Shown here in pieces: positions 1 through 64,000 of a stretch of DNA of 64,000 bases. The notes beneath the pieces are model-generated. The model was not told the origin of the DNA. It made no database searches and saw only the letters and a program-made list of their open reading frames with translations. This stretch comes from Gammaproteobacteria bacterium (lineage in GTDB: Bacteria; Pseudomonadota; Gammaproteobacteria; 21-64-14), in NCBI GenBank assembly GCA_027013145.1, contig JALUXX010000021.1, forward strand, positions 1-64,000, given 5' to 3'. The number at the start of each line of letters is the position of its first letter. Position 1 is the stretch's first letter. The position numbers were made by a program, and so were the translations under genes.

Positions 1-1
1 A

Positions 2-109
2 TTAGACCCCACTGCCGTCTGGCGGCGGGTGTGTGAACACCTGATGACCATGCTGACGGGGGTGAACTGGCTTCGGCCTCCGCCAAATCGCCTGGCAGGG
101 GCAGGGTAA
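2..109 (+). CDS. C-terminal end of an unidentified protein (partial)
   Basis: An open frame enters from the left edge and stops with TAA at 107-109, giving 35 residues with a Leu-Arg-Pro-Pro-Pro-Asn motif near the end. It converges tail to tail with bioD only 15 bases away. The short, Trp/Arg-rich tail could be the end of a transposase or another DNA-acting protein, but nothing in it identifies a family. The coding assignment rests only on the open frame and a plausible stop position; the rest of the gene lies outside the window. Confidence 0.3.
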   Translation, partial: LDPTAVWRRVCEHLMTMLTGVNWLRPPPNRLAGAG

Positions 110-124
110 TACACGTTTTTAGGC

Positions 125-805
125 TCACCAATCCGGGCCGTCGAGCCGCAGGCAGGCGGCGGCCGCTGCGGGGTCCACGCGCGCGAGGCGCGGCAGCTCC
201 CCCAGCAGCGGCGCCGGGATGTGCCGGCGCAGGGTGTCCACGTTCGCATCCGCGCGCAGACACGCCGGGTCGAGGCGGTTCGCGACCCAGCCGGCCAGCG
301 GCAGGCCGGCGCGCTGGATGCTCTCCACCGTGAGCAGGGCGTGGTTGAGGCAACCCAGGCGCACCGCGACCACCAGCACCACCGGAAAACCGAGTGCCGC
401 GGCCAGCTCCGCGACCGTCTCGCGTTCGTCGAGCGGGACGCGCCAGCCGCCGACGCCCTCGACGATCAGCGTCTCCACCATCGCCTGCACTTCCCGCACC
501 TGCGCGGCGATGCGCGCGATCGAGATCCAGGTGCCGGCCTCGGCGGCGGCCAGGTGCGGGGCGATGGGCGGGGCGAAGGCATAGGGGTTCACCGTCTCGT
601 AGGGCAGCGCCACCGAGGCCTCCGCCTGGAGCCGGAGCGCGTCGTCGTTGCGCAACGCCCCGCCCTGCTCCGTGCACCCGCTGGCCACCGGCTTCATCGC
701 CGCGACCCGCCGGCCGCGGGCCTTGAAGGCCCGCACCAAGCCGAGGCTGACGACGGTTTTGCCCACGCCGGTGTCGGTCCCGGTGACGAAATAGCCCGTG
801 CTCAC
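125..805 (-). CDS. bioD: ATP-dependent dethiobiotin synthetase BioD
   Basis: BioD carries out the penultimate step of biotin synthesis in the cytoplasm, closing the ureido ring of 7,8-diaminopelargonic acid with CO2 and ATP. The P-loop GTDTGVGKT sits at residues 8-16, as in the family, and the length of 226 aa is normal. I chose the GTG at 805: it overlaps the bioC stop (GTGA), and the family's N-terminal strand-P-loop block starts immediately after it. The open frame runs much further upstream, but that extension is only a shadow inside bioC. It is the last gene of the bioBFHCD operon. bioA is not in this window. Confidence 0.95.
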   Translation of the reverse strand: MSTGYFVTGTDTGVGKTVVSLGLVRAFKARGRRVAAMKPVASGCTEQGGALRNDDALRLQAEASVALPYETVNPYAFAPPIAPHLAAAEAGTWISIARIAAQVREVQAMVETLIVEGVGGWRVPLDERETVAELAAALGFPVVLVVAVRLGCLNHALLTVESIQRAGLPLAGWVANRLDPACLRADANVDTLRRHIPAPLLGELPRLARVDPAAAAACLRLDGPDW

Positions 806-1701
806 CGCCGCCCCCCGCGCCGTGCCGGTCCGCCCCCGCGCACCGGCACGGCGACGGCGACCGGCGCCTCGGCGCCTCCCCGGGGCTGTCCCGCGGCGGG
901 CCCCCAGGCATGTCCGTACACCACCTCGAAGCTCGCCGGCAGGCGCCCGCCGCTGCGCATGGACTCGTAGGCGCGCGCCATGGCCGCGAGGCGGGCGCGG
1001 GTGGTCAGACCGCGCGGGCGCCCCTCGTCGACCGCGCGCGAGCCGAGCCCCTTGAGGTCCCGCAGGAGGTCCTCGACCCGCGTATAGGTGAGCGTCAGCC
1101 GCTCGGCGTCCATGACCGGTTCCGCCAGCCCGGCACGCACCAGGGCGTCGCCCAAATCGTGCAGGTCGAGGAAGGGATTGACGTGCTCGCGCCCGTCGAC
1201 GCCGCGCCAGGCCGCGCGCAGCTCGCGCAGGGTGTCGGGTCCGAAGGTCGAGAACAGCACCGTACCCCCCGGGGCCAGCACGCGACGGAACTCCGCGAAC
1301 GCCGCGTCCGGCGCCGGGCACCACTGCAGCGCCAGATTCGAGAACACCAGATCCACGCTGGCGTCGGCGAACGGGAGGCGCTCGAGATCCGCGCACACGC
1401 AGCGCGGGCGCCGCCACCACGGCCCGCGGCGGCGCGCGCGCGCGAGCATCGCACCCGACCAGTCCAGCGCCACCACCAGCGCGCCGCGGTAGCGCGCCGC
1501 GAGCGCCGCGGCGGCGCGCCCGGTCCCCGCCCCGAGGTCGGCCACCCGCCGCGGGCGGAACGCGCGCAACAGATCGAGCCGCTCGAGCAGCCGCGCACCC
1601 ACCTCGCGCTGCAGCACGGCGACCCGGTCGTAGTCCCCCGCGGCGCGCTCGAAGCCCAGGCGCACCCGCCGCCGCCCGCGGTCCCAGCGCCCGTCAGGCA
1701 C
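802..1701 (-). CDS. bioC: Malonyl-ACP O-methyltransferase BioC
   Basis: BioC methylates malonyl-ACP with S-adenosylmethionine, disguising it so that fatty-acid synthase can build the pimeloyl chain. The class I methyltransferase motif I (VADLGAGTGRAA) lies about 45 residues in. It is followed by the acidic post-I strand and the LQWCPAPDAAFAEFRRVLAPGG block typical of BioC/UbiE-like enzymes (quoted here as motif context). The chosen GTG at 1701 gives 299 aa, close to pseudomonad BioC and longer than the roughly 250 aa E. coli enzyme. It overlaps bioH by 8 bases, so translation is probably coupled. The extra length is a basic, low-complexity C-terminal tail of about 20 residues rich in Arg and Gly. 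Confidence 0.92.
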   Translation of the reverse strand: MPDGRWDRGRRRVRLGFERAAGDYDRVAVLQREVGARLLERLDLLRAFRPRRVADLGAGTGRAAAALAARYRGALVVALDWSGAMLARARRRGPWWRRPRCVCADLERLPFADASVDLVFSNLALQWCPAPDAAFAEFRRVLAPGGTVLFSTFGPDTLRELRAAWRGVDGREHVNPFLDLHDLGDALVRAGLAEPVMDAERLTLTYTRVEDLLRDLKGLGSRAVDEGRPRGLTTRARLAAMARAYESMRSGGRLPASFEVVYGHAWGPAAGQPRGGAEAPVAVAVPVRGGGPARRGGRR

Positions 1702-2470
1702 GGGCCGACCCCGCGACCGCCGCCGCGAAGGCCTGCGGATGCGACAGGAAGGGCGCGTGTCCGGCGCCGGGAATGAGCACATGCCCGGCGCCGGGCACCG
1801 CGGCGGCCAGGGCCTCGGAGGCGGCCGGCGGCACCAGGGTGTCGCGCGCGCCGCTGATCACGGTCACCGGGATCCGCAGGTGCGCGAGGCGCGCCCGCAG
1901 GTCCGCGGTGCGCAGCACCTCGAGCCCGCCGCGCAGGGCCGCGGGCTGCGCGGCGGCACGGCGCAGCCCGCCCGAGCGCAACGCCCGCAGCGTGGCGCGC
2001 GCGCCCTCGGCCCCGCGCGTCTGCAGCGACAGGAATCGGCGCAGCGTGGCCTCCGGGTCGCGCTCGAGATCGGCGGCGAAGGCCTCGAGCACCGCGGGCT
2101 CCAGCGCCGCGGGCCAGTCGGGCGCCCGCGTGAAACGCGGCGTGGCCCCCGTCAGGATCAAGCCCGCGACCGGGGCGCCGGCGAGCGCCGCCGCCAGCGC
2201 CACCAGCGCCCCCAGAGACCAGCCGAGCCAGACGGCGCCGGGCGGCACCGCCGCGGCGACCGCGCGCGCGGCCCCTTCGAGCGCGAACCCCTCGGGCGGC
2301 GCCGGGCTGAATCCGTGGCCGGGCAGGTCGACGATCGACAGGCGCCGCCGCCCCCCCGGACCCGCGTCGAGATACGGGACCGCCGGCCCCCAGACCGCGC
2401 CGTCCAGCCCCCAGCCGTGGAGCAGCACCAGGTCGGGGCCCGCGCCCAGGGTCTCTACGTACAGGCTCAT
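1694..2470 (-). CDS. bioH: Pimeloyl-ACP methyl ester carboxylesterase BioH
   Basis: BioH removes the methyl group added by BioC once the pimeloyl chain is complete. It is an alpha/beta hydrolase of 258 aa with the oxyanion region HGWGLDG near residue 20, the nucleophile elbow G-W-S-L-G near residue 80, an acidic residue in SGARDTLVP and the catalytic His in [11 protein letters not shown] near the C-terminus. The ATG start at 2470 overlaps the bioF stop (ATGA) and matches the length of E. coli BioH. Having bioH inside the operon next to bioC is the pseudomonad-type arrangement, whereas E. coli keeps it elsewhere. Confidence 0.93.
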
Positions 2471-3708
2471 GCGCACCCGGCCTCCGCCGCCGGCCAGACC
2501 TCGGCGAGCGCGGCGAGCAGGCGGTCCACGTGCGCCTCCTCGTGCAGTGCCGAGAAAGTCACGCGCAGGCGCGCGGTGCCCTGCGGGACGGTCGGCGGGC
2601 GGATCGCGCTCACCAGGATCCCGCGCGCCTCCAGCGCCGCCGACAGGGCCACGGCGCGCTCCGCGGAGCCGGTCACCAGCGGCTGGATCGGGGTCGTGGA
2701 GGCGCCGAGGGGCAGGCCGGCGGCCTGCGCCCCGGCGCGGAAACGCGCCACCAGCGCATGCAGGCGCTCGCGCCGCCACGGCTCGGCGGCCGCGATGCGC
2801 AGGGCGGCGCGGGTGGCCTCGGCTAGGGCCGGCGGCGGCGCGGTCGTATAGATATAGGTGCGTGCGCGCTGGATCAGGGTCTCGATCAGGTCCGCGTCGC
2901 CGGCGACGAAGGCGCCGAAGGTGCCGAACGCCTTGCCGAGCGTGCCCACCAGCACCGGCACCGCGTCCGCATCGAGCGCGTAGTGATCGAGCACGCCGCG
3001 ACCGCGCGGACCGACCACGCCCAGCCCGTGGGCGTCGTCGACCATCAGCCAGGCGCCGTGCGCGCGCGCCGTACGCGCGAGCGCGGGCAACGGCGCGAGG
3101 TCTCCGTCCATGCTGAACACCCCGTCGCTGACCACCAGCGCCCGGCCTTCGGACCGGCGCGCCGGCGCGCGGTCTTTGGGTGGCCGCGCCAAGGCGCGGT
3201 CTTTGAGTGGGCGCGCCAAGGCGCGGCCCAGGGCGTCGGCGTCGGCATGCCGGTAGCGCACCAGCCGCGCGCCCGACAGGCGCGCGGCGTCGAGCAGCGA
3301 GGCGTGATTGAGGCGGTCCGCGAAGACGCGGTCGCCGCGCCCGAGCAGCGCCGCGACCGCGCCGAGGTTGGCCATGTAGCCGGTGGAGAACAGCAGCGCC
3401 CGCGGGCGGCCGACGAACGCCGCCAGCTCCTCCTCGAGGGCGTGATGGGCGCGGCAGTGGCCGGTGATCAGGTGCGCGGCGCCGCTGCCCGTGCCGTAGC
3501 GGCGCGCGCCTTCGGCGAGCGCCGCGCCGAGCGCCGGATGCGCGGCCAGACCGAGATAGTCGTTGCTGCAGAAGACCAGCCGCCCGCGGCCGTCGATTAC
3601 GCCCTCCGCCCCCGGCATCCCGTCGCGCACCCGGCGCGCGCGGTAGAGCCCGGCGCGCCGGCGCGCCTCGAGGTCGGCGTGCAGGCGTGCGGCGAACGGC
3701 GCGCTCAT
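2467..3708 (-). CDS. bioF: 8-amino-7-oxononanoate synthase BioF
   Basis: This PLP enzyme condenses pimeloyl-ACP (or -CoA) with alanine. The PLP lysine is in GTLGKAFG, and the glycine-rich and Asp/His cofactor residues (VDDAHGLG) precede it, as in alpha-oxoamine synthases. The 413 aa length is about 25-30 residues more than E. coli BioF. The excess sits in one place, just before the conserved [12 protein letters not shown] strand, where the nine-residue units ALARPLKDR and ALARPPKDR repeat, followed by a diverged third. The ATG start at 3708 overlaps the bioB stop. The repeat probably forms a surface loop and should not abolish activity, since all core motifs are intact. Confidence 0.93.
3167..3220. 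repeat. 27-bp in-frame tandem duplication inside bioF
   Basis: Two adjacent 27-base units (3167-3193 and 3194-3220) differ at only two positions. Each encodes nine residues of the form ALARPxKDR on the minus strand. A third, more diverged unit precedes them in the plus-strand sequence and a partial one follows. The period is a multiple of three, so the reading frame is kept. The number of units could vary between strains by slippage. Confidence 0.85.
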
Positions 3709-4703
3709 GGCGCCGGGTGGATACCCAGGCGTGCGAACAGCCGCCGGTCGTGCTCGCTCGCGGGGTTGCCCGTGGTCAGCAGCCGGTCGCCGTAGAAGAT
3801 GGAATTCGCGCCGGCGAGGAAGCACAGGGCCTGCAGCTCGTCGCTCATCGCCGTGCGCCCCGCCGACAGGCGCACCGTGCTGCGCGGCAGGACGATGCGC
3901 GCGACCGCGACGGTGCGCACGAAGTCCAGCGGGTCGGGCGGCGCGGCATGTTCCAGCGGCGTGCCGGGGACCGGGACGAGCTGGTTGATGGGCACGCTCT
4001 CGGGGTGCTCGGGCAGGTTCGCCAGCGTCTGCAGCAACGCGGCGCGGTCGTCGACGTCCTCGCCCATGCCGAGGATGCCCCCGCAACAGACCCGCAACCC
4101 GGCCGCGCGCACGTGCGCGAGGGTATCGAGACGGTCCTGGTAGGTGCGCGTGGTGATGACCTCGCCGTAGAAGCGCTCGGAGGTATCCAGGTTGTGGTTG
4201 TAGTAGTCGAGCCCCGCCGCGGCGAGCTGCCGCGCCTGTTCGGCGCTGAGCATCCCCAGGGTCATGCAGGTCTCGAGCCCGAGGGCCTTGACGCCGCGCA
4301 CCATCTCCGTGAGCGCCGGGAACTCCCGCGCGCGCGGGCTGCGCCACGCCGCCCCCATGCAGAAGCGCGTCGCGCCGGCGGCCTTGGCGGCGCGCGCCGC
4401 CTCCAGCACCTCATCGAGCGCCATCAGCGGCTCGGCCTCGAGGCCGGTGCGATGGCGTGCGCTCTGCGGACAGTAGCCGCAGTCCTCCGGGCACGCGCCG
4501 GTCTTGATGCTCAACAGCGTGCTGACCTGCACCGCGTTGGGGTCGAAGTTGCGCCGGTGCACGCACTGCGCGCGGTGGAGCAGATCGGCGAACGGCAGGT
4601 CGAACAACGCCCGCACCTGCGCCTGCGTCCAGTCGTGGCGCGGGACGGCGGCATCGAACGCAGCCTCGTCGACGGGTTCCCCCGGGTGCGCACAGGCGGA
4701 CAT
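3705..4703 (-). CDS. bioB: Biotin synthase BioB
   Basis: BioB is the radical-SAM enzyme that inserts sulfur into dethiobiotin. The radical-SAM cluster motif C-x3-C-x2-C appears as [12 protein letters not shown] near residues 71-78, and the YNHNLDTS block that contributes to substrate binding is present further in. The length of 332 aa is normal. The ATG at 4703 has a GAGGAG ribosome-binding site seven bases upstream (plus-strand 4711-4716). It is the first gene of bioBFHCD; the next start overlaps its stop, so the whole set is probably one translationally coupled transcript. Confidence 0.96.
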
Positions 4704-4750
4704 GGCTATACTCCTCGGACCGGGGGACGGGACGCCCCCAATGGCCCGCG

Positions 4751-4778
4751 ACTATATCGCCGATGGACCGGCTGTCAA
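4751..4778 (-). promoter_or_regulatory. Sigma-70 promoter of the bio operon
   Basis: Read on the minus strand, a perfect -35 TTGACA (plus 4773-4778) is followed after 16 bases by TATAGT (plus 4751-4756), a near-consensus -10. The bioB start codon is about 48 bases downstream of the -10. The -35 hexamer falls inside one half-site of the BirA operator described separately, which explains how binding would block transcription. Confidence 0.8.
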
Positions 4779-5506
4779 CCAATCTCCGCCTGCTGGTTTA
4801 CAACTGGCTCAAAAATGCCCGTTTGCGGTGGGCGCCGGGCGCCTGCGTGCTGTGCCGCGCCGCCGCACCGCCGGGGCGCGATCTGTGCGCCGGCTGCCTG
4901 GAGGACCTGCCTCGGCCGGGCGCGGGGTGCGAGCGCTGCGCCCTGCCGCTCCCGGGAACGCCGGCGGCCCACCTGTGTGGGCGCTGCATCCGCCGGCCGC
5001 CGGCCTTCGATCGCGTCGTCGCCGCCTTCGAGTACGCCGGACCGGTCGCGTGGCTGGTGCAACAGATGAAGTTCCGCCGCCGGCTGGCGCTCGCGACGCT
5101 GCTCGGGGGGCTGCTGGCCGAGCGGGTGGCCGCCGACCTCGCCGCCGCGCCCGAGTGTCTGGTGCCGGTGCCGATGCACGCGGCGCGCCTGCGCGCGCGC
5201 GGCTTCGATCAGGCCCTGGAACTCGCGCGCCCCGTCGCCCGCCGCCTGCGCATCCCCATCGACCGCCGCCTCTGCCGGCGCGTGCGCCACACCCGGCCCC
5301 AATCCTCGCTGCCCCTGGCCGAGCGCGGACCGAACGTGCGCGGGGCCTTCGCCGCGGCCGCCGGGGCGGCGCCGCAGCATGTGGCGATCGTCGACGACGT
5401 GGTCACCAGCGCGGGCACCGTGGACGAACTCGCGCGCGCCCTGCGCGGCGCGGGGGCACGCCGCATCGAGGTCTGGACGCTGGCCCGCGCCGTGCCGCAC
5501 CATTGA
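4763..5506 (+). CDS. ComF-family phosphoribosyltransferase-like protein
   Basis: A 247 aa protein of the ComF/GntX family, linked in other bacteria to DNA uptake or use of extracellular DNA. The N-terminal part holds two pairs of CxxC motifs (CVLC, CAGC, CERC, CGRC), a double zinc ribbon within residues 28-85. The C-terminal part is a type I PRTase-like fold with the PRPP-loop signature VAIVDDVVTSAGT near residue 205. The ATG at 4763 is the first reasonable start. It puts the BirA operator inside the coding sequence, so a later start cannot be excluded, but the residues upstream of the zinc ribbon look family-like. It is divergent from bioB, as in pseudomonads. Confidence 0.88.
   Translation: MDRLSTNLRLLVYNWLKNARLRWAPGACVLCRAAAPPGRDLCAGCLEDLPRPGAGCERCALPLPGTPAAHLCGRCIRRPPAFDRVVAAFEYAGPVAWLVQQMKFRRRLALATLLGGLLAERVAADLAAAPECLVPVPMHAARLRARGFDQALELARPVARRLRIPIDRRLCRRVRHTRPQSSLPLAERGPNVRGAFAAAAGAAPQHVAIVDDVVTSAGTVDELARALRGAGARRIEVWTLARAVPHH
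4772..4803. promoter_or_regulatory. BirA (biotin repressor) operator
   Basis: Two inverted half-sites, CTGTCAACC (4772-4780) and GGTTTACAA (4795-4803), are separated by 14 bases. This matches the known proteobacterial BirA operator, TTGTAAACC-N14/15-GGTTTACAA, with two mismatches in the left half and none in the right. One half covers the -35 of the bio promoter. The operator also lies within codons 4-14 of the divergent comF-like gene, so bound BirA might affect that gene as well. The birA gene itself is not in this window. Confidence 0.85.
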
Positions 5507-5513
5507 CGCCGCT

Positions 5514-6398
5514 ATGCCCACCCCGCCCGGATCCCGCCCGGCGCCGACCGCCGCGACCCCCGACGACGCCTGGCCGGCGCCGGCGAAGCTGAATCTGCTG
5601 TTGCGCGTCGTCGGCCGCCGCCCCGACGGCTATCACCGTCTGCAGACGGTGTTCCAGTTCATCGACCGCTGCGACCGGCTGCGCTTCGAGGTGCGCGCCG
5701 ACGGACGGGTGCGCCGCACCGGCGGGCCCGACGGCGTACCCGAGGACGAGGATCTCACCGTGCGGGCCGCCCGTCTCCTGCAGGCGGCCGGCGGGACGCG
5801 GCACGGCGCCGACATCCACCTCGAAAAGCGACTGCCGGCCGGCGGCGGGCTGGGGGGCGGGAGTTCCGATGCGGCCACCGCGCTGGTCGCGCTCAACCGC
5901 CTGTGGGGACTCGCGCTGCCGATCGAGCGGCTCGCGCAGCTCGGGCTGAGCCTGGGCGCCGACGTCCCGGTGTTCGTGCGCGGGCGGGCCGCCTGGGCCG
6001 AGGGGGTCGGGGAAGAACTCACGCCGCTGGAGCTGCCCTGTCCCTGGTACCTGGTCGTGGTGCCGCGCGTGCACGTCTCGACCCGCGAGGTCTTCGCCGC
6101 GCCCGAATTGACACGCAACTCCCCCCCCATCACAATTACCGATTTCCTGTCCGGGGTGCGGACCAACGACTGCGAGCCGGTGGTGCGGGCGCGCTACCCC
6201 GCGGTGGCGCAGGCGCTCGACTGGCTCGGCGGCCGCGGCGAGGCGCACCTCACCGGGACCGGCGGCTGCGTCTTCGCGGCCTACCCGGATCGCGCGCGGG
6301 CCGAGGCCGTGCGCGCCGCGCTGCCGGACGGATGGGACGGGTTCGTGGCGCGGGGGCGGAACCGCTCGCCGCTGCTCGACGCGGTTGCGGCGGGCTGA
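5514..6398 (+). CDS. ispE: 4-diphosphocytidyl-2-C-methyl-D-erythritol kinase IspE
   Basis: IspE phosphorylates CDP-methylerythritol in the non-mevalonate isoprenoid pathway. It is a GHMP kinase: PAPAKLNLLL at the N-terminus, the ATP-binding PAGGGLGGGSSDAAT near residue 105 (motif 2), and the C-terminal LTGTGGCVFA block (motif 3). The ATG at 5514 gives 294 aa, with a slightly long Pro/Ala-rich N-terminal leader of about 20 residues. It starts seven bases after the comF stop, so the two may be co-transcribed. ispE followed by tRNA-Gln and prs is a conserved gammaproteobacterial order. Confidence 0.94.
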   Translation: MPTPPGSRPAPTAATPDDAWPAPAKLNLLLRVVGRRPDGYHRLQTVFQFIDRCDRLRFEVRADGRVRRTGGPDGVPEDEDLTVRAARLLQAAGGTRHGADIHLEKRLPAGGGLGGGSSDAATALVALNRLWGLALPIERLAQLGLSLGADVPVFVRGRAAWAEGVGEELTPLELPCPWYLVVVPRVHVSTREVFAAPELTRNSPPITITDFLSGVRTNDCEPVVRARYPAVAQALDWLGGRGEAHLTGTGGCVFAAYPDRARAEAVRAALPDGWDGFVARGRNRSPLLDAVAAG

Positions 6399-6567
6399 AG
6401 CCCGCGCCAGGAGCCGGTCGGGGTCGCGCGGGGGCCGGTCCGTGAATCGGCCCCGGGCGAACCGCTCCGGTCCCTACCATGATTGAGGCGGGTACGGGGC
6501 GACCGGCCGACGGGGCGAACGAGTATGCAAGCCGGCGCGCCCGCCCGCTTCCGTACTCGTTCGTGAT

Positions 6568-6639
6568 TGGGGCGTAGCCAAGCGGTAAGGCACTGGGTTT
6601 TGGTCCCAGCATTCCCAGGTTCGAATCCTGGCGCCCCAG
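6568..6639 (+). tRNA. tRNA-Gln (anticodon TTG)
   Basis: A complete cloverleaf: acceptor TGGGGCG pairs with CGCCCCA, the anticodon stem CTGGG/CCCAG encloses loop TTTTGGT with TTG in the middle, and the T-arm contains GGTTCGAATCC. The genome does not encode the full CCA end (CCT follows), so it is added after transcription. Its place between ispE and prs is the usual one in gammaproteobacteria. Confidence 0.97.
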
Positions 6640-6712
6640 CCTATCGGCGGCCGGCTGCACGGCCTGCGCGGAGGCGGCGGGCGCAACAGATCCAGGCGAC
6701 GGGACGGCATCC

Positions 6713-7666
6713 GTGAGCGACGGCAGAATGGTGGTCTTTTCGGGGAACGCCAATCCCCAGCTCGCGCACGACGTGGTCACCCACCTGCGCATGCCGCTGG
6801 GCAAGGCCGTCGTCGGGCGTTTCAGCGACGGCGAGATCATGGTCGAGATCATGGAGAACGTGCGCGGCGCGGACGCCTTCGTGCTGCAGCCGACCTGCAC
6901 CCCGACCAACGACAACCTGATGGAACTGCTGGTGATGGTCGACGCCCTCAAGCGCGCCTCGGCCAACCGCGTCACCGCGGTCATCCCCTACTTCGGGTAT
7001 GCCCGCCAGGACCGCCGGCCGCGCGCGGCGCGCGTGCCGATCAGCGCCAAGGTGGTCGCGAACATGATCGGCACCGCGGGCACCGACCGCGTGCTGACGG
7101 TGGATCTGCACTCCGACCAGATCCAGGGATTTTTCGATGTGCCGGTGGACAACGTGTACGCCTCGCCGGTACTGCTGGGCGAGATCTGGCGGCGCAAGTA
7201 CGCCGAACCGATCGTGGTGTCGCCGGACGTGGGCGGCGTAGTGCGCGCACGCGCCATCGCCAAGCGCCTCGACGACGCCGATCTGGCGATCATCGACAAG
7301 CGCCGCCCGCGCGCCAACGTCGCCAAGGTGATGCACATCATCGGCGACGTGCGCGGGCGCACCTGCATCCTGATGGACGACCTGGTGGATACCGCCGGGA
7401 CCTTGTGTCAGGCGGCGCGAGCCCTGAAGAAGGCCGGCGCACCGACGGTCGTCGCCTACTGCACGCACCCGGTGCTCTCGGGCCCGGCGCTGAAGAACAT
7501 CGAAGATTCGGAGCTCGACGAGCTGGTGGTCACCGACACCATCCCGTTGAGCGCCGCGGCGCGCGACTGCGCGAAGATCCGCCAGCTCAGCATCGCCGAG
7601 ATGCTCGCCGAGTCGATGCTGCGGATCCACACGGACGAATCGGTGAGCGAGCTGTTCATGGATTGA
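6713..7666 (+). CDS. prs: Ribose-phosphate pyrophosphokinase Prs
   Basis: Prs makes PRPP from ribose 5-phosphate and ATP for nucleotide, His and Trp synthesis. Family blocks are present: [10 protein letters not shown] at the start, [11 protein letters not shown] (catalytic and metal region) near residue 130, and the PRPP loop [13 protein letters not shown] near residue 220. The 317 aa length is typical. I take the GTG at 6713; an ATG five codons later would remove the conserved first residues. The transcript probably also covers the tRNA-Gln just upstream. Confidence 0.95.
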
Positions 7667-7745
7667 CGAAGAACACGCGCCCGCCCCTGGTCGCGGGGGC
7701 GGCGCAACCGCCGCAATGCGGCACCTTCAGACCGGGAGTACGACG

Positions 7746-8420
7746 ATGGAAGCCGAATTTGTACTGAACGCCGAACCGCGCAGCGACAAGGGGAAGGGTG
7801 CGAGCCGCCGCCTGCGTCGCGCGAACAAGGTCCCCGCCATCCTCTACGGCGGGGACACCGAACCCGAAGCGCTGGCCCTCGACCACAACGAGATCCTGCA
7901 GCGCCTGCGCCACGAGGCCTTCTACTCCCACATCCTCACCGTGGCGGTGGGGGGACGCCGGGAGAAGGCGATCCTGCGCGACCTGCAGCGCCATCCGAGC
8001 AAGCCGCAGATCCTGCACATGGACCTGCAGCGGGTGAGCGAGACCGAGGCGATCCGCGTGCATGTCCCGCTGCACTTCGTCGGCGGCGACATCGCCCCCG
8101 GGGTCAAGCAGAGCGGTGGCGTCGTCAGCCACCAGATGGTCGAGGTCGAAGTCGAGTGCCTGCCCGCCGACCTGCCCGAGTTCATCGAGGTCGACCTCTC
8201 CGGACTGCAACTCGGCGAGGCCGTGCACCTCTCCGAGCTGAAGCCGCCCAAGGGCGTGGCGATCGTGGAACTGATGCACGGCGCGGAGCACGATCAGCCG
8301 GTGGCCTCGATCCACGCCCCGCGCACCGCCGCCGTCGAGGCCGAAACCGAGCAGCCGGCCGAGGGCGCGGAGGGCGCGGCCGAGCAGCCCGCCGGCGGCG
8401 CCAAGCCCGAGGCCTCCTGA
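7746..8420 (+). CDS. rplY: 50S ribosomal protein L25/general stress protein Ctc
   Basis: This is the long (Ctc/TL5) form of L25, which binds 5S rRNA. The N-terminal L25 domain occupies about residues 1-95 ([20 protein letters not shown] region) and a beta-barrel C-terminal domain residues 96-190. The last 30 residues are an Ala/Glu/Gly/Pro-rich tail common in this form. The ATG at 7746 has GGGAG upstream with good spacing; an upstream in-frame ATG would add non-family residues. The gene sits between prs and pth, a widely conserved order. A G+C-rich hairpin (CGCCCC/GGGGCG) lies between prs and this gene. Confidence 0.95.
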
Positions 8421-8434
8421 GCCGGCGCGGCGCG

Positions 8435-9037
8435 GTGGCGGGCACGCCTTCGCGGGATCCGAGCGGCGTCGCCCTGATCGTCGGCCTCGGCAACCCCGGG
8501 GCCGAATACATCGCCAGCCGCCACAATGCGGGGTACTGGTTCGTCGACGCCGTCGCCGCACGCCATCACGGCGCCTTCCGCACCGAGACTCGCTTTCACG
8601 GGGCGGCGTGCCGGGTGGACGTGGACGGGAGCCCGGTGCGGCTGCTCAAGCCGACGACGTTCATGAACCGCAGCGGCCTGGCGGTGGTCGCGCTGGCCGG
8701 CTACTTCCGCATACCCCCGGACCAGATCCTGGTCGTGCACGACGACCTCGACTTCCCGCCGGGGACGGTGCGGCTAAAATCCGGCGGCGGGGCGGGCGGG
8801 CACAACGGCGTAGCCGACGTCACCCGCGCCCTCGGCACCGACGGCTACCGGCGCCTGCGCATCGGCATCGGCCGGCCCGCGGGCCGCGCCGGGGGGGTGG
8901 ACTACGTCCTCGGCCGCCCCTCGGCCCCGGACCGCGAGGCCATCGAACGGGCCATCGACGAGGCCCTCGAGGTCCTGCCGCTGATGGTCGGCGGGGACTG
9001 GGAACGCGCCACCCAGCACCTGCACAGCACGGCGTAG
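8435..9037 (+). CDS. pth: Peptidyl-tRNA hydrolase Pth
   Basis: Pth releases peptides from prematurely dissociated peptidyl-tRNA, recycling tRNA. Conserved blocks are VGLGNPGAEY, the catalytic His in SRHNAGYWF near residue 28, and the acidic pair in VVHDDLDFPPG near residue 100. The GTG at 8435 gives 200 aa, close to the 194 aa E. coli enzyme, and starts 14 bases after the rplY stop. Frames extending further upstream merely run through rplY. The segment GGGAGGHNGV, also diagnostic, is present. Confidence 0.95.
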   Translation: MAGTPSRDPSGVALIVGLGNPGAEYIASRHNAGYWFVDAVAARHHGAFRTETRFHGAACRVDVDGSPVRLLKPTTFMNRSGLAVVALAGYFRIPPDQILVVHDDLDFPPGTVRLKSGGGAGGHNGVADVTRALGTDGYRRLRIGIGRPAGRAGGVDYVLGRPSAPDREAIERAIDEALEVLPLMVGGDWERATQHLHSTA

Positions 9038-9172
9038 GGGGCCCTGCCCCACCGGCACCGCCGAACCACTCCGACGGCGGCCCCGGAATCGTCGGGCGGG
9101 CCTTGGCCTGCCGGCGACGCCGGACCCGAACCGGCCTCACCCGATCCGAACCGGACTAAGGAACCAACACCC

Positions 9173-10264
9173 ATGGGCTTCAAATGCGGCATCGTCGGAC
9201 TCCCCAACGTGGGCAAGTCGACCCTGTTCAATGCGCTCACGCGCGCCGGCATCGCCGCCGAGAACTATCCCTTCTGCACCATCGACCCCAACGTCGGCGT
9301 CGTCCCCGTGCCCGACCCGCGCCTGGACGCGCTCGCCGCCATCGTAAACCCCAAGCGGATCGTCCCCACCACCATCGAGTTCGTCGACATCGCCGGGCTG
9401 GTGGCCGGCGCCTCCAAGGGCGAAGGCCTCGGCAACCAGTTCCTCGCCCACATTCGCGAGGTCGACGCCATCGCCCACGTCGTGCGCTGCTTCGAGGAGC
9501 CCGACGTCACCCACGTCGCCGGCCGCATCGACCCGGCGGCGGACATCGAGGTGATCGACACCGAGCTCGCTCTCGCCGACCTCGACACCGTGGAACGCGC
9601 GCTGGCCAGGGTCTCCAAGGCCGCCCAGACCGGCGACCGCGAGGCGCAGCCCCGCGCCGCGCTGCTCACGCGCATCCGCGACGCCCTCGATCGGGGCCGG
9701 CCGGCACGTTCCCTGGAATACAACGAGGAGGAGCGCGGCCTGCTGCGCGAACTGCACCTGTTGACCGTCAAGCCGGTCCTCTACCTGGCCAACGTCGCCG
9801 AGGACGGCTTCGAGGACAACCCGCACCTCGAGCGGGTCCGCGCGCGCGCCGCCGGCGAAGGCGCCGAGGTCGTCGCCCTGTGCGCCGCCATCGAGGCGGA
9901 GATCGCCGAACTCGAACCCGCCGACCGCCTCGAGTTCCTCGCCACCATGGGGCTCGAGGAGCCGGGCCTGGACCGGCTCATCCGCGCCGGCTACCACCTC
10001 CTCGGACTGCGCACCTTCTTCACCGCCGGCCCCAAGGAAGTGCGCGCCTGGACCGTCGTCGCCGGCGCCACCGCCCCGCAGGCGGCCGGCCGCATCCACA
10101 CCGACTTCGAGCGCGGCTTCATCCGCGCCGAGGTGATCCACTACGACGACTTCCTGCAGTGCCAAGGCGAACACGGCGCCAAGGACGCCGGCAAACTGCA
10201 CGTGGAGGGCAAGGACTATGTGATACAGGAGGGCGACGTCGTCCACTTCCGCTTCAACGTCTGA
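9173..10264 (+). CDS. ychF: Redox-regulated ATPase YchF (Obg family)
   Basis: YchF is a ribosome-associated Obg-family P-loop protein that uses ATP rather than GTP. The G1 loop GLPNVGKST is at residues 8-16 and G3 ([16 protein letters not shown]) follows near residue 70. The G4 element reads NVAE instead of NKxD, the known basis for ATP preference. The last 85 residues form a TGS domain. The length of 363 aa is exactly typical. ATG start, with an AAGGAA-type ribosome site upstream. It follows pth, as in E. coli. Confidence 0.96.
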
Positions 10265-10354
10265 CCCCGGCCGCGCCCCGCGGCCGCCTTGACATCCCCC
10301 GGACGGGCGTCGACAATTCCGCTCCCACCCGCGATGTAGCGTATTGATCTTCCT

Positions 10355-10431
10355 GGCTACGTAGCTCAGCTGGTTAGAGCGCGGCACTCATAATGCTGAG
10401 GTCGGTGGTTCAAGTCCACCCGTAGCCACCA
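10355..10431 (+). tRNA. tRNA-Met (elongator, anticodon CAT), integration target
   Basis: Acceptor GGCTACG/CGTAGCC, a normal D-arm, anticodon stem CGGCA/TGCTG (one G-T pair) with loop CTCATAA giving anticodon CAT, T-arm with GGTTCAAGTCC, discriminator A, and encoded CCA at 10429-10431. It closely resembles E. coli elongator tRNA-Met rather than the initiator. From 10387 onward the gene is part of a 54-bp direct repeat whose second copy lies at 24777. The gene is therefore the attachment site of the element to its right and is left intact by the insertion. Confidence 0.96.
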
Positions 10432-10440
10432 ACCTATCCA
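10387..10440. repeat. attL: 54-bp direct repeat within tRNA-Met
   Basis: Identical over 54 bases to 24777-24830. It starts at the first base of the tRNA anticodon loop (CTCATAA) and runs through the 3' end and nine bases beyond. Weaker similarity (15 of 20 positions) continues to about 10460 and 24850. The integrase gene ends 24 bases further on, as expected at the integrase-proximal end of an element. Confidence 0.92.
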
Positions 10441-10463
10441 GCTGTTTTTACTGCTGTTTCCTA

Positions 10464-11720
10464 CTACTTACCGCCGCGGATCACCCGCAGTCGGGGCCCA
10501 ACGTGACCAAAACGTGACGAACCTGCGTTTTTGGTCTTGCTTCCAAGCCGTTGGAACGCTTCCCGCGGATCGCCCGCGTACTTCTGATCCAACACCGCCA
10601 CCGCACCGCGCACCTGCTCGGGTGCCAGGTGCGCGTACTTCTCGGTCACCTGATACGAGGTGTGCCGCAGCAGATCGCGCACCTGCATCAGCGGCACCCC
10701 CGCCTGCACCAGCCACGCCGCACAGGTGTGCCGCAGGTCGTGCGGGCGGAAGTCCGCGATGCCGGCCCGCCGGCAGGCGGTCGCAAAGGAGTGCTTGACC
10801 GATGCGACGCGGGTCCCCTTCTTGGTCGAGAACACCCACGGCGAGCCCGGACAGTGCTCGTCCCGGAACCGCTTGCGCCGCGCCATCACTTCGCAGGCGG
10901 TGGCGTTGAGCGGCACCGAGACATGGCGCTTGCCCTTGTTCTTACCCGCGGGCAGATAGATCAGGCGCTGCTCCAGGTCCACACGGTCCCATTCCAACGC
11001 CAGCATCTCCTGCGACCGGCACCCCGTATGCAGTCCGAGGATGATGAAATCGGCCAGGTGGGGTGCCCGCGGCTCGCCCCGCGCCGCGGCGATCAGCCGC
11101 TCGGCCTCCTCCGCCTTCAACCACCGGATGCGGTCCTCGCCCTGCGGCGGTTTGCGCTTCTCCACGGGGTTGGGGATGTTCCAGCCCCATTGGATCCGTG
11201 CGTAGTTGATCGCGGCCGACAACAGGCTTAGCTCGCGTCGGATCGTGCTGTACGCGGTCGGTTTCTGCTTGCCTTTCTCCTTTTCCCGTTTGCCAGTGTT
11301 GCTCGACGGGGTGTTCGCGACCGTGGTCTTGCTCCGCCGCCCGGGCCTGCCCCTCGTCCGCCGCCGCCACTGGATGTAGGCCTGCACGTCCTCGGCTCGC
11401 AACTCATTCAGCACCTTGCCGCTGAATTGCTGCTTGAGCCGGCCCGTAATGCTCACATCGCGCGCGGCGCTTCGCTTCCGGTCCTGCGTCTCTTCGAGAT
11501 AGCGGACCATCAGCTCATCGAACAGGCGGGCGGGCTCCGTGCCCCAGTGCCGCTCGCGGTGTGTGTCCAGCCGCCATTTGGCGAGGATCGCTACCGCTTC
11601 CTGCCAGTCCGCCGTGCCAGTAGAGCGTCTAACGCGGCGGCCGCCTGCATCGGTGAAAGAGGCCCAGATGAACGGCGAGTCTTTCCGCCGGTAGAGCCCG
11701 TCATCGCTACGTTTGGACAT
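10464..11720 (-). CDS. Tyrosine recombinase/integrase
   Basis: A site-specific recombinase that would integrate and excise the element at tRNA-Met. Its 418 aa contain an N-terminal arm-binding region (residues 1-70), a SAM-like core-binding domain (about 75-180) and the catalytic domain. The catalytic residues are all visible: Arg in HTGCRSQEML near 233, the HDLRHT box near 327, His in LLRHTS, and the nucleophile Tyr in TEKYAHL near 362. The ATG at 11720 is chosen because the protein from there (MSKRSDDGLYRRKDS) begins like other integrases; the open frame continues upstream through the neighbouring gene. An insertion of basic residues (around 150-165) lies between the two DNA-binding halves. 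Confidence 0.93.
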   Translation of the reverse strand: MSKRSDDGLYRRKDSPFIWASFTDAGGRRVRRSTGTADWQEAVAILAKWRLDTHRERHWGTEPARLFDELMVRYLEETQDRKRSAARDVSITGRLKQQFSGKVLNELRAEDVQAYIQWRRRTRGRPGRRSKTTVANTPSSNTGKREKEKGKQKPTAYSTIRRELSLLSAAINYARIQWGWNIPNPVEKRKPPQGEDRIRWLKAEEAERLIAAARGEPRAPHLADFIILGLHTGCRSQEMLALEWDRVDLEQRLIYLPAGKNKGKRHVSVPLNATACEVMARRKRFRDEHCPGSPWVFSTKKGTRVASVKHSFATACRRAGIADFRPHDLRHTCAAWLVQAGVPLMQVRDLLRHTSYQVTEKYAHLAPEQVRGAVAVLDQKYAGDPREAFQRLGSKTKNAGSSRFGHVGPRLRVIRGGK

Positions 11721-12028
11721 GATGTGGTCTCCTGAGTCGGACACACATCCTGCCCCGCGCAGGACGTAGTATACCGCTCGATGGGTTGGGTCGGGGCCCA
11801 GGATTCGTGTGCCGCGACCCACTCGCGTACGCGCGCGGCGGGGACGCGGGTCGCCCGACCGATGCGCACGACGGGAAACGCCCCCGCCGCCACCAGGCGT
11901 TGCACCGTTCGAACGGATACGCCGCCCAATTGGCGGGCAGTCTCGGGCAGATCCCATAGGATCGGGGTTTCGGGGCTATCCGGCGCGGTCTGCTCGTGCG
12001 CGCGGGAAGATCTGTTGTCGGTGGTCAC
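11591..12028 (-). CDS. Helix-turn-helix protein (AlpA/excisionase-like)
   Basis: About 145 aa from a GTG at 12028. Residues 20-75 form a MerR/HTH_17-type winged helix: WDLPETARQLGGVSVRTVQR, then a short wing and the VRIGRATRVPAARVREWVA helix (quoted in parts). This is the classic layout of AlpA-type regulators and excisionases next to integrases. The C-terminal half overlaps the start of the integrase by 130 bases in another frame, so either translation is coupled or the true protein ends differently. The start codon is uncertain and no strong ribosome site is obvious. Its likely role is control of excision or of the integrase promoter. Confidence 0.65.
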   Translation of the reverse strand: MTTDNRSSRAHEQTAPDSPETPILWDLPETARQLGGVSVRTVQRLVAAGAFPVVRIGRATRVPAARVREWVAAHESWAPTQPIERYTTSCAGQDVCPTQETTSCPNVAMTGSTGGKTRRSSGPLSPMQAAAALDALLARRTGRKR

Positions 12029-12287
12029 ACTGAACCTCAGGCTGCTGAGGCTCCGCGCTATCTTGCAGATCGTGACCTTGGGGGATTCGGAACCAGTGGC
12101 CTGTTGCGGAGCGTAGGTTGAAAAATCAGGTAGATCGGCAGGTAGAACATTCGGGTCGGGCGCGTACTCACGGCACCGGATCCACAGCGTCGCAATTGCC
12201 GTTTCTGCATAGTTTCCGGGGGCGCACGCGCCCGAACAGTCCGTGCAGCGGTCACCGTGAACCCCGCCGCGTCGCTTTCCGGCGCAC

Positions 12288-13007
12288 TCATCGGTTCCCG
12301 GCCTTCCACTCGGAGAGCGGCACACTCGTGTTTGGCAGCCGCTGCACGTAGCGCAACCGGGGCGGCAGGACGAAGTCATCGAGACTGCCGTGTCGCCGGC
12401 GCCACTCCGAGCGCGCCAGGACGATCAGAGCCCCGACCTGCTCCCGGATCCCGGAGTAGCCGGGGGTCCGGTACAAAGAGCCCATCGCTCGACGGATCTC
12501 CACCGGGCCCGGTCGCCGGCATGCCTCGATGATCCATTCGCGCCATTGCCGGTAGCACGCTCGGGTCATGCGCCAGGTCCAGACGGTGCCCCCGCCCCGG
12601 GATCGGTCGCGGGTGCGGCGCAGCAGCTCATAATCATCATCGATCCGGATACGGGAGCGGCGCTCCCGCGCATCCCCCAGGTGCTCATCCATGTGCACCC
12701 GGCCCCGGCCGTCGGTTACGCACAACCACCAATGCAGATCCCGCCACTGGTGCTGGGCCAGGAAGAAGAGCCGCGCGTTCGCTAGGCCCTTGCGCTTGGC
12801 ATAGGCACGCTGCGCCTCGTTTCGGTGTACGGCATAGCGCTCGGCGAACTTGTTCGCCAAGTGCTGGGCTTTGTCACCGGAAACCGCCCCGAAGGTGTGC
12901 CAGTGATAGCCGCGCAACACGGCATCGAGAAGGCGTTGCATCAGGACCGCCTTGTGAAAATGCACGGGCGGATCAATTTGGGGTCCGAGTTGATTTCTTC
13001 GGGTCAT
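12288..13007 (-). CDS. Unrecognised element protein, possibly replication-related
   Basis: A 239 aa protein with a basic composition and many Trp, His and Arg residues. Visible features are a HWHTF motif near residue 36, an Arg/Lys-rich helix (ERYAVHRNEAQRAYAKRKG, given as a motif), a DLHWWLCVTDGRGRVH strand region near residue 90, and a C-terminal segment with paired Arg. I do not recognise the family with certainty. Its position behind the integrase and regulator, and the hairpin cluster just upstream of its start (13090-13165), suggest a replication initiator or another DNA-acting protein of the element. That is inference from context only. The ATG is at 13007. Confidence 0.55.
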   Translation of the reverse strand: MTRRNQLGPQIDPPVHFHKAVLMQRLLDAVLRGYHWHTFGAVSGDKAQHLANKFAERYAVHRNEAQRAYAKRKGLANARLFFLAQHQWRDLHWWLCVTDGRGRVHMDEHLGDARERRSRIRIDDDYELLRRTRDRSRGGGTVWTWRMTRACYRQWREWIIEACRRPGPVEIRRAMGSLYRTPGYSGIREQVGALIVLARSEWRRRHGSLDDFVLPPRLRYVQRLPNTSVPLSEWKAGNR

Positions 13008-13089
13008 GTACGGTGTAGGTACAAAATCCCGGACCGGGGATGCCCCAGGGAGTTCTTGGACAAAATTCCTCTAAGTGGCGGTTTAAATA

Positions 13090-13128
13090 GTTTCCCCAGA
13101 ATCCACCGGGGGCGGATTCAGGGGAAAC
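13090..13128. repeat. Strong stem-loop upstream of the putative replication gene
   Basis: GTTTCCCC pairs with GGGGAAAC and, after an A-A mismatch, GAATCC pairs with GGATTC, enclosing a nine-base loop. That makes 14 base pairs. It lies about 80 bases upstream of the minus-strand gene that starts at 13007. It could be part of a replication origin, an RNA leader or a terminator for transcription reaching it from the right. Confidence 0.7.
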
Positions 13129-13147
13129 TACAAGAGATTTCTATAGG

Positions 13148-13165
13148 GGCGTCCTCAAGGACGCC
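13148..13165. repeat. Perfect seven-bp hairpin with TCAA loop
   Basis: GGCGTCC-TCAA-GGACGCC. It sits 20 bases beyond the larger stem-loop. CTATAGGGGC before it and CTATATAGGGGC after it (13173 onward) form near-identical direct repeats. Hairpins plus short direct repeats beside a gene of possible replication function resemble origin architecture, though this is unproven. Confidence 0.6.
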
Positions 13166-13319
13166 AAAAGTGGCTATATAGGGGCAGGACATCGGTACAG
13201 GGAGTCGCACGACGACCCGTACCGGGGGCCGAGACCACCACTACTCTTGTGGGGGCCTCACCAGCCCCCAACCACCGTCACCGCTCCGTCAGGAGCACGG
13301 TCGGACTACCCATCCGGCC

Positions 13320-14225
13320 AGATGGAAAGTAGCCAATTCCATTGAGCATGCGCCGTAGCCGTGTGCGGGAAATTCCGCTGGCACGGCTGCAACGGGCGCT
13401 TGGGGCTGCAATGCCCCACTCGACCTAATCACCCGATTGCCGGGAGATTGGGCGACGCGGACACGGGTCCGAGGGGGAGGTACACCCGTACCGAAACCGA
13501 GGAGACCCTGGCTGCAGGGAACGGGTGAAAGTCCCGGGCAAGGGCGGCGGGAGACCGTCGAACTTGCCCCCGGCAGGTGGGCTGCACGCACGGCGGGAAA
13601 CCGCCGCGAGCCTGGGAGGAGAAATCTGGACCAGGCGGTACCGGACCGCGCAAGCGGTGCGGATCGCTGTATAGCTCAAGCCTGTACTTGCAACCGACGA
13701 GGTTGCATCTGGGTTAGTGACGTGATGCCAGTGTCCATCCCTGCAGTGGATGGATGGTTGAAGCTGGAAGCCATTCGAAGTGTAACCGAGCCGCTTTGGA
13801 ATCTCGGGCCGGTGAAAGCCCTCGTTGAGGGTGAGACCCCGTTCCGGTTCGGATGGTGAGGCGCTGGCTAGCCGATCGACTCTGCAGTCTAACGCGGGAA
13901 GGCCTACGGGCAGGGAGGTGGGTGCCTCTCGATGTAGCCTATGGCTGGGAGCGTCGTGATTAGGCTGAAAATTCGCCGGGCGATTCGACCGAAGCCCGGG
14001 GAAGAGCCAAGTCGTAGGGGCGCAGTCCCCTGCGATTCGGCAACGTGCCGAAAGCGATAAGCGCATGCGAAAGGTGACCGAGGCGGGAGCCTCAGGTGGT
14101 GTGTGAGCGCGACGAAGCTGAACGGGTGGTGCCGCAGCAGACTCGCAAGCCGGGGTGGTGCCCGGCATCTCGATCAACGGGTTCAACGTAGCGAGGACAA
14201 AGGAGGTAAAAACTGAAACGGCCAT
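13320..14225 (+). ncRNA. Large structured RNA candidate (ORF-less group II intron-like or other)
   Basis: About 900 bases contain no convincing protein gene but many consecutive hairpins with GNRA-like or short loops. Examples are GCCGTG/CACGGC enclosing GCGGG-AAAT-TCCGC (near 13358-13387), TGGGGC-TGCAA-TGCCCCA (near 13400), CCGGGC and GGGAACGGGTGAAAGTCCC (near 13515), and GAGCCG/CGGTTC ends around 13786-13853, which recall group II domain V boundaries. Purine-rich connectors and repeated GTGAAAG, GGGAAA and CGAAAG tracts are typical of large ribozymes. I cannot match a full domain V or the GUGYG 5' end. An intron lacking its reverse transcriptase is therefore only the leading idea, and the edges and strand are approximate. 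Confidence 0.45.
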
Positions 14226-14251
14226 TCAATTCGGGTCCGGCCAGCCCACGA

Positions 14252-14282
14252 GGTGCCCCACCCCACCTTCGGGTGGGGCACC
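14252..14282 (+). terminator. Perfect 11-bp hairpin at the end of the structured region
   Basis: GGTGCCCCACC pairs fully with GGTGGGGCACC around a nine-base loop. It closes the ORF-poor structured stretch. It has no U-tract, so it may be the 3' cap of the RNA or a bidirectional block rather than a standard rho-independent terminator. Confidence 0.55.
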
Positions 14283-14784
14283 GTTAGTTGCTATCCGCCG
14301 GTCATCAGGCGGATGCTTTAGAAGTGATCGTCAACGGCCCGCGACACCCACTATTGGCTTGGCCCTTTGCCACCAATTCCGGTGTCGCGCCCCGGGCTCA
14401 AGAGTGAAGTTGCTGTCGTCGCGCAGCTCCGCGTACCTGGAAGATCGCCACCGCACTTCGTCGGCCGCGGCACCCTATTGTCGCGCGCCCGGTTCGACCC
14501 CCGATCCCGCAGGCCTTAGCCGTGCCGGGCCTCCGCTGGACCCCTATTGCCTTGTTTCAACTACCTTTGCTACCACCCCCTTCACCAATATCACGATACC
14601 GGCCAAATCGCCGTCCAAAAAACTTGGCCGACAGTCCTGCAGCGTATCCTCGCGACATCCGCCTACCGATTCGATATATTTCCACGATGATACGGCGGTT
14701 GTCCCAGCCCAGTGCCCGCGGACCGAGTTATCTGGCAATCGGGCCGTCAATCATCATTAGCCGGGCGACTGTAAGGGGCGAGTT
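14283..14784. other. Intergenic stretch, no gene seen
   Basis: About 500 bases between the hairpin and the HNH gene. Short open frames exist on both strands but none has a ribosome site, family motif or convincing codon use. The sequence is less G+C-rich than the chromosome. The promoter of the HNH gene should be here, but I cannot point to a clear -35/-10 pair. Confidence 0.5.
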
Positions 14785-15585
14785 GTGCGTGAGTTTGAAC
14801 CAGTGAAGTTTTCGGAAGCATACGATCTCGCGAACGTGGTGTGGAGCTATTTCTTCGAATGGAATATGCCCGAAGAATTCGGAGCGCTATTGAACGTCCG
14901 CTGTGAGGACCTCGCTCTGCGCCTTGTGAAACCGCACAAAGATTCGGCGTTGCATCTGTTTCTACGTCGCTTTTATACCATGAACTATATCTGGGAATTC
15001 GAACGAAGTCGTGACGACATGCTTAATCTCATCATTCAGGAGTACGAGGCAGTACTTCAATATAACACTATACCCTATAGACGCTCCGAGCTCCCTCTCG
15101 AACAAGATGTGAATTATGAGCGCCTAGCTAAGCGTCGTATCTCCTACCTGCGCAAGAAGCTTCCCGTCGATCGAATTGCACAGGACACCTTTCAGCTACT
15201 ATTCCGCGATCGCGCTTTTCTCCTTCGATTCAACGACCGGCTTAGCCAGTCGGTTCGGAGCCTCGCTTCGCTACGTACCTCTGGGTTGGTCACTCGCAAT
15301 GGGACGCTTCGTCGAGCGCGCCTTCCAGCGTGGCTAAGACGGGGTATTTTTTATCGCGATAATGGACGCTGCGTGAGCTGCGGATCAGACCTTACTGGTT
15401 TGATGTTCAATGGACCCGCTGTCCATTACGATCACATTGTTCCACTGGCCGCGTTCGGTTCCAATGATCCAACGAATTTCCAACTCCTATGCAGCCGTTG
15501 CAATTTGAGAAAAAGCACACATCCCCGCACGTGGGAACGCTACCCAGTATTCTGGGGTGCGACACCCAGCAAAAGAGCCAGCTAA
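14785..15585 (+). CDS. HNH endonuclease-domain protein
   Basis: A 266 aa protein with a C-terminal HNH nuclease: CVSC near residue 195, then HYDHIVPL near 217 (the catalytic DH pair), then NFQLLCSRCN near 233 and a following Lys. The two CxxC pairs bind structural zinc and the His/Asn set forms the beta-beta-alpha-metal active site, all intact. The first 190 residues are mostly helical, rich in Tyr, Phe and Arg, and belong to no family I recognise. The GTG at 14785 has AAGGGG upstream. G+C is clearly lower than in the core genome. It precedes a HEPN gene by 63 bases and the type I operon beyond, so a defence function is likely but unproven. Confidence 0.85.
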   Translation: MREFEPVKFSEAYDLANVVWSYFFEWNMPEEFGALLNVRCEDLALRLVKPHKDSALHLFLRRFYTMNYIWEFERSRDDMLNLIIQEYEAVLQYNTIPYRRSELPLEQDVNYERLAKRRISYLRKKLPVDRIAQDTFQLLFRDRAFLLRFNDRLSQSVRSLASLRTSGLVTRNGTLRRARLPAWLRRGIFYRDNGRCVSCGSDLTGLMFNGPAVHYDHIVPLAAFGSNDPTNFQLLCSRCNLRKSTHPRTWERYPVFWGATPSKRAS

Positions 15586-15648
15586 CAAGGCTGTGAACCC
15601 GTGCGCCTGCGCGTTACGGCCGCTGCATTAGATTTCGAGGGTATCAAT

Positions 15649-16266
15649 ATGCCATCCCAAGCACTCAAGGATTTCAAAAATCGTACCCAAGAAGTTCGCC
15701 AATTGTTGGATGCCCATGGCGCGCTCACAAGGCTGCGCCGTGCAGAAGGCGCTCTCCAATCGGGTGGCCAGTCACTTCGAAACGTCGGAAATGTCGTGAT
15801 ACACCTGGTCTCAACACCAGGCCGCGGCCGGCCTGCTGAGGTTCACGCCCTAAACAGCGCAGGTATTGCGTTATTGTCTGCGCACCTACAAGGCTTCATC
15901 GTTGACCTGTTCAAAGAGGTGACACTTGCTTGCTTAGACGGTAAGGTCCGTGACGTAGGAGCGCTACAGTCCGCGGCAAACACTCGCGGCAATCCCAACT
16001 GGTCCAACATCACCAAGCTGTTCCGAGCGGCGGGATTTCCAGACATTCTTTCTAACATTTCTTGGCAGCGAATGAGTAATGAGAAACTGCGCCAGAAGCT
16101 AGAGTCGTTCAACAAGCTACGAAATGAAATCGTTCATGGCACGAGCGCGCGGGTAAGAAAGGCAGTCGTGTCCAATTATCTGAAGGTGCTAACTACTTTC
16201 GCGGAACATTTGGACAATACGTTGCGCAGAGAAGTGCGCAAGGTGACGCGGCGCTTTCCGTGGTAA
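15649..16266 (+). CDS. HEPN-domain protein (RiboL-PSP-HEPN-like)
   Basis: A 205 aa helical protein with the HEPN signature R-N-E-I-V-H near residues 157-162, the R-x4-6-H motif that forms the active site of HEPN ribonucleases. It also has conserved upstream helices (GIALLSAHLQGFIVDLF near residue 75) of the kind seen in RiboL-PSP-HEPN proteins. I choose the ATG at 15649, which has CGAGGG at good spacing; a GTG 48 bases earlier is weaker. It is the second gene after the HNH nuclease, in the same orientation and with similarly lower G+C. HEPN proteins are commonly RNA-cleaving toxins or defence effectors. Here the partner would be the HNH protein or the restriction system. Confidence 0.72.
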   Translation: MPSQALKDFKNRTQEVRQLLDAHGALTRLRRAEGALQSGGQSLRNVGNVVIHLVSTPGRGRPAEVHALNSAGIALLSAHLQGFIVDLFKEVTLACLDGKVRDVGALQSAANTRGNPNWSNITKLFRAAGFPDILSNISWQRMSNEKLRQKLESFNKLRNEIVHGTSARVRKAVVSNYLKVLTTFAEHLDNTLRREVRKVTRRFPW

Positions 16267-16425
16267 GAACTACAACCACTCGCTCAACGGGACGCTCACC
16301 AGCGGCGCGGGTTCGCAGCGGTTGCTTCGAGCATTGACACGCCTGAGCGCACTACCAGTAGCATCGTGCGGGTGGCGATCGATTCGGGCGCAAGCAGGCA
16401 AGCGAATCAAAACGGGAACCGACGC

Positions 16426-17979
16426 ATGATAACCGGAGACATCAGAAGCCAAATCGACCGCATCTGGGACGCCTTCTGGTCCGGCGGCATCTCGAACCCG
16501 CTGGAGGTGATCGAGCAGATCACCTACCTGCTCTTCCTGCGCCGGCTGGACGACCTGCACACGCTGGAGGAGAACAAGGCCAACCGGCTCAAGCAGCCCA
16601 TGGCGCGGCGCATCTTCCCGGAAGGCAAGGACGCGAAGGGCCGCCCATACGAGGACTTCCGCTGGTCGCGCCTTAAGCACTTGGCACCAGCGGAGATGTT
16701 CAAGGTGGTCGGCGAGCACGTCTTCCCGTTCCTGCGCGAGGGGCTCGCCCGCCAGCTCGGCAACGGCGACTCCACCTACGCGCACCACATGAAGGACGCC
16801 CGGTTCACCATCCCGACGCCGGCGTTGCTGGCCAAGGTGGTGGACATGCTCGATCACGTCCCCATGGAGGACCGCGACACCAAGGGCGACATCTACGAGT
16901 ACATGCTCGGCAAGATCGCAACCGCCGGCCAAAACGGCCAGTTCCGCACGCCGCGCCACATCATCCGGTTGATGGTCGAGCTGACCGTGCCGCAGCCCAA
17001 GGACGTGATCTGCGACCCGGCCTGCGGCACAGCGGGCTTTTTGGTCGCGGCGGGCGAGTACCTGCGCGAGCGTCATTCGGACCTGCTGCACGACCGCAAG
17101 CTGCGCGAGCACTTTCACCACCGCATGTTCCACGGCTTCGACTTCGACAACACCATGCTGCGTATCGGCAGCATGAACATGCTCCTGCACGGGGTGGAGA
17201 ACCCGGACATCCGCTACCGCGATTCGCTCGCGCAGGACCACGCCGGCGAGGAGGAGAAATACACCCTGGTGCTGGCCAATCCGCCCTTCGCCGGCAGCCT
17301 GGACTACGAGAACACCGCCAAGGACCTGCTCCAGATCGTCAAGACCAAGAAGACCGAGCTGCTCTTCCTCGCACTCTTCCTGCGGCTCCTGAAGCCCGGA
17401 GGGCGCGCCGCGGTGATCGTGCCCGACGGCGTGCTGTTCGGCTCCAGCAAGGCCCATAAGGAGCTGCGCCGCATCCTGGTGGAGGACCAGAAACTCGAGG
17501 CCGTGGTGTCGCTGCCCGGCGGCGTGTTCAAGCCCTATGCGGGGGTCTCCACCGCGATCCTCGTCTTCACCAAGACCAACTCCGGCGGCACCGACACCGT
17601 GTGGTTCTACGACGTCGAGGCCGACGGCTGGAGCCTCGACGACAAACGGACGCCGCTCCTCGCCGAGGACAAGCTCGGGCCGGTGCCGAAGACGCCGCTC
17701 ACGAAAGACGAACATGCGAAGAACAACCTGCCCGACGTGCTCGCCCGCTGGGCCGAGCGCGCAGGCAGCGAGCGCGAGCGACCGCGCACCGCGCAGAGCT
17801 TCTGTGTGCCCAAGGCCGACATCGCCGCCCAGGGCTACGACCTCTCGCTCAACCGCTACAAGGAGATTGTGCACGAGGCGGTCGATTACCCGCCGCCCAA
17901 GGAGATCCTCGCGGAACTCTGGAAGCTGGAGGAGGAGATTCAGCGGGGGATGAAGGAGTTGGATGGGATGCTGCGATGA
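16426..17979 (+). CDS. hsdM: Type I restriction-modification system, DNA methyltransferase subunit HsdM
   Basis: HsdM is the N6-adenine methyltransferase of a type I system, acting with HsdS. An N-terminal helical HsdM_N domain (ISNPLEVIEQITYLLFLRRL near residue 24) is followed by the methyltransferase core: SAM motif I DPACGTAGFL at about 197-206 and catalytic motif IV NPPF near 285. The 517 aa length is normal. The ATG at 16426 directly precedes the conserved ITGDIRSQIDRIWDAFW start. Its stop overlaps the hsdS start (ATGA). It heads the operon hsdM-hsdS-ATPase-hsdR, and G+C rises back to chromosomal level here, unlike the HNH/HEPN genes just before. Confidence 0.95.
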   Translation: MITGDIRSQIDRIWDAFWSGGISNPLEVIEQITYLLFLRRLDDLHTLEENKANRLKQPMARRIFPEGKDAKGRPYEDFRWSRLKHLAPAEMFKVVGEHVFPFLREGLARQLGNGDSTYAHHMKDARFTIPTPALLAKVVDMLDHVPMEDRDTKGDIYEYMLGKIATAGQNGQFRTPRHIIRLMVELTVPQPKDVICDPACGTAGFLVAAGEYLRERHSDLLHDRKLREHFHHRMFHGFDFDNTMLRIGSMNMLLHGVENPDIRYRDSLAQDHAGEEEKYTLVLANPPFAGSLDYENTAKDLLQIVKTKKTELLFLALFLRLLKPGGRAAVIVPDGVLFGSSKAHKELRRILVEDQKLEAVVSLPGGVFKPYAGVSTAILVFTKTNSGGTDTVWFYDVEADGWSLDDKRTPLLAEDKLGPVPKTPLTKDEHAKNNLPDVLARWAERAGSERERPRTAQSFCVPKADIAAQGYDLSLNRYKEIVHEAVDYPPPKEILAELWKLEEEIQRGMKELDGMLR

Positions 17980-19187
17980 CTGTCGCGTTGACAACGGTAG
18001 AGCTGGGCGACGTTGCAGTATTTGTTCGGGGAATCACCTTCAAGCCAGACGACGTGGTTCCAGTTGGCACCCCTGGCTGCGCGGCTTGCATGCGGACAAA
18101 GAACGTGCAGGCGGAACTCGACCTATCCGATGTATGGGGCGTTCCGGAGCGACTTGTTAAACGTGACGACCAATACCTAGTTCCGGGCGACATACTCGTG
18201 TCCAGCGCAAACAGTTGGAACTTAGTCGGCAAGTGCTGCTGGGTACCGAGGCTACCCTGGCGTTCGACGTTCGGAGGGTTCATTTCCGTGCTGCGCCCAA
18301 ATCCCGCCAAGGTCCATCCGCGATATCTGTTCCGCTGGTTCGCATCGGACTGCACCCAAGCCACCGTGCGGAACTTCGGTCAGCAGACAACCAATATCTC
18401 GAATCTGAACGTTGATCGCTGCTTGAAGCTGAAGCTTCGCCTCCCACCTTTCCCCGAGCAGCGGCGGATTGCGGCGATCCTGGACAAGGCGGACGCGCTG
18501 CGGGCCAAGCGCCGCGCCGCGCTCCAGAAGCTCGACGAGCTGACCCAATCCATCTTCCTCGACATGTTCGGCGACCCCGCCACGAACCCGAAGGGGTGGC
18601 CGGTGAAGGCCTTGAAGAACTGCGTCGCGAGGGTTCAGATAGGGCCGTTCGGGTCTCTACTGCATCAGGAAGACTACGTTAGTGGCGGGGTTCCCCTCGT
18701 GAATCCAAAGCACATTCAGAGTGGCGTCATTGAAATTGACGCAGACGAAACCGTTACGCCGGAGAAGTTTGAGGAGCTTGGCGTCTATCGTCTGGCGCCG
18801 GGCGATGTCGTAATGGGACGTCGCGGCGAAATGGGCCGTTGCGCGATTGTTGACGCCGCGAGTTGCCCGTTGCTGTGTGGCACCGGTTCGCTGTTCCTCC
18901 GTCCGGACAACACGCAAACGACAAGCATTTTCTTGCGCGCGATGCTTTCTAGTGAAGCGATCAAGTCGAGACTGGATCGACTGTCATTGGGCCAGACGCT
19001 ACCCAATCTGAACTCTCGCATCGTTGAGGGTCTTGAGATTCCGTTGCCGCCGGTGACTGTCCAACGCGAATTCGCCGATCACGTTATGGCAAGCAAGGCG
19101 CTTGGAGCTATTCAGCAGAGTTCGGAGACTTGGCTCGACGCGCTCTTCGCCTCCCTCCAGCACCGCGCCTTCCGGGGAGAGCTGTAG
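17976..19187 (+). CDS. hsdS: Type I restriction specificity subunit HsdS
   Basis: HsdS recognises the bipartite DNA target. Two target-recognition domains are visible, about residues 1-150 and 205-365. Each is followed by a conserved helical spacer: the first with PPFPEQRRIAAILDKADALRAKRR near residue 155 and the second with LPPVTVQREFADHV near 365. The TRDs are much more A+T-rich than the flanking spacers and hsdM, the usual mark of TRD exchange. The 403 aa length is typical. The ATG at 17976 overlaps the hsdM stop. The target sequence cannot be deduced from the protein. Confidence 0.93.
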   Translation: MTVALTTVELGDVAVFVRGITFKPDDVVPVGTPGCAACMRTKNVQAELDLSDVWGVPERLVKRDDQYLVPGDILVSSANSWNLVGKCCWVPRLPWRSTFGGFISVLRPNPAKVHPRYLFRWFASDCTQATVRNFGQQTTNISNLNVDRCLKLKLRLPPFPEQRRIAAILDKADALRAKRRAALQKLDELTQSIFLDMFGDPATNPKGWPVKALKNCVARVQIGPFGSLLHQEDYVSGGVPLVNPKHIQSGVIEIDADETVTPEKFEELGVYRLAPGDVVMGRRGEMGRCAIVDAASCPLLCGTGSLFLRPDNTQTTSIFLRAMLSSEAIKSRLDRLSLGQTLPNLNSRIVEGLEIPLPPVTVQREFADHVMASKALGAIQQSSETWLDALFASLQHRAFRGEL

Positions 19188-19189
19188 CC

Positions 19190-20407
19190 ATGCGCGGCGC
19201 TCCCTTCGGCGTCTGGCCGCGGACGTGGCGACGCGTCCACCGATCGGCCCGCCGGCTCCGCCCCGCGCTCGCCACCACTCCGGCCGAAGCCTCGGCCGTG
19301 GCGCTGCTGGGGCCCCGCCAGGTGGGCAAGACCACGCTCGCGCTGGAGGTGGCCCGGACGCGGCCGTCGGTCTATCTCGACCTGGAATCCGAGGCCGACC
19401 GCGCTAAGCTCGCCGAGCCCGAGCTGTATCTGGCGCAGCACGCGGACAAGCTCGTCATCCTCGACGAGATCCAGCGCACGCCGGGACTGTTCCGCCCGCT
19501 GCGCGGGCTGATCGACGCCGGCCGCCGGCGCCGGCAGGGCAAGGGCCGCTTCCTGGTGCTGGGCCCGGCGTCCATCGATCTGCTCAAGCAGTCGAGCGAG
19601 TCGCTCGCCGGCCGCATCCGCTACCTGGAGCTGGGCCCCTTCGATGCCGGCGAGGTGGGTCGGGAGCGGCTGGACGCCCTGTGGCTGCGCGGCGGTTTTC
19701 CCGAGAGCCTGCTCGCCGATTCGGACGCGGCGAGCCTGCGCTGGCGGCTGGATTTCATCCGCACCTATCTGGAGCGCGACATCCCGCAGCTCGGCCCGCG
19801 CATCCCGGCGGAGACGCTGCGCCGGCTGTGGACCATGCTCGCGCATCAGCAGGGCGGCCTGCTCAATGCCGCGGCGCTCGCCCGCTCGCTGGCCGTGGAC
19901 GGAAAGACGGTGGCTTCGTATCTCGACCTGCTGGCGGACCTGCTGCTGGTGCGCCGCCTCACACCGTGGCACGGTAATGTGAAGAAGCGGCTGGTGAAAT
20001 CACCCAAGGTGTATGTGCGCGACAGCGGGCTGGTGCACGCGCTGCTGGGGATCGGCGATCAGGAGGCGCTGCTCGCGCACCCCATCGCCGGCGCAAGCTG
20101 GGAAGGGATGGCGATCGAATCCCTGATTGCCGCCGCCCCGGAAGGGACGGAGGCCCATTTTTTCCGCAGCGCGGCCGGGGCGGAGATCGACCTTTTGCTC
20201 ACGCGCCCCGGTGAGCGCAGACCCTGGGCGATCGAGATCAAGCGGGGGCTCGCGCCGAAGATCGAGCGCGGCTTCCATCTGGCCTGCGAGACGGTCGGGC
20301 CGGCGTACCGGCGCGTGGTGTACTCCGGCACGGAACGTTTCCCGCTCGCCGAGGGTGTCGAAGCCGTTTCGCTGCCCGAGCTGTGCGAGGAGATCGGCGC
20401 GCGATGA
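19190..20407 (+). CDS. AAA ATPase with DUF4143 domain, embedded in the restriction operon
   Basis: A 405 aa ATPase of the AAA_14/DUF4143 type. Walker A GPRQVGKTT lies near residue 43 and Walker B KLVILDEIQ near residue 88. A winged-helix region is in the middle (LLNAAALARSLAVDGKTVASY) and the C-terminal DUF4143 portion has the GASWEGMAIESL and ADFFRSAAGAEIDLLL-like motif (here EAHFFRSAAGAEIDLLL), a restriction-endonuclease-like fold in some members. The ATG at 19190 is two bases after the hsdS stop, and its own stop overlaps the hsdR start, so it is co-translated with the type I genes. Such ATPases are not standard type I subunits. It may assist or guard the system, or be an independent passenger. 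Confidence 0.88.
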   Translation: MRGAPFGVWPRTWRRVHRSARRLRPALATTPAEASAVALLGPRQVGKTTLALEVARTRPSVYLDLESEADRAKLAEPELYLAQHADKLVILDEIQRTPGLFRPLRGLIDAGRRRRQGKGRFLVLGPASIDLLKQSSESLAGRIRYLELGPFDAGEVGRERLDALWLRGGFPESLLADSDAASLRWRLDFIRTYLERDIPQLGPRIPAETLRRLWTMLAHQQGGLLNAAALARSLAVDGKTVASYLDLLADLLLVRRLTPWHGNVKKRLVKSPKVYVRDSGLVHALLGIGDQEALLAHPIAGASWEGMAIESLIAAAPEGTEAHFFRSAAGAEIDLLLTRPGERRPWAIEIKRGLAPKIERGFHLACETVGPAYRRVVYSGTERFPLAEGVEAVSLPELCEEIGAR

Positions 20408-23400
20408 GCCAGTTCGCCTTCCTCCAGCGCGAATGGCCGGCCGTCTTCGAGGCGGCCGCGAAGGCGGAAGCCGCGGTGCGCGCCGACCCGCGCACGGCCT
20501 GCTTCTACGCGCGGCGGACGTTGGAGCTGGCGGTGCATTGGGCCTACAAACACGACGCGGCGCTTAGGCTCCCCTACCAGGACAACCTCTCTGCCTTGAT
20601 TCACGAGCCGAGCTTCAAACGGACGGCGGGCGAGGCGGTGTTCAACAAGGCCCGGGTTATCAACACGCTGGGCAACCGCGCGGTGCACAGCCATCGCGCC
20701 GTGCCGGAATCGGACGCCTTGGCGGCGGTGCGCGAGTTGTTCCACGTGGCCTACTGGTTCGCGCGCACTTACGGGCGGGTGGGACGGCCGGCGCCGGGTC
20801 TGCGCTTCGATCCGGCCGCGCTGCCGAGGCCCGCGGCGGTGGCTCAACAGACTGCAGAGCAACTGCGCACGCTGGAGGAAGGGCTTCGGGAACGCGACGA
20901 GAAGCTCGCGGCCGTGCTCGCGGACAAGGACGCGCTCGACGAGGAGCTGAAGCGCCTGCGCGCCGAGGTGGCCAAGGCCAAGCAGGCCGCCGCCGCACAG
21001 CCGGACACGCACGACTATTCCGAAGCCGAGACCCGCGACACCTTCATCGACCTGCTGCTGAAGGAGGCCGGCTGGCCGCTCGACCAGACCCGCGACCGGG
21101 AGTTCGAGGTCAGCGGGATGCCCAATGAGCAGGGCAAGGGGTTCGTGGACTACGTCCTGTGGGGCGACGACGGCAAGCCGCTCGGACTGGTGGAAGCGAA
21201 GCGCACGCGGCGCGATGCGCGTGTGGGGCAGCAGCAGGCCAAGCTCTATGCCGATTGCCTGGAGCGGCAGTTCGGCCGGCGGCCGGTGATCTTCTACTCG
21301 AACGGCTACGAGCATTGGATCTGGGACGACGCGCGCTATCCGCCGCGCCAAGTGCAGGGTTTCTACAAGAAGGCGGAGCTGGAGCTGTTGATTCAGCGCC
21401 GCACCACGCGGCGGCCGTTGGCCGAGGAGGCAATCAACGCCGAGATCGCCGAGCGTCATTATCAGACCCGCGCCATCCGCCGCATCGCGGAGGCCTTCGA
21501 GCGCGACCACGACCGCAAGGCGCTGCTCGTCATGGCCACCGGTGCCGGCAAGACGCGCACGGTGATCGCGCTCGCCGACCTGCTGATGCGCTGCAACTGG
21601 GTGAAGCGCGTGCTGTTTCTGGCCGACCGCGTGGCGCTGGTCAATCAGGCGGTGAACGCCTTCAAGCGTCACCTACCCGACGCCTCGCCGGTGAACCTGG
21701 TGACCGAGAAGGAGGCGGAAGGGCGCGTCTTCGTCTCGACCTACCCGACGATGATGGGTCTCATCGACGAATCCCGCGATGGGCAGCGGCGCTTCGGGGT
21801 CGGGCACTTCGACCTCGTGGTCATCGACGAGGCGCATCGTTCGGTGTTTCAGAAGTACCGCGCCATCTTCGACTACTTCGACTCGCTGCTGGTCGGGCTC
21901 ACCGCCACACCCAAGGACGAGGTGGACCGCAACACCTACAGCCTGTTCGATCTGGAAAACGGCGTGCCCACCGATGCCTATGGGCTCGATGAGGCGGTAC
22001 GCGACGGCTTCCTCGTGCCGCCGAAGGCCGTTTCGGTGCCGCTCAAGTTTCAGCGCGAAGGCATCCGCTACGACGACCTGTCCGAGGAAGAAAAGGACCA
22101 GTGGGACGCCCTGGAGTGGGATCAGGACGGGCAGGCACCCGACCGCGTCGAGGCCGAAGCGGTCAACAAGTGGCTGTTCAACAAGGACACGGTGGACAAG
22201 GTGCTGGAACACCTGATGACGCGCGGCCTCAAGGTCGCGGGTGGAGACCGGCTGGGGAAAACCATTATCTTCGCCAAGAACCAGGCCCACGCCGAGTTCA
22301 TTGCCGAGCGCTTCAACGCCAACTACCCGCACTACAAAGGCGCGTTCGCACGGGTCATCACTTTCAAGACCGAATACGCCCAGAGCCTGATCGCCGACTT
22401 CTCGAATAAGGAGAAGGACCCGCACGTTGCGATCTCGGTGGATATGCTCGACACCGGGATCGACATCCCTGAGGTGGTCAACCTGGTCTTCTTCAAGCTG
22501 GTGCGCTCGAAGACCAAGTTCTGGCAGATGCTCGGCCGAGGCACCCGCCTGTGTCCGGACCTGTTCGGACCGGGGCAGGACAAGACGTGTTTCTTCGTGT
22601 TCGACTACTGCGGAAATCTGGAGTATTTCAGCCAGGAAATACCGGCGACCGAAGGTGCGATCGCGGATTCGCTCGGCAAGCGGCTGTTCAAAGCCCGGCT
22701 GGCGTTGATCGCGGAGTTGGACAAGAAGCTCGTCGACGCCGAACACGATGAGACGCGCGAAGCACTGGCGCCGCCCCATGGGCACCCGACCACGGATGCT
22801 GAAGTGCGCGCCCAGATCGCGGCGATGTTGCAAGGGGAAGTGGCTGCCATGAATCTCGACAACTTTGTGGTAAGGCCACATCGCCGCCTTGTCGAGAAAT
22901 TCTCTAAGCCGGAAACGTGGACCTCGCTCTCTCCTGAGGCCCTGGCCGACCTGTTGAACGAGGTCGCCGGACTGCCGGCGGAAGTCGGCCCGGAGAAGGA
23001 GGAGGCGAAACGTTTCGATCTTCTGATCCTGAAACTGCAACTGGCTCTGCTGCACGCGGAAGGAGGTTATGTCCGACTCCGGGAACGCGTGGTGCAGATC
23101 GCCGGGCTTCTGGAGGAGAAGTCGTCCATTCCGATGGTGCAGGCGCAGATGAAACTGATCCAGGATGTCCAGACCGAGGCGTGGTGGCAGGACGTCACCG
23201 TTGCGATGCTGGAGCACATGCGCCGGCGGCTGCGCGATCTGGTTTATCTGCTGGACAAGCGCCAGCGGAAAACGGTGTACACGGATTTCGAGGATGTGAT
23301 GGGGCCGGAGTCCGAGGTTGACCTGCCGGGCGTCGGGACGGGAACCGATTTCGAGAAGTTTCGCGCTAAGGCGCGAGCCTTTCTGCGGCAGCACCTGGAC

Positions 23401-23820
23401 CACGTCGCCATCCACAAGCTGCGTACCAACAAGCCGCTCACGCGGAACGATCTGGCCGCGCTGGAGCGCATGCTCAGCGAGAGCGGCCTGGGCGACCCGG
23501 ATAAACTCCGGCGCATTGCCGAGGCATCGCAGGGCCTGGGTCTCTTCGTGCGGTCGCTGGTCGGGATGGATCGCGGCGCAGCGAAAGAGGCGATGGCGGG
23601 CTTCCTGGAGGGCAGGACTCTTTCTGCAAATCAGATTGAGTTCATCAATCTTATCGTGGACCACCTAACCGAACACGGAGTCATCGAACCCGGCAGGCTG
23701 TACGAATCTCCCTTTACAGATCTTACGCCAACGGGGCCGGAAGCACTCTTCACGCAATCGGAACTCGACGAGCTGATCCGCTCCTTGGAAACCGTAAAAT
23801 CCACGGCGGTGGCGGCGTGA
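20404..23820 (+). CDS. hsdR: Type I restriction endonuclease/translocase subunit HsdR
   Basis: HsdR translocates and cuts unmodified DNA. Order of domains in 1138 aa: an N-terminal DUF4145-like helical domain (residues 1-125), a coiled coil (about 155-200), and a PD-(D/E)xK nuclease with Asp near 248 (FVDYVLWGDD) and GLVEAKRT near 264. A superfamily 2 helicase follows, with Walker A MATGAGKTRT near 377, DEAH (VIDEAHRS) near 472, GLTATP, and motif VI QMLGRGTR near 712. An EcoEI-type C-terminal domain ends the protein. All catalytic motifs are intact. The ATG at 20404 overlaps the stop of the DUF4143 ATPase. Confidence 0.95.
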   Translation: MSQFAFLQREWPAVFEAAAKAEAAVRADPRTACFYARRTLELAVHWAYKHDAALRLPYQDNLSALIHEPSFKRTAGEAVFNKARVINTLGNRAVHSHRAVPESDALAAVRELFHVAYWFARTYGRVGRPAPGLRFDPAALPRPAAVAQQTAEQLRTLEEGLRERDEKLAAVLADKDALDEELKRLRAEVAKAKQAAAAQPDTHDYSEAETRDTFIDLLLKEAGWPLDQTRDREFEVSGMPNEQGKGFVDYVLWGDDGKPLGLVEAKRTRRDARVGQQQAKLYADCLERQFGRRPVIFYSNGYEHWIWDDARYPPRQVQGFYKKAELELLIQRRTTRRPLAEEAINAEIAERHYQTRAIRRIAEAFERDHDRKALLVMATGAGKTRTVIALADLLMRCNWVKRVLFLADRVALVNQAVNAFKRHLPDASPVNLVTEKEAEGRVFVSTYPTMMGLIDESRDGQRRFGVGHFDLVVIDEAHRSVFQKYRAIFDYFDSLLVGLTATPKDEVDRNTYSLFDLENGVPTDAYGLDEAVRDGFLVPPKAVSVPLKFQREGIRYDDLSEEEKDQWDALEWDQDGQAPDRVEAEAVNKWLFNKDTVDKVLEHLMTRGLKVAGGDRLGKTIIFAKNQAHAEFIAERFNANYPHYKGAFARVITFKTEYAQSLIADFSNKEKDPHVAISVDMLDTGIDIPEVVNLVFFKLVRSKTKFWQMLGRGTRLCPDLFGPGQDKTCFFVFDYCGNLEYFSQEIPATEGAIADSLGKRLFKARLALIAELDKKLVDAEHDETREALAPPHGHPTTDAEVRAQIAAMLQGEVAAMNLDNFVVRPHRRLVEKFSKPETWTSLSPEALADLLNEVAGLPAEVGPEKEEAKRFDLLILKLQLALLHAEGGYVRLRERVVQIAGLLEEKSSIPMVQAQMKLIQDVQTEAWWQDVTVAMLEHMRRRLRDLVYLLDKRQRKTVYTDFEDVMGPESEVDLPGVGTGTDFEKFRAKARAFLRQHLDHVAIHKLRTNKPLTRNDLAALERMLSESGLGDPDKLRRIAEASQGLGLFVRSLVGMDRGAAKEAMAGFLEGRTLSANQIEFINLIVDHLTEHGVIEPGRLYESPFTDLTPTGPEALFTQSELDELIRSLETVKSTAVAA

Positions 23821-23836
23821 GGTACTCCGAGAGGGA

Positions 23837-23850
23837 GACAGATTTATTTG
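23837..23850. repeat. Half copy of a 15-bp palindrome arm
   Basis: GACAGATTTATTTG occurs here, 16 bases after the hsdR stop. It recurs as both arms of the perfect palindrome at 24968-25000. Sequences of this kind (GGGGACAGATTTATTT-like) are familiar as scattered short repeats in proteobacteria, often tied to REP-associated transposases. It may mark an old small insertion around the nuclease-like gene. Confidence 0.55.
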
Positions 23851-23997
23851 GGTTCTTCGTCCTCGCCTCCTACGCGAGCTCGAACCGAATCGGTTGCGTA
23901 TTCTGCCTTCAGGTTAATCTCTCGCAATGACGCGCGCGATCATGACGTCGCTGGATACCCGCCAGAGGAAGATTTTCATCAGAATCGGGACACAAGC

Positions 23998-24537
23998 ATG
24001 GCGCTACTAGCGGAAGAATTGGTCGAAGAGTGGCTGAATCGACAGGGCTATTTCACGATCCGTGGTGTAAAAATCGGTGTAGATGAAATTGATATCCTCG
24101 CCACAAGATTTACTGCTGACCGAATTGAATATCGCCATCTGGAAGTTCAGGCATCTATGCGGCCCGTCAGTTACATTTCAAGGGTTCCGAAGGAAGCGCA
24201 GAAGAAAGGAAGGGCCGCAAACAGCGCGAAAAGGACAAAGGAGGAGTTGGAAGTTGGGGTAAAGGAGTGGGTCGAAAAGAAATACAAAAAACCTCGAAAA
24301 GTCCAACTCATCAAGTCCCTCGCGCCGGCAACATGGTCTTCTGAATTGGTTATAAACAATGTCAAATCGCAAGAAGAAATAGCCCTCATCGAACGCTACG
24401 GCATCAGGATCATTCGGCTACCCGAAATCTTGGATGCGTTGAAGCGGCAACGGTTCGTTGTTCAGAGTGCTGCCGGCGCCGATTTCGTCGATTTGGTAAA
24501 TATGGGGGCGGGTGAAATCGGAAAACAGTCAAAATAG
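23998..24537 (+). CDS. Small PD-(D/E)xK-like protein, function unknown
   Basis: A 179 aa protein starting EELVEEWLNRQGYFTIRG, then VDEIDILATRF and YRHLEVQAS near residues 25-52. The spacing of G-x-D-E-I-D-I-L-A and E-V-Q resembles the PD-(D/E)xK nuclease core (E-x-Q variant) of Mrr- and HJC-like enzymes, but this is a motif-level guess. The ATG at 23998 is used; an upstream GTG would add unlike residues. It has markedly low G+C. It lies between hsdR and attR, so it is the last gene of the element and possibly an accessory nuclease or immunity gene. Basic middle region, Lys-rich. Confidence 0.62.
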   Translation: MALLAEELVEEWLNRQGYFTIRGVKIGVDEIDILATRFTADRIEYRHLEVQASMRPVSYISRVPKEAQKKGRAANSAKRTKEELEVGVKEWVEKKYKKPRKVQLIKSLAPATWSSELVINNVKSQEEIALIERYGIRIIRLPEILDALKRQRFVVQSAAGADFVDLVNMGAGEIGKQSK

Positions 24538-24776
24538 ATTTCCGGCGACCACTTCCCTCACGGCACCTGTAGCCGCTCCATAGATTCGCGGCTTTTCGCG
24601 ATGGCCTACGGCGCCGCGACGGGGGTCGGCTCGACGTGGAACCCCAAGGATTGCGTGACGGAAACGTGACCAATCGACGTCATCCGGGGTCATTTTCGGT
24701 CGGCTCCTGTCGTGTTTGCGCGGGGCAGGAGCGTGTAACTGTTTGATCGGATTACTCGTAAGTTACTGTTTTCACT

Positions 24777-24830
24777 CTCATAATGCTGAGGTCGGTGGTT
24801 CAAGTCCACCCGTAGCCACCAACCTATCCA
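24777..24830. repeat. attR: second copy of the 54-bp tRNA-Met repeat
   Basis: It is identical to 10387-10440 and reproduces the tRNA-Met gene from the anticodon loop to nine bases past the CCA. The bases upstream do not form the 5' half of a tRNA, so this is not a functional tRNA. It marks the distal end of the integrated element. Similarity continues weakly for 20 bases into the right flank. Confidence 0.92.
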
Positions 24831-24967
24831 ACGGATTTTACGGCCGTTTCGCGAGATCTTCCGCCGGGGACCGGTCCGCGCGCAGCGGTTTGGCGTGACG
24901 GATTCGTGTCGCATCCCGCGCGGGGCCGTTGCACCTTTCCGTTCGCGCCTCCGGCGTGCCCGGTCCT

Positions 24968-25000
24968 GACAGATTTATTTGACTCTCAAATAAATCTGTC
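24968..25000. repeat. Perfect palindrome, 15-bp arms
   Basis: GACAGATTTATTTGA at 24968-24982 pairs with the complementary arm at 24986-25000 around the loop CTC. It lies 137 bases outside attR, and one arm recurs after hsdR (23837). As RNA it would be a strong hairpin, but no gene ends close enough to make it an obvious terminator. A decayed REP/RAYT-type repeat is the likelier origin. Confidence 0.75.
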
Positions 25001-25458
25001 CCCGTTGAGCGTCTCAATCCGCGAAAAGCTGACGCAGCTCGAATTCTATGGCCTGGGCGATCTTGACGAGATCGATTCCGGTTTGAGCTTGGAACCGGCT
25101 ATACGCATACGGAATCTTGAAGGCGGATGGCCTCTTTGGTTGGACCTTGTCCGGTTCTGTCAGGCGACCGACACGCCGATGGAGACTTTCACACAAGACC
25201 TCGATTTCTCGCCGCTGGATACCTGAGTCCGGTCCAACGACATCGCGGGTTGGCCTTTCGGGTTGGGCGCGTCCGGCGTAAGCGCCGGACCGGACTCTCA
25301 TAAACCGAACCCCGGTGCCGTGGGGTTTCGGCCAGACGGTGATGAGGCCGCCCTGCTTGAAGGACACCGCGATTATTTGCGTGAGCGCGCGGCATGGGCC
25401 CGTTCATTTCTGGTGTGAGGCGTCCAGGCGGGCCTCTTGAGCTATATGATAGCTGTCA

Positions 25459-25549
25459 GAATTCCCGAAAAGTGAGAATTTTCAGCATTTCTTTGTATCT
25501 ATCGTTTAGGTATATTGTAGTGTGAAAAATTCCGGCTTTTCGTGAATTT
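25459..25549. promoter_or_regulatory. Inverted repeat operator upstream of the AbiE pair
   Basis: Two 24-base arms, 25459-25482 and 25526-25549, are inverted copies with about 19 matching positions (core CCGAAAAG / CTTTTCGTG) and are 43 bases apart. The A+T-rich sequence between them holds candidate -10 boxes (TATATT near 25511, TATGAT near 25549). AbiEi antitoxins are known to repress their own operon by binding paired inverted repeats, so this is the expected autoregulatory site. The first gene starts 19 bases after the second arm. Confidence 0.72.
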
Positions 25550-25567
25550 ATGATATTCTGATGTACC

Positions 25568-26377
25568 ATGAGCGATTCGGACCTGCCACGAGGAAGAGCC
25601 CGCCTTGCCGCCGTCATCCAGGCGGCGGGCGATGTCGTGCACATCGATGATGTTACACAAGTGCTTGATATGACTCGAGCTCTTGCGGCGAAGCTGCTGT
25701 CGCGCTGGGCCGATCAGGGCTGGCTCAGGCGGGTTGGCACCGGGGCCTATGTGCCGGTGCAGCTCGATCTGCTCGCGGCGGAGCAGGTCGTGCAGGACCC
25801 GTGGATACTTGTGCCGGTCCTGTTTGCACCTGCCTATATCGGCGGACGCACCGCCGCCGAGCACTGGGACCTGACCGAGCAGATATTCCGCGACATCGTC
25901 GTCTTCACCGCCCGGCCTGTCCGCGAAAAGACGGTCGAGCGCCAGGGCGCTGTTTTTACGCTGAAGCATATCCGCGATGAGCTGATCTTCGGTACGAAGA
26001 CGGTCTGGCGCGGGCAGACCCGCATTGCCGTGTCCGACGTGCATCGCACGATCGTCGATATGCTCGACGATCCCGCGGTGGGCGGCGGCATCCAGCATGT
26101 AGATGATTGCTTCGCGCAGTATCTCAAGCGCAGCGACCGTGATCCGGAGAAGTTGGTGGAGTATGCCGTGCGTCACGGCAACGGCGCGATCTTCAAGCGG
26201 CTCGGTTTTCTGGCAGAACGGCATCCTGAAGGGCAGGTGCTAGTCGAGGCGGCGAGGTCTCGTCTGACTAAAGGGCATGCCAAGCTCGATCCTTCGCTTT
26301 CCTGCGACCGGCTTGTCACGCGCTGGCGGTTGCGGGTGCCGCCAAGTTGGCTGAAAGGCGGTTCCCATGATCGGTAA
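25568..26377 (+). CDS. abiEi: AbiEi-type antitoxin/transcriptional repressor
   Basis: AbiEi is the antitoxin of a type IV toxin-antitoxin system that doubles as a phage-abortive-infection module. The 269 aa protein has an N-terminal winged helix (residues 10-60, DVTQVLDMTRALAAKLLSRW then GTGAYVP), followed by the AbiEi_4-like C-terminal domain with GGRTAAEHWDLTEQ near residue 95 and SDVHRTIVDMLDDP near 158. ATG start at 25568. Its last 11 bases overlap the toxin gene. Inverted repeats upstream fit negative autoregulation. It lies outside the tRNA-Met element, 740 bases past attR, in a separate accessory patch. Confidence 0.88.
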   Translation: MSDSDLPRGRARLAAVIQAAGDVVHIDDVTQVLDMTRALAAKLLSRWADQGWLRRVGTGAYVPVQLDLLAAEQVVQDPWILVPVLFAPAYIGGRTAAEHWDLTEQIFRDIVVFTARPVREKTVERQGAVFTLKHIRDELIFGTKTVWRGQTRIAVSDVHRTIVDMLDDPAVGGGIQHVDDCFAQYLKRSDRDPEKLVEYAVRHGNGAIFKRLGFLAERHPEGQVLVEAARSRLTKGHAKLDPSLSCDRLVTRWRLRVPPSWLKGGSHDR

Positions 26378-27824
26378 GGCCGAAGTTCTCGGGACTGCCT
26401 CGGCGGTTCGCCTCAACCCGCATGTGGTCGAGAAGGACTATGCGCTGGGCTGGGCGCTTGCCGGTATCTTCGCGCATCCCGAGCTTGCCGATAGCTGGGT
26501 GTTCAAAGGCGGCACCTGTCTGAAGAAATGCTATTTCGAGACGTATCGGTTTTCCGAGGATCTGGACTTCACGCTGCAGGACGGGGCGCATCTCGATGAA
26601 ACCTTCCTCAAACGCGTCTTCGCAGAAATCGGCGAGTGGATTTACGAGCACAGCGGTATTGAGTTCCCGGCAGACTCTCAGGACTTCGATATCTTTGAAA
26701 ATCCGCGTGGCAATCCGAGTTGTCAGGGCAAACTCAGCTATCGCGGGCCGGTCTCGCCGAGCTCGGGCGGTTTGCCGCGGATAAAGCTCGATCTGACTAC
26801 TGACGAACGCCTCGTGCTTGCGCCGGTTCGCATGCCGATCTTCCATCCCTACAGCGATGCGCCGGATGGGGGCATCGAAGTGCTGTCCTATGCCTATGAG
26901 GAAGCGTTCGCCGAGAAGGTGCGCGCGCTGGCCGAGCGGACCAGGCCGCGTGATCTCTATGACGTGATCAACCTCTACCGTAACGAGGAAGCACGTCCAT
27001 CGCCGGCGGTGCTGCTCGATGCCCTGCGCCAGAAATGCGAATTCAAGGGCATCGCCGTACCGCAAGCGGGCGACCTCGACGGACACAAGGCCGACCTTGA
27101 GGGCTCGTGGGCAAACATGCTCGCGCACCAGCTTCCCGGCCTACCGCCGGTTGCGTCCTTCTGGGATGCCTTGCCTGAATTTTTTGCATGGCTTGGCGGG
27201 GCGGCAGTGGCGGCGATTCCGGCGGCTTATACGATGGCCGCTGGCGAGACCGTCATCCGCGAGCGCACGCTACGGCTGCCGGTCAGCGGGCGGGTACAGT
27301 CCGAACTTGAAGTGATCCGTTTCGCCGCGGCGAACCGGCTTTGTGTCGAGCTTGACTACACCGATCAGAACGGGCGCCGGAGTACGCGCATTATCGAACC
27401 CTATTCGCTGCGCCGTACGCAGGAGGGCAACATCATTTTACATGCCTGGAATCTCGATCGCGACCAGCACCGCAGCTATCGCGTTGACCGGATACGGGGC
27501 GCGCGCACGACAAACCGCAGCTTCACGCCGCGCTATGCCGTCGAGTTGACGCCAAGCGGGCCGGTCTCGATTCCGCCGACGGAGCGCTCCTCTTCGGGTG
27601 CAAGCACAGGCGGTGGCTTCGGGGCGATGCGGGCATCGGCACGGCGCCCTGCAAGGCGCGCGGCTTCATCGTTCGGTCAGAGACCGACCTACGTCTATCA
27701 GTGCGGCATGTGCGGTAAGAAGTTCAATCGCAAGACGATGGACGGCAAGCTGAATAAGCACAAGGCACCGGGCGGGCATGAGTGTTCCGGTCGCACCGGT
27801 TTTCTCGTTGATACCAAATACTGA
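26367..27824 (+). CDS. abiEii: AbiEii nucleotidyltransferase toxin fused to WYL and zinc-ribbon domains
   Basis: The N-terminal 260 residues are an AbiEii/MenT-type nucleotidyltransferase with FKGGTCLKK (the GG(S/T) motif) near residue 48, the paired acidic residues RFSEDLDF near 62, and the conserved EEAFAEKVRAL helix near 175. Unlike ordinary AbiEii (about 300 aa), this one has 485 aa. After a linker comes a WYL-like domain (about 308-395, IEPYSLRR, then HAWNL and YRVDRI), a Ser/Gly/Arg linker, and a C-terminal zinc ribbon (441-485) with CGMC and later GHEC. The WYL part may sense a nucleic-acid or nucleotide signal and the ribbon may bind nucleic acid; both are inferences. It overlaps abiEi by 11 bases. 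Confidence 0.87.
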   Translation: MIGKAEVLGTASAVRLNPHVVEKDYALGWALAGIFAHPELADSWVFKGGTCLKKCYFETYRFSEDLDFTLQDGAHLDETFLKRVFAEIGEWIYEHSGIEFPADSQDFDIFENPRGNPSCQGKLSYRGPVSPSSGGLPRIKLDLTTDERLVLAPVRMPIFHPYSDAPDGGIEVLSYAYEEAFAEKVRALAERTRPRDLYDVINLYRNEEARPSPAVLLDALRQKCEFKGIAVPQAGDLDGHKADLEGSWANMLAHQLPGLPPVASFWDALPEFFAWLGGAAVAAIPAAYTMAAGETVIRERTLRLPVSGRVQSELEVIRFAAANRLCVELDYTDQNGRRSTRIIEPYSLRRTQEGNIILHAWNLDRDQHRSYRVDRIRGARTTNRSFTPRYAVELTPSGPVSIPPTERSSSGASTGGGFGAMRASARRPARRAASSFGQRPTYVYQCGMCGKKFNRKTMDGKLNKHKAPGGHECSGRTGFLVDTKY

Positions 27825-28265
27825 CAGTGTTTTCGGGCGCGCCCTGCTGCGCAGGACCGGGCTCTCGTGAACCGAACCCCGCAGACTCGCGGCGTCGATC
27901 CCTCGCGTATAGCTTGCGTCCTAGTTCGCTTTGGAAGCGGCTGTCCCGGCCAATTCGTGCAGTTCGGCGATGAATCTCTCAAACTGGCTTTGAGTCAGCG
28001 TCACCCCATAATAGCTGTCGCAGCACTCCACGAGTATAGGAAGAATAGACGCCCTTTTCACCCTGGTCCAGCAACAGCCGATTGCCGTCGAACCACCTGG
28101 GAGTCGTGCGACACCCTCAGAATCCGACTGATATGGAGTGAAGTGCGCAACAAAACCGACCGCACCGCCTCACAGCCGCCTCCATTTCCGCCATCCGACA
28201 CAACGAAACCTTGCCGGGACGGTATGAGCGCAGCAGCCGAACTGATCCATGGGCTTTTGGGCGCG
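27825..28265. other. Intergenic region between AbiE and the IS91 remnant
   Basis: About 440 bases. The right part probably belongs to the terminal non-coding end of the IS91-type insertion. A possible small minus-strand frame is listed separately. No terminator with a U-tract is evident after abiEii, and no other feature can be supported. Confidence 0.4.
27921..28061 (-). CDS. Possible 46-aa peptide, unrecognised
   Basis: From a GTG at 28061 the frame reads 46 residues, ending ELHELAGTAASKAN, with a preceding QSQFERFIAEL helix that looks protein-like. There is only a weak purine stretch upstream and no known family. It could be the tail of a decayed gene cut by the neighbouring insertion. 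The call rests only on composition, so confidence is low. Confidence 0.22.
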   Translation of the reverse strand: MKRASILPILVECCDSYYGVTLTQSQFERFIAELHELAGTAASKAN

Positions 28266-29117
28266 TCAGTCAAAGAGCCCTTGCGCCAGCCCAGCAGGTG
28301 GCGCCCGGCTTTCGGGTAACGCCCGGGGCTCGCCCGCTTCGGCTTTGTGCTGCAGGTGAGCGAGTATCTGCTTGATCACCAACGGGTCTTCGATGCAGGC
28401 AATCCCCTTGACCGCACCCCCGCACGCCCGGCAGGTCTGGATGTCTATATTAAAGACGCGCTTCAATCGCTGCGCCCAACTCATGGACGCGTGGCGCTCG
28501 GCGGGTGTTTGCGGGTCATCGGTTGCGTTGGTGTTGTTGCCCTTGCCCCGCTTGGCCGGTGTCACCAACGCCCGGTGTTGGCTATTGGGCGCGAACACGC
28601 CATGGAACCGGATGAGATTGACCCTCGGTTTGGGCACCAGGGCCGCCAGCCGGGCGATGAAGTCCAGCGGCTCGAAGATGACATGGGTGGTCCCGTCTCG
28701 GTACGGCGTTTTCAGCTGATAACGCACGTTGCCGTTCGGGGTTAGCGACAGACGCTTCTCGGACACCGCCGGGCGGCTGATGTAGCGGCACAGCCGTTCG
28801 AGCTTCTTGCGCTCATGGGCCTTGGCCGCCACACCGGCGTGCAGCGAAAACCCGGCCACTTTGCCGACCGGTTCGCCCAGTTGATCGTCTGGATCACAAG
28901 CCGGCAGGGTTTGCAGCGTGAACACCTTGCGCCCTGCCTGCGGACCCACGGCAATGCGGTAGGTGATGGAGGACCCGAGCAGCTGACTCAGGGGGTCGTC
29001 GTCCACCGCATCCCCGGCCAGATAGCTGTTCTGCGCATCCCGTTCCAGCAGGCCTTGCCTCTCCAGCAAGCGCCTCTCCGGGTCCGCCTCTCCGGGTCGG
29101 TGGCAAATGATTCTCAT
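28266..29117 (-). pseudogene. IS91-family transposase, N-terminally truncated
   Basis: The 283 codons contain the IS91 C-terminal block: FSLHAGVAAKAHERKKLERL, then CRYISRPAVSEKRLSL, TTHVIFEPLDFIARLAALVPKPRVN (in parts) and RFHGVFAPNS, then a CxxC near the end (CRACGG). Full-length IS91-type transposases are roughly 100-200 residues longer and begin with a zinc-binding and HUH region, which is missing here. The frame starts inside a 30-bp sequence repeated in inverted form at 32090. It is therefore a relic unable to move itself, and a marker of past rearrangement in this accessory patch. Confidence 0.85.
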
Positions 29118-29121
29118 TTAC
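29092..29121. repeat. Inverted 30-bp repeat, left copy (with Fur-box-like palindrome)
   Basis: Reverse complement of 32090-32119 with one mismatch. It contains the palindrome AAATGATTCTCATTT (29105-29119), which resembles a Fur box core. It also encodes the first residues (MRIICHRPG) of the truncated transposase frame. With the right copy it brackets the PsiE, Hsp20 and hibernation/sigma genes. Confidence 0.8.
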
Positions 29122-29375
29122 CCCACCCCGGAAGGGGCGCTCGCGGTGCAGGCGGACACGACCCCAGCCGACGGCAGGGCTCCCGGTCCCGTCGGCGGGG
29201 GCGTTGCCGCGACCGTCGCGGGCGCTAACATACGTCGGTCGACATCCGGGCGACCGGCGCGGTGCCCACGTAAACGGCGCGGCGGTTCTGACTCCGGGGC
29301 ATCGGCTCGCAGGTTGGAACACTCGCGCCGGGACATGATCCAAGCGTTTCGCCATTTCATCTCGATACGCATGCC

Positions 29376-29939
29376 ATGACACTGAACATCAAGGATCGCA
29401 AACAGAGGCCGCTGAGCGATACCTACCGCTTCTGGGGCGTGATGACGTTCTACGAACGTTTCGAGCAAGTCGTCTCGCTTGCCCTGAGTACGGTGATCGG
29501 CGTAATCGTCGTGATCGGGCTGTGGGATCTGGCGCGGGAGGTGTTCTCCCTGTTGGTCCTCGGTGCGCCGGATCCACTCGATCCCCGCGTATTCCAGACC
29601 GTCTTCGGCATGATCCTCACGCTTCTGATCGCGATGGAATTCAACCACTCCGTGCTCCGGGTGTTGGAGCGGCAGGAGCATGTCATCAAGGTCCGCACGG
29701 TGATCCTCATCGCCCTGCTGGCCCTGGCGCGGAAGTTCATCGTCATGGACATCGGCGCGATCGAGGCGGCGCACCTGGCTGCGCTCGGGTTCGCCGCACT
29801 TGCGCTGGGTGTAGTGTACTGGCTGCTCCGCGAGCGCGAGGATCATCGCCGCGAGTTTCTGGAGACACTGAAGGCGGATACGGCCCAAACGATCGGCGAA
29901 CCCGGGGGCCCCGCCGGCCCGGAGGGATGGCCCCGCTGA
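29376..29939 (+). CDS. PsiE-family membrane protein
   Basis: A 187 aa inner-membrane protein of the phosphate-starvation-inducible PsiE family. About four hydrophobic segments are visible (residues 33-53, 72-90, 104-122, 130-148), with the family feature FYERFEQVVSLALS before the first and a short charged C-terminal tail. ATG at 29376. The molecular role of PsiE is not established; it recurs in stress-tolerance islands with Hsp20 and Clp genes. Here it is next to an Hsp20 gene and a hibernation/sigma fusion, inside the inverted repeats. Confidence 0.85.
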   Translation: MTLNIKDRKQRPLSDTYRFWGVMTFYERFEQVVSLALSTVIGVIVVIGLWDLAREVFSLLVLGAPDPLDPRVFQTVFGMILTLLIAMEFNHSVLRVLERQEHVIKVRTVILIALLALARKFIVMDIGAIEAAHLAALGFAALALGVVYWLLREREDHRREFLETLKADTAQTIGEPGGPAGPEGWPR

Positions 29940-30113
29940 ACTGACGCGGCGAACGGCCGCGAATCTTCAAGAGGCGCGCCCGGCCCGGGATTCGGCGCCT
30001 ACGGGCCTATGAACGGCGCGCCCCACGCACCCTGCCGGAACTTGAAAGCCGTCGCCCGGACCCCCAATTAGCCATCAGCGAAACGACTGATGTGGCTGAA
30101 GGGAGGGATGCCC

Positions 30114-30614
30114 ATGGCGACTCTCTACCAACTGCGCACGGGCCTGAGTGAGGCCTGGGACAGTCTCCTCGATGGCTGGCAGCGGCTGTACCGCCGCGCC
30201 GCCGACGCCATCACGCGGTTCACGCCGGGGAAAAGAAAATCCGATGAGGACGCCGCGCGCGAGCTCTCGATTCGCAACTCGGGATGGGGCGTACTGGCCG
30301 CCGAGGTATACGACGGCGACGCCGAGGTCGTGGTCCGGATCGAAGCGCCGGGTCTGGACAAGTCCGATTTCGACCTTCAGGTCGTGGACGGCCACCTGAT
30401 CGTGCGCGGCGAGAAGCGGCTCGAGCGCGAGCGCACAGAGGGGCGCTATCACATCACGGAGTGCGCCTATGGCGCATTCGAACGCGCCATACCGCTACCG
30501 GTTGAGGTCCAGGCCGATGCCGCCAAGGCGCGCTATCGGCACGGTGTGCTCCGCGTCGAGTTGCCCAAGGTTGCCCACGCACAGCGCCGCCGGCTCTCGA
30601 TCGCGGTCAAGTGA
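30114..30614 (+). CDS. Hsp20/alpha-crystallin small heat-shock protein
   Basis: An ATP-independent holdase of 166 aa. The alpha-crystallin domain covers residues 60-150: the WGVLAAEVYDGDAEVVVRIEAPGL start (in parts), DGHLIVRGEKR, and the signature AYGAFERAIPLP followed by ARYRHGVLRVELPK. The N-terminal 45 residues are amphipathic. I choose the ATG at 30114, eight bases after GGGAGG; an in-frame ATG six bases earlier is also possible. The C-terminal I-x-I tail appears as LSIAVK. Confidence 0.9.
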   Translation: MATLYQLRTGLSEAWDSLLDGWQRLYRRAADAITRFTPGKRKSDEDAARELSIRNSGWGVLAAEVYDGDAEVVVRIEAPGLDKSDFDLQVVDGHLIVRGEKRLERERTEGRYHITECAYGAFERAIPLPVEVQADAAKARYRHGVLRVELPKVAHAQRRRLSIAVK

Positions 30615-30840
30615 CCACCATGGTGGTGCGGGCCGCTTCTGTGCCCGCGTGCGGTGGCAGATCGGCTTGCGGACCGGACGCCGCCGAGCGGATTTGCGGT
30701 AACGGCCCCCACCATCGGGCGGGTGGCCGTCTGCAGGCGGCGAAGAAGCGCACGCCGCGGATCGGGCAACCTCGCCCGGACGTTCAGCGACCGTGGAGCG
30801 CCGGCCCGACGGCCCGGCGCCCGCGGGGGAGTTGGAGACG

Positions 30841-31932
30841 ATGAAGGTGACAGCCGCATTCGAGGGTTTCGTGCACGGCTCCGAGGCCGGCATTCGCGAG
30901 TGGATCGAGCAGTGGGCCGAGCGCCACTTGGCGCCGCTCGTGCCGAATGGTTCGGAGCGGCTGATCGCGCGCGTCAAGCGCCACACGAAGGGACACGCGA
31001 GATTCAGCGTGAGCCTGCGCATTCAGGTGCCGCACAAGAAACACCTCGTGGCGGTGGGCGAGGACACCGACGTTCGCGCAGCGGTAGAACAGGCCGAGGA
31101 GCGCCTGCTGCGTCAGGCGCAGGCACACCGGGATCGCCTGCGTCATCAGGCCGAGTACCGTCGCAAGACTCGCCGCGCACGTCTGCGCGAACTCAAGGCG
31201 CGCATCGCCGCGTTGCCGGCGGACCAGAGCGCGCAGAGCCGCGCGGGTATCGAGCCTCTGCTGGCACGCCTGGAGCGGGTCGTACACCGTGAGCTGACCT
31301 ATCTGCGCCAGAGCGGGCAGTTGCCGGTGGACTATCCCACGACCCAGGACGTGGTCGACGAGGCGGTGGCCGTGGTAACGGCCGTATGGCGTCCGGGCAT
31401 GACGGCGGACGAAACGCTGCACCAGTTGCTGCGAGCGGCGTTCGAGGCCCTGGACCGCGAGGTCGATATCGGTAGGCGCAACGCCGAGAGCCTGTCCCTG
31501 GAAGCTCTTCCGCCCGAAGATGCGGAGGATACCGCCGAGTCGATGGTGCAGGAGGACATCTACGAATTCTACCAGCCCGACGAGGTCCTACATCTCGAAG
31601 ACGTGTTGTCCGACGAGAACGCCCTGCAGCCGGAAGCGGTCGTGGAGGCGGATCAGCGCAGCTTCCTGATCGCCCGCCTCGGAGAGCTGCCGACGCTCTG
31701 GCGTCGAGCACTGCTGTTGTCCGAATGGGAACAGTTGGCGTCGAAGGACATCGCCACCGTCCTCGGATGGGAACCGGCGCGGGTGGAGATGGTGATCGAG
31801 CAGGCACTCGGCTTCCTCGACGCGCATTTCGAACAGGCCGGATATACGTCGACCGCCAGCCGGGAACTGTTGCGTCTGTGGCCCGCCGACTCATCCGAAC
31901 CGCCTGCAAGCACCGGGAAGCCGACGCCATAG
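30841..31932 (+). CDS. Fusion of ribosome-hibernation (HPF/RaiA) domain with sigma-70-like region
   Basis: The N-terminal 115 residues look like an HPF/RaiA domain: a beta-alpha fold start (MKVTAAFEGF), RIQVPHKKHLVAVGEDTDVRAAVEQAEERLLRQ, then a basic helix, as in ribosome-bound hibernation factors. The C-terminal part (about 150-350) recalls RNA polymerase sigma factors: RELTYLRQSGQLPVDYP, then an acidic linker, and LPTLWRRALLLSEWEQLASKDIATVLGW with ARVEMVIEQAL, a region 4-like helix-turn-helix. It has 363 aa from the ATG at 30841 (a ribosome site is present but modest). Such fusions are rarely described. It may couple ribosome silencing with transcription control under stress. Confidence 0.75.
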   Translation: MKVTAAFEGFVHGSEAGIREWIEQWAERHLAPLVPNGSERLIARVKRHTKGHARFSVSLRIQVPHKKHLVAVGEDTDVRAAVEQAEERLLRQAQAHRDRLRHQAEYRRKTRRARLRELKARIAALPADQSAQSRAGIEPLLARLERVVHRELTYLRQSGQLPVDYPTTQDVVDEAVAVVTAVWRPGMTADETLHQLLRAAFEALDREVDIGRRNAESLSLEALPPEDAEDTAESMVQEDIYEFYQPDEVLHLEDVLSDENALQPEAVVEADQRSFLIARLGELPTLWRRALLLSEWEQLASKDIATVLGWEPARVEMVIEQALGFLDAHFEQAGYTSTASRELLRLWPADSSEPPASTGKPTP

Positions 31933-32089
31933 GCGGCTGCGAAGCGGCGGTCGGAGACGGTCGAGTCGGGCCCTCCTGTCGGCCCGGGATTCCGGCGCTG
32001 CCTTCCTGACACCCACGCGGTGGCTTGCCGAGGCCGAGGCCGGGTCCCGGACTCGCGCGGCAGCGGGGCTGTCAGCCCCGAGGTCCGTG

Positions 32090-32119
32090 GTAAATGAGAA
32101 TCATTTGTCACCGACCCGG
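32090..32119. repeat. Inverted 30-bp repeat, right copy
   Basis: Matches the reverse complement of 29092-29121 except one base. The palindrome AAATGAGAATCATTT is at 32092-32106. It is followed by GGGGTAA, so the short frame that starts like the truncated transposase stops at once. It lies just before the 3' end of the carbonic anhydrase gene. Confidence 0.8.
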
Positions 32120-32139
32120 TGGGGTAAGTGATTGAGGGG

Positions 32140-32748
32140 TTAGGGGTCGAAGAAGTCGACGTGGCCGGTTTCGAGGGAGTATTCGGCGCCGACGACCTTC
32201 AGGCCGTCGGTCTGGATGAGGCGCTCCAGGATTTCGGAGCCGTGGCGCAGATGGTCGACGGAGGCGCGGACGTTGGCGCGCACGGCCTCGTGAATCAACG
32301 CAGTGCGGTCGTGTCGCAGTTCCGTGTGCAGCAGCCCCTCGACCGAGGGGCGCACGCGGTCGACGATGGAGCGCAGGTTCGGCGAGCGCTGCTGCGAGGG
32401 GCGATCGAGTTCCTCGAGCGCGGCGAGGATCGCGCCGCAGGTCGAGTGGCCCAGGACCACGACCAGGCGGGTGTGGTAGCGTTCGGCGGCGAATTCGACG
32501 CTGCCCACCTGCGAGGGCGCGACCACATTCCCCGCGACCCGGATCACGAACAGATCGCCCAGGCCCTGGTCGAAGACGATCTCGGCGGGCACCCGCGAAT
32601 CCGAGCACCCCAGCACGATCGCGAACGGCTCCTGTACGGTCGGAAGCGGACCCCCGCGAACGCGGCCCACGCCGCCGCGCCCCAGTTCGGTGGTGAAGCG
32701 CGCATTGCCTTCGCGCAGGCGCTCCAATGCCGCGTCGGCCGCAATCAT
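32140..32748 (-). CDS. Beta-class carbonic anhydrase
   Basis: Interconverts CO2 and bicarbonate. The zinc ligands and partners of the beta class are intact: C-S-D-S-R near residue 48 and H-S-T-C-G near 103, with the FVIRVAGN block between. The 202 aa length suits a cytoplasmic form; no signal peptide is seen. The ATG at 32748 is preferred, since upstream in-frame codons translate into Pro/Arg-rich sequence unlike the family. It sits at the right edge of the accessory patch, outside the inverted repeats, and would supply bicarbonate for carboxylations. Confidence 0.93.
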   Translation of the reverse strand: MIAADAALERLREGNARFTTELGRGGVGRVRGGPLPTVQEPFAIVLGCSDSRVPAEIVFDQGLGDLFVIRVAGNVVAPSQVGSVEFAAERYHTRLVVVLGHSTCGAILAALEELDRPSQQRSPNLRSIVDRVRPSVEGLLHTELRHDRTALIHEAVRANVRASVDHLRHGSEILERLIQTDGLKVVGAEYSLETGHVDFFDP

Positions 32749-33154
32749 CGTGGACCTGCTCCCGGGTCGTCCGCGGCCGGGCGGTCCCGCCCGGGGCACC
32801 TCCGACCATTGTCGAGACTTGCGTCAATGCTCGACGGCCGTCCCGAGGCCGAAGCGAAGGTCCGGCGGGCCGTCTCCCGCAGAACGCGCCGCCCCGCTCC
32901 CGGATTCCGCTTCGCTGCATCCGGGCTGCGGGTGTCCGCAGTTCCCGTGCGCATCATAATGGATCCCGTCTCAAGATCGCAGGTCGGGCGTTCGAACAAG
33001 GTGCGGGCCCTGCGAGGAGCCCCGTTTGCGCTGAGCAAGTGAGCGCCGCAGCTAGGTCCGCGACGCCGCCTGGACGGGCGCGGCGGATGTGGGACGGGTA
33101 CGGTCTGGGACGGACCCTGCCCCGCTGAATCCGCAGAGCGCGGCGCGGCGTCCC
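32749..33154. other. Intergenic, nothing recognised
   Basis: About 400 G+C-rich bases between the carbonic anhydrase start and the 3' end of the PBP1A gene. No frame has a family motif or ribosome site, no tRNA-like fold is seen, and no clear promoter pair for the carbonic anhydrase could be picked out. Confidence 0.4.
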
Positions 33155-35620
33155 TCAAAAGAGATGGGGGACGGCCGGCGGCGGCGCGCCGCCCTGCCCC
33201 TGCACCGTCGGCGCGTAGCGCGCGCGGAAGGTGATGAACACGGCGCCGGGGTCGTCGATCCCTGCGGGCTTCCCCGTCTGCGGATCGATGCGGACCGTGA
33301 CCAGGCCCGGCGGGCGCGGGAGGAACCGCTCCGGCGTCCCCTTCAATGCGGCGCGCATGAACGCCATCCACATCGGCAGCGCCGCCCGGGCACCGGTCTC
33401 GGCGCGACCGAGCGGGGTCAGGTGATCGAAGCCCACCCACGCCACCGTCACCAGCGACGGGTTGAAGCCCGCGAACCATGCGTCGCGTTGGCGGTTCGTG
33501 GTCCCGGTCTTGCCCGCGAGGTCGCTGCGTCCCAGCGCCCGCGCCGCACGGCCCGTCCCGTGGAGGATGACCTGGTGGAGCATCTGCACCATCAGGTAGT
33601 CGTTCTGCGGGCTGATCGCCCGCGGCGCCGGCATCGGTCCCGCCGGTGCCGGCTCCGGCAGCGACGCCGGCGTCGATGCGACCTGGGAAGGGGATGTGGA
33701 TGTGGACACGGATGCCGGATCGGGCTGCGCGGCGTCGGCGGCGCTCGCAGGGGACGGCGGCTGCGTCGAAACCGGGCACTCCGGACACGCAACCTCGGGT
33801 TGAGCCTGGAATACGACGTTGCCCTGCTGGTCGACGATGCGGTCGATGAACCACGGCTTGATGCGGAATCCGCCGTTGGCGAAGACGCTGTAGGCGCGCG
33901 CCGACTCCAGCGGCGTGATGCTCCCGCTCCCGAGGACCAGGGTCAGGTTGTCGGGGATGCGCTGGGGGTCGAAGCCGAAACGCGCCGCATACTGCCGCGC
34001 GTAGTCCACCCCGATGTCCTGCAGCAGGCGGATGGAGACGAGATTCAACGACTCGGCCAGACCGGTCTGCAGCAGCACCGGTCCGCGAAAGGTCTTCTCG
34101 TAGTCTTCCGGACGCCAATCGAATCCTTCGCCCGCGGGAAGCACAACCGGCGCGTCGTTGATGAGCGTGGCGAGCGTGAAGCCCTTGGCGAGCGCCGCGG
34201 AGTACACGAACGGCTTGAAGCTAGACCCCGGCTGGCGATAGGCCTGCGTGACGCGGTTGAACTTGCTCAGGCGGAACGAGAAGCCGCCGACCAGGGCACG
34301 GATCGCCCCGTCCCGGGGCGCGAGGGCGACGAGCGCGCCCTGCACCTTGGGAATCTGTGCGAGGCGCCAGCCCTTCTTTCCGATCCGCTCGACGCGCACG
34401 ACGTCGCCGGGCTTGAGGATCTGGCCCGCGCTCGTCGGCTCCGGCCCGGTATGGTCGGGATCGATGTACGGGCGCGCCCATGACAGGCCCTTCCAGTCGA
34501 CGGTCACGCGCCGACCCCCGCCGAGATAGACCTGCGCGTCCCTGGCGCCCACCGCGACCACCACGCCGGGGATCAGCCCGGCGATCGTCTGCAGCTTCTT
34601 GAGCTCGGGGTCCATCGTCGCCGGCGTCAAGGCCCCGTCGAGGTGCGCCTCCGGGCCGCGATAGCCGTGCTCGAACGAGTAACGCAGCAGGTCCCATCGC
34701 AGCGCGTGGTTCGCCTCGGCCTGCATGCGCGCATCGATCGTCGTGTAGATCTTGTAGCCGTCGGTCAGCGCTGCGGCGCCGAAGCGCTGATAGGCCGCGT
34801 CACGGACCATCGCCCCGACATAGGGTGCGGCGACCTGGGGGGAGAAGGAATGCACGGTCGCGGTGAGGGGGGCGTCCACGGCGGACCGGTATTGGGCATC
34901 GGTGATGTAGCCGAGATCCCGCATGCGTCGCAGGACGTAGGCACGGCGGGCGAAGGCGGCCTTCGGATCGGCGATCGGGTTGATCGCCGAGGGCGCCTGC
35001 GGCAGACCGGCGATCATGGCGATCTGGGGCAGGGTGAGCTGCGTGATATCGGTGCCGTAATAGACGCGCGCGGCCGCCTGGATCCCATAAGCCCCCTGCC
35101 CGAGGTAGATCTTGTTCAGATAGAGGTCCAGGATCTGCTGTTTGGTCAGCAGGCGGTTGATCCGCAACGCCACCAGGATCTCGCGCGCCTTGCGCGCGTA
35201 GGTCTTGCGCTTGGTCAGGAAGAAATTGCGCGCGACCTGCATGGTGATGGTGCTTCCGCCCTGATCGCGGCGCCCGGTCAGGGCCAGATGAATGGCGGCG
35301 CGGATCAGGCCCTTCCACGAGACCCCGGGCTCGTGGAAGAAGTTGGCGTCCTCGGCGGCGAGAAAGGCGTCCCGCACCCGCTTGGGAATGCGTTCGTAGG
35401 GGACGGGAATACGCTGCTTGGTGCCGTACTCCGCGATCAACTCGCCACCGGCCGCGTACACGCGCAGCGGCTCCTGCATGTGCATGTCGCGGATCTCGGC
35501 CGCGGTCGGCAGACCGGGCAGCACCACGCGGTAGACCCAAATGGCCGCCGCCGCCGCGGCCAGCACCCCGACGGCCGTCAGGGCGATCAGCGTGCGTCCG
35601 AGCCAACGTCGTAAGGACAT
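33155..35620 (-). CDS. mrcA: Penicillin-binding protein 1A
   Basis: A bifunctional inner-membrane peptidoglycan synthase, 821 aa. It has a signal-anchor helix (residues 8-30) and the GT51 glycosyltransferase domain (about 50-230) with AAEDANFFHEPG, GGSTITMQVARN and LYLNKIYLG. An OB-like insert follows, then the transpeptidase with the nucleophile in GSSFKPF near 465 and the KTGTT box near 703. A Pro/Ala/Ser-rich low-complexity insert of about 40 residues precedes the KTG region. ATG at 35620. A possible -10 (TATAGT) lies about 65 bases upstream on the minus strand, near plus 35680. Confidence 0.95.
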   Translation of the reverse strand: MSLRRWLGRTLIALTAVGVLAAAAAAIWVYRVVLPGLPTAAEIRDMHMQEPLRVYAAGGELIAEYGTKQRIPVPYERIPKRVRDAFLAAEDANFFHEPGVSWKGLIRAAIHLALTGRRDQGGSTITMQVARNFFLTKRKTYARKAREILVALRINRLLTKQQILDLYLNKIYLGQGAYGIQAAARVYYGTDITQLTLPQIAMIAGLPQAPSAINPIADPKAAFARRAYVLRRMRDLGYITDAQYRSAVDAPLTATVHSFSPQVAAPYVGAMVRDAAYQRFGAAALTDGYKIYTTIDARMQAEANHALRWDLLRYSFEHGYRGPEAHLDGALTPATMDPELKKLQTIAGLIPGVVVAVGARDAQVYLGGGRRVTVDWKGLSWARPYIDPDHTGPEPTSAGQILKPGDVVRVERIGKKGWRLAQIPKVQGALVALAPRDGAIRALVGGFSFRLSKFNRVTQAYRQPGSSFKPFVYSAALAKGFTLATLINDAPVVLPAGEGFDWRPEDYEKTFRGPVLLQTGLAESLNLVSIRLLQDIGVDYARQYAARFGFDPQRIPDNLTLVLGSGSITPLESARAYSVFANGGFRIKPWFIDRIVDQQGNVVFQAQPEVACPECPVSTQPPSPASAADAAQPDPASVSTSTSPSQVASTPASLPEPAPAGPMPAPRAISPQNDYLMVQMLHQVILHGTGRAARALGRSDLAGKTGTTNRQRDAWFAGFNPSLVTVAWVGFDHLTPLGRAETGARAALPMWMAFMRAALKGTPERFLPRPPGLVTVRIDPQTGKPAGIDDPGAVFITFRARYAPTVQGQGGAPPPAVPHLF

Positions 35621-36126
35621 ATGCGGGAAGGGTGCGGTGACTGGGTGCGATCGGGCCGGTATCGCGGAGCCTCAGTGTACTATACGGTCGGGTGGGCGGC
35701 GAATCGCTCCCGGGAGGCGAAGCCCACCTTGCGTGGGGCCCCCGTGTGCGCCCGGTTCGTTCTTCGAGCGCTCACCCGTGCGCCTCCGTCCACAGGCGAC
35801 GCCCGGCCCCGCCGGCCGCCCGCACGCTTCGCCCCTTCGCGCGCTCTTGCGACATGGGCGACGCCGCGGAACGGGTCGCTACCTGCACCGGTTTGATTCG
35901 CGGAGCGGGGGCTTGTTCCGTTGGGGGGCGCCGCGGACGCCGTTGCTCCGACTACAAAATTTCATAAGGCCCTGAATTCCCAGGTATCGTGCCGCGGGAT
36001 ACGGGTTGGCACGCCTGATGCTAACGGTGTCGGCGTAGGCAAACGGGGTGACTCACCGTCCGGCGTCCGCAACCGGCGCCGGCACCCGCCGCGGTCGCGG
36101 CCGGGGCCGCCCCGCGGAGAACGGCG
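35621..36126. other. Intergenic between mrcA and a small hypothetical gene
   Basis: About 500 bases. The left end should hold the mrcA promoter (a TATAGT-like -10 near 35680). The rest contains only short overlapping open frames without motifs. The stretch near 35950-36000 is less G+C-rich. Nothing else can be supported. Confidence 0.4.
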
Positions 36127-36549
36127 ATGACGGTACGTTCACTGAATACGGGAACCGGCAAGGGATCGGGGAAGGACGGTCGCGGTCGCGCCGGCCGCGC
36201 GCAAGCACCCGTCCTGATCTTCACACGTCGTTGCGCGGAATCGGATCCGCTTCCGGCCGAGGAGTGGGCCCAGCGCCTCGTCGACATCGCCGGGGCGCAC
36301 GCGCGCAGCGAGCGCGACTGCCGGCCGCAGATCGTCGAGTGCCGGGTGTGTCCGGAGCGCTGTTGCGTACGCATCGCGGGCTCGGTCCGCGAGCACTACC
36401 CGCGCCTGTTCCGCGATCTGCTCGGGTTCGCCGGCGCCACCCAGGCCGCGGATCACACTGCCTCCTGTCCGGCGCTGCAAAGGGACCCGCCGACCGATCA
36501 ATCGGCGGATCGATCGTGCGCCGCCGATCCGACCGCGGCGGCGGCGTAG
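36127..36549 (+). CDS. Hypothetical cysteine-containing protein
   Basis: A 140 aa frame with GGAG nine bases before the ATG and third-position G+C like the real genes around it. The middle holds the Cys-rich segment VECRVCPERCCVRIAG, and a short helix HYPRLFRDLLGF follows. The four closely spaced Cys could bind a metal. The last 20 or so codons are low-complexity and overlap the convergent slt gene by 52 bases, so the true end could be a read-through. No family is recognised. Confidence 0.45.
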   Translation: MTVRSLNTGTGKGSGKDGRGRAGRAQAPVLIFTRRCAESDPLPAEEWAQRLVDIAGAHARSERDCRPQIVECRVCPERCCVRIAGSVREHYPRLFRDLLGFAGATQAADHTASCPALQRDPPTDQSADRSCAADPTAAAA

Positions 36550-38492
36550 CGGTTCTCGCGCAGCAGCGCCTGGATCCGGGTCGCGCGACCCGTGAGCCGC
36601 AGCTCGTAGACCACGGCGTTGAACAGAATCGCCTGCAGATAGTCGCGGGTCTCCCCGTAGGGCAGGGTCTCGATCCAGCGCGCGCCGCCCGCCGGGGGAT
36701 CGCCGTCGAGCCACTGCGCCACGCGCGCGGGGCCGGCGTTATAGGCCGCACTGCCGATGACCAGGCTGCCGAAGCGCGTGTCCAGGTAATGCAGGTAGGC
36801 GCTGCCGAGTTCGACGTTGCGTGCCGGCTCGGCCAGCCGCCCGGCCGCCGTGCGGTCCGCGCCCGCGCGCCGTTGCAGCCAGCGCGCGGTCCCTGGCATC
36901 AGTTGCATCAGGCCGCAGGCACCGGCGTCGGAGCACACGCCCGGCTTGAAGCCGCTCTCGCGGCGAATCGTCGCCAGGACCCATGCCGCCGGCAGCCCGG
37001 CGGCGCGCGCCCCGCGTTCGACCGCCGCGCGGTAGCCGGCCGGAAACAGCAGGGTCGAGGCGTTGTCGACCCCGGCCGCGACGGCGGCGTGCAGGGCGCC
37101 CCAGGGCCATTTCGCGCCGCGGGCGACGCGGGCGGCCGCGAGCCGCGCGCGCGGATCGAGTCGTTGCAGCAACGCGCGCCACTCCTCCTCCGCATCCCGG
37201 TACTGGCCGGCGCGTTCAAGGAGCAGCGCCCGTACGGTGCCGCCCCGTGCGCGCACCTTCGACTGCAACGCCGGGTCCGGCGCCGGGATCGCGTCGCCCC
37301 AGTAGTAGGGGACGCCCGCGGCATCGGCGGCGAGGAAGCCGTAGTAGCTGAAGTGGGCGGCGGCGCGGCGGAAGCGCCGATCGGCCGCGCCGGCGTGCCC
37401 CGTCGCCGCCAGCGCGCGCGCCTCCCAATACAACCACACCGGTTGGGTGCGCTGAGCGGCCGGCATCGCCCGGACCGCCGCGAGGACGGTCGGCCAGCGG
37501 CCGGCGCGAAGGGCGTTGCGCACGCGCCACGCGCGGATGACGTCGTTGCGGGCGGCCGGTGCGAGCGCCGCCAGCCAGTGCTCGGCCTGAGGCAGGGCGT
37601 GGTAGGCGGCCTGCAGGGCGATCGCCCCCGCCACCCGGGCGCGCACGGCCGCGTCCGGTTTCCAGCGGGCGCGGACGCGGGACCACTGCGCGTGGGCCGC
37701 CGCCGGATCGCGGGCCGCGGCCCGTAGGAAGGCGGCGACCAGCACCCGCTGCGCACCCGCGCGCGCACCGAAGGCCGAAGGCGCCCGGCGCAGCGCGAGA
37801 CCGGGATCGCGATAGAGCGCAATTCGCGCGCGCGCCACGGTCCGGCCCGGCGGCGGGAGGCGATCCGCCAGTTCGCGTGCGAACGCAAGGTTCCCCGCCT
37901 CCAGCGCCAGAACGATGCGACGTGCGACCAGCGCGGCGGACGGTCCCCCGTCGGCGCCCAACAGCGCGAAGGCGGCGTTGCACGCGGGAGGCTGGCGATA
38001 GCCCACGAGCCATAGGCGCCGCGCACGGCTGCGCGCCGCCGCCGCACGACCGGCCGCGGCCAGCGCCTGCACCCGGTAACAGCGCACGCTCGCCCCGCCC
38101 CCGGTTCCGGGATCGAAGGCGAGAAACGCCTTCCAATCGCCGCCTCGCCCCAGTTCGCGCAACCACGCCGCCCGCAGGCGCGGCGTGATCGGCAGGTTCG
38201 GATAGCTTTGCAGGAACGATCGAACTTCGGCGGGCGCCGCAGTCTTCAGGTCCCGGCGCAGCGCGGCATACTGCAGATAGGGATACAGCGGAAAGCCCCG
38301 CAGCCGGCCCTCGAGCCGCTCGAAGCCCGGCAGATCGCCGGCCGCGAGGCGCGCGCGCGCCTCGCGATAAAGGCCCAGGTCCTGCGCCGCCGCGGCCCCC
38401 GCGGCGGGCGCCGAGATCGGCGCGCACGGCACGAGAAGCGCGGCGAAAACGCAGCCGACCCGCAACGGTCCCGGCCGATGCTTCTCTCTCAC
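36498..38492 (-). CDS. slt: Soluble lytic murein transglycosylase (Slt70-like)
   Basis: A periplasmic enzyme that cleaves peptidoglycan with formation of 1,6-anhydromuramic ends. The N-terminal signal peptide (residues 1-36) ends in an Ala-rich stretch. A long alpha-helical superhelix (about 40-480) carries the doughnut-shaped U and L domains. The SLT domain follows with the catalytic Glu in RRESGFKP near 511 and the GLMQLMPGTA and AYNAGPARV motifs. The 664 aa length is close to the E. coli protein (645). The start at 38492 gives a good signal peptide. Confidence 0.92.
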   Translation of the reverse strand: MREKHRPGPLRVGCVFAALLVPCAPISAPAAGAAAAQDLGLYREARARLAAGDLPGFERLEGRLRGFPLYPYLQYAALRRDLKTAAPAEVRSFLQSYPNLPITPRLRAAWLRELGRGGDWKAFLAFDPGTGGGASVRCYRVQALAAAGRAAAARSRARRLWLVGYRQPPACNAAFALLGADGGPSAALVARRIVLALEAGNLAFARELADRLPPPGRTVARARIALYRDPGLALRRAPSAFGARAGAQRVLVAAFLRAAARDPAAAHAQWSRVRARWKPDAAVRARVAGAIALQAAYHALPQAEHWLAALAPAARNDVIRAWRVRNALRAGRWPTVLAAVRAMPAAQRTQPVWLYWEARALAATGHAGAADRRFRRAAAHFSYYGFLAADAAGVPYYWGDAIPAPDPALQSKVRARGGTVRALLLERAGQYRDAEEEWRALLQRLDPRARLAAARVARGAKWPWGALHAAVAAGVDNASTLLFPAGYRAAVERGARAAGLPAAWVLATIRRESGFKPGVCSDAGACGLMQLMPGTARWLQRRAGADRTAAGRLAEPARNVELGSAYLHYLDTRFGSLVIGSAAYNAGPARVAQWLDGDPPAGGARWIETLPYGETRDYLQAILFNAVVYELRLTGRATRIQALLRENRYAAAAVGSAAHDRSAD

Positions 38493-38646
38493 GCGCCGCT
38501 CCCTGGAGTGCGTCCGGTATCCGCGAGTCGCGCCGTCGCGCGCAAGTCAGTATGATCCCCCGACGCACGGGCGTTGGGAAGGGCCCGGACCCCGTGGCGT
38601 CGTGCTACCGCCAACCCATGAGGACGGTGCGGAAATCCAGACCCGC

Positions 38647-39849
38647 ATGAGTGGCGCAGACTCGGAGCCGGTCGAAGATGCACGGACCATGAGCCGGCGG
38701 CTGTGGTCGGGCCTGCGCGCGCTCTGGCCGCAGGTTCCACTGGCCGCAGCGCTGGCCGCAAGCGGTCTGGTCAATCTCCTGCACGGACTGCGGCACCCGC
38801 TCCCGCTCCCCGGGGAGATACAGGCGCTGGCGAGCGTCGCCAGCCCGCTCGCGGCCCTGGGCAACACGACCGAAGTCATACTCGGCGGCGGCTTGGTACT
38901 GGTCGGCATCGGTCTGTTGTGGCGCCTGCGGGCCGCCTGGGCGTTCGCCGTGCTCCTGGTGGCGATCACCGCGGCCGTCAACGCGTTTCGTGCCCAGGGG
39001 ACGGTGGCGATCGCGTTGCCGGCGCTGTGGCTGCTCGCGCTGATCGTGTTGCGCCATCATTTCCGGCGGCATACGGCCCTCGGCAGCCTGCTGATGACCT
39101 TGATCAGCGTGATCAGCGTGTTCGCCTACGGCAGTTTCGGTGCGCTGCTCCTCGGCGGCGACTTCCACCCGCCGATCCACGCGCTCTCCGACGCCTTCTA
39201 TTTCACGGTCGTCACGCTGTCGACCGTGGGCTACGGCGATATCGTCCCGGCGACCACGGAGGCGCGGATGTTCGTCGTCTCGCTGCTGGTGATCGGGCTG
39301 AGCATCTTCGCCACCGCCGTCGTCTCGACCCTGGGTCCGGCGATCTCCGGCGAACTGGCGCGGATCTTCACCCCGGAGGAACGCAAGATGAAACTGAAGA
39401 ATCACGTCATCCTGGTCGGTGAAGGATCGATCGCCCGCAACACGGCGCGCGAGCTGGCGGCACGCGGCATCGACTTCGTGCAGGTGGTGGCCCCGGGAGA
39501 GGAGGCGCCGCTGCCCGAGCGTCCGGTCGTCCAGGGCGACTCCAGCGAGGATCCGGTCCTCCAGCAGGCGGGGATCGCCGACGCCCGGCTGGTCATAGCC
39601 GCCTGCGACGACGACAGCGAGAACGCATTCATCTCGCTGGCCGCGAAGGACATCAAGCCCGAGGTTCGCGTGCTCGCGGTGGCCGGTTCGGCGCGCTCGA
39701 TCCGGCGCCTGAAGCTCGCCCGCGCCGACTTGGTCTTCGCCCCGGCGGCGGTCGGCAGCCGCCTGCTCGCCAACCTCGTCGAGGGCGGCGAGATCCCGGC
39801 CCAGTTTCAGGATCTCCTCGAAGGGCGCCCCGCGGGAGGGGCGGCGTGA
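38647..39849 (+). CDS. Voltage-gated K+ channel-like protein with RCK/TrkA-N domain
   Basis: An inner-membrane ion channel resembling Kch. Several transmembrane helices lie in residues 15-175. The pore helix and selectivity filter TLSTVGYGD near 190 precede the last helix. A cytoplasmic TrkA-N/RCK domain (about 250-380) begins NHVILVGEGSIARNTAREL, the NAD(H)-type nucleotide site. The classic Arg-rich S4 sensor is not obvious, so voltage gating is uncertain. I use the ATG at 38647; starts at 38602 (GTG) and 38689 (ATG) are also in frame. The gene follows slt head to head with little space. Confidence 0.88.
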   Translation: MSGADSEPVEDARTMSRRLWSGLRALWPQVPLAAALAASGLVNLLHGLRHPLPLPGEIQALASVASPLAALGNTTEVILGGGLVLVGIGLLWRLRAAWAFAVLLVAITAAVNAFRAQGTVAIALPALWLLALIVLRHHFRRHTALGSLLMTLISVISVFAYGSFGALLLGGDFHPPIHALSDAFYFTVVTLSTVGYGDIVPATTEARMFVVSLLVIGLSIFATAVVSTLGPAISGELARIFTPEERKMKLKNHVILVGEGSIARNTARELAARGIDFVQVVAPGEEAPLPERPVVQGDSSEDPVLQQAGIADARLVIAACDDDSENAFISLAAKDIKPEVRVLAVAGSARSIRRLKLARADLVFAPAAVGSRLLANLVEGGEIPAQFQDLLEGRPAGGAA

Positions 39850-39954
39850 GCGGCCCCGGTTCGCCGCAACGGTTGCGGGGCCGGTTCCGATGCGCGCCGG
39901 CGGCGGCTACAATGCTTCGCGCAGGTCGCAAGGGCTGAGCGGGGCCGAAGCCGG

Positions 39955-40425
39955 ATGAAGCGTTTCAGCGAATTGGTGGAGGACTGCCGGGCGGAGGTGA
40001 AGGAGATCCTGCCCTGGGACCTGAGCGAGTGGTTCGAGGAGGGCGGCAGCCCGATGCTCCTCGACGTGCGCGAACCCTACGAGTTCGCGCGCATGCGCAT
40101 CGCCGGATCGCTCAACGTTCCGCGCGGCATCCTCGAGGTCGCGTGCGAATACGGTTACGAGGACACCGTCCCCGAGCTGGCCGCCGCCCGCGAGCGCGAA
40201 ATCGTCGTGATCTGCCGCTCCGGCCTGCGCAGCGTGCTGGCGGCACACACGCTCCAGATCCTCGGCTACCGCCAGGTCACCTCGCTCAAGACGGGCCTGC
40301 GCGGCTGGAACGACTACGAGCAGCCCCTGGTCGACGCGGCCGGACGCCCCGTCGACGCCGACGAGGCCGACGAATACCTGTCCCCCCGCCTGACGCCGGA
40401 ACAGCAACGGTCCGGGGAGAGCTGA
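39955..40425 (+). CDS. Rhodanese-like sulfurtransferase domain protein
   Basis: A single-domain rhodanese of 156 aa. The active-site Cys lies in VVICRSGLRS near residue 87, and the family motifs LLDVREPYEF and IAGSLNVPRG precede it. The C-terminal 30 residues form an acidic tail. The N-terminal 20 residues are helical, as in the CD-type rhodaneses. The ATG starts immediately after a short gap from the channel gene. The physiological sulfur donor cannot be inferred. Confidence 0.9.
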   Translation: MKRFSELVEDCRAEVKEILPWDLSEWFEEGGSPMLLDVREPYEFARMRIAGSLNVPRGILEVACEYGYEDTVPELAAAREREIVVICRSGLRSVLAAHTLQILGYRQVTSLKTGLRGWNDYEQPLVDAAGRPVDADEADEYLSPRLTPEQQRSGES

Positions 40426-40739
40426 CGGCGCCGCCCGGTAGTCCCGCCCGTTACTTACGGATCCGACAGGCTCCCAGCGTTTCCCTGCGGTATTGCGTTG
40501 CGGCGGGCGCCGACCCGCCCGGCGCGAGATCGGGCTAAAGCCCTCCGCGCAGCGGCCGATAACCAGCCCACGGGAATCTGCGCCTGTAGCGCCGGGACGC
40601 CCCGGCGCCCCCGTCTGCACGCGGCGCGGCGGCCGCGCGGGTTGGGAATGACCCGGACAACCGCACTTTCAACTCGAGGCGGCGGGATGCGGGGCCCAGG
40701 TCGATCGCGGCCGGGTCGCGACCCCCGGCCGGGAACGCG
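40426..40739. other. Intergenic, 314 bases
   Basis: A G+C-rich gap before the c-di-GMP genes. A hairpin CGCCGGG/CCCCGGCG near 40588 is the only structure I see and could end transcription of the rhodanese gene. No gene or promoter motif is convincing. Confidence 0.4.
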
Positions 40740-42566
40740 ATGGACGCCCCTGACGACGACCTCAATCTCCAGCTCCTGCGGGCTTACATCGACAGCGCCA
40801 ACGACGGCATCTTCGTCGTATGCGACGAGATGAAGTTCCATGTCGCCAACCGGCGCCTGGAAGATTGGCTCGCCACCCCGGAAACCGTATTGACCGAGCA
40901 CTGCGGCCGCATCCCGCTCACCGATTTCCTCCCGGATGCGGATGATCGCGACCACTTCAGGCACTGCTTCGAGCAGACGCTGGGCGGGCGACCGGCACGG
41001 CTGGAGTGCCGGCTGGCCCCGCCTTCCGGTGCCGAGCGCTGGGTCGAGATCAACATGAGCCGCGTAGCGCTCGAGGTCGGCTCCATGGTGATCGGGCTGG
41101 TGCGCGACATCGGGCGTCAGCGGGAGCTGTCCAGCGAACTCGAACGTCGCGCGCGCACGGACGATCTCACTGGTCTTCCGAACCGGGGGGAGTTCTGGCG
41201 CTGTCTGCAGCGCCTGATCGACGAAGGCGGTGTCGCCCGGGTCCCGTATGGGCTGCTCTACGTGGACCTCGACCAGCTCAAGATCGTCAACGAGACCTGC
41301 GGTCACATCGCCGGAGATACCCTGCTGCGCGAGGCTGCGACGGTTCTGCGCCGTTCGTGCCCCGATACGGCCATGCTCGGCCGTCTCGGCGGAGACGAGT
41401 TTGCGGTTCTCCTCGAGGACAGCGACGCGGACGCCACCGTGCGCACGGCCCGCAGCATCCTGCAAGCGCTCGGGCGCAGCGCGTTTCGCTGGGACGGGGC
41501 GAGCTTCGCGCTCGGGTGCAGCATCGGGGTCGTACACCTTTCGCAACGCTGGACCAGCGTCCCCGATATCCTCGGCGCCGCCGACGCGGCCTGTTATGTC
41601 GCCAAAGACAGAGGGCGCAATCGCATTCAGGTCTACGCCGACCGTGGGCCCTGCCGCCAACGGCGCACTGAAGCGCACTGGGTGGAGCGCATCTCGCGCG
41701 CGCTTAGGGAGGAGCGCTTCGCCTTGTTTCACCAGCGCATCGTACCCATTTCCGTCCACGCCAGCGGGGCGGAATCGCGTGCCCACGAGATACTCCTGCG
41801 CATGCGCGCGCACAACGGCGCCATCGTACGTCCGCAAAGCTTCCTCCCGGCCGCCGAGCGCTACAACCTCATGCCGGCGGTCGACCGCTGGGTGGTCGAG
41901 CGGGTGCTGCGCGCGCTCGCTCCCGGTACCACAGCGACACCGGTTCCCGACCTATGCTTCGTGAACCTCTCGGGCGCCAGCATCAACGACCGCAGCTTCC
42001 CCGGATTTCTCAAGCGCCGCATCGAGCGCCACGGCGTCGACCCGGCGCGATTGTGCTTCGAGATCACGGAGACGGTCGCGGTACGCAACATCAAACGCGC
42101 CACGCGGGTCGTGCGGCAACTGCGCGAACTCGGCTGCCGGTTCGCCCTCGACGATTTCGGAAGCGGCATGTCGTCGTTCGCCTATCTGAAGGCATTGCCC
42201 GTGGACTTCCTGAAGATCGATGGATCGCTGATCCGCGGCGCCGCGCGCCCCACGGTGGACCGCGCCATCGTCGCGTCCGTTCGCGATATCGCCGCGAGCA
42301 TGGGCATCGCGACCATCGCCGAATTCGTGGAGAGCGCGGCCATACGCCAGGCGCTCGCCGACATCGGGATCGACTACGGCCAGGGCTATGCCATCCACGA
42401 ACCCTCCCCATTGGTGTGCGCCGCGGCGGCGGCCGCCGCGCACGCGTACCGCGACGCGCCGGTGACGGACGCGCGGGCAGGGGGGATGGGACGGTCGCGC
42501 ACGCGCGACGACAACCGCAGCTACCGACGTCCTTCACCGGCGGCCGCGAGGACGCGGGAGTCATGA
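40740..42566 (+). CDS. PAS-GGDEF-EAL c-di-GMP signalling protein
   Basis: A 608 aa soluble protein: a PAS domain (about 10-130), GGDEF (135-300) and EAL (310-570). The GGDEF motif is canonical (RLGGDEF near 217), but the inhibitory RxxD site five residues upstream is absent. The EAL domain keeps the metal and catalytic residues: E-I-L-L-R near 350, FEITET, DDFGSG and FLKIDGSLI. Both activities are therefore possible, with the phosphodiesterase likely dominant or GTP-regulated. The last 50 residues are Ala/Arg-rich and disordered. The stop overlaps the next gene (ATGA), which encodes a second c-di-GMP enzyme. Confidence 0.92.
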   Translation: MDAPDDDLNLQLLRAYIDSANDGIFVVCDEMKFHVANRRLEDWLATPETVLTEHCGRIPLTDFLPDADDRDHFRHCFEQTLGGRPARLECRLAPPSGAERWVEINMSRVALEVGSMVIGLVRDIGRQRELSSELERRARTDDLTGLPNRGEFWRCLQRLIDEGGVARVPYGLLYVDLDQLKIVNETCGHIAGDTLLREAATVLRRSCPDTAMLGRLGGDEFAVLLEDSDADATVRTARSILQALGRSAFRWDGASFALGCSIGVVHLSQRWTSVPDILGAADAACYVAKDRGRNRIQVYADRGPCRQRRTEAHWVERISRALREERFALFHQRIVPISVHASGAESRAHEILLRMRAHNGAIVRPQSFLPAAERYNLMPAVDRWVVERVLRALAPGTTATPVPDLCFVNLSGASINDRSFPGFLKRRIERHGVDPARLCFEITETVAVRNIKRATRVVRQLRELGCRFALDDFGSGMSSFAYLKALPVDFLKIDGSLIRGAARPTVDRAIVASVRDIAASMGIATIAEFVESAAIRQALADIGIDYGQGYAIHEPSPLVCAAAAAAAHAYRDAPVTDARAGGMGRSRTRDDNRSYRRPSPAAARTRES

Positions 42567-44230
42567 AGCTACGCCCGTCGTTCCGCTCGATCCTGGTCGC
42601 GGCGTTCTTCGTCGTGTCGCTGACACCGGTCGCCCTCATGACCGCATGGCTGTACCAAGGCGCCCGCGCCAACGTATGGCGGGAGGCGCGGGACAAGAAT
42701 CAGCTGCTTTCGCAGAACATCGCGGGACCGATCTACCTGTACCTCAATGCCGCGCGCAACAACCTTGCCTTGCTCGGCCGACTGATCGTCGAGGGCGGTG
42801 GCCCGCGCGAACTTCCGGCCGGCGTACTGAGGAGCGACTACTTCCGGCAAGTATTGCTGATCGACGGACGCCGCGTATCGCGCATCACCGGGGAGGCAAA
42901 GGGGACCGTGCCGTCGCTGCGCATGCTGCGCGCCAACACGCAGGTGCGGGCCCTGCTGCGATCGTCCGCGGCCGGCGACACCGGCGTGGTACCGGACCCC
43001 GTCACCGGGCGGCCGACCGTCTACTTCAGCCGCCCCACCGCGGCCGGCGTCCTGCTCGGTGCCCTCGACCTGCGCCCGCTGGAGGCGATCCGCGAGCGGA
43101 TCCACTTCGGCCGGCACGGCCACTGTGCGATCACGGATCGCTACGGAACCCTCGTGGCACACCCGAATCCGCAGTGGGTCGCGCACATGAAGAACGTCTC
43201 CTCCTGGCCCATCGTGCACTCCGGCATGGAAGGGCACACGGGCGTGATGACCTTCTACTCGCCGTTTACCCGGGAGCGCATGATCGCCGGTTACGCCTCG
43301 GTCCCGCACTACGGGTGGGTCGTGCTCACGCCGCAACCCCTTTGGGAACTGACTGCGCGCGCCGAGCGCATGGCGCGCCGCGGTCTGATCGTCGGCGGCG
43401 TCGGCCTGGTGATCTCGCTGCTGATCGCCGCATGGCTGTCGCGGCGCCTGTCCGGCGGGATCGATCGACTGGTCCAGGGGCTGCGCCGTCTGCAGAACAA
43501 GGACTACTCCGCCGGCTTCCCCGAGTTCGGTGCCGTCGCGCCCCGGGAGATGGAGGTTCTGCGCGGCTACGCCAACGACATGGCGGCGAGCGTGCGCGAG
43601 GCGATCGCCTCGCGCGACGAACTCAACGCGGAACTCGAGGCCCGCGTCCAGGCCGCTACGCGCGAGCTGATCGAAGCGAACTCGGAACTGCAGGAAAAGG
43701 CCTACGTAGACGACCTGACGCGGGTCCGCAACCGCCGGGCCCTGTGGAAGAAGGTCTCGGAGATGAGCGCGGGCGACGACGGGCGGGGCGGCGCGGTCCA
43801 GCTCGTGCTCTTCGACATCGACCGCTTCAAAGAGATCAACGATACTTGGGGACACGACGCGGGCGACCGCGTACTCACCCATGTCTCGGACATCATCCGA
43901 GCCGAGACGCGCGCCGAGGATTTCGTCGCCCGCTACGGCGGCGATGAGTTCCTGATTCTGATGGAGGACTGCAGCGGGGAAGACGCCCGCGCGCGTGCGG
44001 AATCGATCCGCGGGGCCATCGAGGACTCGGTCGTGGAACTTCCCGACGGGCCGATTCGGGTGACGGTCAGCGTCGGCATCGCCTGCGGGACCGGCACGGG
44101 GGCCGGGCCCGCCTTCGCGGAGCTGCTACGCCGGGCCGACCAGGCGATGTACGAGTCCAAGCGGGCGGGGCGCAACCGGATCCGCCAGGCCGTCGCCGGC
44201 GAGTTCGAGGGAGACCGAACGCGTCTCTGA
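42563..44230 (+). CDS. Membrane diguanylate cyclase with dCache-like sensor
   Basis: A 555 aa protein with an N-terminal transmembrane helix (residues 9-31), a periplasmic dCache-like domain (about 35-265), a second helix (270-292), a HAMP-like segment with coiled coil, and a C-terminal GGDEF domain. The active site YGGDEF is near 458, and the inhibitory site RAED lies five residues upstream, so product inhibition is expected. DDLTRVRNRRAL marks the start of the catalytic domain. It is translationally coupled to the PAS-GGDEF-EAL gene, pairing an externally sensing cyclase with a soluble bifunctional enzyme. Confidence 0.93.
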   Translation: MKLRPSFRSILVAAFFVVSLTPVALMTAWLYQGARANVWREARDKNQLLSQNIAGPIYLYLNAARNNLALLGRLIVEGGGPRELPAGVLRSDYFRQVLLIDGRRVSRITGEAKGTVPSLRMLRANTQVRALLRSSAAGDTGVVPDPVTGRPTVYFSRPTAAGVLLGALDLRPLEAIRERIHFGRHGHCAITDRYGTLVAHPNPQWVAHMKNVSSWPIVHSGMEGHTGVMTFYSPFTRERMIAGYASVPHYGWVVLTPQPLWELTARAERMARRGLIVGGVGLVISLLIAAWLSRRLSGGIDRLVQGLRRLQNKDYSAGFPEFGAVAPREMEVLRGYANDMAASVREAIASRDELNAELEARVQAATRELIEANSELQEKAYVDDLTRVRNRRALWKKVSEMSAGDDGRGGAVQLVLFDIDRFKEINDTWGHDAGDRVLTHVSDIIRAETRAEDFVARYGGDEFLILMEDCSGEDARARAESIRGAIEDSVVELPDGPIRVTVSVGIACGTGTGAGPAFAELLRRADQAMYESKRAGRNRIRQAVAGEFEGDRTRL

Positions 44231-44371
44231 CCCCGCCTCCGCGCCGCGCCGCGCGACCCGCGGTGCGCCGGAGGGGATCGAGTCACCGGCCCCCGACTGG
44301 TATGCTGGCGGGAGTCCGACGCGCTCCTCGCGGGTGCGTCGGCGCCCGCAACCGCCATTCCGGAGCGTGCG

Positions 44372-44887
44372 ATGGAGCGACTGCGAAACAGGATCCGGGA
44401 CATCCCGGACTTCCCCAAGCCCGGCGTCGTCTACCGGGACATCACCCCCCTGGTCCGCGACCCGGCGGCGCTGCGCCTGGCGGTCCACGAACTGGTACAC
44501 CCGTTTTTCCGCGACGGTCTCACGGCCGTGGTCGGCATGGAGGCGCGCGGCTTCATCTTCGGCGCGCTGGCGGCGTGGGAACTCGGCATCGGCTTCGTAC
44601 CGTTGCGCAAGCCCGGCAAACTGCCCTACGACGTACACAGCATCTCGTACGATCTCGAGTACGGCTCGGAGAGTCTCGAAGTCCATGTCGACGCGCTCGG
44701 CCCCGAGGACCGGGTCCTGGTGGTCGACGACGTCCTCGCTACCGGCGGCACGGCGCAGGCGAGCTGTGCGTTGATCGAGAGGCTGGGCGCCCGCATCGCC
44801 GCGTGCGCGTTCGTCGTGGAGCTCGATTTCCTGCAGGGCCGCAGGCGCCTGGAGCCTCATCGGGTGCATTCGCTCGTGCATTATTGA
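44372..44887 (+). CDS. apt: Adenine phosphoribosyltransferase
   Basis: Salvages adenine to AMP using PRPP. The 171 aa protein has the APRT N-terminal FPKPGVVYRDITPLV hood, GMEARGFIFG near residue 55, and the PRPP-binding loop VLVVDDVLATGGTA near 114. The ATG at 44372 matches the family length. A separate transcription unit is likely, as 141 bases separate it from the cyclase gene. No PurR-type site is obvious. Confidence 0.95.
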   Translation: MERLRNRIRDIPDFPKPGVVYRDITPLVRDPAALRLAVHELVHPFFRDGLTAVVGMEARGFIFGALAAWELGIGFVPLRKPGKLPYDVHSISYDLEYGSESLEVHVDALGPEDRVLVVDDVLATGGTAQASCALIERLGARIAACAFVVELDFLQGRRRLEPHRVHSLVHY

Positions 44888-45067
44888 GGGCCGGGGACGC
44901 GGCACCTGCACGTCGCGCCCGCGGGCGGGCGGGTGAAATGCTATGCTTCGACGCGGGGCCGGACTGGGCGCAGCCGCATCCCGCCCCGAGGCCGGCGCGG
45001 CGGAAGGGAAGGTCCCTTCCCGGACTCAGGCGAACCAGCGGTCAGGAGGCCCGGCGGCGTGCGCGGA

Positions 45068-45301
45068 ATGGTCCCACCGGATCCGGAGACCCACGTCTCA
45101 GAGGTGCGGTGTGCCGTGGTCTACATGCCGCGGCGGGGACGCAAGCGCTTCCCGGCCGGCTGCGTCGAGGTCAAGGAATCCGAGTCGGCGGCGCTCGAAT
45201 CGGCGCGCCCCGATGAGCATCGTTATGCGGCCCGTGTCCTGGGCCCTTCGAAGTCCTCCGAGGGTCAATACATCTACTATCTCGTCGAGTGGTTGACCTG
45301 A
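45068..45301 (+). CDS. Small conserved-looking protein, unknown function
   Basis: 77 aa from the ATG at 45068. The sequence is compact and protein-like: VRCAVVYMPRRGRKRF, then a charged helix with KESESAALESARPDEHRYAARVLGPS and a hydrophobic end YIYYLVEWLT (in parts). The open frame continues further upstream into low-complexity Arg/Pro sequence that I consider non-coding, and an internal GTG at 45104 is another possible start. It sits just before the AF1514-like gene, probably in one transcript. No family is assigned. Confidence 0.5.
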   Translation: MVPPDPETHVSEVRCAVVYMPRRGRKRFPAGCVEVKESESAALESARPDEHRYAARVLGPSKSSEGQYIYYLVEWLT

Positions 45302-45336
45302 GCGCCCGAGGCGCACACCCCAGCGGAGACACGCCG

Positions 45337-45672
45337 ATGGACGACGCCCGCACGCAGAGCTGCCCGGTCCGCGCACCCCCGGACTTCTCCGGGGTCACCG
45401 TCGTCGAACTCGATCCGCAACCGCCGTGTGCGGACTACCGCTGCGCCATGGCCCTGGCGGATGCCGAAGCCCGGGCGCGGCTCGGCGAGTACATGCTGCT
45501 GTCGTGGTACGACCGGGACCGGGACTTCGAGTCGCCGCAGCACGCCAGCGAGTGCCATGAGGCGGGCGCCGTACCCGGTTACGTCGACTACGGCCTGAAC
45601 CACGGCGCGACCCTCCAGGTCGTGGTCGAGCACGGGCGCTTCGTCTTCTTCTATCTTCCGGTCGATCTCTGA
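45337..45672 (+). CDS. AF1514/DUF5619-like small protein
   Basis: A 111 aa protein with the dense conserved block LLSWYDRDRDFESPQHASEC, then GYVDYGLNHGA and FVFFYLPVDL. From memory this resembles the AF1514 (DUF5619) family of unknown function found in archaea and sulfur bacteria; that match needs confirmation. It has GGAG a little upstream of the ATG at 45337. Two conserved Cys and several Asp/His could form a metal site. It follows the 77-aa protein by 35 bases. Confidence 0.65.
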   Translation: MDDARTQSCPVRAPPDFSGVTVVELDPQPPCADYRCAMALADAEARARLGEYMLLSWYDRDRDFESPQHASECHEAGAVPGYVDYGLNHGATLQVVVEHGRFVFFYLPVDL

Positions 45673-45798
45673 CCCCCGTCCCGGGGGCTCGGGGCGGCGG
45701 CCGCCGCACCCGCGTATCCAACGGCGGCGGGCCTACGGGAAACGCAGCGGCTGCCGCTGTAGGGTGCGGACCCAGGGGGAAACCGGGCGCACAGTGTC

Positions 45799-47175
45799 AT
45801 GGACGAGAAGAGCGCACTCATCGTCGACGACTCCGCCGCCGCGCGCGCCGCGCTTGCGCGGATGCTCCGGGGGCACGGTCTGGCGGTGGCCGAGGCCGTA
45901 TCCGCCGAGGACGCCCTGGAATACCTGGCCCGGCACCGCCCGGATGTGGTCTTCATGGATCACATGATGCCGGGGATGAACGGATTCGAGGCGGTCAAGG
46001 TCATCAAGGCCGACGCCGAACTGGCCACCGTGCCGGTGGTCATGTACACCTCGCGCAGCGGCGAGGTCTACGTGGGACAGGCGCGTGCCCTGGGCGCGCT
46101 CGACGTACTCCCCAAGGAAGTCAAACCGGCCGACCTCTACCGGATTCTGCGCACACTCAATCTCGTCCCGGAGCGCCGCGAGCCGCCACCACCAGACGCC
46201 GCATCGGCGGCCGTCGACGCGCCCCCACCCGCGACGCCAGCGCCCGAGCAGGTCGCGCGTGCCACGGCCGCGGCGCTGGAACTGCCCGCGCATCTGGCGC
46301 GCCTGCAGGAGGCGGTCGGGCTGCAGCTCGCCGCGCTCCGCCACGAGCTGCGGGACCACCATCGGCGCCTGCTCACGGAGCTGCACAATGCCGAGACGTC
46401 GGGGAAGGAACGGCGCCGCGGTCGACGACCGCTCTGGCCCGGTCTGTTCCTCGGCGCGGCGGCCCTGCTCCTGCTCGCACTCGACGCCTACTGGACGCAC
46501 GCACTGTACCGGGCCTCGCACCGGCCGCAGCTCGCCGCCGCAGCCGTCGCGCCGACGCCGCGGCCGGACCGCGACGTCGCGCCGGCACGCGCCGCGCGCA
46601 GGCAGGCGGCGCCGGCCCCTGCGTCCGGCGACCGTACGGCACTGCTCGATGCCCTGCAGTGGGCACTCAACCGGAACGGCGCCTTCGCCTACGACCGCCG
46701 CGCGCTCGGCGACGACCAGTTACGGGTCCTGCGCGGGCTGATCATGCGCCTGCGTGCCGCGCGGTTTCGCGGCACGGTACGATTGACGGTGCACTTCGCA
46801 CCGTTCTGCCTCGCGCGCAACGCCGACGGGAGCCTGCGCCCGGCACCGCCTGCGACCCCGGTGTCGGCGTGCGCACAGATCGGCTATGCACGCCCGCACT
46901 CGGCCGACCTGGCGGCGGATCAGTCCCTGGAATTCGCCGCCTTCCTGTCCGGGTCGCCGCTGCTGAGCGGCAGCGGAATCCGCGTGCAGACGCGGGTGGC
47001 GGGCGATCCGGACGCGCCGGCCGACGACCCGGCGTTGCAGGCGGCGCAGACGGCGGGCGAGTGGAACCACATCGCCCGCCGGCGCAATCGGATCGTCTAC
47101 CGGATCATACCCGAGGGCCGCCCGGCAGCGCGGGCGCAATCCGCCCCCGTCACCGCGGGCGCCGCCGACCGTTAG
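45799..47175 (+). CDS. Response-regulator receiver fused to a membrane-anchored extracytoplasmic region
   Basis: 458 aa. Residues 5-120 are a CheY-like receiver: acidic pair IVDDS, phosphoacceptor Asp in VVFMDHMMPGMNG near 53, and Lys in VLPKEVKP near 106. A Pro/Ala linker and a helical coil (155-200) lead to one transmembrane segment near 215-232. An extracytoplasmic domain of about 200 residues follows, with no obvious family (RLTVHFAPFCLAR, then IRVQTRVAGDP). Receivers tethered to the membrane with a periplasmic output are unusual. The AspLys chemistry is complete, so phosphorylation is plausible. The ATG at 45799 is used. The cognate kinase is not nearby. Confidence 0.82.
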   Translation: MDEKSALIVDDSAAARAALARMLRGHGLAVAEAVSAEDALEYLARHRPDVVFMDHMMPGMNGFEAVKVIKADAELATVPVVMYTSRSGEVYVGQARALGALDVLPKEVKPADLYRILRTLNLVPERREPPPPDAASAAVDAPPPATPAPEQVARATAAALELPAHLARLQEAVGLQLAALRHELRDHHRRLLTELHNAETSGKERRRGRRPLWPGLFLGAAALLLLALDAYWTHALYRASHRPQLAAAAVAPTPRPDRDVAPARAARRQAAPAPASGDRTALLDALQWALNRNGAFAYDRRALGDDQLRVLRGLIMRLRAARFRGTVRLTVHFAPFCLARNADGSLRPAPPATPVSACAQIGYARPHSADLAADQSLEFAAFLSGSPLLSGSGIRVQTRVAGDPDAPADDPALQAAQTAGEWNHIARRRNRIVYRIIPEGRPAARAQSAPVTAGAADR

Positions 47176-47185
47176 CCCCCAAGAT

Positions 47186-47277
47186 GTAGCCCGGATGAAG
47201 CGCAGCGCAATCCGGGGAAAGAGATCCCTCGGCGCCGTCATCCCCGGATTCCGGCCTGCGGCCTGCATCCGGGCTAC
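47186..47277. repeat. REP/BIME-type palindromic repeat
   Basis: GTAGCCCGGATGAAGCGCAG is answered by GCATCCGGGCTAC at the far end, with inner CAATCCGGGG/CCCCGGATTCCGG also complementary. This is the well-known bacterial intergenic mosaic repeat seen in gammaproteobacteria. It lies between two convergent genes, where it probably also stops transcription. Confidence 0.85.
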
Positions 47278-47308
47278 GAAATGGCCGTAGGCACCCGCGA
47301 CGTCGCGC

Positions 47309-47773
47309 TCAGCGCAGGCCGGCGTCGATCGCCGCGACCACCTTGTGTTCCAGCTTGCGCAGGACCGGTTCGGCGGCGCTGCCGGCGCCGACCACCGAGG
47401 GCCGCACGAACAGTACCGTTGCGATACCGTGCTTCTCGATGATCGTCAGATGCATCGGGCACACCGCCAACATCGCCGGATCCTTGTTGCTGACCTGATT
47501 GGCGAACCAGCCGTTGCAGAACACGATGCTGTGGATCCCATCGAGACGGCTGCGATTGTAGTCGGCGCCCCAGGCCCGCGCGTGCTTCGCCAGCTTCTTT
47601 CCGATCGGAATCTGCAGGACCACCTTGAACTTGTGGCTCTTCAGGGCATGGACCATCCGAGTGGCGGCCGTGCTCAACGGCATCTTCGCGGATTTCTCGT
47701 ATACGGCCGCCGGGGCCGCGTACACCGAAAACGTGAACAGACAGCCGATCGCCAGCGCCAGTATTCTTTTCAT
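47309..47773 (-). CDS. DUF302-family periplasmic protein
   Basis: A 154 aa protein with a Sec signal peptide (MKRILALAIGCLFTFSVYA) and a DUF302-like mature part: MVHALKSHKFKVVLQIPIGKK early, a Cys in SIVFCNGW, and a second Cys in AVCPMHLTI. The function of DUF302 is not established; members are common in sulfur-oxidising bacteria. The ATG at 47773 has AAGGAG at nine bases. The gene is convergent to the response regulator gene, with the REP repeat between. Confidence 0.8.
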   Translation of the reverse strand: MKRILALAIGCLFTFSVYAAPAAVYEKSAKMPLSTAATRMVHALKSHKFKVVLQIPIGKKLAKHARAWGADYNRSRLDGIHSIVFCNGWFANQVSNKDPAMLAVCPMHLTIIEKHGIATVLFVRPSVVGAGSAAEPVLRKLEHKVVAAIDAGLR

Positions 47774-47903
47774 TGGTCTTGCTCCTTCGGAGGGATGTGG
47801 AGTGCCGACAAGGGGACGTCGGCCTTCCGGAATTATTCCCCCTTGGGTGGGCGGGGAGCGGATCGCAGTCGTGTAAAACGTGATGTGCGTATAACGCGAA
47901 GAA

Positions 47904-48986
47904 CTACGTGGACGGTCCGCCCGAGAGGCCGAGCGGATCGCCCGGATCGATGCCGGGCTTGAACGGCAGGCGGCGGTCCTGGTGCGTGATCTGGTAGACG
48001 CGCCCGATCCAGTTGTTGATGACGGCCTCGGCCGTGTCGTGCCAGGTGTTGTCCAGCCCCGGGGCGAGCAGCGCCTCGGGCAGCGGCGGGATCGGCCGCC
48101 CGGCCCGCAGGGCCGCGCGCACCTGATCGGCGTGCTCTTCGAGCACCGCTTGGTAGCGGCGCCGGAAGTAGTTCTCCGGAAACGGCGGATAGTCCGCGCG
48201 TTCGCCGGCGACAAAGCGGTGGATCTCGCGCTTGTACTCCTTCAGCAGGCTGATCGTGTCGTACTCGGGATGCCCCTGAAAGAACACCAACCGAAACCGA
48301 TCCTCGCTCACCGCCAGGTGGACCCCCGCCTGCGGGCTCTCCACCAACACCTGCAACCCCGCCGCAAGGAACTGCTCGCGGAACACTTCATTGAAGCGCG
48401 AGTGCGGGACATCGAACCGCGTATTCACGCCCGCCACGAGCGGATGGCGCCGATCGAGCACGCGGTGCGCGAACACCCCCCAGCGCTTGCCGGGCAGGCG
48501 CCGGCGCTTCTGGCCATAGCGGAACTGCATCACCGCGTGGGTGGCGAGGCAGGAACACAGCGTCGAGGTGACGTTCTCCCAGGCCCAATCGATGACGCGG
48601 ATCAGCGGCTCCCAGAACGGTTCCATGGACAGATCCGGTGCGGTCACGTTGGCGCCGGTGATGATCAGCGCGTCGAGCCCCTCCTCGCGGATCCGGTCGA
48701 AGCTCTCATAGTATCGTTCGATGTGGGCGCGCCCCTCGGCGCCTCGCGGCAACTCCTCGAGCGTAAACGGGTGGAGATAGAACTGCGCAATCTGGTTGCT
48801 CTCGCCCACGAGGCGGAAGAACTGCCGTTCGGTCGCGGCCAGCGCCGCGTCGGGCATCATGTTGAGCAGGCCGATGTGCAGTTCGCGGATGTCCTGGTGG
48901 AGGGCCGCATCGCGCGGGATGATGTTGCCACCCTCTTCGCGCAGTCTGGCGAAGGCCGGCAGATCCGAATTCGCGACCAGGGGCAT
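47904..48986 (-). CDS. metA: Homoserine O-succinyltransferase (MetA type)
   Basis: The first committed enzyme of methionine synthesis, activating homoserine with succinyl-CoA (or acetyl-CoA; the acyl specificity cannot be read here). It is a glutamine-amidotransferase-like fold of 360 aa. The nucleophile Cys lies in SCLATHAVMQ near 146, with VFFQGHPEYDTISLLKEYKRE downstream as the catalytic His/Glu region (in parts). The N-terminal block MMPDAALAATERQF is diagnostic. The ATG at 48986 gives the standard length. It is preceded on the same strand by a P-loop protein often found beside metA. Confidence 0.93.
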   Translation of the reverse strand: MPLVANSDLPAFARLREEGGNIIPRDAALHQDIRELHIGLLNMMPDAALAATERQFFRLVGESNQIAQFYLHPFTLEELPRGAEGRAHIERYYESFDRIREEGLDALIITGANVTAPDLSMEPFWEPLIRVIDWAWENVTSTLCSCLATHAVMQFRYGQKRRRLPGKRWGVFAHRVLDRRHPLVAGVNTRFDVPHSRFNEVFREQFLAAGLQVLVESPQAGVHLAVSEDRFRLVFFQGHPEYDTISLLKEYKREIHRFVAGERADYPPFPENYFRRRYQAVLEEHADQVRAALRAGRPIPPLPEALLAPGLDNTWHDTAEAVINNWIGRVYQITHQDRRLPFKPGIDPGDPLGLSGGPST

Positions 48987-49017
48987 GGCAGGCGGCTCCG
49001 GTGGATCCTCAGGGCGG

Positions 49018-49863
49018 TCAGGCCCCGCGTTCGAGAGCGGTCTCGACCAGGGCGAGGAAACCCGCCTCGTCCCGGACCCCCGCCAGCTCCTCGGTGGTGA
49101 CGGTATAGCCGTAGCGCTGCGCGATCGACGCATAGCGCGGGATGCGGGAGCGGAACAGACGCGGGAACATCCAGCGCACGAAGTCGTCCGGATCGATGAG
49201 GGCCACATAGGGGAGGCCGCGCTCGCGCAGATAGATCTCGAGCTGCTCGTCGAGGAAGGCCTCGCGGTAGTAGAGGGGTTTGGGGTCGGCCTCGGCCCGG
49301 CGGATCAACTCCTCCTCGTCCCGCGCCGTCGCCTGGATATAGAGAACGAGCGTGTGGCGATCCAGCAGCGGCAGGAAACCGGCATCGTCGAGTTCGCACA
49401 CGCTCCCCCCGGCATCGTTGACGAAATGCCGGTAACCGTAGATCTCCTGCGCCTTGCGGATGAATTCCGGTACGTCGTTCATCGCCGCGATCTCGGCGTT
49501 ACGGTGCAGGGCCTGGCGACGCTTGAACTCGCGCAACGGCAGGCCGCCTCGCTCCGGATCGCCCAGTTTCCCGAGAAAGCTCGCCACCGGCTGCAGGTTG
49601 TCGATGGTGATGTTGTTGCGGATGTAGATCGAATCCGAACGCAACAACTCCCGCAGGAACGGCACCTGCATGGCCTGCTGCTTGATATGGTCGAGTATGG
49701 ACTCGCCGAGGTAGCGCGTCCCGATGCGGTAATCCCCGGAATAGTGGAACCAGTGGCTGCGCCGCAGCATCGCGGCAAGACGGGTCTTGCCCACGCCGGA
49801 CATGCCCAGCAGGGTGATGCACTTGTTCGGCCACGCCCTGAACGCGTCGACGGTCAGCTTCAC
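49018..49863 (-). CDS. P-loop ATPase adjacent to metA, function unknown
   Basis: 281 aa. A Walker A motif GMSGVGKTRLA lies at about 20-30. Downstream are SGDYRIGTRYLG, HIKQQAMQVPFLRELLRSDSI, and a distal acidic pair plus Arg. The layout recalls small kinases or nucleotide-dependent regulators. It is repeatedly found next to metA in gammaproteobacteria, which suggests but does not prove a link to methionine or sulfur metabolism. The GTG at 49863 is chosen for the strong GGAGGGAG upstream; an earlier ATG at 49884 is less likely. The stop lies 32 bases before metA, so co-transcription is likely. Confidence 0.8.
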   Translation of the reverse strand: MKLTVDAFRAWPNKCITLLGMSGVGKTRLAAMLRRSHWFHYSGDYRIGTRYLGESILDHIKQQAMQVPFLRELLRSDSIYIRNNITIDNLQPVASFLGKLGDPERGGLPLREFKRRQALHRNAEIAAMNDVPEFIRKAQEIYGYRHFVNDAGGSVCELDDAGFLPLLDRHTLVLYIQATARDEEELIRRAEADPKPLYYREAFLDEQLEIYLRERGLPYVALIDPDDFVRWMFPRLFRSRIPRYASIAQRYGYTVTTEELAGVRDEAGFLALVETALERGA

Positions 49864-49947
49864 GCCGCTCCCTCCGGCTCGCACCGCTCAAATTATTGGA
49901 GACCGCAACGCGGATGTCGACGAGCGGGCGGGGCCCGGTCTCAACGG

Positions 49948-50259
49948 CTACTTCTTGCGTGCCGGCGAGGCGGCCGTCCAGCGCAGGGCGCGCGGGGAAT
50001 CGTGGCGCTCGTTCAGATCGCGGGCGAGGCGGCGCGCGTGGTCGGTCACCTGGCGCAGGCTCCCGCGCCTGAGGCCGGTGATGCTGTTGCGCCCGTTCTC
50101 CAGCACATAGCGATGCCAGTCGTCGCCGCCGCCGCCGTGAGGCACCGAAACGGGCTCGACCCGCCCGACGCGAAACCGGTTCCCGCCCGCACCCGCCCCC
50201 CCGGTCGGGCGCGCCGCGCGCAACCCCCCGTGATCGGAATTCCGCTTGCTGGACGACAC
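49948..50259 (-). CDS. Hypothetical protein
   Basis: A 103 aa frame. The first 45 residues are Gly/Arg-rich and probably disordered. The second half reads WHRYVLENGRNSITGLRRGS, then VTDHARRLARDLNERHDSP, which looks like a small folded or nucleic-acid-binding segment. The start could be later than 50259. It sits upstream of the ATPase on the same strand, separated by 85 bases, and is divergent from msrA. No family is recognised. Confidence 0.5.
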   Translation of the reverse strand: MSSSKRNSDHGGLRAARPTGGAGAGGNRFRVGRVEPVSVPHGGGGDDWHRYVLENGRNSITGLRRGSLRQVTDHARRLARDLNERHDSPRALRWTAASPARKK

Positions 50260-50424
50260 CTGCTGCTATCCTTGGGGTTCGGACCCGCTTCGAGCGCTAC
50301 GCCCCGGGGCGCCGGGACCCACCGAACGGGGCCCGCCCGCACCCGGCCGACGGAGGACATGTAGGGGAAAGTGTATCATAGGCGCTGCGCCCGCCCCAGC
50401 CCGCGGGTCCGAGGAAGCCATCCG

Positions 50425-51027
50425 ATGCCCCTTCCGAACGGCTCGCCGCGCCCGACCCGGATTCTGCACTGCGTGCTCGGCACGCCGCTGTACCCGCCGT
50501 TCCCGGCGGGACTCGAGCGTGCCCTGTTCGGGATGGGCTGCTTCTGGGGCGCGGAAAAGCGCCTGTGGGGGCTCCCCGGGGTCTACACCACCGCCGTGGG
50601 TTACGCAGGCGGGAGCGCACCCGGTCCAACTTATATCCAGGTCTGCACCGGGACCACGGGACACGCGGAGGTGGTACAGGTCGTGTTCGACCCCGAACGC
50701 CTGCCCTTCGGCCGACTCCTGCGCGTGTTCTGGGAATCCCACGACCCCACGCAGGGACTGCGCCAGGGAAACGACGTCGGCTCCCAATACCGCTCCGCCG
50801 TCTTCGTGCGCGACCCGCTCCGTGCAACGGTCGAGGCGTCCCGCGCCCGCTATCAACAGGCGTTGCGCGCCGCCGGCCACGGGGAGATCACCACGGAGAT
50901 CGGGCCGGACGTGCCGTTCCACTATGCCGAGGATTACCATCAACAGTATCTCGCCCGCAACCCGGGAGGCTACTGCGGCAGCGGCGGGACCGGTGTCGCG
51001 TTCGCGGCCGGAGAGATCGATGAGTAG
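50425..51027 (+). CDS. msrA: Peptide methionine sulfoxide reductase MsrA
   Basis: Reduces methionine-S-sulfoxide in proteins. The catalytic motif GCFWGAE is near residue 38, and [26 protein letters not shown] and DVGSQYRS follow in family order. A second Cys near the C-terminus (GYCG) is in place for resolving the disulfide. The 200 aa length is normal. I use the ATG at 50425; an upstream frame adds Arg-rich residues. It is followed after 25 bases by a gene for an exported GlcG/HbpS-like protein. Confidence 0.95.
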
Positions 51028-51052
51028 ACCCGACACGATCGGAGGACCCGCA

Positions 51053-51589
51053 ATGAGACCGCGACCCACATCCCGCATCCGGCAAGGAAACGCGGCCCTC
51101 ATCGCCGTGCTGGCGGGCGCGCTGCTCGCCGCGGCCGCTCCCGGCGCGCATGCGGACGAGGACATGATCGCCGTGCGCCAGATCACGCCCGAACTGGCGC
51201 GGGAGATCGCCTGGAAGGCGATGCAGTCGTGCCGCAAGCACGGCTATCAGGTCACCGTGGCGGTCGTCGATCGCGCGGGGATCCTGCAGGTGCTGATGCG
51301 CGATACGCTGGCGGCGCCCTACACGATCCAGATCGCCCAGGAAAAGGCGCACGCGGTGATCCTCTCGGGCGTGAGTTCCGGCGAGTTCGTGCGCAACCGC
51401 TCCGACATCCGCATGGAGATGGACCACGTAAAGGGGATCATCATGCTGCGCGGCGGACTCCCGATCCGCGCCGCCGGGATGCTGGTCGGAGCGGTAGGCG
51501 TCGCCGGCGCACCCGGCGGCGACAAGGACGAGGCCTGCGCGCGCGCCGGTCTCAACGCGGTCCGTGAGCGGCTCGACTTCGCGCAGTGA
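51053..51589 (+). CDS. GlcG/HbpS (DUF336)-family exported protein
   Basis: A 178 aa protein with a signal peptide (about 1-34, ending AAAPGAHAD) and a Haem_degrading/GlcG-type domain: AWKAMQSCRKHGYQVTVAVVD (in parts), GILQVLMRDTLAAPYTIQIA, then GGLPIRAAGMLVGAVGVAG near the end. Relatives bind haem or act with glycolate utilisation. The ATG at 51053 has GGAGG upstream at good distance. It probably shares a transcript with msrA, which would fit a role under oxidative stress. Confidence 0.87.
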   Translation: MRPRPTSRIRQGNAALIAVLAGALLAAAAPGAHADEDMIAVRQITPELAREIAWKAMQSCRKHGYQVTVAVVDRAGILQVLMRDTLAAPYTIQIAQEKAHAVILSGVSSGEFVRNRSDIRMEMDHVKGIIMLRGGLPIRAAGMLVGAVGVAGAPGGDKDEACARAGLNAVRERLDFAQ

Positions 51590-51617
51590 GCACGCGCCCG
51601 GGCGCGGTATGCAGGGG

Positions 51618-52406
51618 ATGGAACGCTACCGGGTGGGGACCGCAGTACGCGACGAGCTGCTCGGACTGCCGGCGCCCGACCCGGAGTGGGTGGTGATCGG
51701 TGCGGGCCCCGAGGACCTCGCGGCGGCCGGCTACCTCCCGGATCCGCACGGCGACGGGGGCTTCATCGAGCCGCAGACAGGCGTACGCTGCCGACCGGCC
51801 TGCGCCGAGGCGCCGGGGCCGGACGGCGGCCTGGTGGCGGTGCACGGCGCACAAGTCACCCTGGAACAGGAGCTGGCGCGCCGCGACCTCACGATCCACG
51901 CCATGGCGATCGCCCGAGACGGCCGTCTGATCGATCCGTACGGCGGGCGCGCGGACCTCGACGCGGGATTGCTGCGCCACGTCACGCCCCGATTCGCGCA
52001 ACACCCCGAATATCTGTTCTCGGTCGCCGCGACCGCGGCGCGGCTCGCCCGGTGGGGCTTCCACCTCGCCCACGCCACCTACGCCCTGATGCGCCGCATG
52101 GCGGCCGCCGGCATCGATGCGGAACCCGCGGTGATCGCCGCGGCCTTCGACGCCGCGCTCGCCGCGCCGCGCCCGTCCGCGTTCTTCCGCACGCTCGGCC
52201 GTTGCGGGGTGTTCGCGCACCTCTGCCCCGCCCTCGACCGGCGCCTCGCACACCGCGCCGCCCACGCGGGCGGCGGCCCATCCGGGCTGCTCACGGCGCT
52301 CGACGGACCCTCCACGCCCGATGCGCGGTGCGCCGCGCTGGTGCGCGAACTCGGCGACGACGCCGCGGAGGTGTTGGCCGCCTTCAGCCGCGAACCGCCT
52401 CCTTAG
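51618..52406 (+). CDS. Degenerate CCA-adding-enzyme homologue
   Basis: 262 aa, clearly related to the N-terminal half of bacterial tRNA nucleotidyltransferase (Cca): RYRVGTAVRDELLGLPAPDPEWVVIG aligns with the Cca start (in parts), and RRDLTIHAMAIARDGRLIDPYGG matches the RRD region. However, the first loop reads GTAVRD instead of GGAVRD, the second catalytic Asp of the D-x-D pair is Glu (APDPEW), and the stretch that normally carries the RTERK signature is replaced by unrelated sequence. Catalysis is therefore doubtful. An alternative ATG at 51609 is in frame. It could be a repurposed paralogue; a genuine cca should be elsewhere. Confidence 0.82.
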   Translation: MERYRVGTAVRDELLGLPAPDPEWVVIGAGPEDLAAAGYLPDPHGDGGFIEPQTGVRCRPACAEAPGPDGGLVAVHGAQVTLEQELARRDLTIHAMAIARDGRLIDPYGGRADLDAGLLRHVTPRFAQHPEYLFSVAATAARLARWGFHLAHATYALMRRMAAAGIDAEPAVIAAAFDAALAAPRPSAFFRTLGRCGVFAHLCPALDRRLAHRAAHAGGGPSGLLTALDGPSTPDARCAALVRELGDDAAEVLAAFSREPPP

Positions 52407-52509
52407 CCGGTCGACCGGTACCGGGTCGCGGACGGCACGGCCCCTCCAGCCGCGGCGCTCCGCCGCGGGACGCCGCGATCGCGCCCCGCGCGCTCCTCAG
52501 ACCCGCGCT

Positions 52510-52710
52510 TCAGTGTGCCGCGTCCGGCGCCGGCTCCGCCCAGAACGTCCGGTCGGGATGCTCGGCGGCGAGCGCGGCGGCGCGGCGCATCGCCTCCCCA
52601 TAGGTCATCACCGGCTCGGGATACCGGCCGGCCTGGAACTCCCGTTTCGATCGCCACGCGACGATGAAACCGGGGCTATCGGGCCCGTGCGGGAACAATG
52701 AACCGCTCAT
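52510..52710 (-). CDS. Small conserved-looking protein (66 aa)
   Basis: A short gene with a near-perfect AGGAGG ribosome site ahead of the ATG at 52710. The product MSGSLFPHGPDSPGF, then IVAWRSKREFQAGRYPEPVM and an Ala/Arg-rich helix, looks like a compact cytoplasmic peptide. No family is recognised. It is convergent with the Cca-like gene. Its strong translation signal makes it more credible than most small frames in this G+C-rich sequence. Confidence 0.65.
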   Translation of the reverse strand: MSGSLFPHGPDSPGFIVAWRSKREFQAGRYPEPVMTYGEAMRRAAALAAEHPDRTFWAEPAPDAAH

Positions 52711-52899
52711 CGTGACCTCCTGCGTGCCGGGCGCGCCCACCGACCGCACCGAAAGGGGGCGCGGCGGACCCGGACTCAAGATCCCACCCGCGGCGGCCGA
52801 CTCATCAATCACGGGGCCCCGCGGGCGCGCCCTTCGGGGCCACCGCGACCGTCGGGGCGCAAGGCCCATTTTACTCCGACCGAGCGACACCGCTGCATC

Positions 52900-54258
52900 G
52901 TGCAAACGACACCCGGCCGCATCGCCCGCTGGCAGCACCGCACCCGGGCCCTATGCCGGGCGGGGCGCGCCGCCGTCGTATGCCTGGCGACCGCAGGCGG
53001 GTGGACGCCGGCGGTGGGTGCCGCCCCGTACGCCGGGCTCGTGGCGCTGCGCCCGCCACCCGATCCGACCGACGTAGCCGCCGACCAACGGCTGCTCAGC
53101 GGCGAGTTCGAACTCCGCGGCCGCTTTCAGGGCCGCTATCCCGGCACCCGTGCCGCCGACGGGAGCGATCCGGTGCAGGGCCGGCTGCAGACGCTGTTCC
53201 TCGAGGCCGTCGACCGCCGCCGCGGTATCGAGGGCCGCATCGGCCGCCAGTCCATCGAGTCCGGCGCGATCGCCGCGGCCTTCGACGGCGTCAGCGCCGA
53301 CCTGTCGCTGCCCGGTGCGCTGCGGTTGAGCGCCGCGAGCGGATATCCGGTCGCCGCCGACCGCCCCGGGGTCATCGACACGGGGCGCTCGTTCTACGCG
53401 CTGAGCGCCGGTCTCGAACACCCGCACCGGTCCTGGTCCGCGCGGGTGTTCGCGCTCGAGTACCGCTCCGGACCGAGTGCCGCACGCACCGGCGTCGGCG
53501 GCGGCGTGCGCTACGGGAACCGCCGCCGCTGGCTGCTGGGCTGGGCCGACTATGACACCAGCCGCTCGCGGCTCGCGCAGGGCCTGCTGTTCGCACGCTG
53601 GGCCGCGATCCCCCGCGGCGCCGTGAGCCTGCTGTTCGACTACCGCGGACCGGGCGCCGAGGTCTCCGTCCCGCGCGCGCCGCTGCGCCGTCGCATCCGG
53701 CTGCTGGGCGCACCCACGTTCGACGAAGGCGGCGATCCGGTGCTCGATCTCGACGACGACACCGGCGACTCGATCCGTGCGGTGACCGTCGGCCTGAGCC
53801 GTGGAATCGGCGCCGGCCTGCGATTGCGCGGCGCCTTCGGTCTCGCCGACCGCTGCACCGGGGCACCCTACGATGCCGGCGCGTCCGCACCCGGGCGCGA
53901 GTACCGCTACAGCCTAGGTCTCACGCGCAGCGGAGCGCGCGGCGCCGCGGCCGGCGTGCGCCTGCGCATGCGCCTGTGCGGCGCCTACGGCGCCGCGGCC
54001 GCGTTGCACATCGGTGCACACTACCCCGCACGCGACGGGCTGCGCCTCGACCCGAGCCTGGACCTCGAGGTGGCCGACGCGACCCGACCGACGCCGGGGC
54101 GCCTGTGGCGGCTCATCCCCGCCCTCGGCCTGATCTACCGACTGTCCCCCGCCCGCGTCCTCGAAGCGCGCGCCGGCGGAGAGTGGTCCGACGCCGGGGC
54201 GGGTACGGCCACGGGCGAGGGCTACTACCTGCACGTGGCCTACCGCGCGACGTTCTGA
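52900..54258 (+). CDS. Putative outer-membrane beta-barrel protein
   Basis: A 452 aa protein with a basic N-terminus and a signal-like hydrophobic stretch (about 18-42, ending VGAAP). Alternating hydrophobic and charged strands follow throughout, with many Tyr, Arg and Gly, and the protein ends in Phe (VAYRATF), the usual C-terminal signature of outer-membrane proteins. The frame has high third-position G+C. The GTG at 52900 is the earliest usable start; the exact start is uncertain. No specific transporter family is recognised, so function is not assigned. Confidence 0.72.
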   Translation: MQTTPGRIARWQHRTRALCRAGRAAVVCLATAGGWTPAVGAAPYAGLVALRPPPDPTDVAADQRLLSGEFELRGRFQGRYPGTRAADGSDPVQGRLQTLFLEAVDRRRGIEGRIGRQSIESGAIAAAFDGVSADLSLPGALRLSAASGYPVAADRPGVIDTGRSFYALSAGLEHPHRSWSARVFALEYRSGPSAARTGVGGGVRYGNRRRWLLGWADYDTSRSRLAQGLLFARWAAIPRGAVSLLFDYRGPGAEVSVPRAPLRRRIRLLGAPTFDEGGDPVLDLDDDTGDSIRAVTVGLSRGIGAGLRLRGAFGLADRCTGAPYDAGASAPGREYRYSLGLTRSGARGAAAGVRLRMRLCGAYGAAAALHIGAHYPARDGLRLDPSLDLEVADATRPTPGRLWRLIPALGLIYRLSPARVLEARAGGEWSDAGAGTATGEGYYLHVAYRATF

Positions 54259-54332
54259 ACTGCGTCCCCCGGCGCATACGCGCCCTGCGGGTCACGCGCC
54301 GCGCGCCGTGCAGCGGATCCCCCCCGGCATCC

Positions 54333-55385
54333 TCAACGCAGCGTGGCCATGTCGACGACGAAGCGGTAGCGCACGTCGCTCTTGAGCATGCGTTCGTAGG
54401 CGGTGTTGATGTAATCCATGGGAATGACCTCGACGTCCGCACCGATCCCGTGGCGGGCGCAGAAATCGAGCATCTCCTGGGTCTCGCGGATCCCGCCGAT
54501 CAGTGAGCCCGCAAGCCGGCGCCGCCTGAGGATGAGGCTGAACACCTGCGGCGAGGGATGCGGCGCGGCCGGCGCACCCACCAGGGTCATCGTGCCGTCG
54601 CGCTTGAGCAACTGGAGGTAGGCGTCGAGATCGTGGGGCGCGGCCACGGTGTTGAGGATGAAGTCCAGCTCCCCGGTGTGGGCCGCCATCTGCTGCGGGT
54701 CGCGCGAGAGCACCACCTCGTCGGCCCCCAGGCGCGCGCCGTCCTCCGCCTTCCCCGGGGAGGTGGTGAACAGCACCACGTGCGCACCCATGGCGTGAGC
54801 GAGCTTCACCCCCATGTGTCCGAGCCCGCCGAGACCGACGATCCCGACCTTGCGTCCGGGTCCGGCGCCCCACTGGCGCAACGGCGAGTAGGTGGTGATC
54901 CCGGCGCAGAGCAGCGGCGCCACGCTGGCGAGATCGCGCTCGTCGTGGCGTACCTGGAGGACGAACGAGGACTTCACCACGATACGCTGGGAGTAGCCGC
55001 CGTAGGTATTCTCGCCGCCGCCGAAGATCGGGCCGTTGTAGGTGCCGGTAAAGCCCGCGTCGCAGTACTGCTCGTCCCCGTCGCGGCAGGAAGGGCAGCG
55101 CCCGCAACTGTCGACCATGCAACCCACCGCCGCGAGATCTCCCGGGTGAAAGCCCTCGACCCGGTCGCCGACGGCGGTGACCCGACCGACGATCTCGTGG
55201 CCGGGCACGCACGGATAGAGGGTGTTCTGCCACTCGTTGCGGGCGGTGTGCAGATCGGAGTGGCACACGCCGCAATACAGAATCTCGATCTCGACGTCGT
55301 CGGCGCCGGGTTCGCGCCGCGCGATCTCGAAAGGCCCGAGGACCGATTCGGGGCCGGGAGTCGCGTATGCCTTGACCTTCGCCAT
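54333..55385 (-). CDS. Zinc-dependent alcohol dehydrogenase (CAD/YahK-like)
   Basis: A 350 aa medium-chain dehydrogenase that oxidises alcohols or reduces aldehydes with NADP(H). The catalytic zinc site is in YCGVCHSDLH near residue 38 and PGHEIVG near 62. The structural zinc cluster follows as four Cys (DSCGRCPSCR and QYC), and the nucleotide-binding GLGGLGHMG is near 180. The substrate is not determinable. ATG at 55385 with a ribosome site upstream. It is transcribed toward the OMP-like gene and divergent from nrtS. Confidence 0.92.
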   Translation of the reverse strand: MAKVKAYATPGPESVLGPFEIARREPGADDVEIEILYCGVCHSDLHTARNEWQNTLYPCVPGHEIVGRVTAVGDRVEGFHPGDLAAVGCMVDSCGRCPSCRDGDEQYCDAGFTGTYNGPIFGGGENTYGGYSQRIVVKSSFVLQVRHDERDLASVAPLLCAGITTYSPLRQWGAGPGRKVGIVGLGGLGHMGVKLAHAMGAHVVLFTTSPGKAEDGARLGADEVVLSRDPQQMAAHTGELDFILNTVAAPHDLDAYLQLLKRDGTMTLVGAPAAPHPSPQVFSLILRRRRLAGSLIGGIRETQEMLDFCARHGIGADVEVIPMDYINTAYERMLKSDVRYRFVVDMATLR

Positions 55386-55560
55386 CGGGTATTCCTCCGT
55401 CGACTGGTGGGAGCCGGGCCGGTACCGGACCCCAGCGTTGCGGGCGCACCGCGGGCGCTCGGGCCCGTAGCCTGCTACGTGGGCGCGAACGGGCACGCCG
55501 CTGCCGGATCTGAGATGATGAGGGTACGTCATTCCTGCGAACGAGGAGAGCCAGGGCGCG

Positions 55561-55797
55561 ATGCCGAACCGATTCCGCCAACGCTGCGTCGCGCTGACCC
55601 GGGCGGTGTGTCACCCGACGCACCTGCGCCGCACCCTGACGATCACCTTCGTCGTGGGGAGCTGGCTGGTGATCTACAACCTCGGCGACGTCATCCTGCA
55701 CCACGGTCTCAGCGTCCGTACCGGCGTGAAGATCCTGCTGAACTATCTCACCCCGTTCGTGGTATCCAACCTCGGGCTGCTCTCGCGCGCCCACTGA
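55561..55797 (+). CDS. nrtS: NrtS-like nitrate/nitrite transport protein
   Basis: A 78 aa membrane protein with two helices (about 24-45 and 55-74). The pattern TFVVGSWLVIYNLGDVILHH, then KILLNYLTPFVVSNLGLL, matches NrtS, a small protein found in nitrate/nitrite uptake of marine and sulfur bacteria. The family is small and this recognition is from motif memory. The ATG is at 55561 with a GAGGAG about 15 bases upstream. It lies between the divergent adh gene and a convergent zapG-like gene. Confidence 0.72.
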   Translation: MPNRFRQRCVALTRAVCHPTHLRRTLTITFVVGSWLVIYNLGDVILHHGLSVRTGVKILLNYLTPFVVSNLGLLSRAH

Positions 55798-55838
55798 CCG
55801 CCGCGCCGGCGCCGCGCGGATCGGGCGCCCCGGGCGGG

Positions 55839-56324
55839 TCAGGCGCCGGGCCGCCCCGCCGCGTCGGGCCGGGGCGTCTGCGCGGAGGGCACCGGCGCGG
55901 GGATGTCGCCGACCGAGGAGGAATCCTCGCCGTCCACCGGCGCGGCATCGGCCGGCACACCCTCGCCGGCGGGCGGCGTCCGTACCGCCGCGTCCGGGCC
56001 CAGGCGCCGCACCTCCGGCAGCTCGACGGCCGCGCGCGCGGCGTCGGGCGAACACAGCGCCTCGGCACTCTCGGCGAGGTGCTCGTACACCTCCCGGTAC
56101 TGGCGGGTCATGCCTTCGAACAGTTCCGAGGTACGGCGGAAACTCTCGTCGACGCGGCCGCGGTAGGCGTCGAAGCGCGCGCGCAGCGCCTCGAGTTCCC
56201 GCTCGGCCGCCTCCCTGCGCGCCCGGCGCAGCGACACGGCGCCCAGAAGGAATCCGGCGCCCACGCCCAATGCGAAGGCGATGAGCCCGATCCCCCAACT
56301 CCACGCGCCGCCCGTCCCGAACAT
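55839..56324 (-). CDS. ZapG/YhcB (DUF1043)-like membrane protein
   Basis: 161 aa with a single N-terminal transmembrane helix (about 9-31), a coiled coil (35-95, AERELEALRARFDAYRGRVDE, in parts), and a Pro/Ala/Asp-rich tail. This is the layout of YhcB/ZapG, an inner-membrane protein linked to cell-division and envelope growth. The ATG at 56324 gives this clean topology, while the open frame starts 15 codons earlier. It is convergent with nrtS. Confidence 0.82.
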   Translation of the reverse strand: MFGTGGAWSWGIGLIAFALGVGAGFLLGAVSLRRARREAAERELEALRARFDAYRGRVDESFRRTSELFEGMTRQYREVYEHLAESAEALCSPDAARAAVELPEVRRLGPDAAVRTPPAGEGVPADAAPVDGEDSSSVGDIPAPVPSAQTPRPDAAGRPGA

Positions 56325-56415
56325 CGATACCCCCGTACGTACCCGGTGGTGATGCCGCCGCACCCCCATGGCGCGACGCTGATGACGGCGCCTGTGCGGG
56401 CGCGGCCCCCCGCGA

Positions 56416-57534
56416 TCAGCGTAGCGCCTGCGGCAGCGGCGCGGCGGCGATCTGCTGCGGGTCCGGCGCCGTTCGCGCCTGCTGTCTGGAAAACAGATGT
56501 TGCGCGCGCCGGGCCTGTTGCGGACTCAGGCGCGCGTCGAGAAAGACCACCGCCCGTCGCGCCGCAGCGTCGCCGCGGGCCGCGGCCAACCCCGCCCACG
56601 CCCGCGCCTCCACGGGATCGCGCGCCACACCGCGCCCGAGATAGTAGAGCCGCGCCAGCGCGAGCTGCGCGCGCGCGTCCCCGGCCTCGGCCGCCTTGCG
56701 GTACCAGCGCGCCGCCCGCCGTGCGTCGCGCTCCACCCCGCGTCCGTGCGCGTACGCCCAGGCGAGGTTGAACTGCGCCGCCGGGAAACCGCCTTCGGCG
56801 GCGCGCCGGTACCACTGTGCCGCGGTCCGGGCGTTCGCCTCGACGCCGTCGCCCCGGGCATAGTGCCAACCGACCGCGTACTGGGCGAGCGTGGAACCCG
56901 CCCGCGCGGCGATATGGTACCAGCGCAACGCCGCGCGCACGTCCCGCGCCGTACCGCGCCCGCGGTCGTAGTGCCAGCCGACGTTGAACGCGGCCAGCGC
57001 CGAGCCGCGCACCGCCGCACGCCGGTACCATTGCAGCGCCGCCGCCGCGTCGCGGGGCACGCCGCGCCCCTCGTCGTAGGCCGCGCCGAGCACGACCATC
57101 GCCGCCACGCTGCCGTGCGCGGCCGCCTTGCGGTACCAGGCGAGGGCGCGGGCGGGATCGCGCGGCACGGCCACCCCGTGTGCGTAGTGCCACCCGAGGT
57201 TGTACTCGGCGACGGGGTCGGCGTTTGCGGCGGCGCGCCGGTACCAGCGCACGGCGGCCTGCGGATCGCGGGGCACCCCCTGTCCGCGGTCGCGGAACAC
57301 CCCCATCCACGCCTGCGCGCGCGGGTCGCCGCGCTCGGCGAGCGGTCGCACCAGGCGCACGGCCGCCGCGTAGTCGCCGCTGCGGTAGGCCTGCGCGGCG
57401 TGCTCGAGCGCCGCGGCGCCGGCGAGTGCGAACCCGGCCGTGCACCACAGCATCAGGCCGATCAGGACCCCGTACCCGAAGGCGCCATTGCGCAGCGGCA
57501 CCGCCCGTCCTCCCCATGCGTCCCGCCCCATCAT
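56416..57534 (-). CDS. Sel1-repeat (TPR-like) exported protein
   Basis: 372 aa with a signal or anchor segment (about 16-36, GVLIGLMLWCTAGFALAG), followed by about eight Sel1 repeats. Each has the pattern A-x-x-W-Y-R-R-A-A-x-x-G-x-x-A-Q-x-x-L-G-W-x-Y-x-x-G-x-G. Examples are RWYRRAAANADPVAEYNLGW and WYRKAAAHGSVAAMVVLG. Sel1 solenoids are protein-interaction scaffolds. The C-terminal 50 residues are Ala/Gln/Arg-rich. I choose the ATG at 57534 (an adjacent ATG is equivalent); a longer start at 57630 adds non-hydrophobic residues before the signal. Confidence 0.85.
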   Translation of the reverse strand: MMGRDAWGGRAVPLRNGAFGYGVLIGLMLWCTAGFALAGAAALEHAAQAYRSGDYAAAVRLVRPLAERGDPRAQAWMGVFRDRGQGVPRDPQAAVRWYRRAAANADPVAEYNLGWHYAHGVAVPRDPARALAWYRKAAAHGSVAAMVVLGAAYDEGRGVPRDAAAALQWYRRAAVRGSALAAFNVGWHYDRGRGTARDVRAALRWYHIAARAGSTLAQYAVGWHYARGDGVEANARTAAQWYRRAAEGGFPAAQFNLAWAYAHGRGVERDARRAARWYRKAAEAGDARAQLALARLYYLGRGVARDPVEARAWAGLAAARGDAAARRAVVFLDARLSPQQARRAQHLFSRQQARTAPDPQQIAAAPLPQALR

Positions 57535-57640
57535 ACCCCGAAAAGCGCCCCCGCTCCGGGCGCCCCGCACCCATGGCCTCCCTTCCCGATGTCGGTATTT
57601 TCGCTTCCATCCATTTATGAGGTCCACCATACTAATCTAG

Positions 57641-57800
57641 GAGCCTGTCGGACTTAGGCATGTTCTACTGCGGCGGTGGGAGATCGGCCCGTTTTCCCGA
57701 TCGTTTTCGTTGAATAGCGATCACTATTCGCCTCAAACGATCGGAAAACTGAACTCGATCTCCCGCCGCCTCGCTACGAACACCTAAGTCCGACAGGCTC
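57641..57800. mobile_element. IS5-like MITE with CTAG target duplication (160 bp)
   Basis: The ends are GAGCCTGTCGGACTTAGG and its exact inverse. The inner arms also match, so nearly the whole 160 bases form one long imperfect hairpin. It is flanked by CTAG at 57637-57640 and 57801-57804. This fits IS5-group elements, which duplicate CTAR/YTAR-type four-base targets. It encodes no protein. It lies in the gap before the TetR gene and may influence its promoter. Confidence 0.82.
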
Positions 57801-57835
57801 CTAGGCTACCCGGAATCCAGCGAGCCGACCGCCGC

Positions 57836-58501
57836 ATGAACGAACCCACCCCGACCCTGCGCGCGCGCAAACACGCCCACACCCGGGTCGCGCTCCTGCG
57901 CGCCGCCGTCGAGGCCCTCGCCGCGCGCGCCTTCGACGACCTCACAGTACAGGAGCTGTGCGAACGCGCCATGGTCTCGGAGGCCACCTTCTTCAATTAC
58001 TTCCCCGCCAAGGGCGACCTGCTGACCTACTATGGGCAACTGTGGGGCATCGAGGCGGCCTGGCACGACCGTCGCAGTGGTCGGCGCGGGCTGGCGGGCA
58101 TCGACGCCGTGTTCGCCTTCGCCGCACGCGGGATGCAGGAGCGGCCGCGGCTGTGGAGCGAGTTGATCGCCCATCAGCTCCGCGGCGGCGGCCGTTCGGC
58201 GCCGGCGCCGGTGGACGCGGTCGAGCGCTGCGTCGCCTTCCCCGATCTCGACGACGTCGAGTCCGTGCCGGAGGCGCGCCTCGACGCACTCCTCCTGCCG
58301 CACCTCGAACACGCCGTCCACCACGGCGAGCTTCCGGCCAACACCCTGGTACCGGCCGCCCTGGCGCAGCTCGTGGCGCTGTTCTTCGGCGTGCCGGTCG
58401 CGCTGCTCGGGTCCCGGTCCGACGGGATCGGCCACCTCTACCGTCAGGCCCTCGGCAACCTCTGGGACGGTATTCGCACCCGCGCCGCTCCGCACGGCTG
58501 A
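57836..58501 (+). CDS. TetR-family transcriptional regulator
   Basis: A 221 aa repressor-type protein with an N-terminal DNA-binding domain: RVALLRAAVEALAARAFDDLTVQELCERAMVSEATFFNYF (in parts) near residues 17-55, containing the helix-turn-helix. The C-terminal domain is helical and ligand-binding. It probably controls itself and the molybdo-enzyme gene 39 bases downstream, but no palindromic operator is obvious. The MITE just upstream could have altered its promoter. Confidence 0.88.
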   Translation: MNEPTPTLRARKHAHTRVALLRAAVEALAARAFDDLTVQELCERAMVSEATFFNYFPAKGDLLTYYGQLWGIEAAWHDRRSGRRGLAGIDAVFAFAARGMQERPRLWSELIAHQLRGGGRSAPAPVDAVERCVAFPDLDDVESVPEARLDALLLPHLEHAVHHGELPANTLVPAALAQLVALFFGVPVALLGSRSDGIGHLYRQALGNLWDGIRTRAAPHG

Positions 58502-58572
58502 TCCTTCCGGCCTGTCGCCGCGGGCGCGCGCGTGCGAGAATGGACCCGCCTGCCGCCGTGCGGATCGAGCCG

Positions 58573-59613
58573 ATGCCGGAGCGAAACCCCGAAGGCGTCC
58601 ACGGCTTCCTCACCCGCCGTGGCTTCGTGCGCCTGCTGGGCGCCGGCGCCGCGGCGGTGCTCTTGCCCGCGTGCCGCGACGCCGCGCGCAGCGTCGGGCT
58701 CGCGCCGCCCGCGCGCGCACACACACCGTTCATCACCCCCGACGAGCGCTTCTACCTGGTCGCGGTCGACCCTTCCTACCGCCCGCCGTTCGGCCCGCGC
58801 GAGGTCACCCGCCGTTGGTCACTGGGCCTGCGCGGGCTCGACGGGCGCGAGGCCCGCCTGGGCTACGACCACCTCCGCGAGCGCGCCCGCCGCACCGTGC
58901 TGCATACCTTCGAGTGCATCGGCAACCCCGTGGGCGGGTCGCTGATCGGCAACGCGCGCTGGCGCTCGGTGGGCCTGCGCGAGATCCTGCAACGGGCGCC
59001 GGGCGGCGTTGCAGGCGCGCGCGCGGTGATGTTCGAATCGCTCGACGGCTTCTACTCCAGCGTCTCCATCGAGCGGGCCCTCGACGACTACGCCTTTCTG
59101 GCGCTGGAGATGAACGGCGCGCCGCTGCCCGCCGGGCACGGTTTTCCGGTGCGCACGCTGCTCCCCGACCTCTACGGCATGAAACAGCCGCGCTGGCTCA
59201 AACGCATCACCCTGCTGGAGGACGCCGCGACGACTTCTTATTGGGAGAAGCGCGGCTGGGCGGGGGAAGTACCGGTCAAGACGATGTCGCGCCTCGACCC
59301 GCGCCGGCGCCGGCAGCCGCCGCAAGCGCTGGACCTGAGCGGCGTGGCCTTCGCGGGCCGGCGCGGCATCCGTGCCGTGGAGGTCTCGCTCGACAACGGG
59401 GCGCACTGGGTACGCTGCGAACTGGTGACCCCGACGACGCCCAACGTCTGGTCCCTGTGGCGCTACACCTGGCGGGCCCCGACGCCGGGACGTCATATCG
59501 TCCTCGTACGCGCGATCGACGGCACCGGCGCGTTGCAGACGGCGAAGGTGCAGGACAGTTTCCCCGACGGCGCCTCCGGCTACGACGGCCTGGTGATCGA
59601 GGTCTCCGCCTGA
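58573..59613 (+). CDS. Sulfite-oxidase-type molybdopterin enzyme, Tat-exported
   Basis: A 346 aa periplasmic enzyme of the SUOX/SorA fold. The twin-arginine signal TRRGFVRLLGAG is followed by a lipobox-like LLPAC, so it may be an anchored Tat lipoprotein. The molybdenum Cys is in HTFECIGNPVGG near residue 114, and the C-terminal dimerisation domain includes GIRAVEVSLDNGAHWV. The substrate may be sulfite or another oxo-compound. I choose the ATG at 58573; another at 58540 is in frame. The following gene encodes a c-type cytochrome, the natural electron acceptor. Confidence 0.88.
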   Translation: MPERNPEGVHGFLTRRGFVRLLGAGAAAVLLPACRDAARSVGLAPPARAHTPFITPDERFYLVAVDPSYRPPFGPREVTRRWSLGLRGLDGREARLGYDHLRERARRTVLHTFECIGNPVGGSLIGNARWRSVGLREILQRAPGGVAGARAVMFESLDGFYSSVSIERALDDYAFLALEMNGAPLPAGHGFPVRTLLPDLYGMKQPRWLKRITLLEDAATTSYWEKRGWAGEVPVKTMSRLDPRRRRQPPQALDLSGVAFAGRRGIRAVEVSLDNGAHWVRCELVTPTTPNVWSLWRYTWRAPTPGRHIVLVRAIDGTGALQTAKVQDSFPDGASGYDGLVIEVSA

Positions 59614-59787
59614 GCGCCGGCGGGCGCAGCCTATGCCGTAACCGGAGGACTACAACGGACGTCGCGGTGCGCCCTGCACGCGGTGCGATGCGCCTTGCGC
59701 GCGCCGGCATACGTAGTATGTTGACGCCTGCGCGCGCGATCCACCCCGGATCGCGCGACCGGTTTCACGTTCGCAGGAGATCCACCC

Positions 59788-60252
59788 ATGCCGCACCGTA
59801 CCGCACCCGTTCATCGCATCGCACTGCATCGCGGCGTCGCCCTCGTCGCGACGCTCGCCCTCGCCGCGTTCAGCGCCGGCGTCCTCGCCGCCTCCTACCC
59901 CCCGGCGCTCGAGCGCGCCGTGCACGAAGGCGCGAAGCTGTTCCACTCCACGTCGCTCGGCGCGAACGGCATGAGCTGTCAGAGCTGCCACCTCAACGGC
60001 GGCCGCACCGAAGGGCGCCTCCCCAACGGCAAGAAGATCCCGAGCCTGCGCAACGCCGCGGCGATCTTCCCGCGCTACAGCAAGAAGGCCGGCTACGTGC
60101 GCACGATGACGATGCAGATCAACCACTGCATCGAGGGCGGTCTCGGCGGCATGCCCCTGAGCGCGGACTCCCCGAAGATGGTCGCGCTCGACAGCTACTT
60201 TCACGCCCTCGCCGCCGGCCGTCGCATCCACATGAACGCAAAACCGCACTGA
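59788..60252 (+). CDS. Exported monohaem cytochrome c
   Basis: 154 aa with a Sec signal (about 1-37) and one haem attachment site CQSCH at about 64-68. A Met in GMPLS near 127 is a probable sixth ligand. The two further Met/His-containing loops fit a small class I cytochrome. It is 174 bases after the molybdo-enzyme gene and so its likely redox partner, passing electrons to the respiratory chain. ATG with AGGAG 9-12 bases upstream. Confidence 0.88.
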   Translation: MPHRTAPVHRIALHRGVALVATLALAAFSAGVLAASYPPALERAVHEGAKLFHSTSLGANGMSCQSCHLNGGRTEGRLPNGKKIPSLRNAAAIFPRYSKKAGYVRTMTMQINHCIEGGLGGMPLSADSPKMVALDSYFHALAAGRRIHMNAKPH

Positions 60253-60258
60253 CCATTA

Positions 60259-60393
60259 CGGGGACAGTATACCTATTTGCCATCGCCGCCCGGTCGCAGG
60301 ATGGCGCCAGCGCTGCCAGGCACTCAGGGAGTCGCCGGTCTGCGGATCACGTAGTCGATAATCGGCGGGCGCGGATTAGGTACACTGTCCCCG
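60259..60393. mobile_element. 135-bp palindromic element, copy 1 (RAYT/REP-type)
   Basis: The ends are inverted: CGGGGACAGTATACC and GGTACACTGTCCCCG (one mismatch). Internal sequence (ATCGCCGCCCG, CAGGGAG, GCGGATCAC, CGATAA-CGGCGG) is shared with the copy at 62151. Elements ending in GGGGACAG-like repeats are typical of REP-associated tyrosine transposase systems, though no transposase is nearby. It sits between the cytochrome and PhoX-like genes. Confidence 0.75.
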
Positions 60394-60508
60394 AATTTCA
60401 TGCTGTCGTCATTCGCACGACATACCGGCCCCGTACGTTGAGTCACGGCGCGCGGGGCGGTTCGTCCGCCCCGCGCATCCGTAATGACTCGGCTCGGGGA
60501 GGATAATC

Positions 60509-62053
60509 ATGGAAATCAGCAAATTGTATGCGAGCGGCCTGGCGGTCGCGGTGTTGTGCACGATACTGGCGCCGGTGGCGGCGCTCGCCGGCGGGGATCA
60601 TGACGGTCCCGCACGCGACTTCGGTCTGTCGGTGGAACAACGACTCGATGCCCGCGCCTTGCCGCTGTTCGGCGTACGGCGCACGGTCCCGGCAAGCGCA
60701 CTCGGACCCTACGACGGCGCCGACAACGCACGCGCGGTCACCACCGCCAAAGGACTGCACGTCGAAGTGGTCTCCAACGCCACCGACAAGCAGGCCGACC
60801 AGATCGCCCTGTGGCCGGATGACGCCCACCCCACCCACCTGTTCGTCTGCGTCGAACGCTTCTTCCGCGGCAACCGGCCGGCGGAGGCCAGTGTGCAACG
60901 CATCGACCTTGCCGGCGACCCCGACCACAACGTCGAGACGGTCGTAACCGGCATCTCCTCCTGCGATCCGATCCGGCGCACGCCCTGGGGCACGCTGCTG
61001 GTCGGCGAGGAGGCCGGCGAGACCGGGGCACTCTATGAGATCCTCGACCCCATGGGTATCCGCGCCGACACGCCGGTCGTGGTGCGCGACCGCACCACCG
61101 GTGAGACGTCCGATCCCGACCGTGTCGTCAAACGCAAGGCGGTCGGCAACCTTTCCTTCGAGGGGATGGCGGTACTGCCCGACGGCACGCTCTACCTCGC
61201 CGACGAGAAGCGTCCGCTCAAGGGCGAGGCCGGCGGTGCGATCTACAAGTTCGTCCCGGATCGGCCCTATCGCGGCGGCGGCCCCATCCGCAGGCTCGCC
61301 GACTCGCCGCTGGAATCGGGCACCAACTACGGCATGCGCCTGGGGACCCGCAAGGGAAATACCGACTACGGCCAGGGCTCGGAGACCGGCAAGGGCGTCT
61401 GGGTCGCGATCGATTCGCTTCAGTACTCCGACCCGGCCGGGAACATTAGCCTGCGGCACGCCCAGCGTGATCTTTCGCTGACCGGTTACTACCGGCCGGA
61501 GGACATGGACATCGACCCCGTCGCCATGGCCCACGGGCGGGTGCGCGTGTGCTGGGCGAACACCGGGCGCATGACCAACGGTTTCGACAGCGCCGTCGAA
61601 AACGGCTGGGACTTCGGCTCTGTGGCCTGCCTCATGGACCGGCCCGAACTCGGCGCCGCCACCAGGTCCAGCCCGATCGTGACGCGCTTCGTGCACGGCG
61701 ACCGCGACGCGAACCACTTCGACAACGTCGCCTTCCAGCCGCACACTGGCCGGCTCGTGGCGCTCGAGGACGGCGAGGTGGAGGTCCTGAACGCCGACGG
61801 CTCGCTCAAGGAACGGCGCGGCAACGATGTGTGGATGTGTCTGCGCGACGGCGCCGACCGCGACCTCCAGACCGACGGCTGCGTGCGCATCCTGTCGCTG
61901 CGCGACACCGCATCGGAGCCCACGGGCTGGACCTTCGACGCCGCCGGTCGTACCGCCTACGTGAACCTGCAGCACCGCGCGACCGGCCGCGGCGCCTTGT
62001 TGCGTATCACCGGCTTCCGCATCCACCACGAAGACGGGGAGGATGGGCGGTAG
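60509..62053 (+). CDS. PhoX-like (DUF839) exported protein
   Basis: 514 aa with a Sec signal (about 1-28) and a beta-propeller-like DUF839 body. Conserved segments are GTLLVGEEAGETGALYEI, a central FEGMAVLPDGTLYLADE, YRPEDMDI near 332, DANHFDNVAFQPHTGRLVALED, and the C-terminal PTGWTFDAAGRTAYVNLQH (typical of PhoX). Relatives are Ca2+-dependent alkaline phosphatases, but the full metal set cannot be verified here. The ATG at 60509 has GGGGAGG about 12 bases upstream. It is flanked on both sides by copies of the same 135-bp repeat. Confidence 0.8.
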   Translation: MEISKLYASGLAVAVLCTILAPVAALAGGDHDGPARDFGLSVEQRLDARALPLFGVRRTVPASALGPYDGADNARAVTTAKGLHVEVVSNATDKQADQIALWPDDAHPTHLFVCVERFFRGNRPAEASVQRIDLAGDPDHNVETVVTGISSCDPIRRTPWGTLLVGEEAGETGALYEILDPMGIRADTPVVVRDRTTGETSDPDRVVKRKAVGNLSFEGMAVLPDGTLYLADEKRPLKGEAGGAIYKFVPDRPYRGGGPIRRLADSPLESGTNYGMRLGTRKGNTDYGQGSETGKGVWVAIDSLQYSDPAGNISLRHAQRDLSLTGYYRPEDMDIDPVAMAHGRVRVCWANTGRMTNGFDSAVENGWDFGSVACLMDRPELGAATRSSPIVTRFVHGDRDANHFDNVAFQPHTGRLVALEDGEVEVLNADGSLKERRGNDVWMCLRDGADRDLQTDGCVRILSLRDTASEPTGWTFDAAGRTAYVNLQHRATGRGALLRITGFRIHHEDGEDGR

Positions 62054-62150
62054 ATGGGCGGTAAGGGGAAAAGGCGGCCTGCCGGGTCGCCGGTGCAAAG
62101 GGGGGGGCGCGCGAGCGCCCCCCGTTCTTTACCCGCGGCGGCCCGCAGTT

Positions 62151-62284
62151 CGGGGACGGTATACCCACTGTGATCGCCGCCCGATCGCACGCCAGCGCCG
62201 GCGTTACCGGTCGTTCAGGGAGAGATCTGTCCGCGGATCACCGCAATCGATAACCGGCGGCGCGGATTAGGTACACTGTCCCCG
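62151..62284. mobile_element. 135-bp palindromic element, copy 2
   Basis: The same ends and interior as the copy at 60259, in the same orientation (left end CGGGGACGGTATACC, right end identical). It lies 97 bases after the PhoX-like gene and five bases before the stop of the 53-aa membrane protein. With copy 1 it brackets the PhoX-like gene. Confidence 0.75.
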
Positions 62285-62288
62285 AATT

Positions 62289-62450
62289 TCAGGCGTGTTC
62301 GCCGTGACCGCCGAGGAAATGGCCGAGGGCGAGGATGGCCGCGGCGGCCAGCAGGGTCGCGATCTCGGGTGCGGAGAAGCTGTCGACCAGCGACAGGATG
62401 ACGCCCACCGCGAGCATCCAGACGCCGACCAGCACGATTACGATCTGCAT
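62289..62450 (-). CDS. Small 53-aa membrane protein
   Basis: The ATG at 62450 is preceded by AAGGAGGG at five bases. The product begins MQIVIVLVGVWMLAVGVILS and has two hydrophobic segments (about 2-20 and 28-45) separated by a short polar turn. It ends in a Gly/His-rich tail (HFLGGHGEHA). The gene is easily missed because of its size, but the translation start is strong and the hydrophobic pattern is not what random G+C-rich sequence gives. Unknown function. It is transcribed in the same direction as pepN, downstream of it. Confidence 0.7.
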   Translation of the reverse strand: MQIVIVLVGVWMLAVGVILSLVDSFSAPEIATLLAAAAILALGHFLGGHGEHA

Positions 62451-62591
62451 GATTCCCTCCTTTGAGCGGCGCGCCTCCCCGAAGGAACCGCCTGGGCGGC
62501 GGGGGGCTCCGTCCTATTCGTATCGCGTATCGACAGGGATTTGGAGCCGGCGCGGACCGGGAAGTTCCGCCCCGCACCCGCGCGCGGGCCC

Positions 62592-64000
62592 TCAGGCGAG
62601 GCTCTTGGAGGCGACCTCGCGCACGTCGGGCGAGAGCCTCGCTGCGGCGAGGATCCGCTCGATCTGAGCGCGCATGTGCCGGCCCAGGTCGGGCTCGTAA
62701 CGGCGCCAGCGGCTCAGGGCCCCGGCCAGGCGCGCGGCGATCTGCGGGTTCTTCGCGTCCAGTTCCAGCACCCAGTCGGCGAGGAAGGCGTAGCCGGCCC
62801 CGTCCGGCGCGTGAAAGCCCGGGTTGGACCGGCAGAACGTCCCGATGACGGCGCGCACCTTGTTGGGGTTGCGCGCATTGAAGGCGGGGTGCCGCGTCAA
62901 CGCGCGCACGCGCTCGAGTGCATCGGGCAGGGGTGCGCCCGCCTGGATGGCGAACCACTTGTCGACCACGAGCGGGTCGTCCTTCCAGCGCGCGTAGAAT
63001 TCCTCCAGGGCGGCTTCCCGCTCGGGGCGTTCGGAGCGCGCGAGGGCGGCCAGTGCGGCGAGCGTGTCGGTCATGTTGTCGCCGGTGCGAAACTGTTCCA
63101 GGCACGCGCGCACCGCCGCCTCCTCCCCGTCCTCCATGCGATAGGCGAGGGCGAGGTTGCGCAGGCTGCGCCGCCCGACCGCTTCGGCATCGCTGCGGTA
63201 GGCGCCGGAGTCGCCCAGCTCCGCGTAGACCCGCGTCCACTCCGAGCGCAGGGCCCGCCCGAGCGAGCGGCGCAGGAAACCGTGCGCGGCGTGCACCGCC
63301 GCCGGATCGATCCGCTCCAGGAATTCGGCGACGTAGCCCTCCGTCGGCAGGGTCAACAGGCGGGCGAGGAAGGCGTGGTCCCGCTCGCCGGCGCTGAGGG
63401 AGCGGCGGAAGGCCTCCGCGAGGACCGCGTCGGCCTCCAGCGCGCGCCCGCCGCGGCGGGCGTCGATCAGGCGCAGCAGGACGTTGACGGCGAGCTGCTG
63501 GCCCGCGTCCCAGCGGCTGAAGGGGTCGGTGTCGTGCGCCATCAGGAAGGCCAGCTCTTCGTCCTCGCGCGGCATCTCCAGCCGCACCGGGGCCGAGAAG
63601 CCGCGCAGCAGCGATACGACGGGCTCCCGCGCCAGGCCCGTGAAGACGAAGGTCTCGCTCGCGCCGCGCAACTCGAGCACACGGGTTCCGGCCGGGACGG
63701 CGGACTCGCCCTGCAGGCGCGGCGCGAGTTCGCGCCCGTCGCGGTCGAGCAGCCCGACGGCGAGCGGGATATGGAACGGCGCCTTCTCCGGCTGTCCCGG
63801 CGTCGGCGGGCAACTCTGGCGCACCGTCAGGGTGAGGGTGCCGGCGGCGGCGTCGTAGCGGCGCTCGACGTGCAGCAGCGGCGTGCCCGCCTGCGAGTAC
63901 CACAGGCGGAACTGTCCGAGGTCGGCGCCGGTCGCGTCCTCCATGGCGCGCACGAAGTCGTCGGTGGTCACCGCCTGTCCGTCGTGGCGCTCGAAATACA
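62592..64000 (-). CDS. pepN: Aminopeptidase N, C-terminal part (partial)
   Basis: The C-terminal 470 or so residues of PepN (M1 family): a DUF3458 immunoglobulin-like domain (TPLLHVERRYDAAAGTLTLT, in parts) and the DUF3458_C helical domain with PFSRWDAGQQLAVNVLLRLI, then DTLAALAAL and HPAFNARNPNKVRAVIGTF near the end, which are diagnostic of the bacterial enzyme. The catalytic zinc domain (GAMEN, HExxH) lies outside the right edge. The stop is at 62592. Confidence 0.93.
   Translation of the reverse strand, partial: YFERHDGQAVTTDDFVRAMEDATGADLGQFRLWYSQAGTPLLHVERRYDAAAGTLTLTVRQSCPPTPGQPEKAPFHIPLAVGLLDRDGRELAPRLQGESAVPAGTRVLELRGASETFVFTGLAREPVVSLLRGFSAPVRLEMPREDEELAFLMAHDTDPFSRWDAGQQLAVNVLLRLIDARRGGRALEADAVLAEAFRRSLSAGERDHAFLARLLTLPTEGYVAEFLERIDPAAVHAAHGFLRRSLGRALRSEWTRVYAELGDSGAYRSDAEAVGRRSLRNLALAYRMEDGEEAAVRACLEQFRTGDNMTDTLAALAALARSERPEREAALEEFYARWKDDPLVVDKWFAIQAGAPLPDALERVRALTRHPAFNARNPNKVRAVIGTFCRSNPGFHAPDGAGYAFLADWVLELDAKNPQIAARLAGALSRWRRYEPDLGRHMRAQIERILAAARLSPDVREVASKSLA

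What the first reader, a model, noticed from the sequence alone, without database searches (positions are those of the whole stretch)
13320..14282. About 0.95 kb of hairpin-rich, protein-free sequence: large structured RNA candidate
Many nested hairpins with purine loops, no credible gene on either strand, and a perfect 11-bp hairpin at the end. It shows a GAGCCG/CGGTTC frame and GTGAAAG/CGAAAG tracts like those in group II ribozymes. It has no reverse transcriptase and no clear domain V, so it may be an ORF-less intron relic or a new large RNA class of a mobile element. It is also the only big non-coding piece of the element, lying between its core genes and its cargo.
Basis: partly seen in the sequence, partly recalled or inferred. 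Interest (0 to 1): 0.7.

Follow-up and report, generated by a model that had tools for sequence, protein, structure and literature searches.

The report
Circularly permuted group II ribozyme
The stretch encodes an intact, rearranged self-splicing RNA of a rare class first described in 2021 (its catalytic end comes first, so it should cut out a tiny RNA circle), and comparing about 80 relatives showed that most of them carry an apparently unreported second target sequence just upstream, which gives a testable lead on what these RNAs do.

Summary
Window ~13285-14283 is a circularly permuted (CP) group II ribozyme (Roth et al. 2021, PMC8637638), with domain order D5-D6-linker-D1-D2-D3-D4. Domain V exists, but at the 5' end (13357-13388). 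D6 with its bulged branch adenosine, both splice sites, an EBS1-IBS1 pair and the class's companion gene acpG (12288-13007, divergent) are all present. Predicted excised circle: 13430-13449, 20 nt.

Covariation is strong: 98.8% of D5/D6 pair cells are paired in 45 sequences, and 16 of 22 pairs have compensatory changes. Rfam 15 has no model that detects it. A 68% identical second copy lies elsewhere in the genome, also with acpG. No match to two group II reverse-transcriptase/maturase families (RVT_1, GIIM) was found in the 99.88% complete genome.

New here, as far as the main text of the 2021 paper goes: an upstream site, median 241 nt before D5, is an exact 8-nt complement of GG+EBS1 in 58 of 74 loci (permuted mean 18.5, maximum 29; control regions 0-2). 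All eight EBS1 types have it; it also appears in Polaromonas and Thermus. The window has 7 of 8 bases, with EBS1 matched exactly. I infer that it is a second substrate of the ribozyme.

The parts
13357..13388 (+). Domain 5 (catalytic hairpin): AGC triad 13357-13359, five pairs, UG bulge 13379-13380, 6-nt loop 13369-13374
   Evidence: Model R1 match 114 bits, E 1.7e-25 (the window is a member of the model's alignment); pair counts on A2: 11 pairs, 98.4% paired, 7 with compensatory changes
13394..13426 (+). Domain 6; bulged branch-point adenosine at 13423
   Evidence: Pair counts on A2: 11 pairs, 99.2% paired, 9 with compensatory changes
13430..13449 (+). Linker between the inverted splice sites = predicted 20-nt RNA circle (3' splice site 13429/13430, 5' splice site 13449/13450)
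   Evidence: Splice-site rule AAU^ / ^GGGCG from PMC8637638; the same rule applied here to P. naphthalenivorans pPNAP05 gives 32 nt, the length stated in the paper
13444..13449 (+). IBS1 (GAGATT), pairs with EBS1
   Evidence: Across 79 loci Watson-Crick pairing with EBS1 is 0.84 against permuted mean 0.72, max 0.77 in 2000 permutations
13450..13896 (+). Domain 1, beginning with the 5' splice-site motif GGGCGAC; base helix 13456-13459 / 13893-13896
   Evidence: RNAalifold on 24 relatives; column conservation in 72 relatives
13800..13805 (+). EBS1 (AATCTC) in a D1 terminal loop, preceded by conserved GG (delta position 13799)
   Evidence: Best-pairing block of the alignment for IBS1; statistics
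13901..13945 (+). Domain 2; loop UGG 13919-13921 can pair with the P2 loop
   Evidence: RNAalifold helix and loop sequences of 24 relatives
13952..14059 (+). Domain 3 region
   Evidence: RNAalifold helix 13952-13957 / 14054-14059, 90% paired, 5 of 6 pairs with compensatory changes
13321..13343 (+). P2 hairpin, specific to the CP class; loop CCA 13333-13335
   Evidence: All 8 pairs with compensatory changes in 24 relatives; loops GCCA/UGGC or ACCA/UGGU covary with D2 in most
13346..13353 (+). 5' strand of the long-range helix (with 14061-14068) that closes D5-D6-D1-D2-D3
   Evidence: 95% paired, 6 of 8 pairs with compensatory changes
14061..14068 (+). 3' strand of the same closing helix
14252..14282 (+). 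Terminal 12-bp hairpin, a candidate D4 or transcript end (no U tract follows)
   Evidence: a similar hairpin stands at the same place in copy 2 (sequence)
13134..13141 (+). uIBS: upstream site GAGATT|TC, exact complement of EBS1 plus one of the two following C's
   Evidence: Exact 8-nt version in 58 of 74 loci against permuted mean 18.5 (max 29), control regions 0-2; out-of-sample cases
13088..13130 (.). Hairpin ending 3 nt before uIBS
   Evidence: DNA-fold z = -5.7; 30 of 63 loci have a fold with z < -2 in the 60 nt before uIBS
12288..13007 (-). acpG homologue (239 aa), divergent from the ribozyme
   Evidence: hhalign of 50 relatives against T. thermophilus AcpG (TTHC007): probability 97.5, E 5.6e-12; orientation counts
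10464..11957 (-). Tyrosine recombinase (integrase) of the carrying element
   Evidence: PF00589, E 3.5e-33
10387..10431 (+). Left attachment repeat, 3' part of tRNA-Met (tRNA 10355-10431)
   Evidence: 45-bp identity with 24777-24821
24777..24821 (+). Right attachment repeat: the element spans about 14.4 kb

Best explanation
The region encodes an intact circularly permuted group II ribozyme, carried with its companion gene acpG on a 14.4-kb tRNA-Met-integrated element. Shown by sequence: D5 and D6 precede D1-D4; the splice sites are inverted around a 20-nt linker; EBS1 pairs with IBS1; the structure is under strong covarying selection. Inferred from the five tested members of the class: the branch adenosine 13423 attacks the 5' splice site (13449/13450), the freed IBS1 3' end then attacks the 3' splice site (13429/13430), releasing a 20-nt RNA circle and leaving a branched RNA in which D5-D6 is tied to D1-D4. 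Inferred further here: once its own linker has left, EBS1 is free to bind uIBS (13134-13141), which has the sequence of a joined-exon junction (IBS1|C). There the free 3' end of D6 can reverse splice, or cut by spliced-exon reopening. In cis on RNA a full reverse splicing would join the leader to D1 and release a larger circle that holds D5-D6; on DNA it would nick or mark the acpG-ribozyme intergenic region. Since the genome shows no group II reverse transcriptase or maturase, AcpG is the likeliest helper protein. The function I think most likely is self-regulation or maintenance of the carrying element, not retromobility. The confidence given is for membership and the back-splicing chemistry; I give the uIBS-as-substrate step about 0.5.
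For: D5/D6 covariation: 98.8% of cells paired, 16 of 22 pairs with compensatory changes, score 0.587 against 0.183 shuffled and 0.09-0.12 slid. Model R1 also finds pPNAP05 of P. naphthalenivorans, whose CP RNA is active in vitro (E 2.7e-23), and T. thermophilus pTT8 (E 9.2e-7). The splice rule reproduces the 32-nt circle reported for P. naphthalenivorans. EBS1-IBS1 covaries. acpG beside both copies of the genome, homologous to TTHC007. uIBS: 58 of 74 loci, permuted max 29, controls 0-2; all 8 EBS1 types covered, including 4 of 4 types seen once; out of sample in Polaromonas, Thermus, Sulfuriferula and L094. Within this genome the two copies carry private triplets: window AATCTC/GAGATT/GAGATT, copy 2 AGTCCC/GGGACT/GGGACT. 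No RVT_1 or GIIM match in the genome.
Against: No transcript or splicing data for this organism. The paper found no processed CP RNA in P. naphthalenivorans cells. The window's uIBS is followed by TC, not CC, and its P2-D2 pseudoknot keeps only 3 of the usual 4 pairs. uIBS is absent from a minority of loci (Azotobacter group, Halomonas, Thiothrix and some others). An AT-rich hexamer before uIBS resembles a -10 box in part of the set, so uIBS could lie at the transcript start. That uIBS is a substrate is inference.
Confidence: 0.92

Rival explanations
1. An ORF-less canonical group II intron or its decayed relic, with domains in the usual order and a missing domain V.
For: Group II-like motifs, no reverse transcriptase nearby.
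Against: D5-D6 lie upstream of D1 in the window and in all relatives gathered. No Rfam group II match downstream or anywhere in the region. 161 of 167 conserved columns are kept, so it is not decayed.
Confidence: 0.02
2. Another known large bacterial RNA (GOLLD, ROOL, OLE, HEARO) or a wholly new one.
For: Size and complexity; an HNH gene follows at 14785, as with HEARO.
Against: No match in 4227 Rfam families even at E up to 10 apart from chance hits. Full set of CP group II landmarks found.
Confidence: 0.02
3. The upstream site uIBS is not a ribozyme substrate but a regulatory sequence: the ribozyme or its branched product binds it through EBS1 without chemistry (for example an RNA-DNA hybrid at the acpG/ribozyme promoter, or a leader pairing that holds the ribozyme inactive).
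For: uIBS lies in the divergent intergenic region, median 112 nt from the AcpG N-terminus. An AT-rich, partly -10-like hexamer precedes it, and hairpins or inverted repeats stand before it in about half the loci.
Against: Pairing to EBS1 plus the delta position is exactly what group II splicing chemistry uses, and the following CC matches a joined-exon junction. No sigma-70 promoter match in the window.
Confidence: 0.35
4. uIBS is a DNA homing site: stem-loop plus IBS1 is the target form of bacterial class C group II introns (from general knowledge), so the CP RNA could be the mark of a past or continuing DNA insertion pathway using an enzyme supplied in trans.
For: Hairpin directly before uIBS in the window (z -5.7) and z < -2 in 30 of 63 loci.
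Against: No RVT_1 or GIIM match in this genome. The site is intact, not interrupted by the RNA gene. Half the loci have no strong hairpin.
Confidence: 0.12

Closest known systems
CP (circularly permuted) group II ribozymes, Roth et al. 2021 (PMC8637638)
   Same: Domain order, D5 triad and bulge, D6 branch adenosine, inverted splice sites (AAU^ and ^GGGCG), EBS1-IBS1, P2 hairpin with D2-loop pairing, no internal ORF, nearby divergent acpG, plasmid or mobile-element location
   Different: Circle of 20 nt is near the short end of the published 15-86 nt range; P2-D2 pairing is 3 bp; a second EBS1-complementary site upstream, not mentioned in the paper's main text (supplements not readable here)
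Canonical group II introns (IIB/IIC and others)
   Same: Same set of domains and presumed chemistry
   Different: Domain order is permuted, no intron-encoded protein, no exons restored by splicing
AcpG (TTHC007 family)
   Same: 12288-13007 is a distant homologue
   Different: In the loci gathered here it is divergent in about 65 of 67 and on the ribozyme's strand in none, a stricter arrangement than the mixed orientations described in the paper

Membership tests
CP group II ribozyme | D5 and D6 located 5' of D1-D4 | tested here: met
   D5 13357-13388 and D6 13394-13426 precede D1 at 13450; model R1 and pair counts, consensus fold
CP group II ribozyme | D5 with AGC triad, five pairs, UN bulge | tested here: met
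   Sequence at 13357-13388; pair table
CP group II ribozyme | D6 with bulged branch-point adenosine | tested here: met
   A13423 unpaired between paired C13424 and G13422; columns 76-81 of A2
CP group II ribozyme | Inverted splice sites (NU^ and ^GGGCG) around a short linker | tested here: met
   AAT^ 13429/13430 and ^GGGCG 13449/13450; the same rule returns the published 32 nt for P. naphthalenivorans. Conservation of these bases among relatives is partly imposed by the search pattern
CP group II ribozyme | EBS1-IBS1 pairing between D1 and the linker | tested here: met
   GAGATT with AATCTC, 6 of 6; covariation
CP group II ribozyme | P2 stem whose loop pairs with the D2 loop | tested here: met
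   CCA 13333-13335 with UGG 13919-13921, 3 pairs rather than the usual 4; loops of relatives
CP group II ribozyme | No intron-encoded protein inside or beside the RNA | tested here: met
   No RT among the element genes scanned; no RVT_1 or GIIM in the genome
CP group II ribozyme | Association with acpG (frequent, not obligatory) | tested here: met
CP group II ribozyme | Self-processing to a branched RNA and a small circle | not testable with these tools
   Needs in vitro transcription
Canonical group II intron | D5-D6 at the 3' end, splice sites at the outer ends | tested here: not met
GOLLD, ROOL, OLE, HEARO | Match to the Rfam covariance model | tested here: not met

The most novel reading that the evidence does not exclude
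CP group II ribozymes have a second substrate of their own: a site a few hundred bases upstream, kept as an exact complement of EBS1 plus its delta neighbours in different phyla. The circle-releasing reaction would then be only the first half of the natural pathway. The branched ribozyme, perhaps with AcpG, would go on to cut or reverse splice at this site in its own leader or in its promoter DNA, splitting off a D5-D6 circle or controlling acpG and the carrying element.
Probability: 0.5. Interest if true: 0.88.

Novelty: new member of a known kind. Interest (0 to 1): 0.72.

Why it matters
[quoted passage not shown] A conserved, co-evolving second target upstream gives that question a concrete handle: mutate EBS1 and uIBS singly and together. 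It may also bear on why no processed RNA was seen in cells: if the natural product is made at uIBS, primers placed around the linker alone would not show all of it. The ribozyme's catalytic parts are intact in a genome with no detected group II reverse transcriptase or maturase, which argues for a role other than retromobility, and AcpG, a confidently modelled protein with no match among solved structures, is the obvious partner to test. Rfam 15 does not detect this RNA, so annotation pipelines will miss it and may call spurious genes on it, as probably happened in one Halomonas plasmid record.

Tried and rejected
Rfam scans at gathering and at E up to 10 gave only chance matches over the region. 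The first EBS1 guess (window +173 after the 5' splice site) was dropped after a column-by-column test put EBS1 at +350. A first full-length alignment with wide flanks was useless and was replaced by anchored ones. The apparent deviations at 13332 and 13925 turned out to be alignment shifts in the P2 and D2 loops. A search for an EBS2-like partner of the bases before uIBS gave no convincing signal. Viral contigs and the phage collection hold no match. AcpG has no Pfam, NCBIfam or PADLOC family at a meaningful score, no related solved structure by sequence and no fold match in PDB or viral models. A clean empty site could not be shown: in the one other genome of the genus homology ends at the tRNA 3' end and the downstream side differs.

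Full report
WHAT IS THERE. The stretch 13320-14282 is strongly structured (z = -6.6) and does not encode a protein. No Rfam family explains it. The key was a hairpin near the 5' end that reads as group II domain 5 (AGCCGTGTGCGGGAAATTCCGCTGGCACGGCT, 13357-13388), followed by a D6-like hairpin and then by D1-like sequence. [quoted passage not shown] 2021 (PMC8637638).

RELATIVES. A second copy lies in the same genome (68% identical, G000:C56:133002-133892 -). More came from plasmids (E. coli, Azotobacter, Halomonas, Acetobacteraceae, Thiothrix, Deinococcus; Paraburkholderia, Pandoraea and others through their acpG genes) and from 66 genome loci found with a DNA pattern for D6 end plus 5' splice site. 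Because of that pattern, conservation of those bases is partly imposed; the rest of the molecule was not selected for. In a sample of 273 genomes of the class only 4 match the model, the window's own included, so the RNA is scattered, as expected of something carried by mobile elements.

TESTS OF MEMBERSHIP. On 45 relatives the D5 and D6 helices are paired in 98.8% of cells, with compensatory changes at 16 of 22 pairs; the covariation score is 0.587 against 0.183 for shuffles and about 0.1 for slid partners. A covariance model from these (R1) scores the window at 114 bits (a sequence it was built from) and also finds, outside its own alignment, P. naphthalenivorans pPNAP05 (E 2.7e-23; that RNA is active in vitro in the paper) and T. 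thermophilus pTT8 (E 9.2e-7). Reading the splice sites by the paper's rule gives 32 nt for P. naphthalenivorans, the length the paper states, and 20 nt for the window. EBS1 was located by asking which alignment columns pair best with the linker end: one block stood out (window 13800-13805), with Watson-Crick pairing 0.84 against at most 0.77 in 2000 permutations. A consensus fold of 24 relatives gives the remaining domains, the class-specific P2 hairpin and a long-range helix 13346-13353/14061-14068 that closes the molecule. The P2 and D2 loops covary as GCCA/UGGC or ACCA/UGGU in most relatives; the window keeps three of these pairs. Of 167 columns that are at least 90% conserved in 72 relatives the window keeps 161. 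It is intact.

COMPANION GENE. 12288-13007 (-) is a homologue of AcpG: hhalign of a 50-sequence profile against TTHC007 gives E 5.6e-12. The genome has two copies, each beside one ribozyme copy. Of 81 loci, 67 show an AcpG gene in the DNA held; in none of them is it on the ribozyme's strand, and in about 65 it is divergent (my count, after allowing for circular plasmids and over-long open frames; two, L026 and L050, are convergent). Many of the remaining loci are cut off on that side. The paper describes mixed orientations. AlphaFold2 models AcpG with high confidence (pLDDT 94.7, pTM 0.89), yet no solved or viral structure resembles it.

CARRIER. A 45-bp repeat of the tRNA-Met 3' end at 10387-10431 and 24777-24821 bounds an element of about 14.4 kb with an integrase, acpG, the ribozyme, an HNH gene, a HEPN gene and a type I restriction-modification system. 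The genome (99.88% complete) has no match to the reverse-transcriptase family RVT_1 or to the group II maturase family GIIM, so retromobility by a group II protein of this cell is unlikely.

THE UPSTREAM SITE. While comparing flanks I noticed that the region upstream of the ribozyme repeats the IBS1 sequence. Tested over all loci, the exact complement of the eight bases GG+EBS1 occurs 140-520 nt upstream of D5 in 58 of 74 loci. Exchanging EBS1 sequences among loci gives 18.5 on average and 29 at most in 1000 permutations; equal-sized control regions give 0 of 64, 1 of 64, 2 of 74 and 0 of 74. All eight EBS1 types seen have their matching site, including four types seen once. Outside the discovery set the site is present in Polaromonas pPNAP05, Thermus pTT8, Sulfuriferula and L094, and was not found in Gluconacetobacter or in the insertion-split Pandoraea copy within the distance searched. 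The two copies in this genome have private sets: window EBS1 AATCTC, IBS1 GAGATT, upstream GAGATT(TC); copy 2 AGTCCC, GGGACT, GGGACT(CC). The site lies between acpG and the ribozyme (median 112 nt from the AcpG N-terminus and 241 nt from D5), often directly after a hairpin (z < -2 in 30 of 63, against 5-8 of about 62 in the two regions further upstream but 18-22 of 63 in the two regions downstream). The main text of the 2021 paper does not mention it; its supplements could not be read here.

HOW IT MOST LIKELY WORKS. Shown: architecture, covariation, splice-site and EBS1 pairing, association with acpG, the upstream site. Inferred from tested members of the class: back-splicing with release of a 20-nt circle and formation of a branched RNA. 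Inferred here: the site IBS1|CC has the sequence of joined exons, to which EBS1 and the delta base bind, so the branched product can reverse splice there or reopen it. In cis this would join the leader to D1 and free a circle with D5-D6; in DNA it would strike the acpG-ribozyme intergenic region. A purely regulatory pairing is the main rival. The paper found the RNA expressed but no linker-excised form in cells, so what the ribozyme does in vivo is still open.

LIMITS. No expression or splicing data; relatives are mostly Proteobacteria because of the search pattern; permutations ignore phylogeny, although several unrelated EBS1 types and two phyla are covered; E-values of R1 are rough; the window's own upstream site has 7 of 8 bases; the function of AcpG is unknown.

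Noticed in passing
window 13134-13141 and L003-L088 upstream regions: A conserved upstream site that covaries with EBS1 of the ribozyme (uIBS), treated in the report as the main new observation.
   Followed up: yes
window 12288-13007; A1, A3: AcpG is predicted with very high confidence (pLDDT 94.7) but has no structural match in PDB or viral models: possibly a new fold. Divergent from the ribozyme in about 65 of 67 loci and never on its strand.
   Followed up: partly
window 13088-13130; 60 nt before uIBS in other loci: Hairpin or inverted repeat directly before the upstream site, in several loci of the form TGTGNTTC...GAANCACA (e.g. L038, L041, L047), which could be an operator or a stem-loop target.
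   Followed up: partly
L010 (Pandoraea oxalativorans pPO70-4) 1367-3544: The CP ribozyme is split between D5 and D6 by an IS256-family insertion, a natural knockout.
   Followed up: no
L005 (E. coli pS19_141-h, 3.06 kb) and L016 (Halomonas pHaKG2_3, 4.2 kb): Tiny plasmids made of little more than RepL and the CP ribozyme (plus acpG in Halomonas): minimal systems for testing a role in plasmid maintenance.
   Followed up: no
L016 1006-1830: A hypothetical protein annotated antisense to the ribozyme is probably spurious, like the 266-aa antisense ORF at window 13425-14225.
   Followed up: partly
window 16366-23820: Type I restriction-modification genes with an AAA/DUF4143 gene (19130-20407) between hsdS and hsdR, after HNH (14785-15585) and HEPN (15601-16266) genes of low G+C: defence cargo.
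   Followed up: partly
L003 3085-4371: The second ribozyme/acpG copy of the genome stands near an ISL3-family transposase and no tRNA gene was found in the 11 kb around it.
   Followed up: no
window 14202-14215 and copy 2: A GGAGGT tract near the 3' end of the RNA, followed in copy 2 by ATG at start-codon spacing but not in the window.
   Followed up: no
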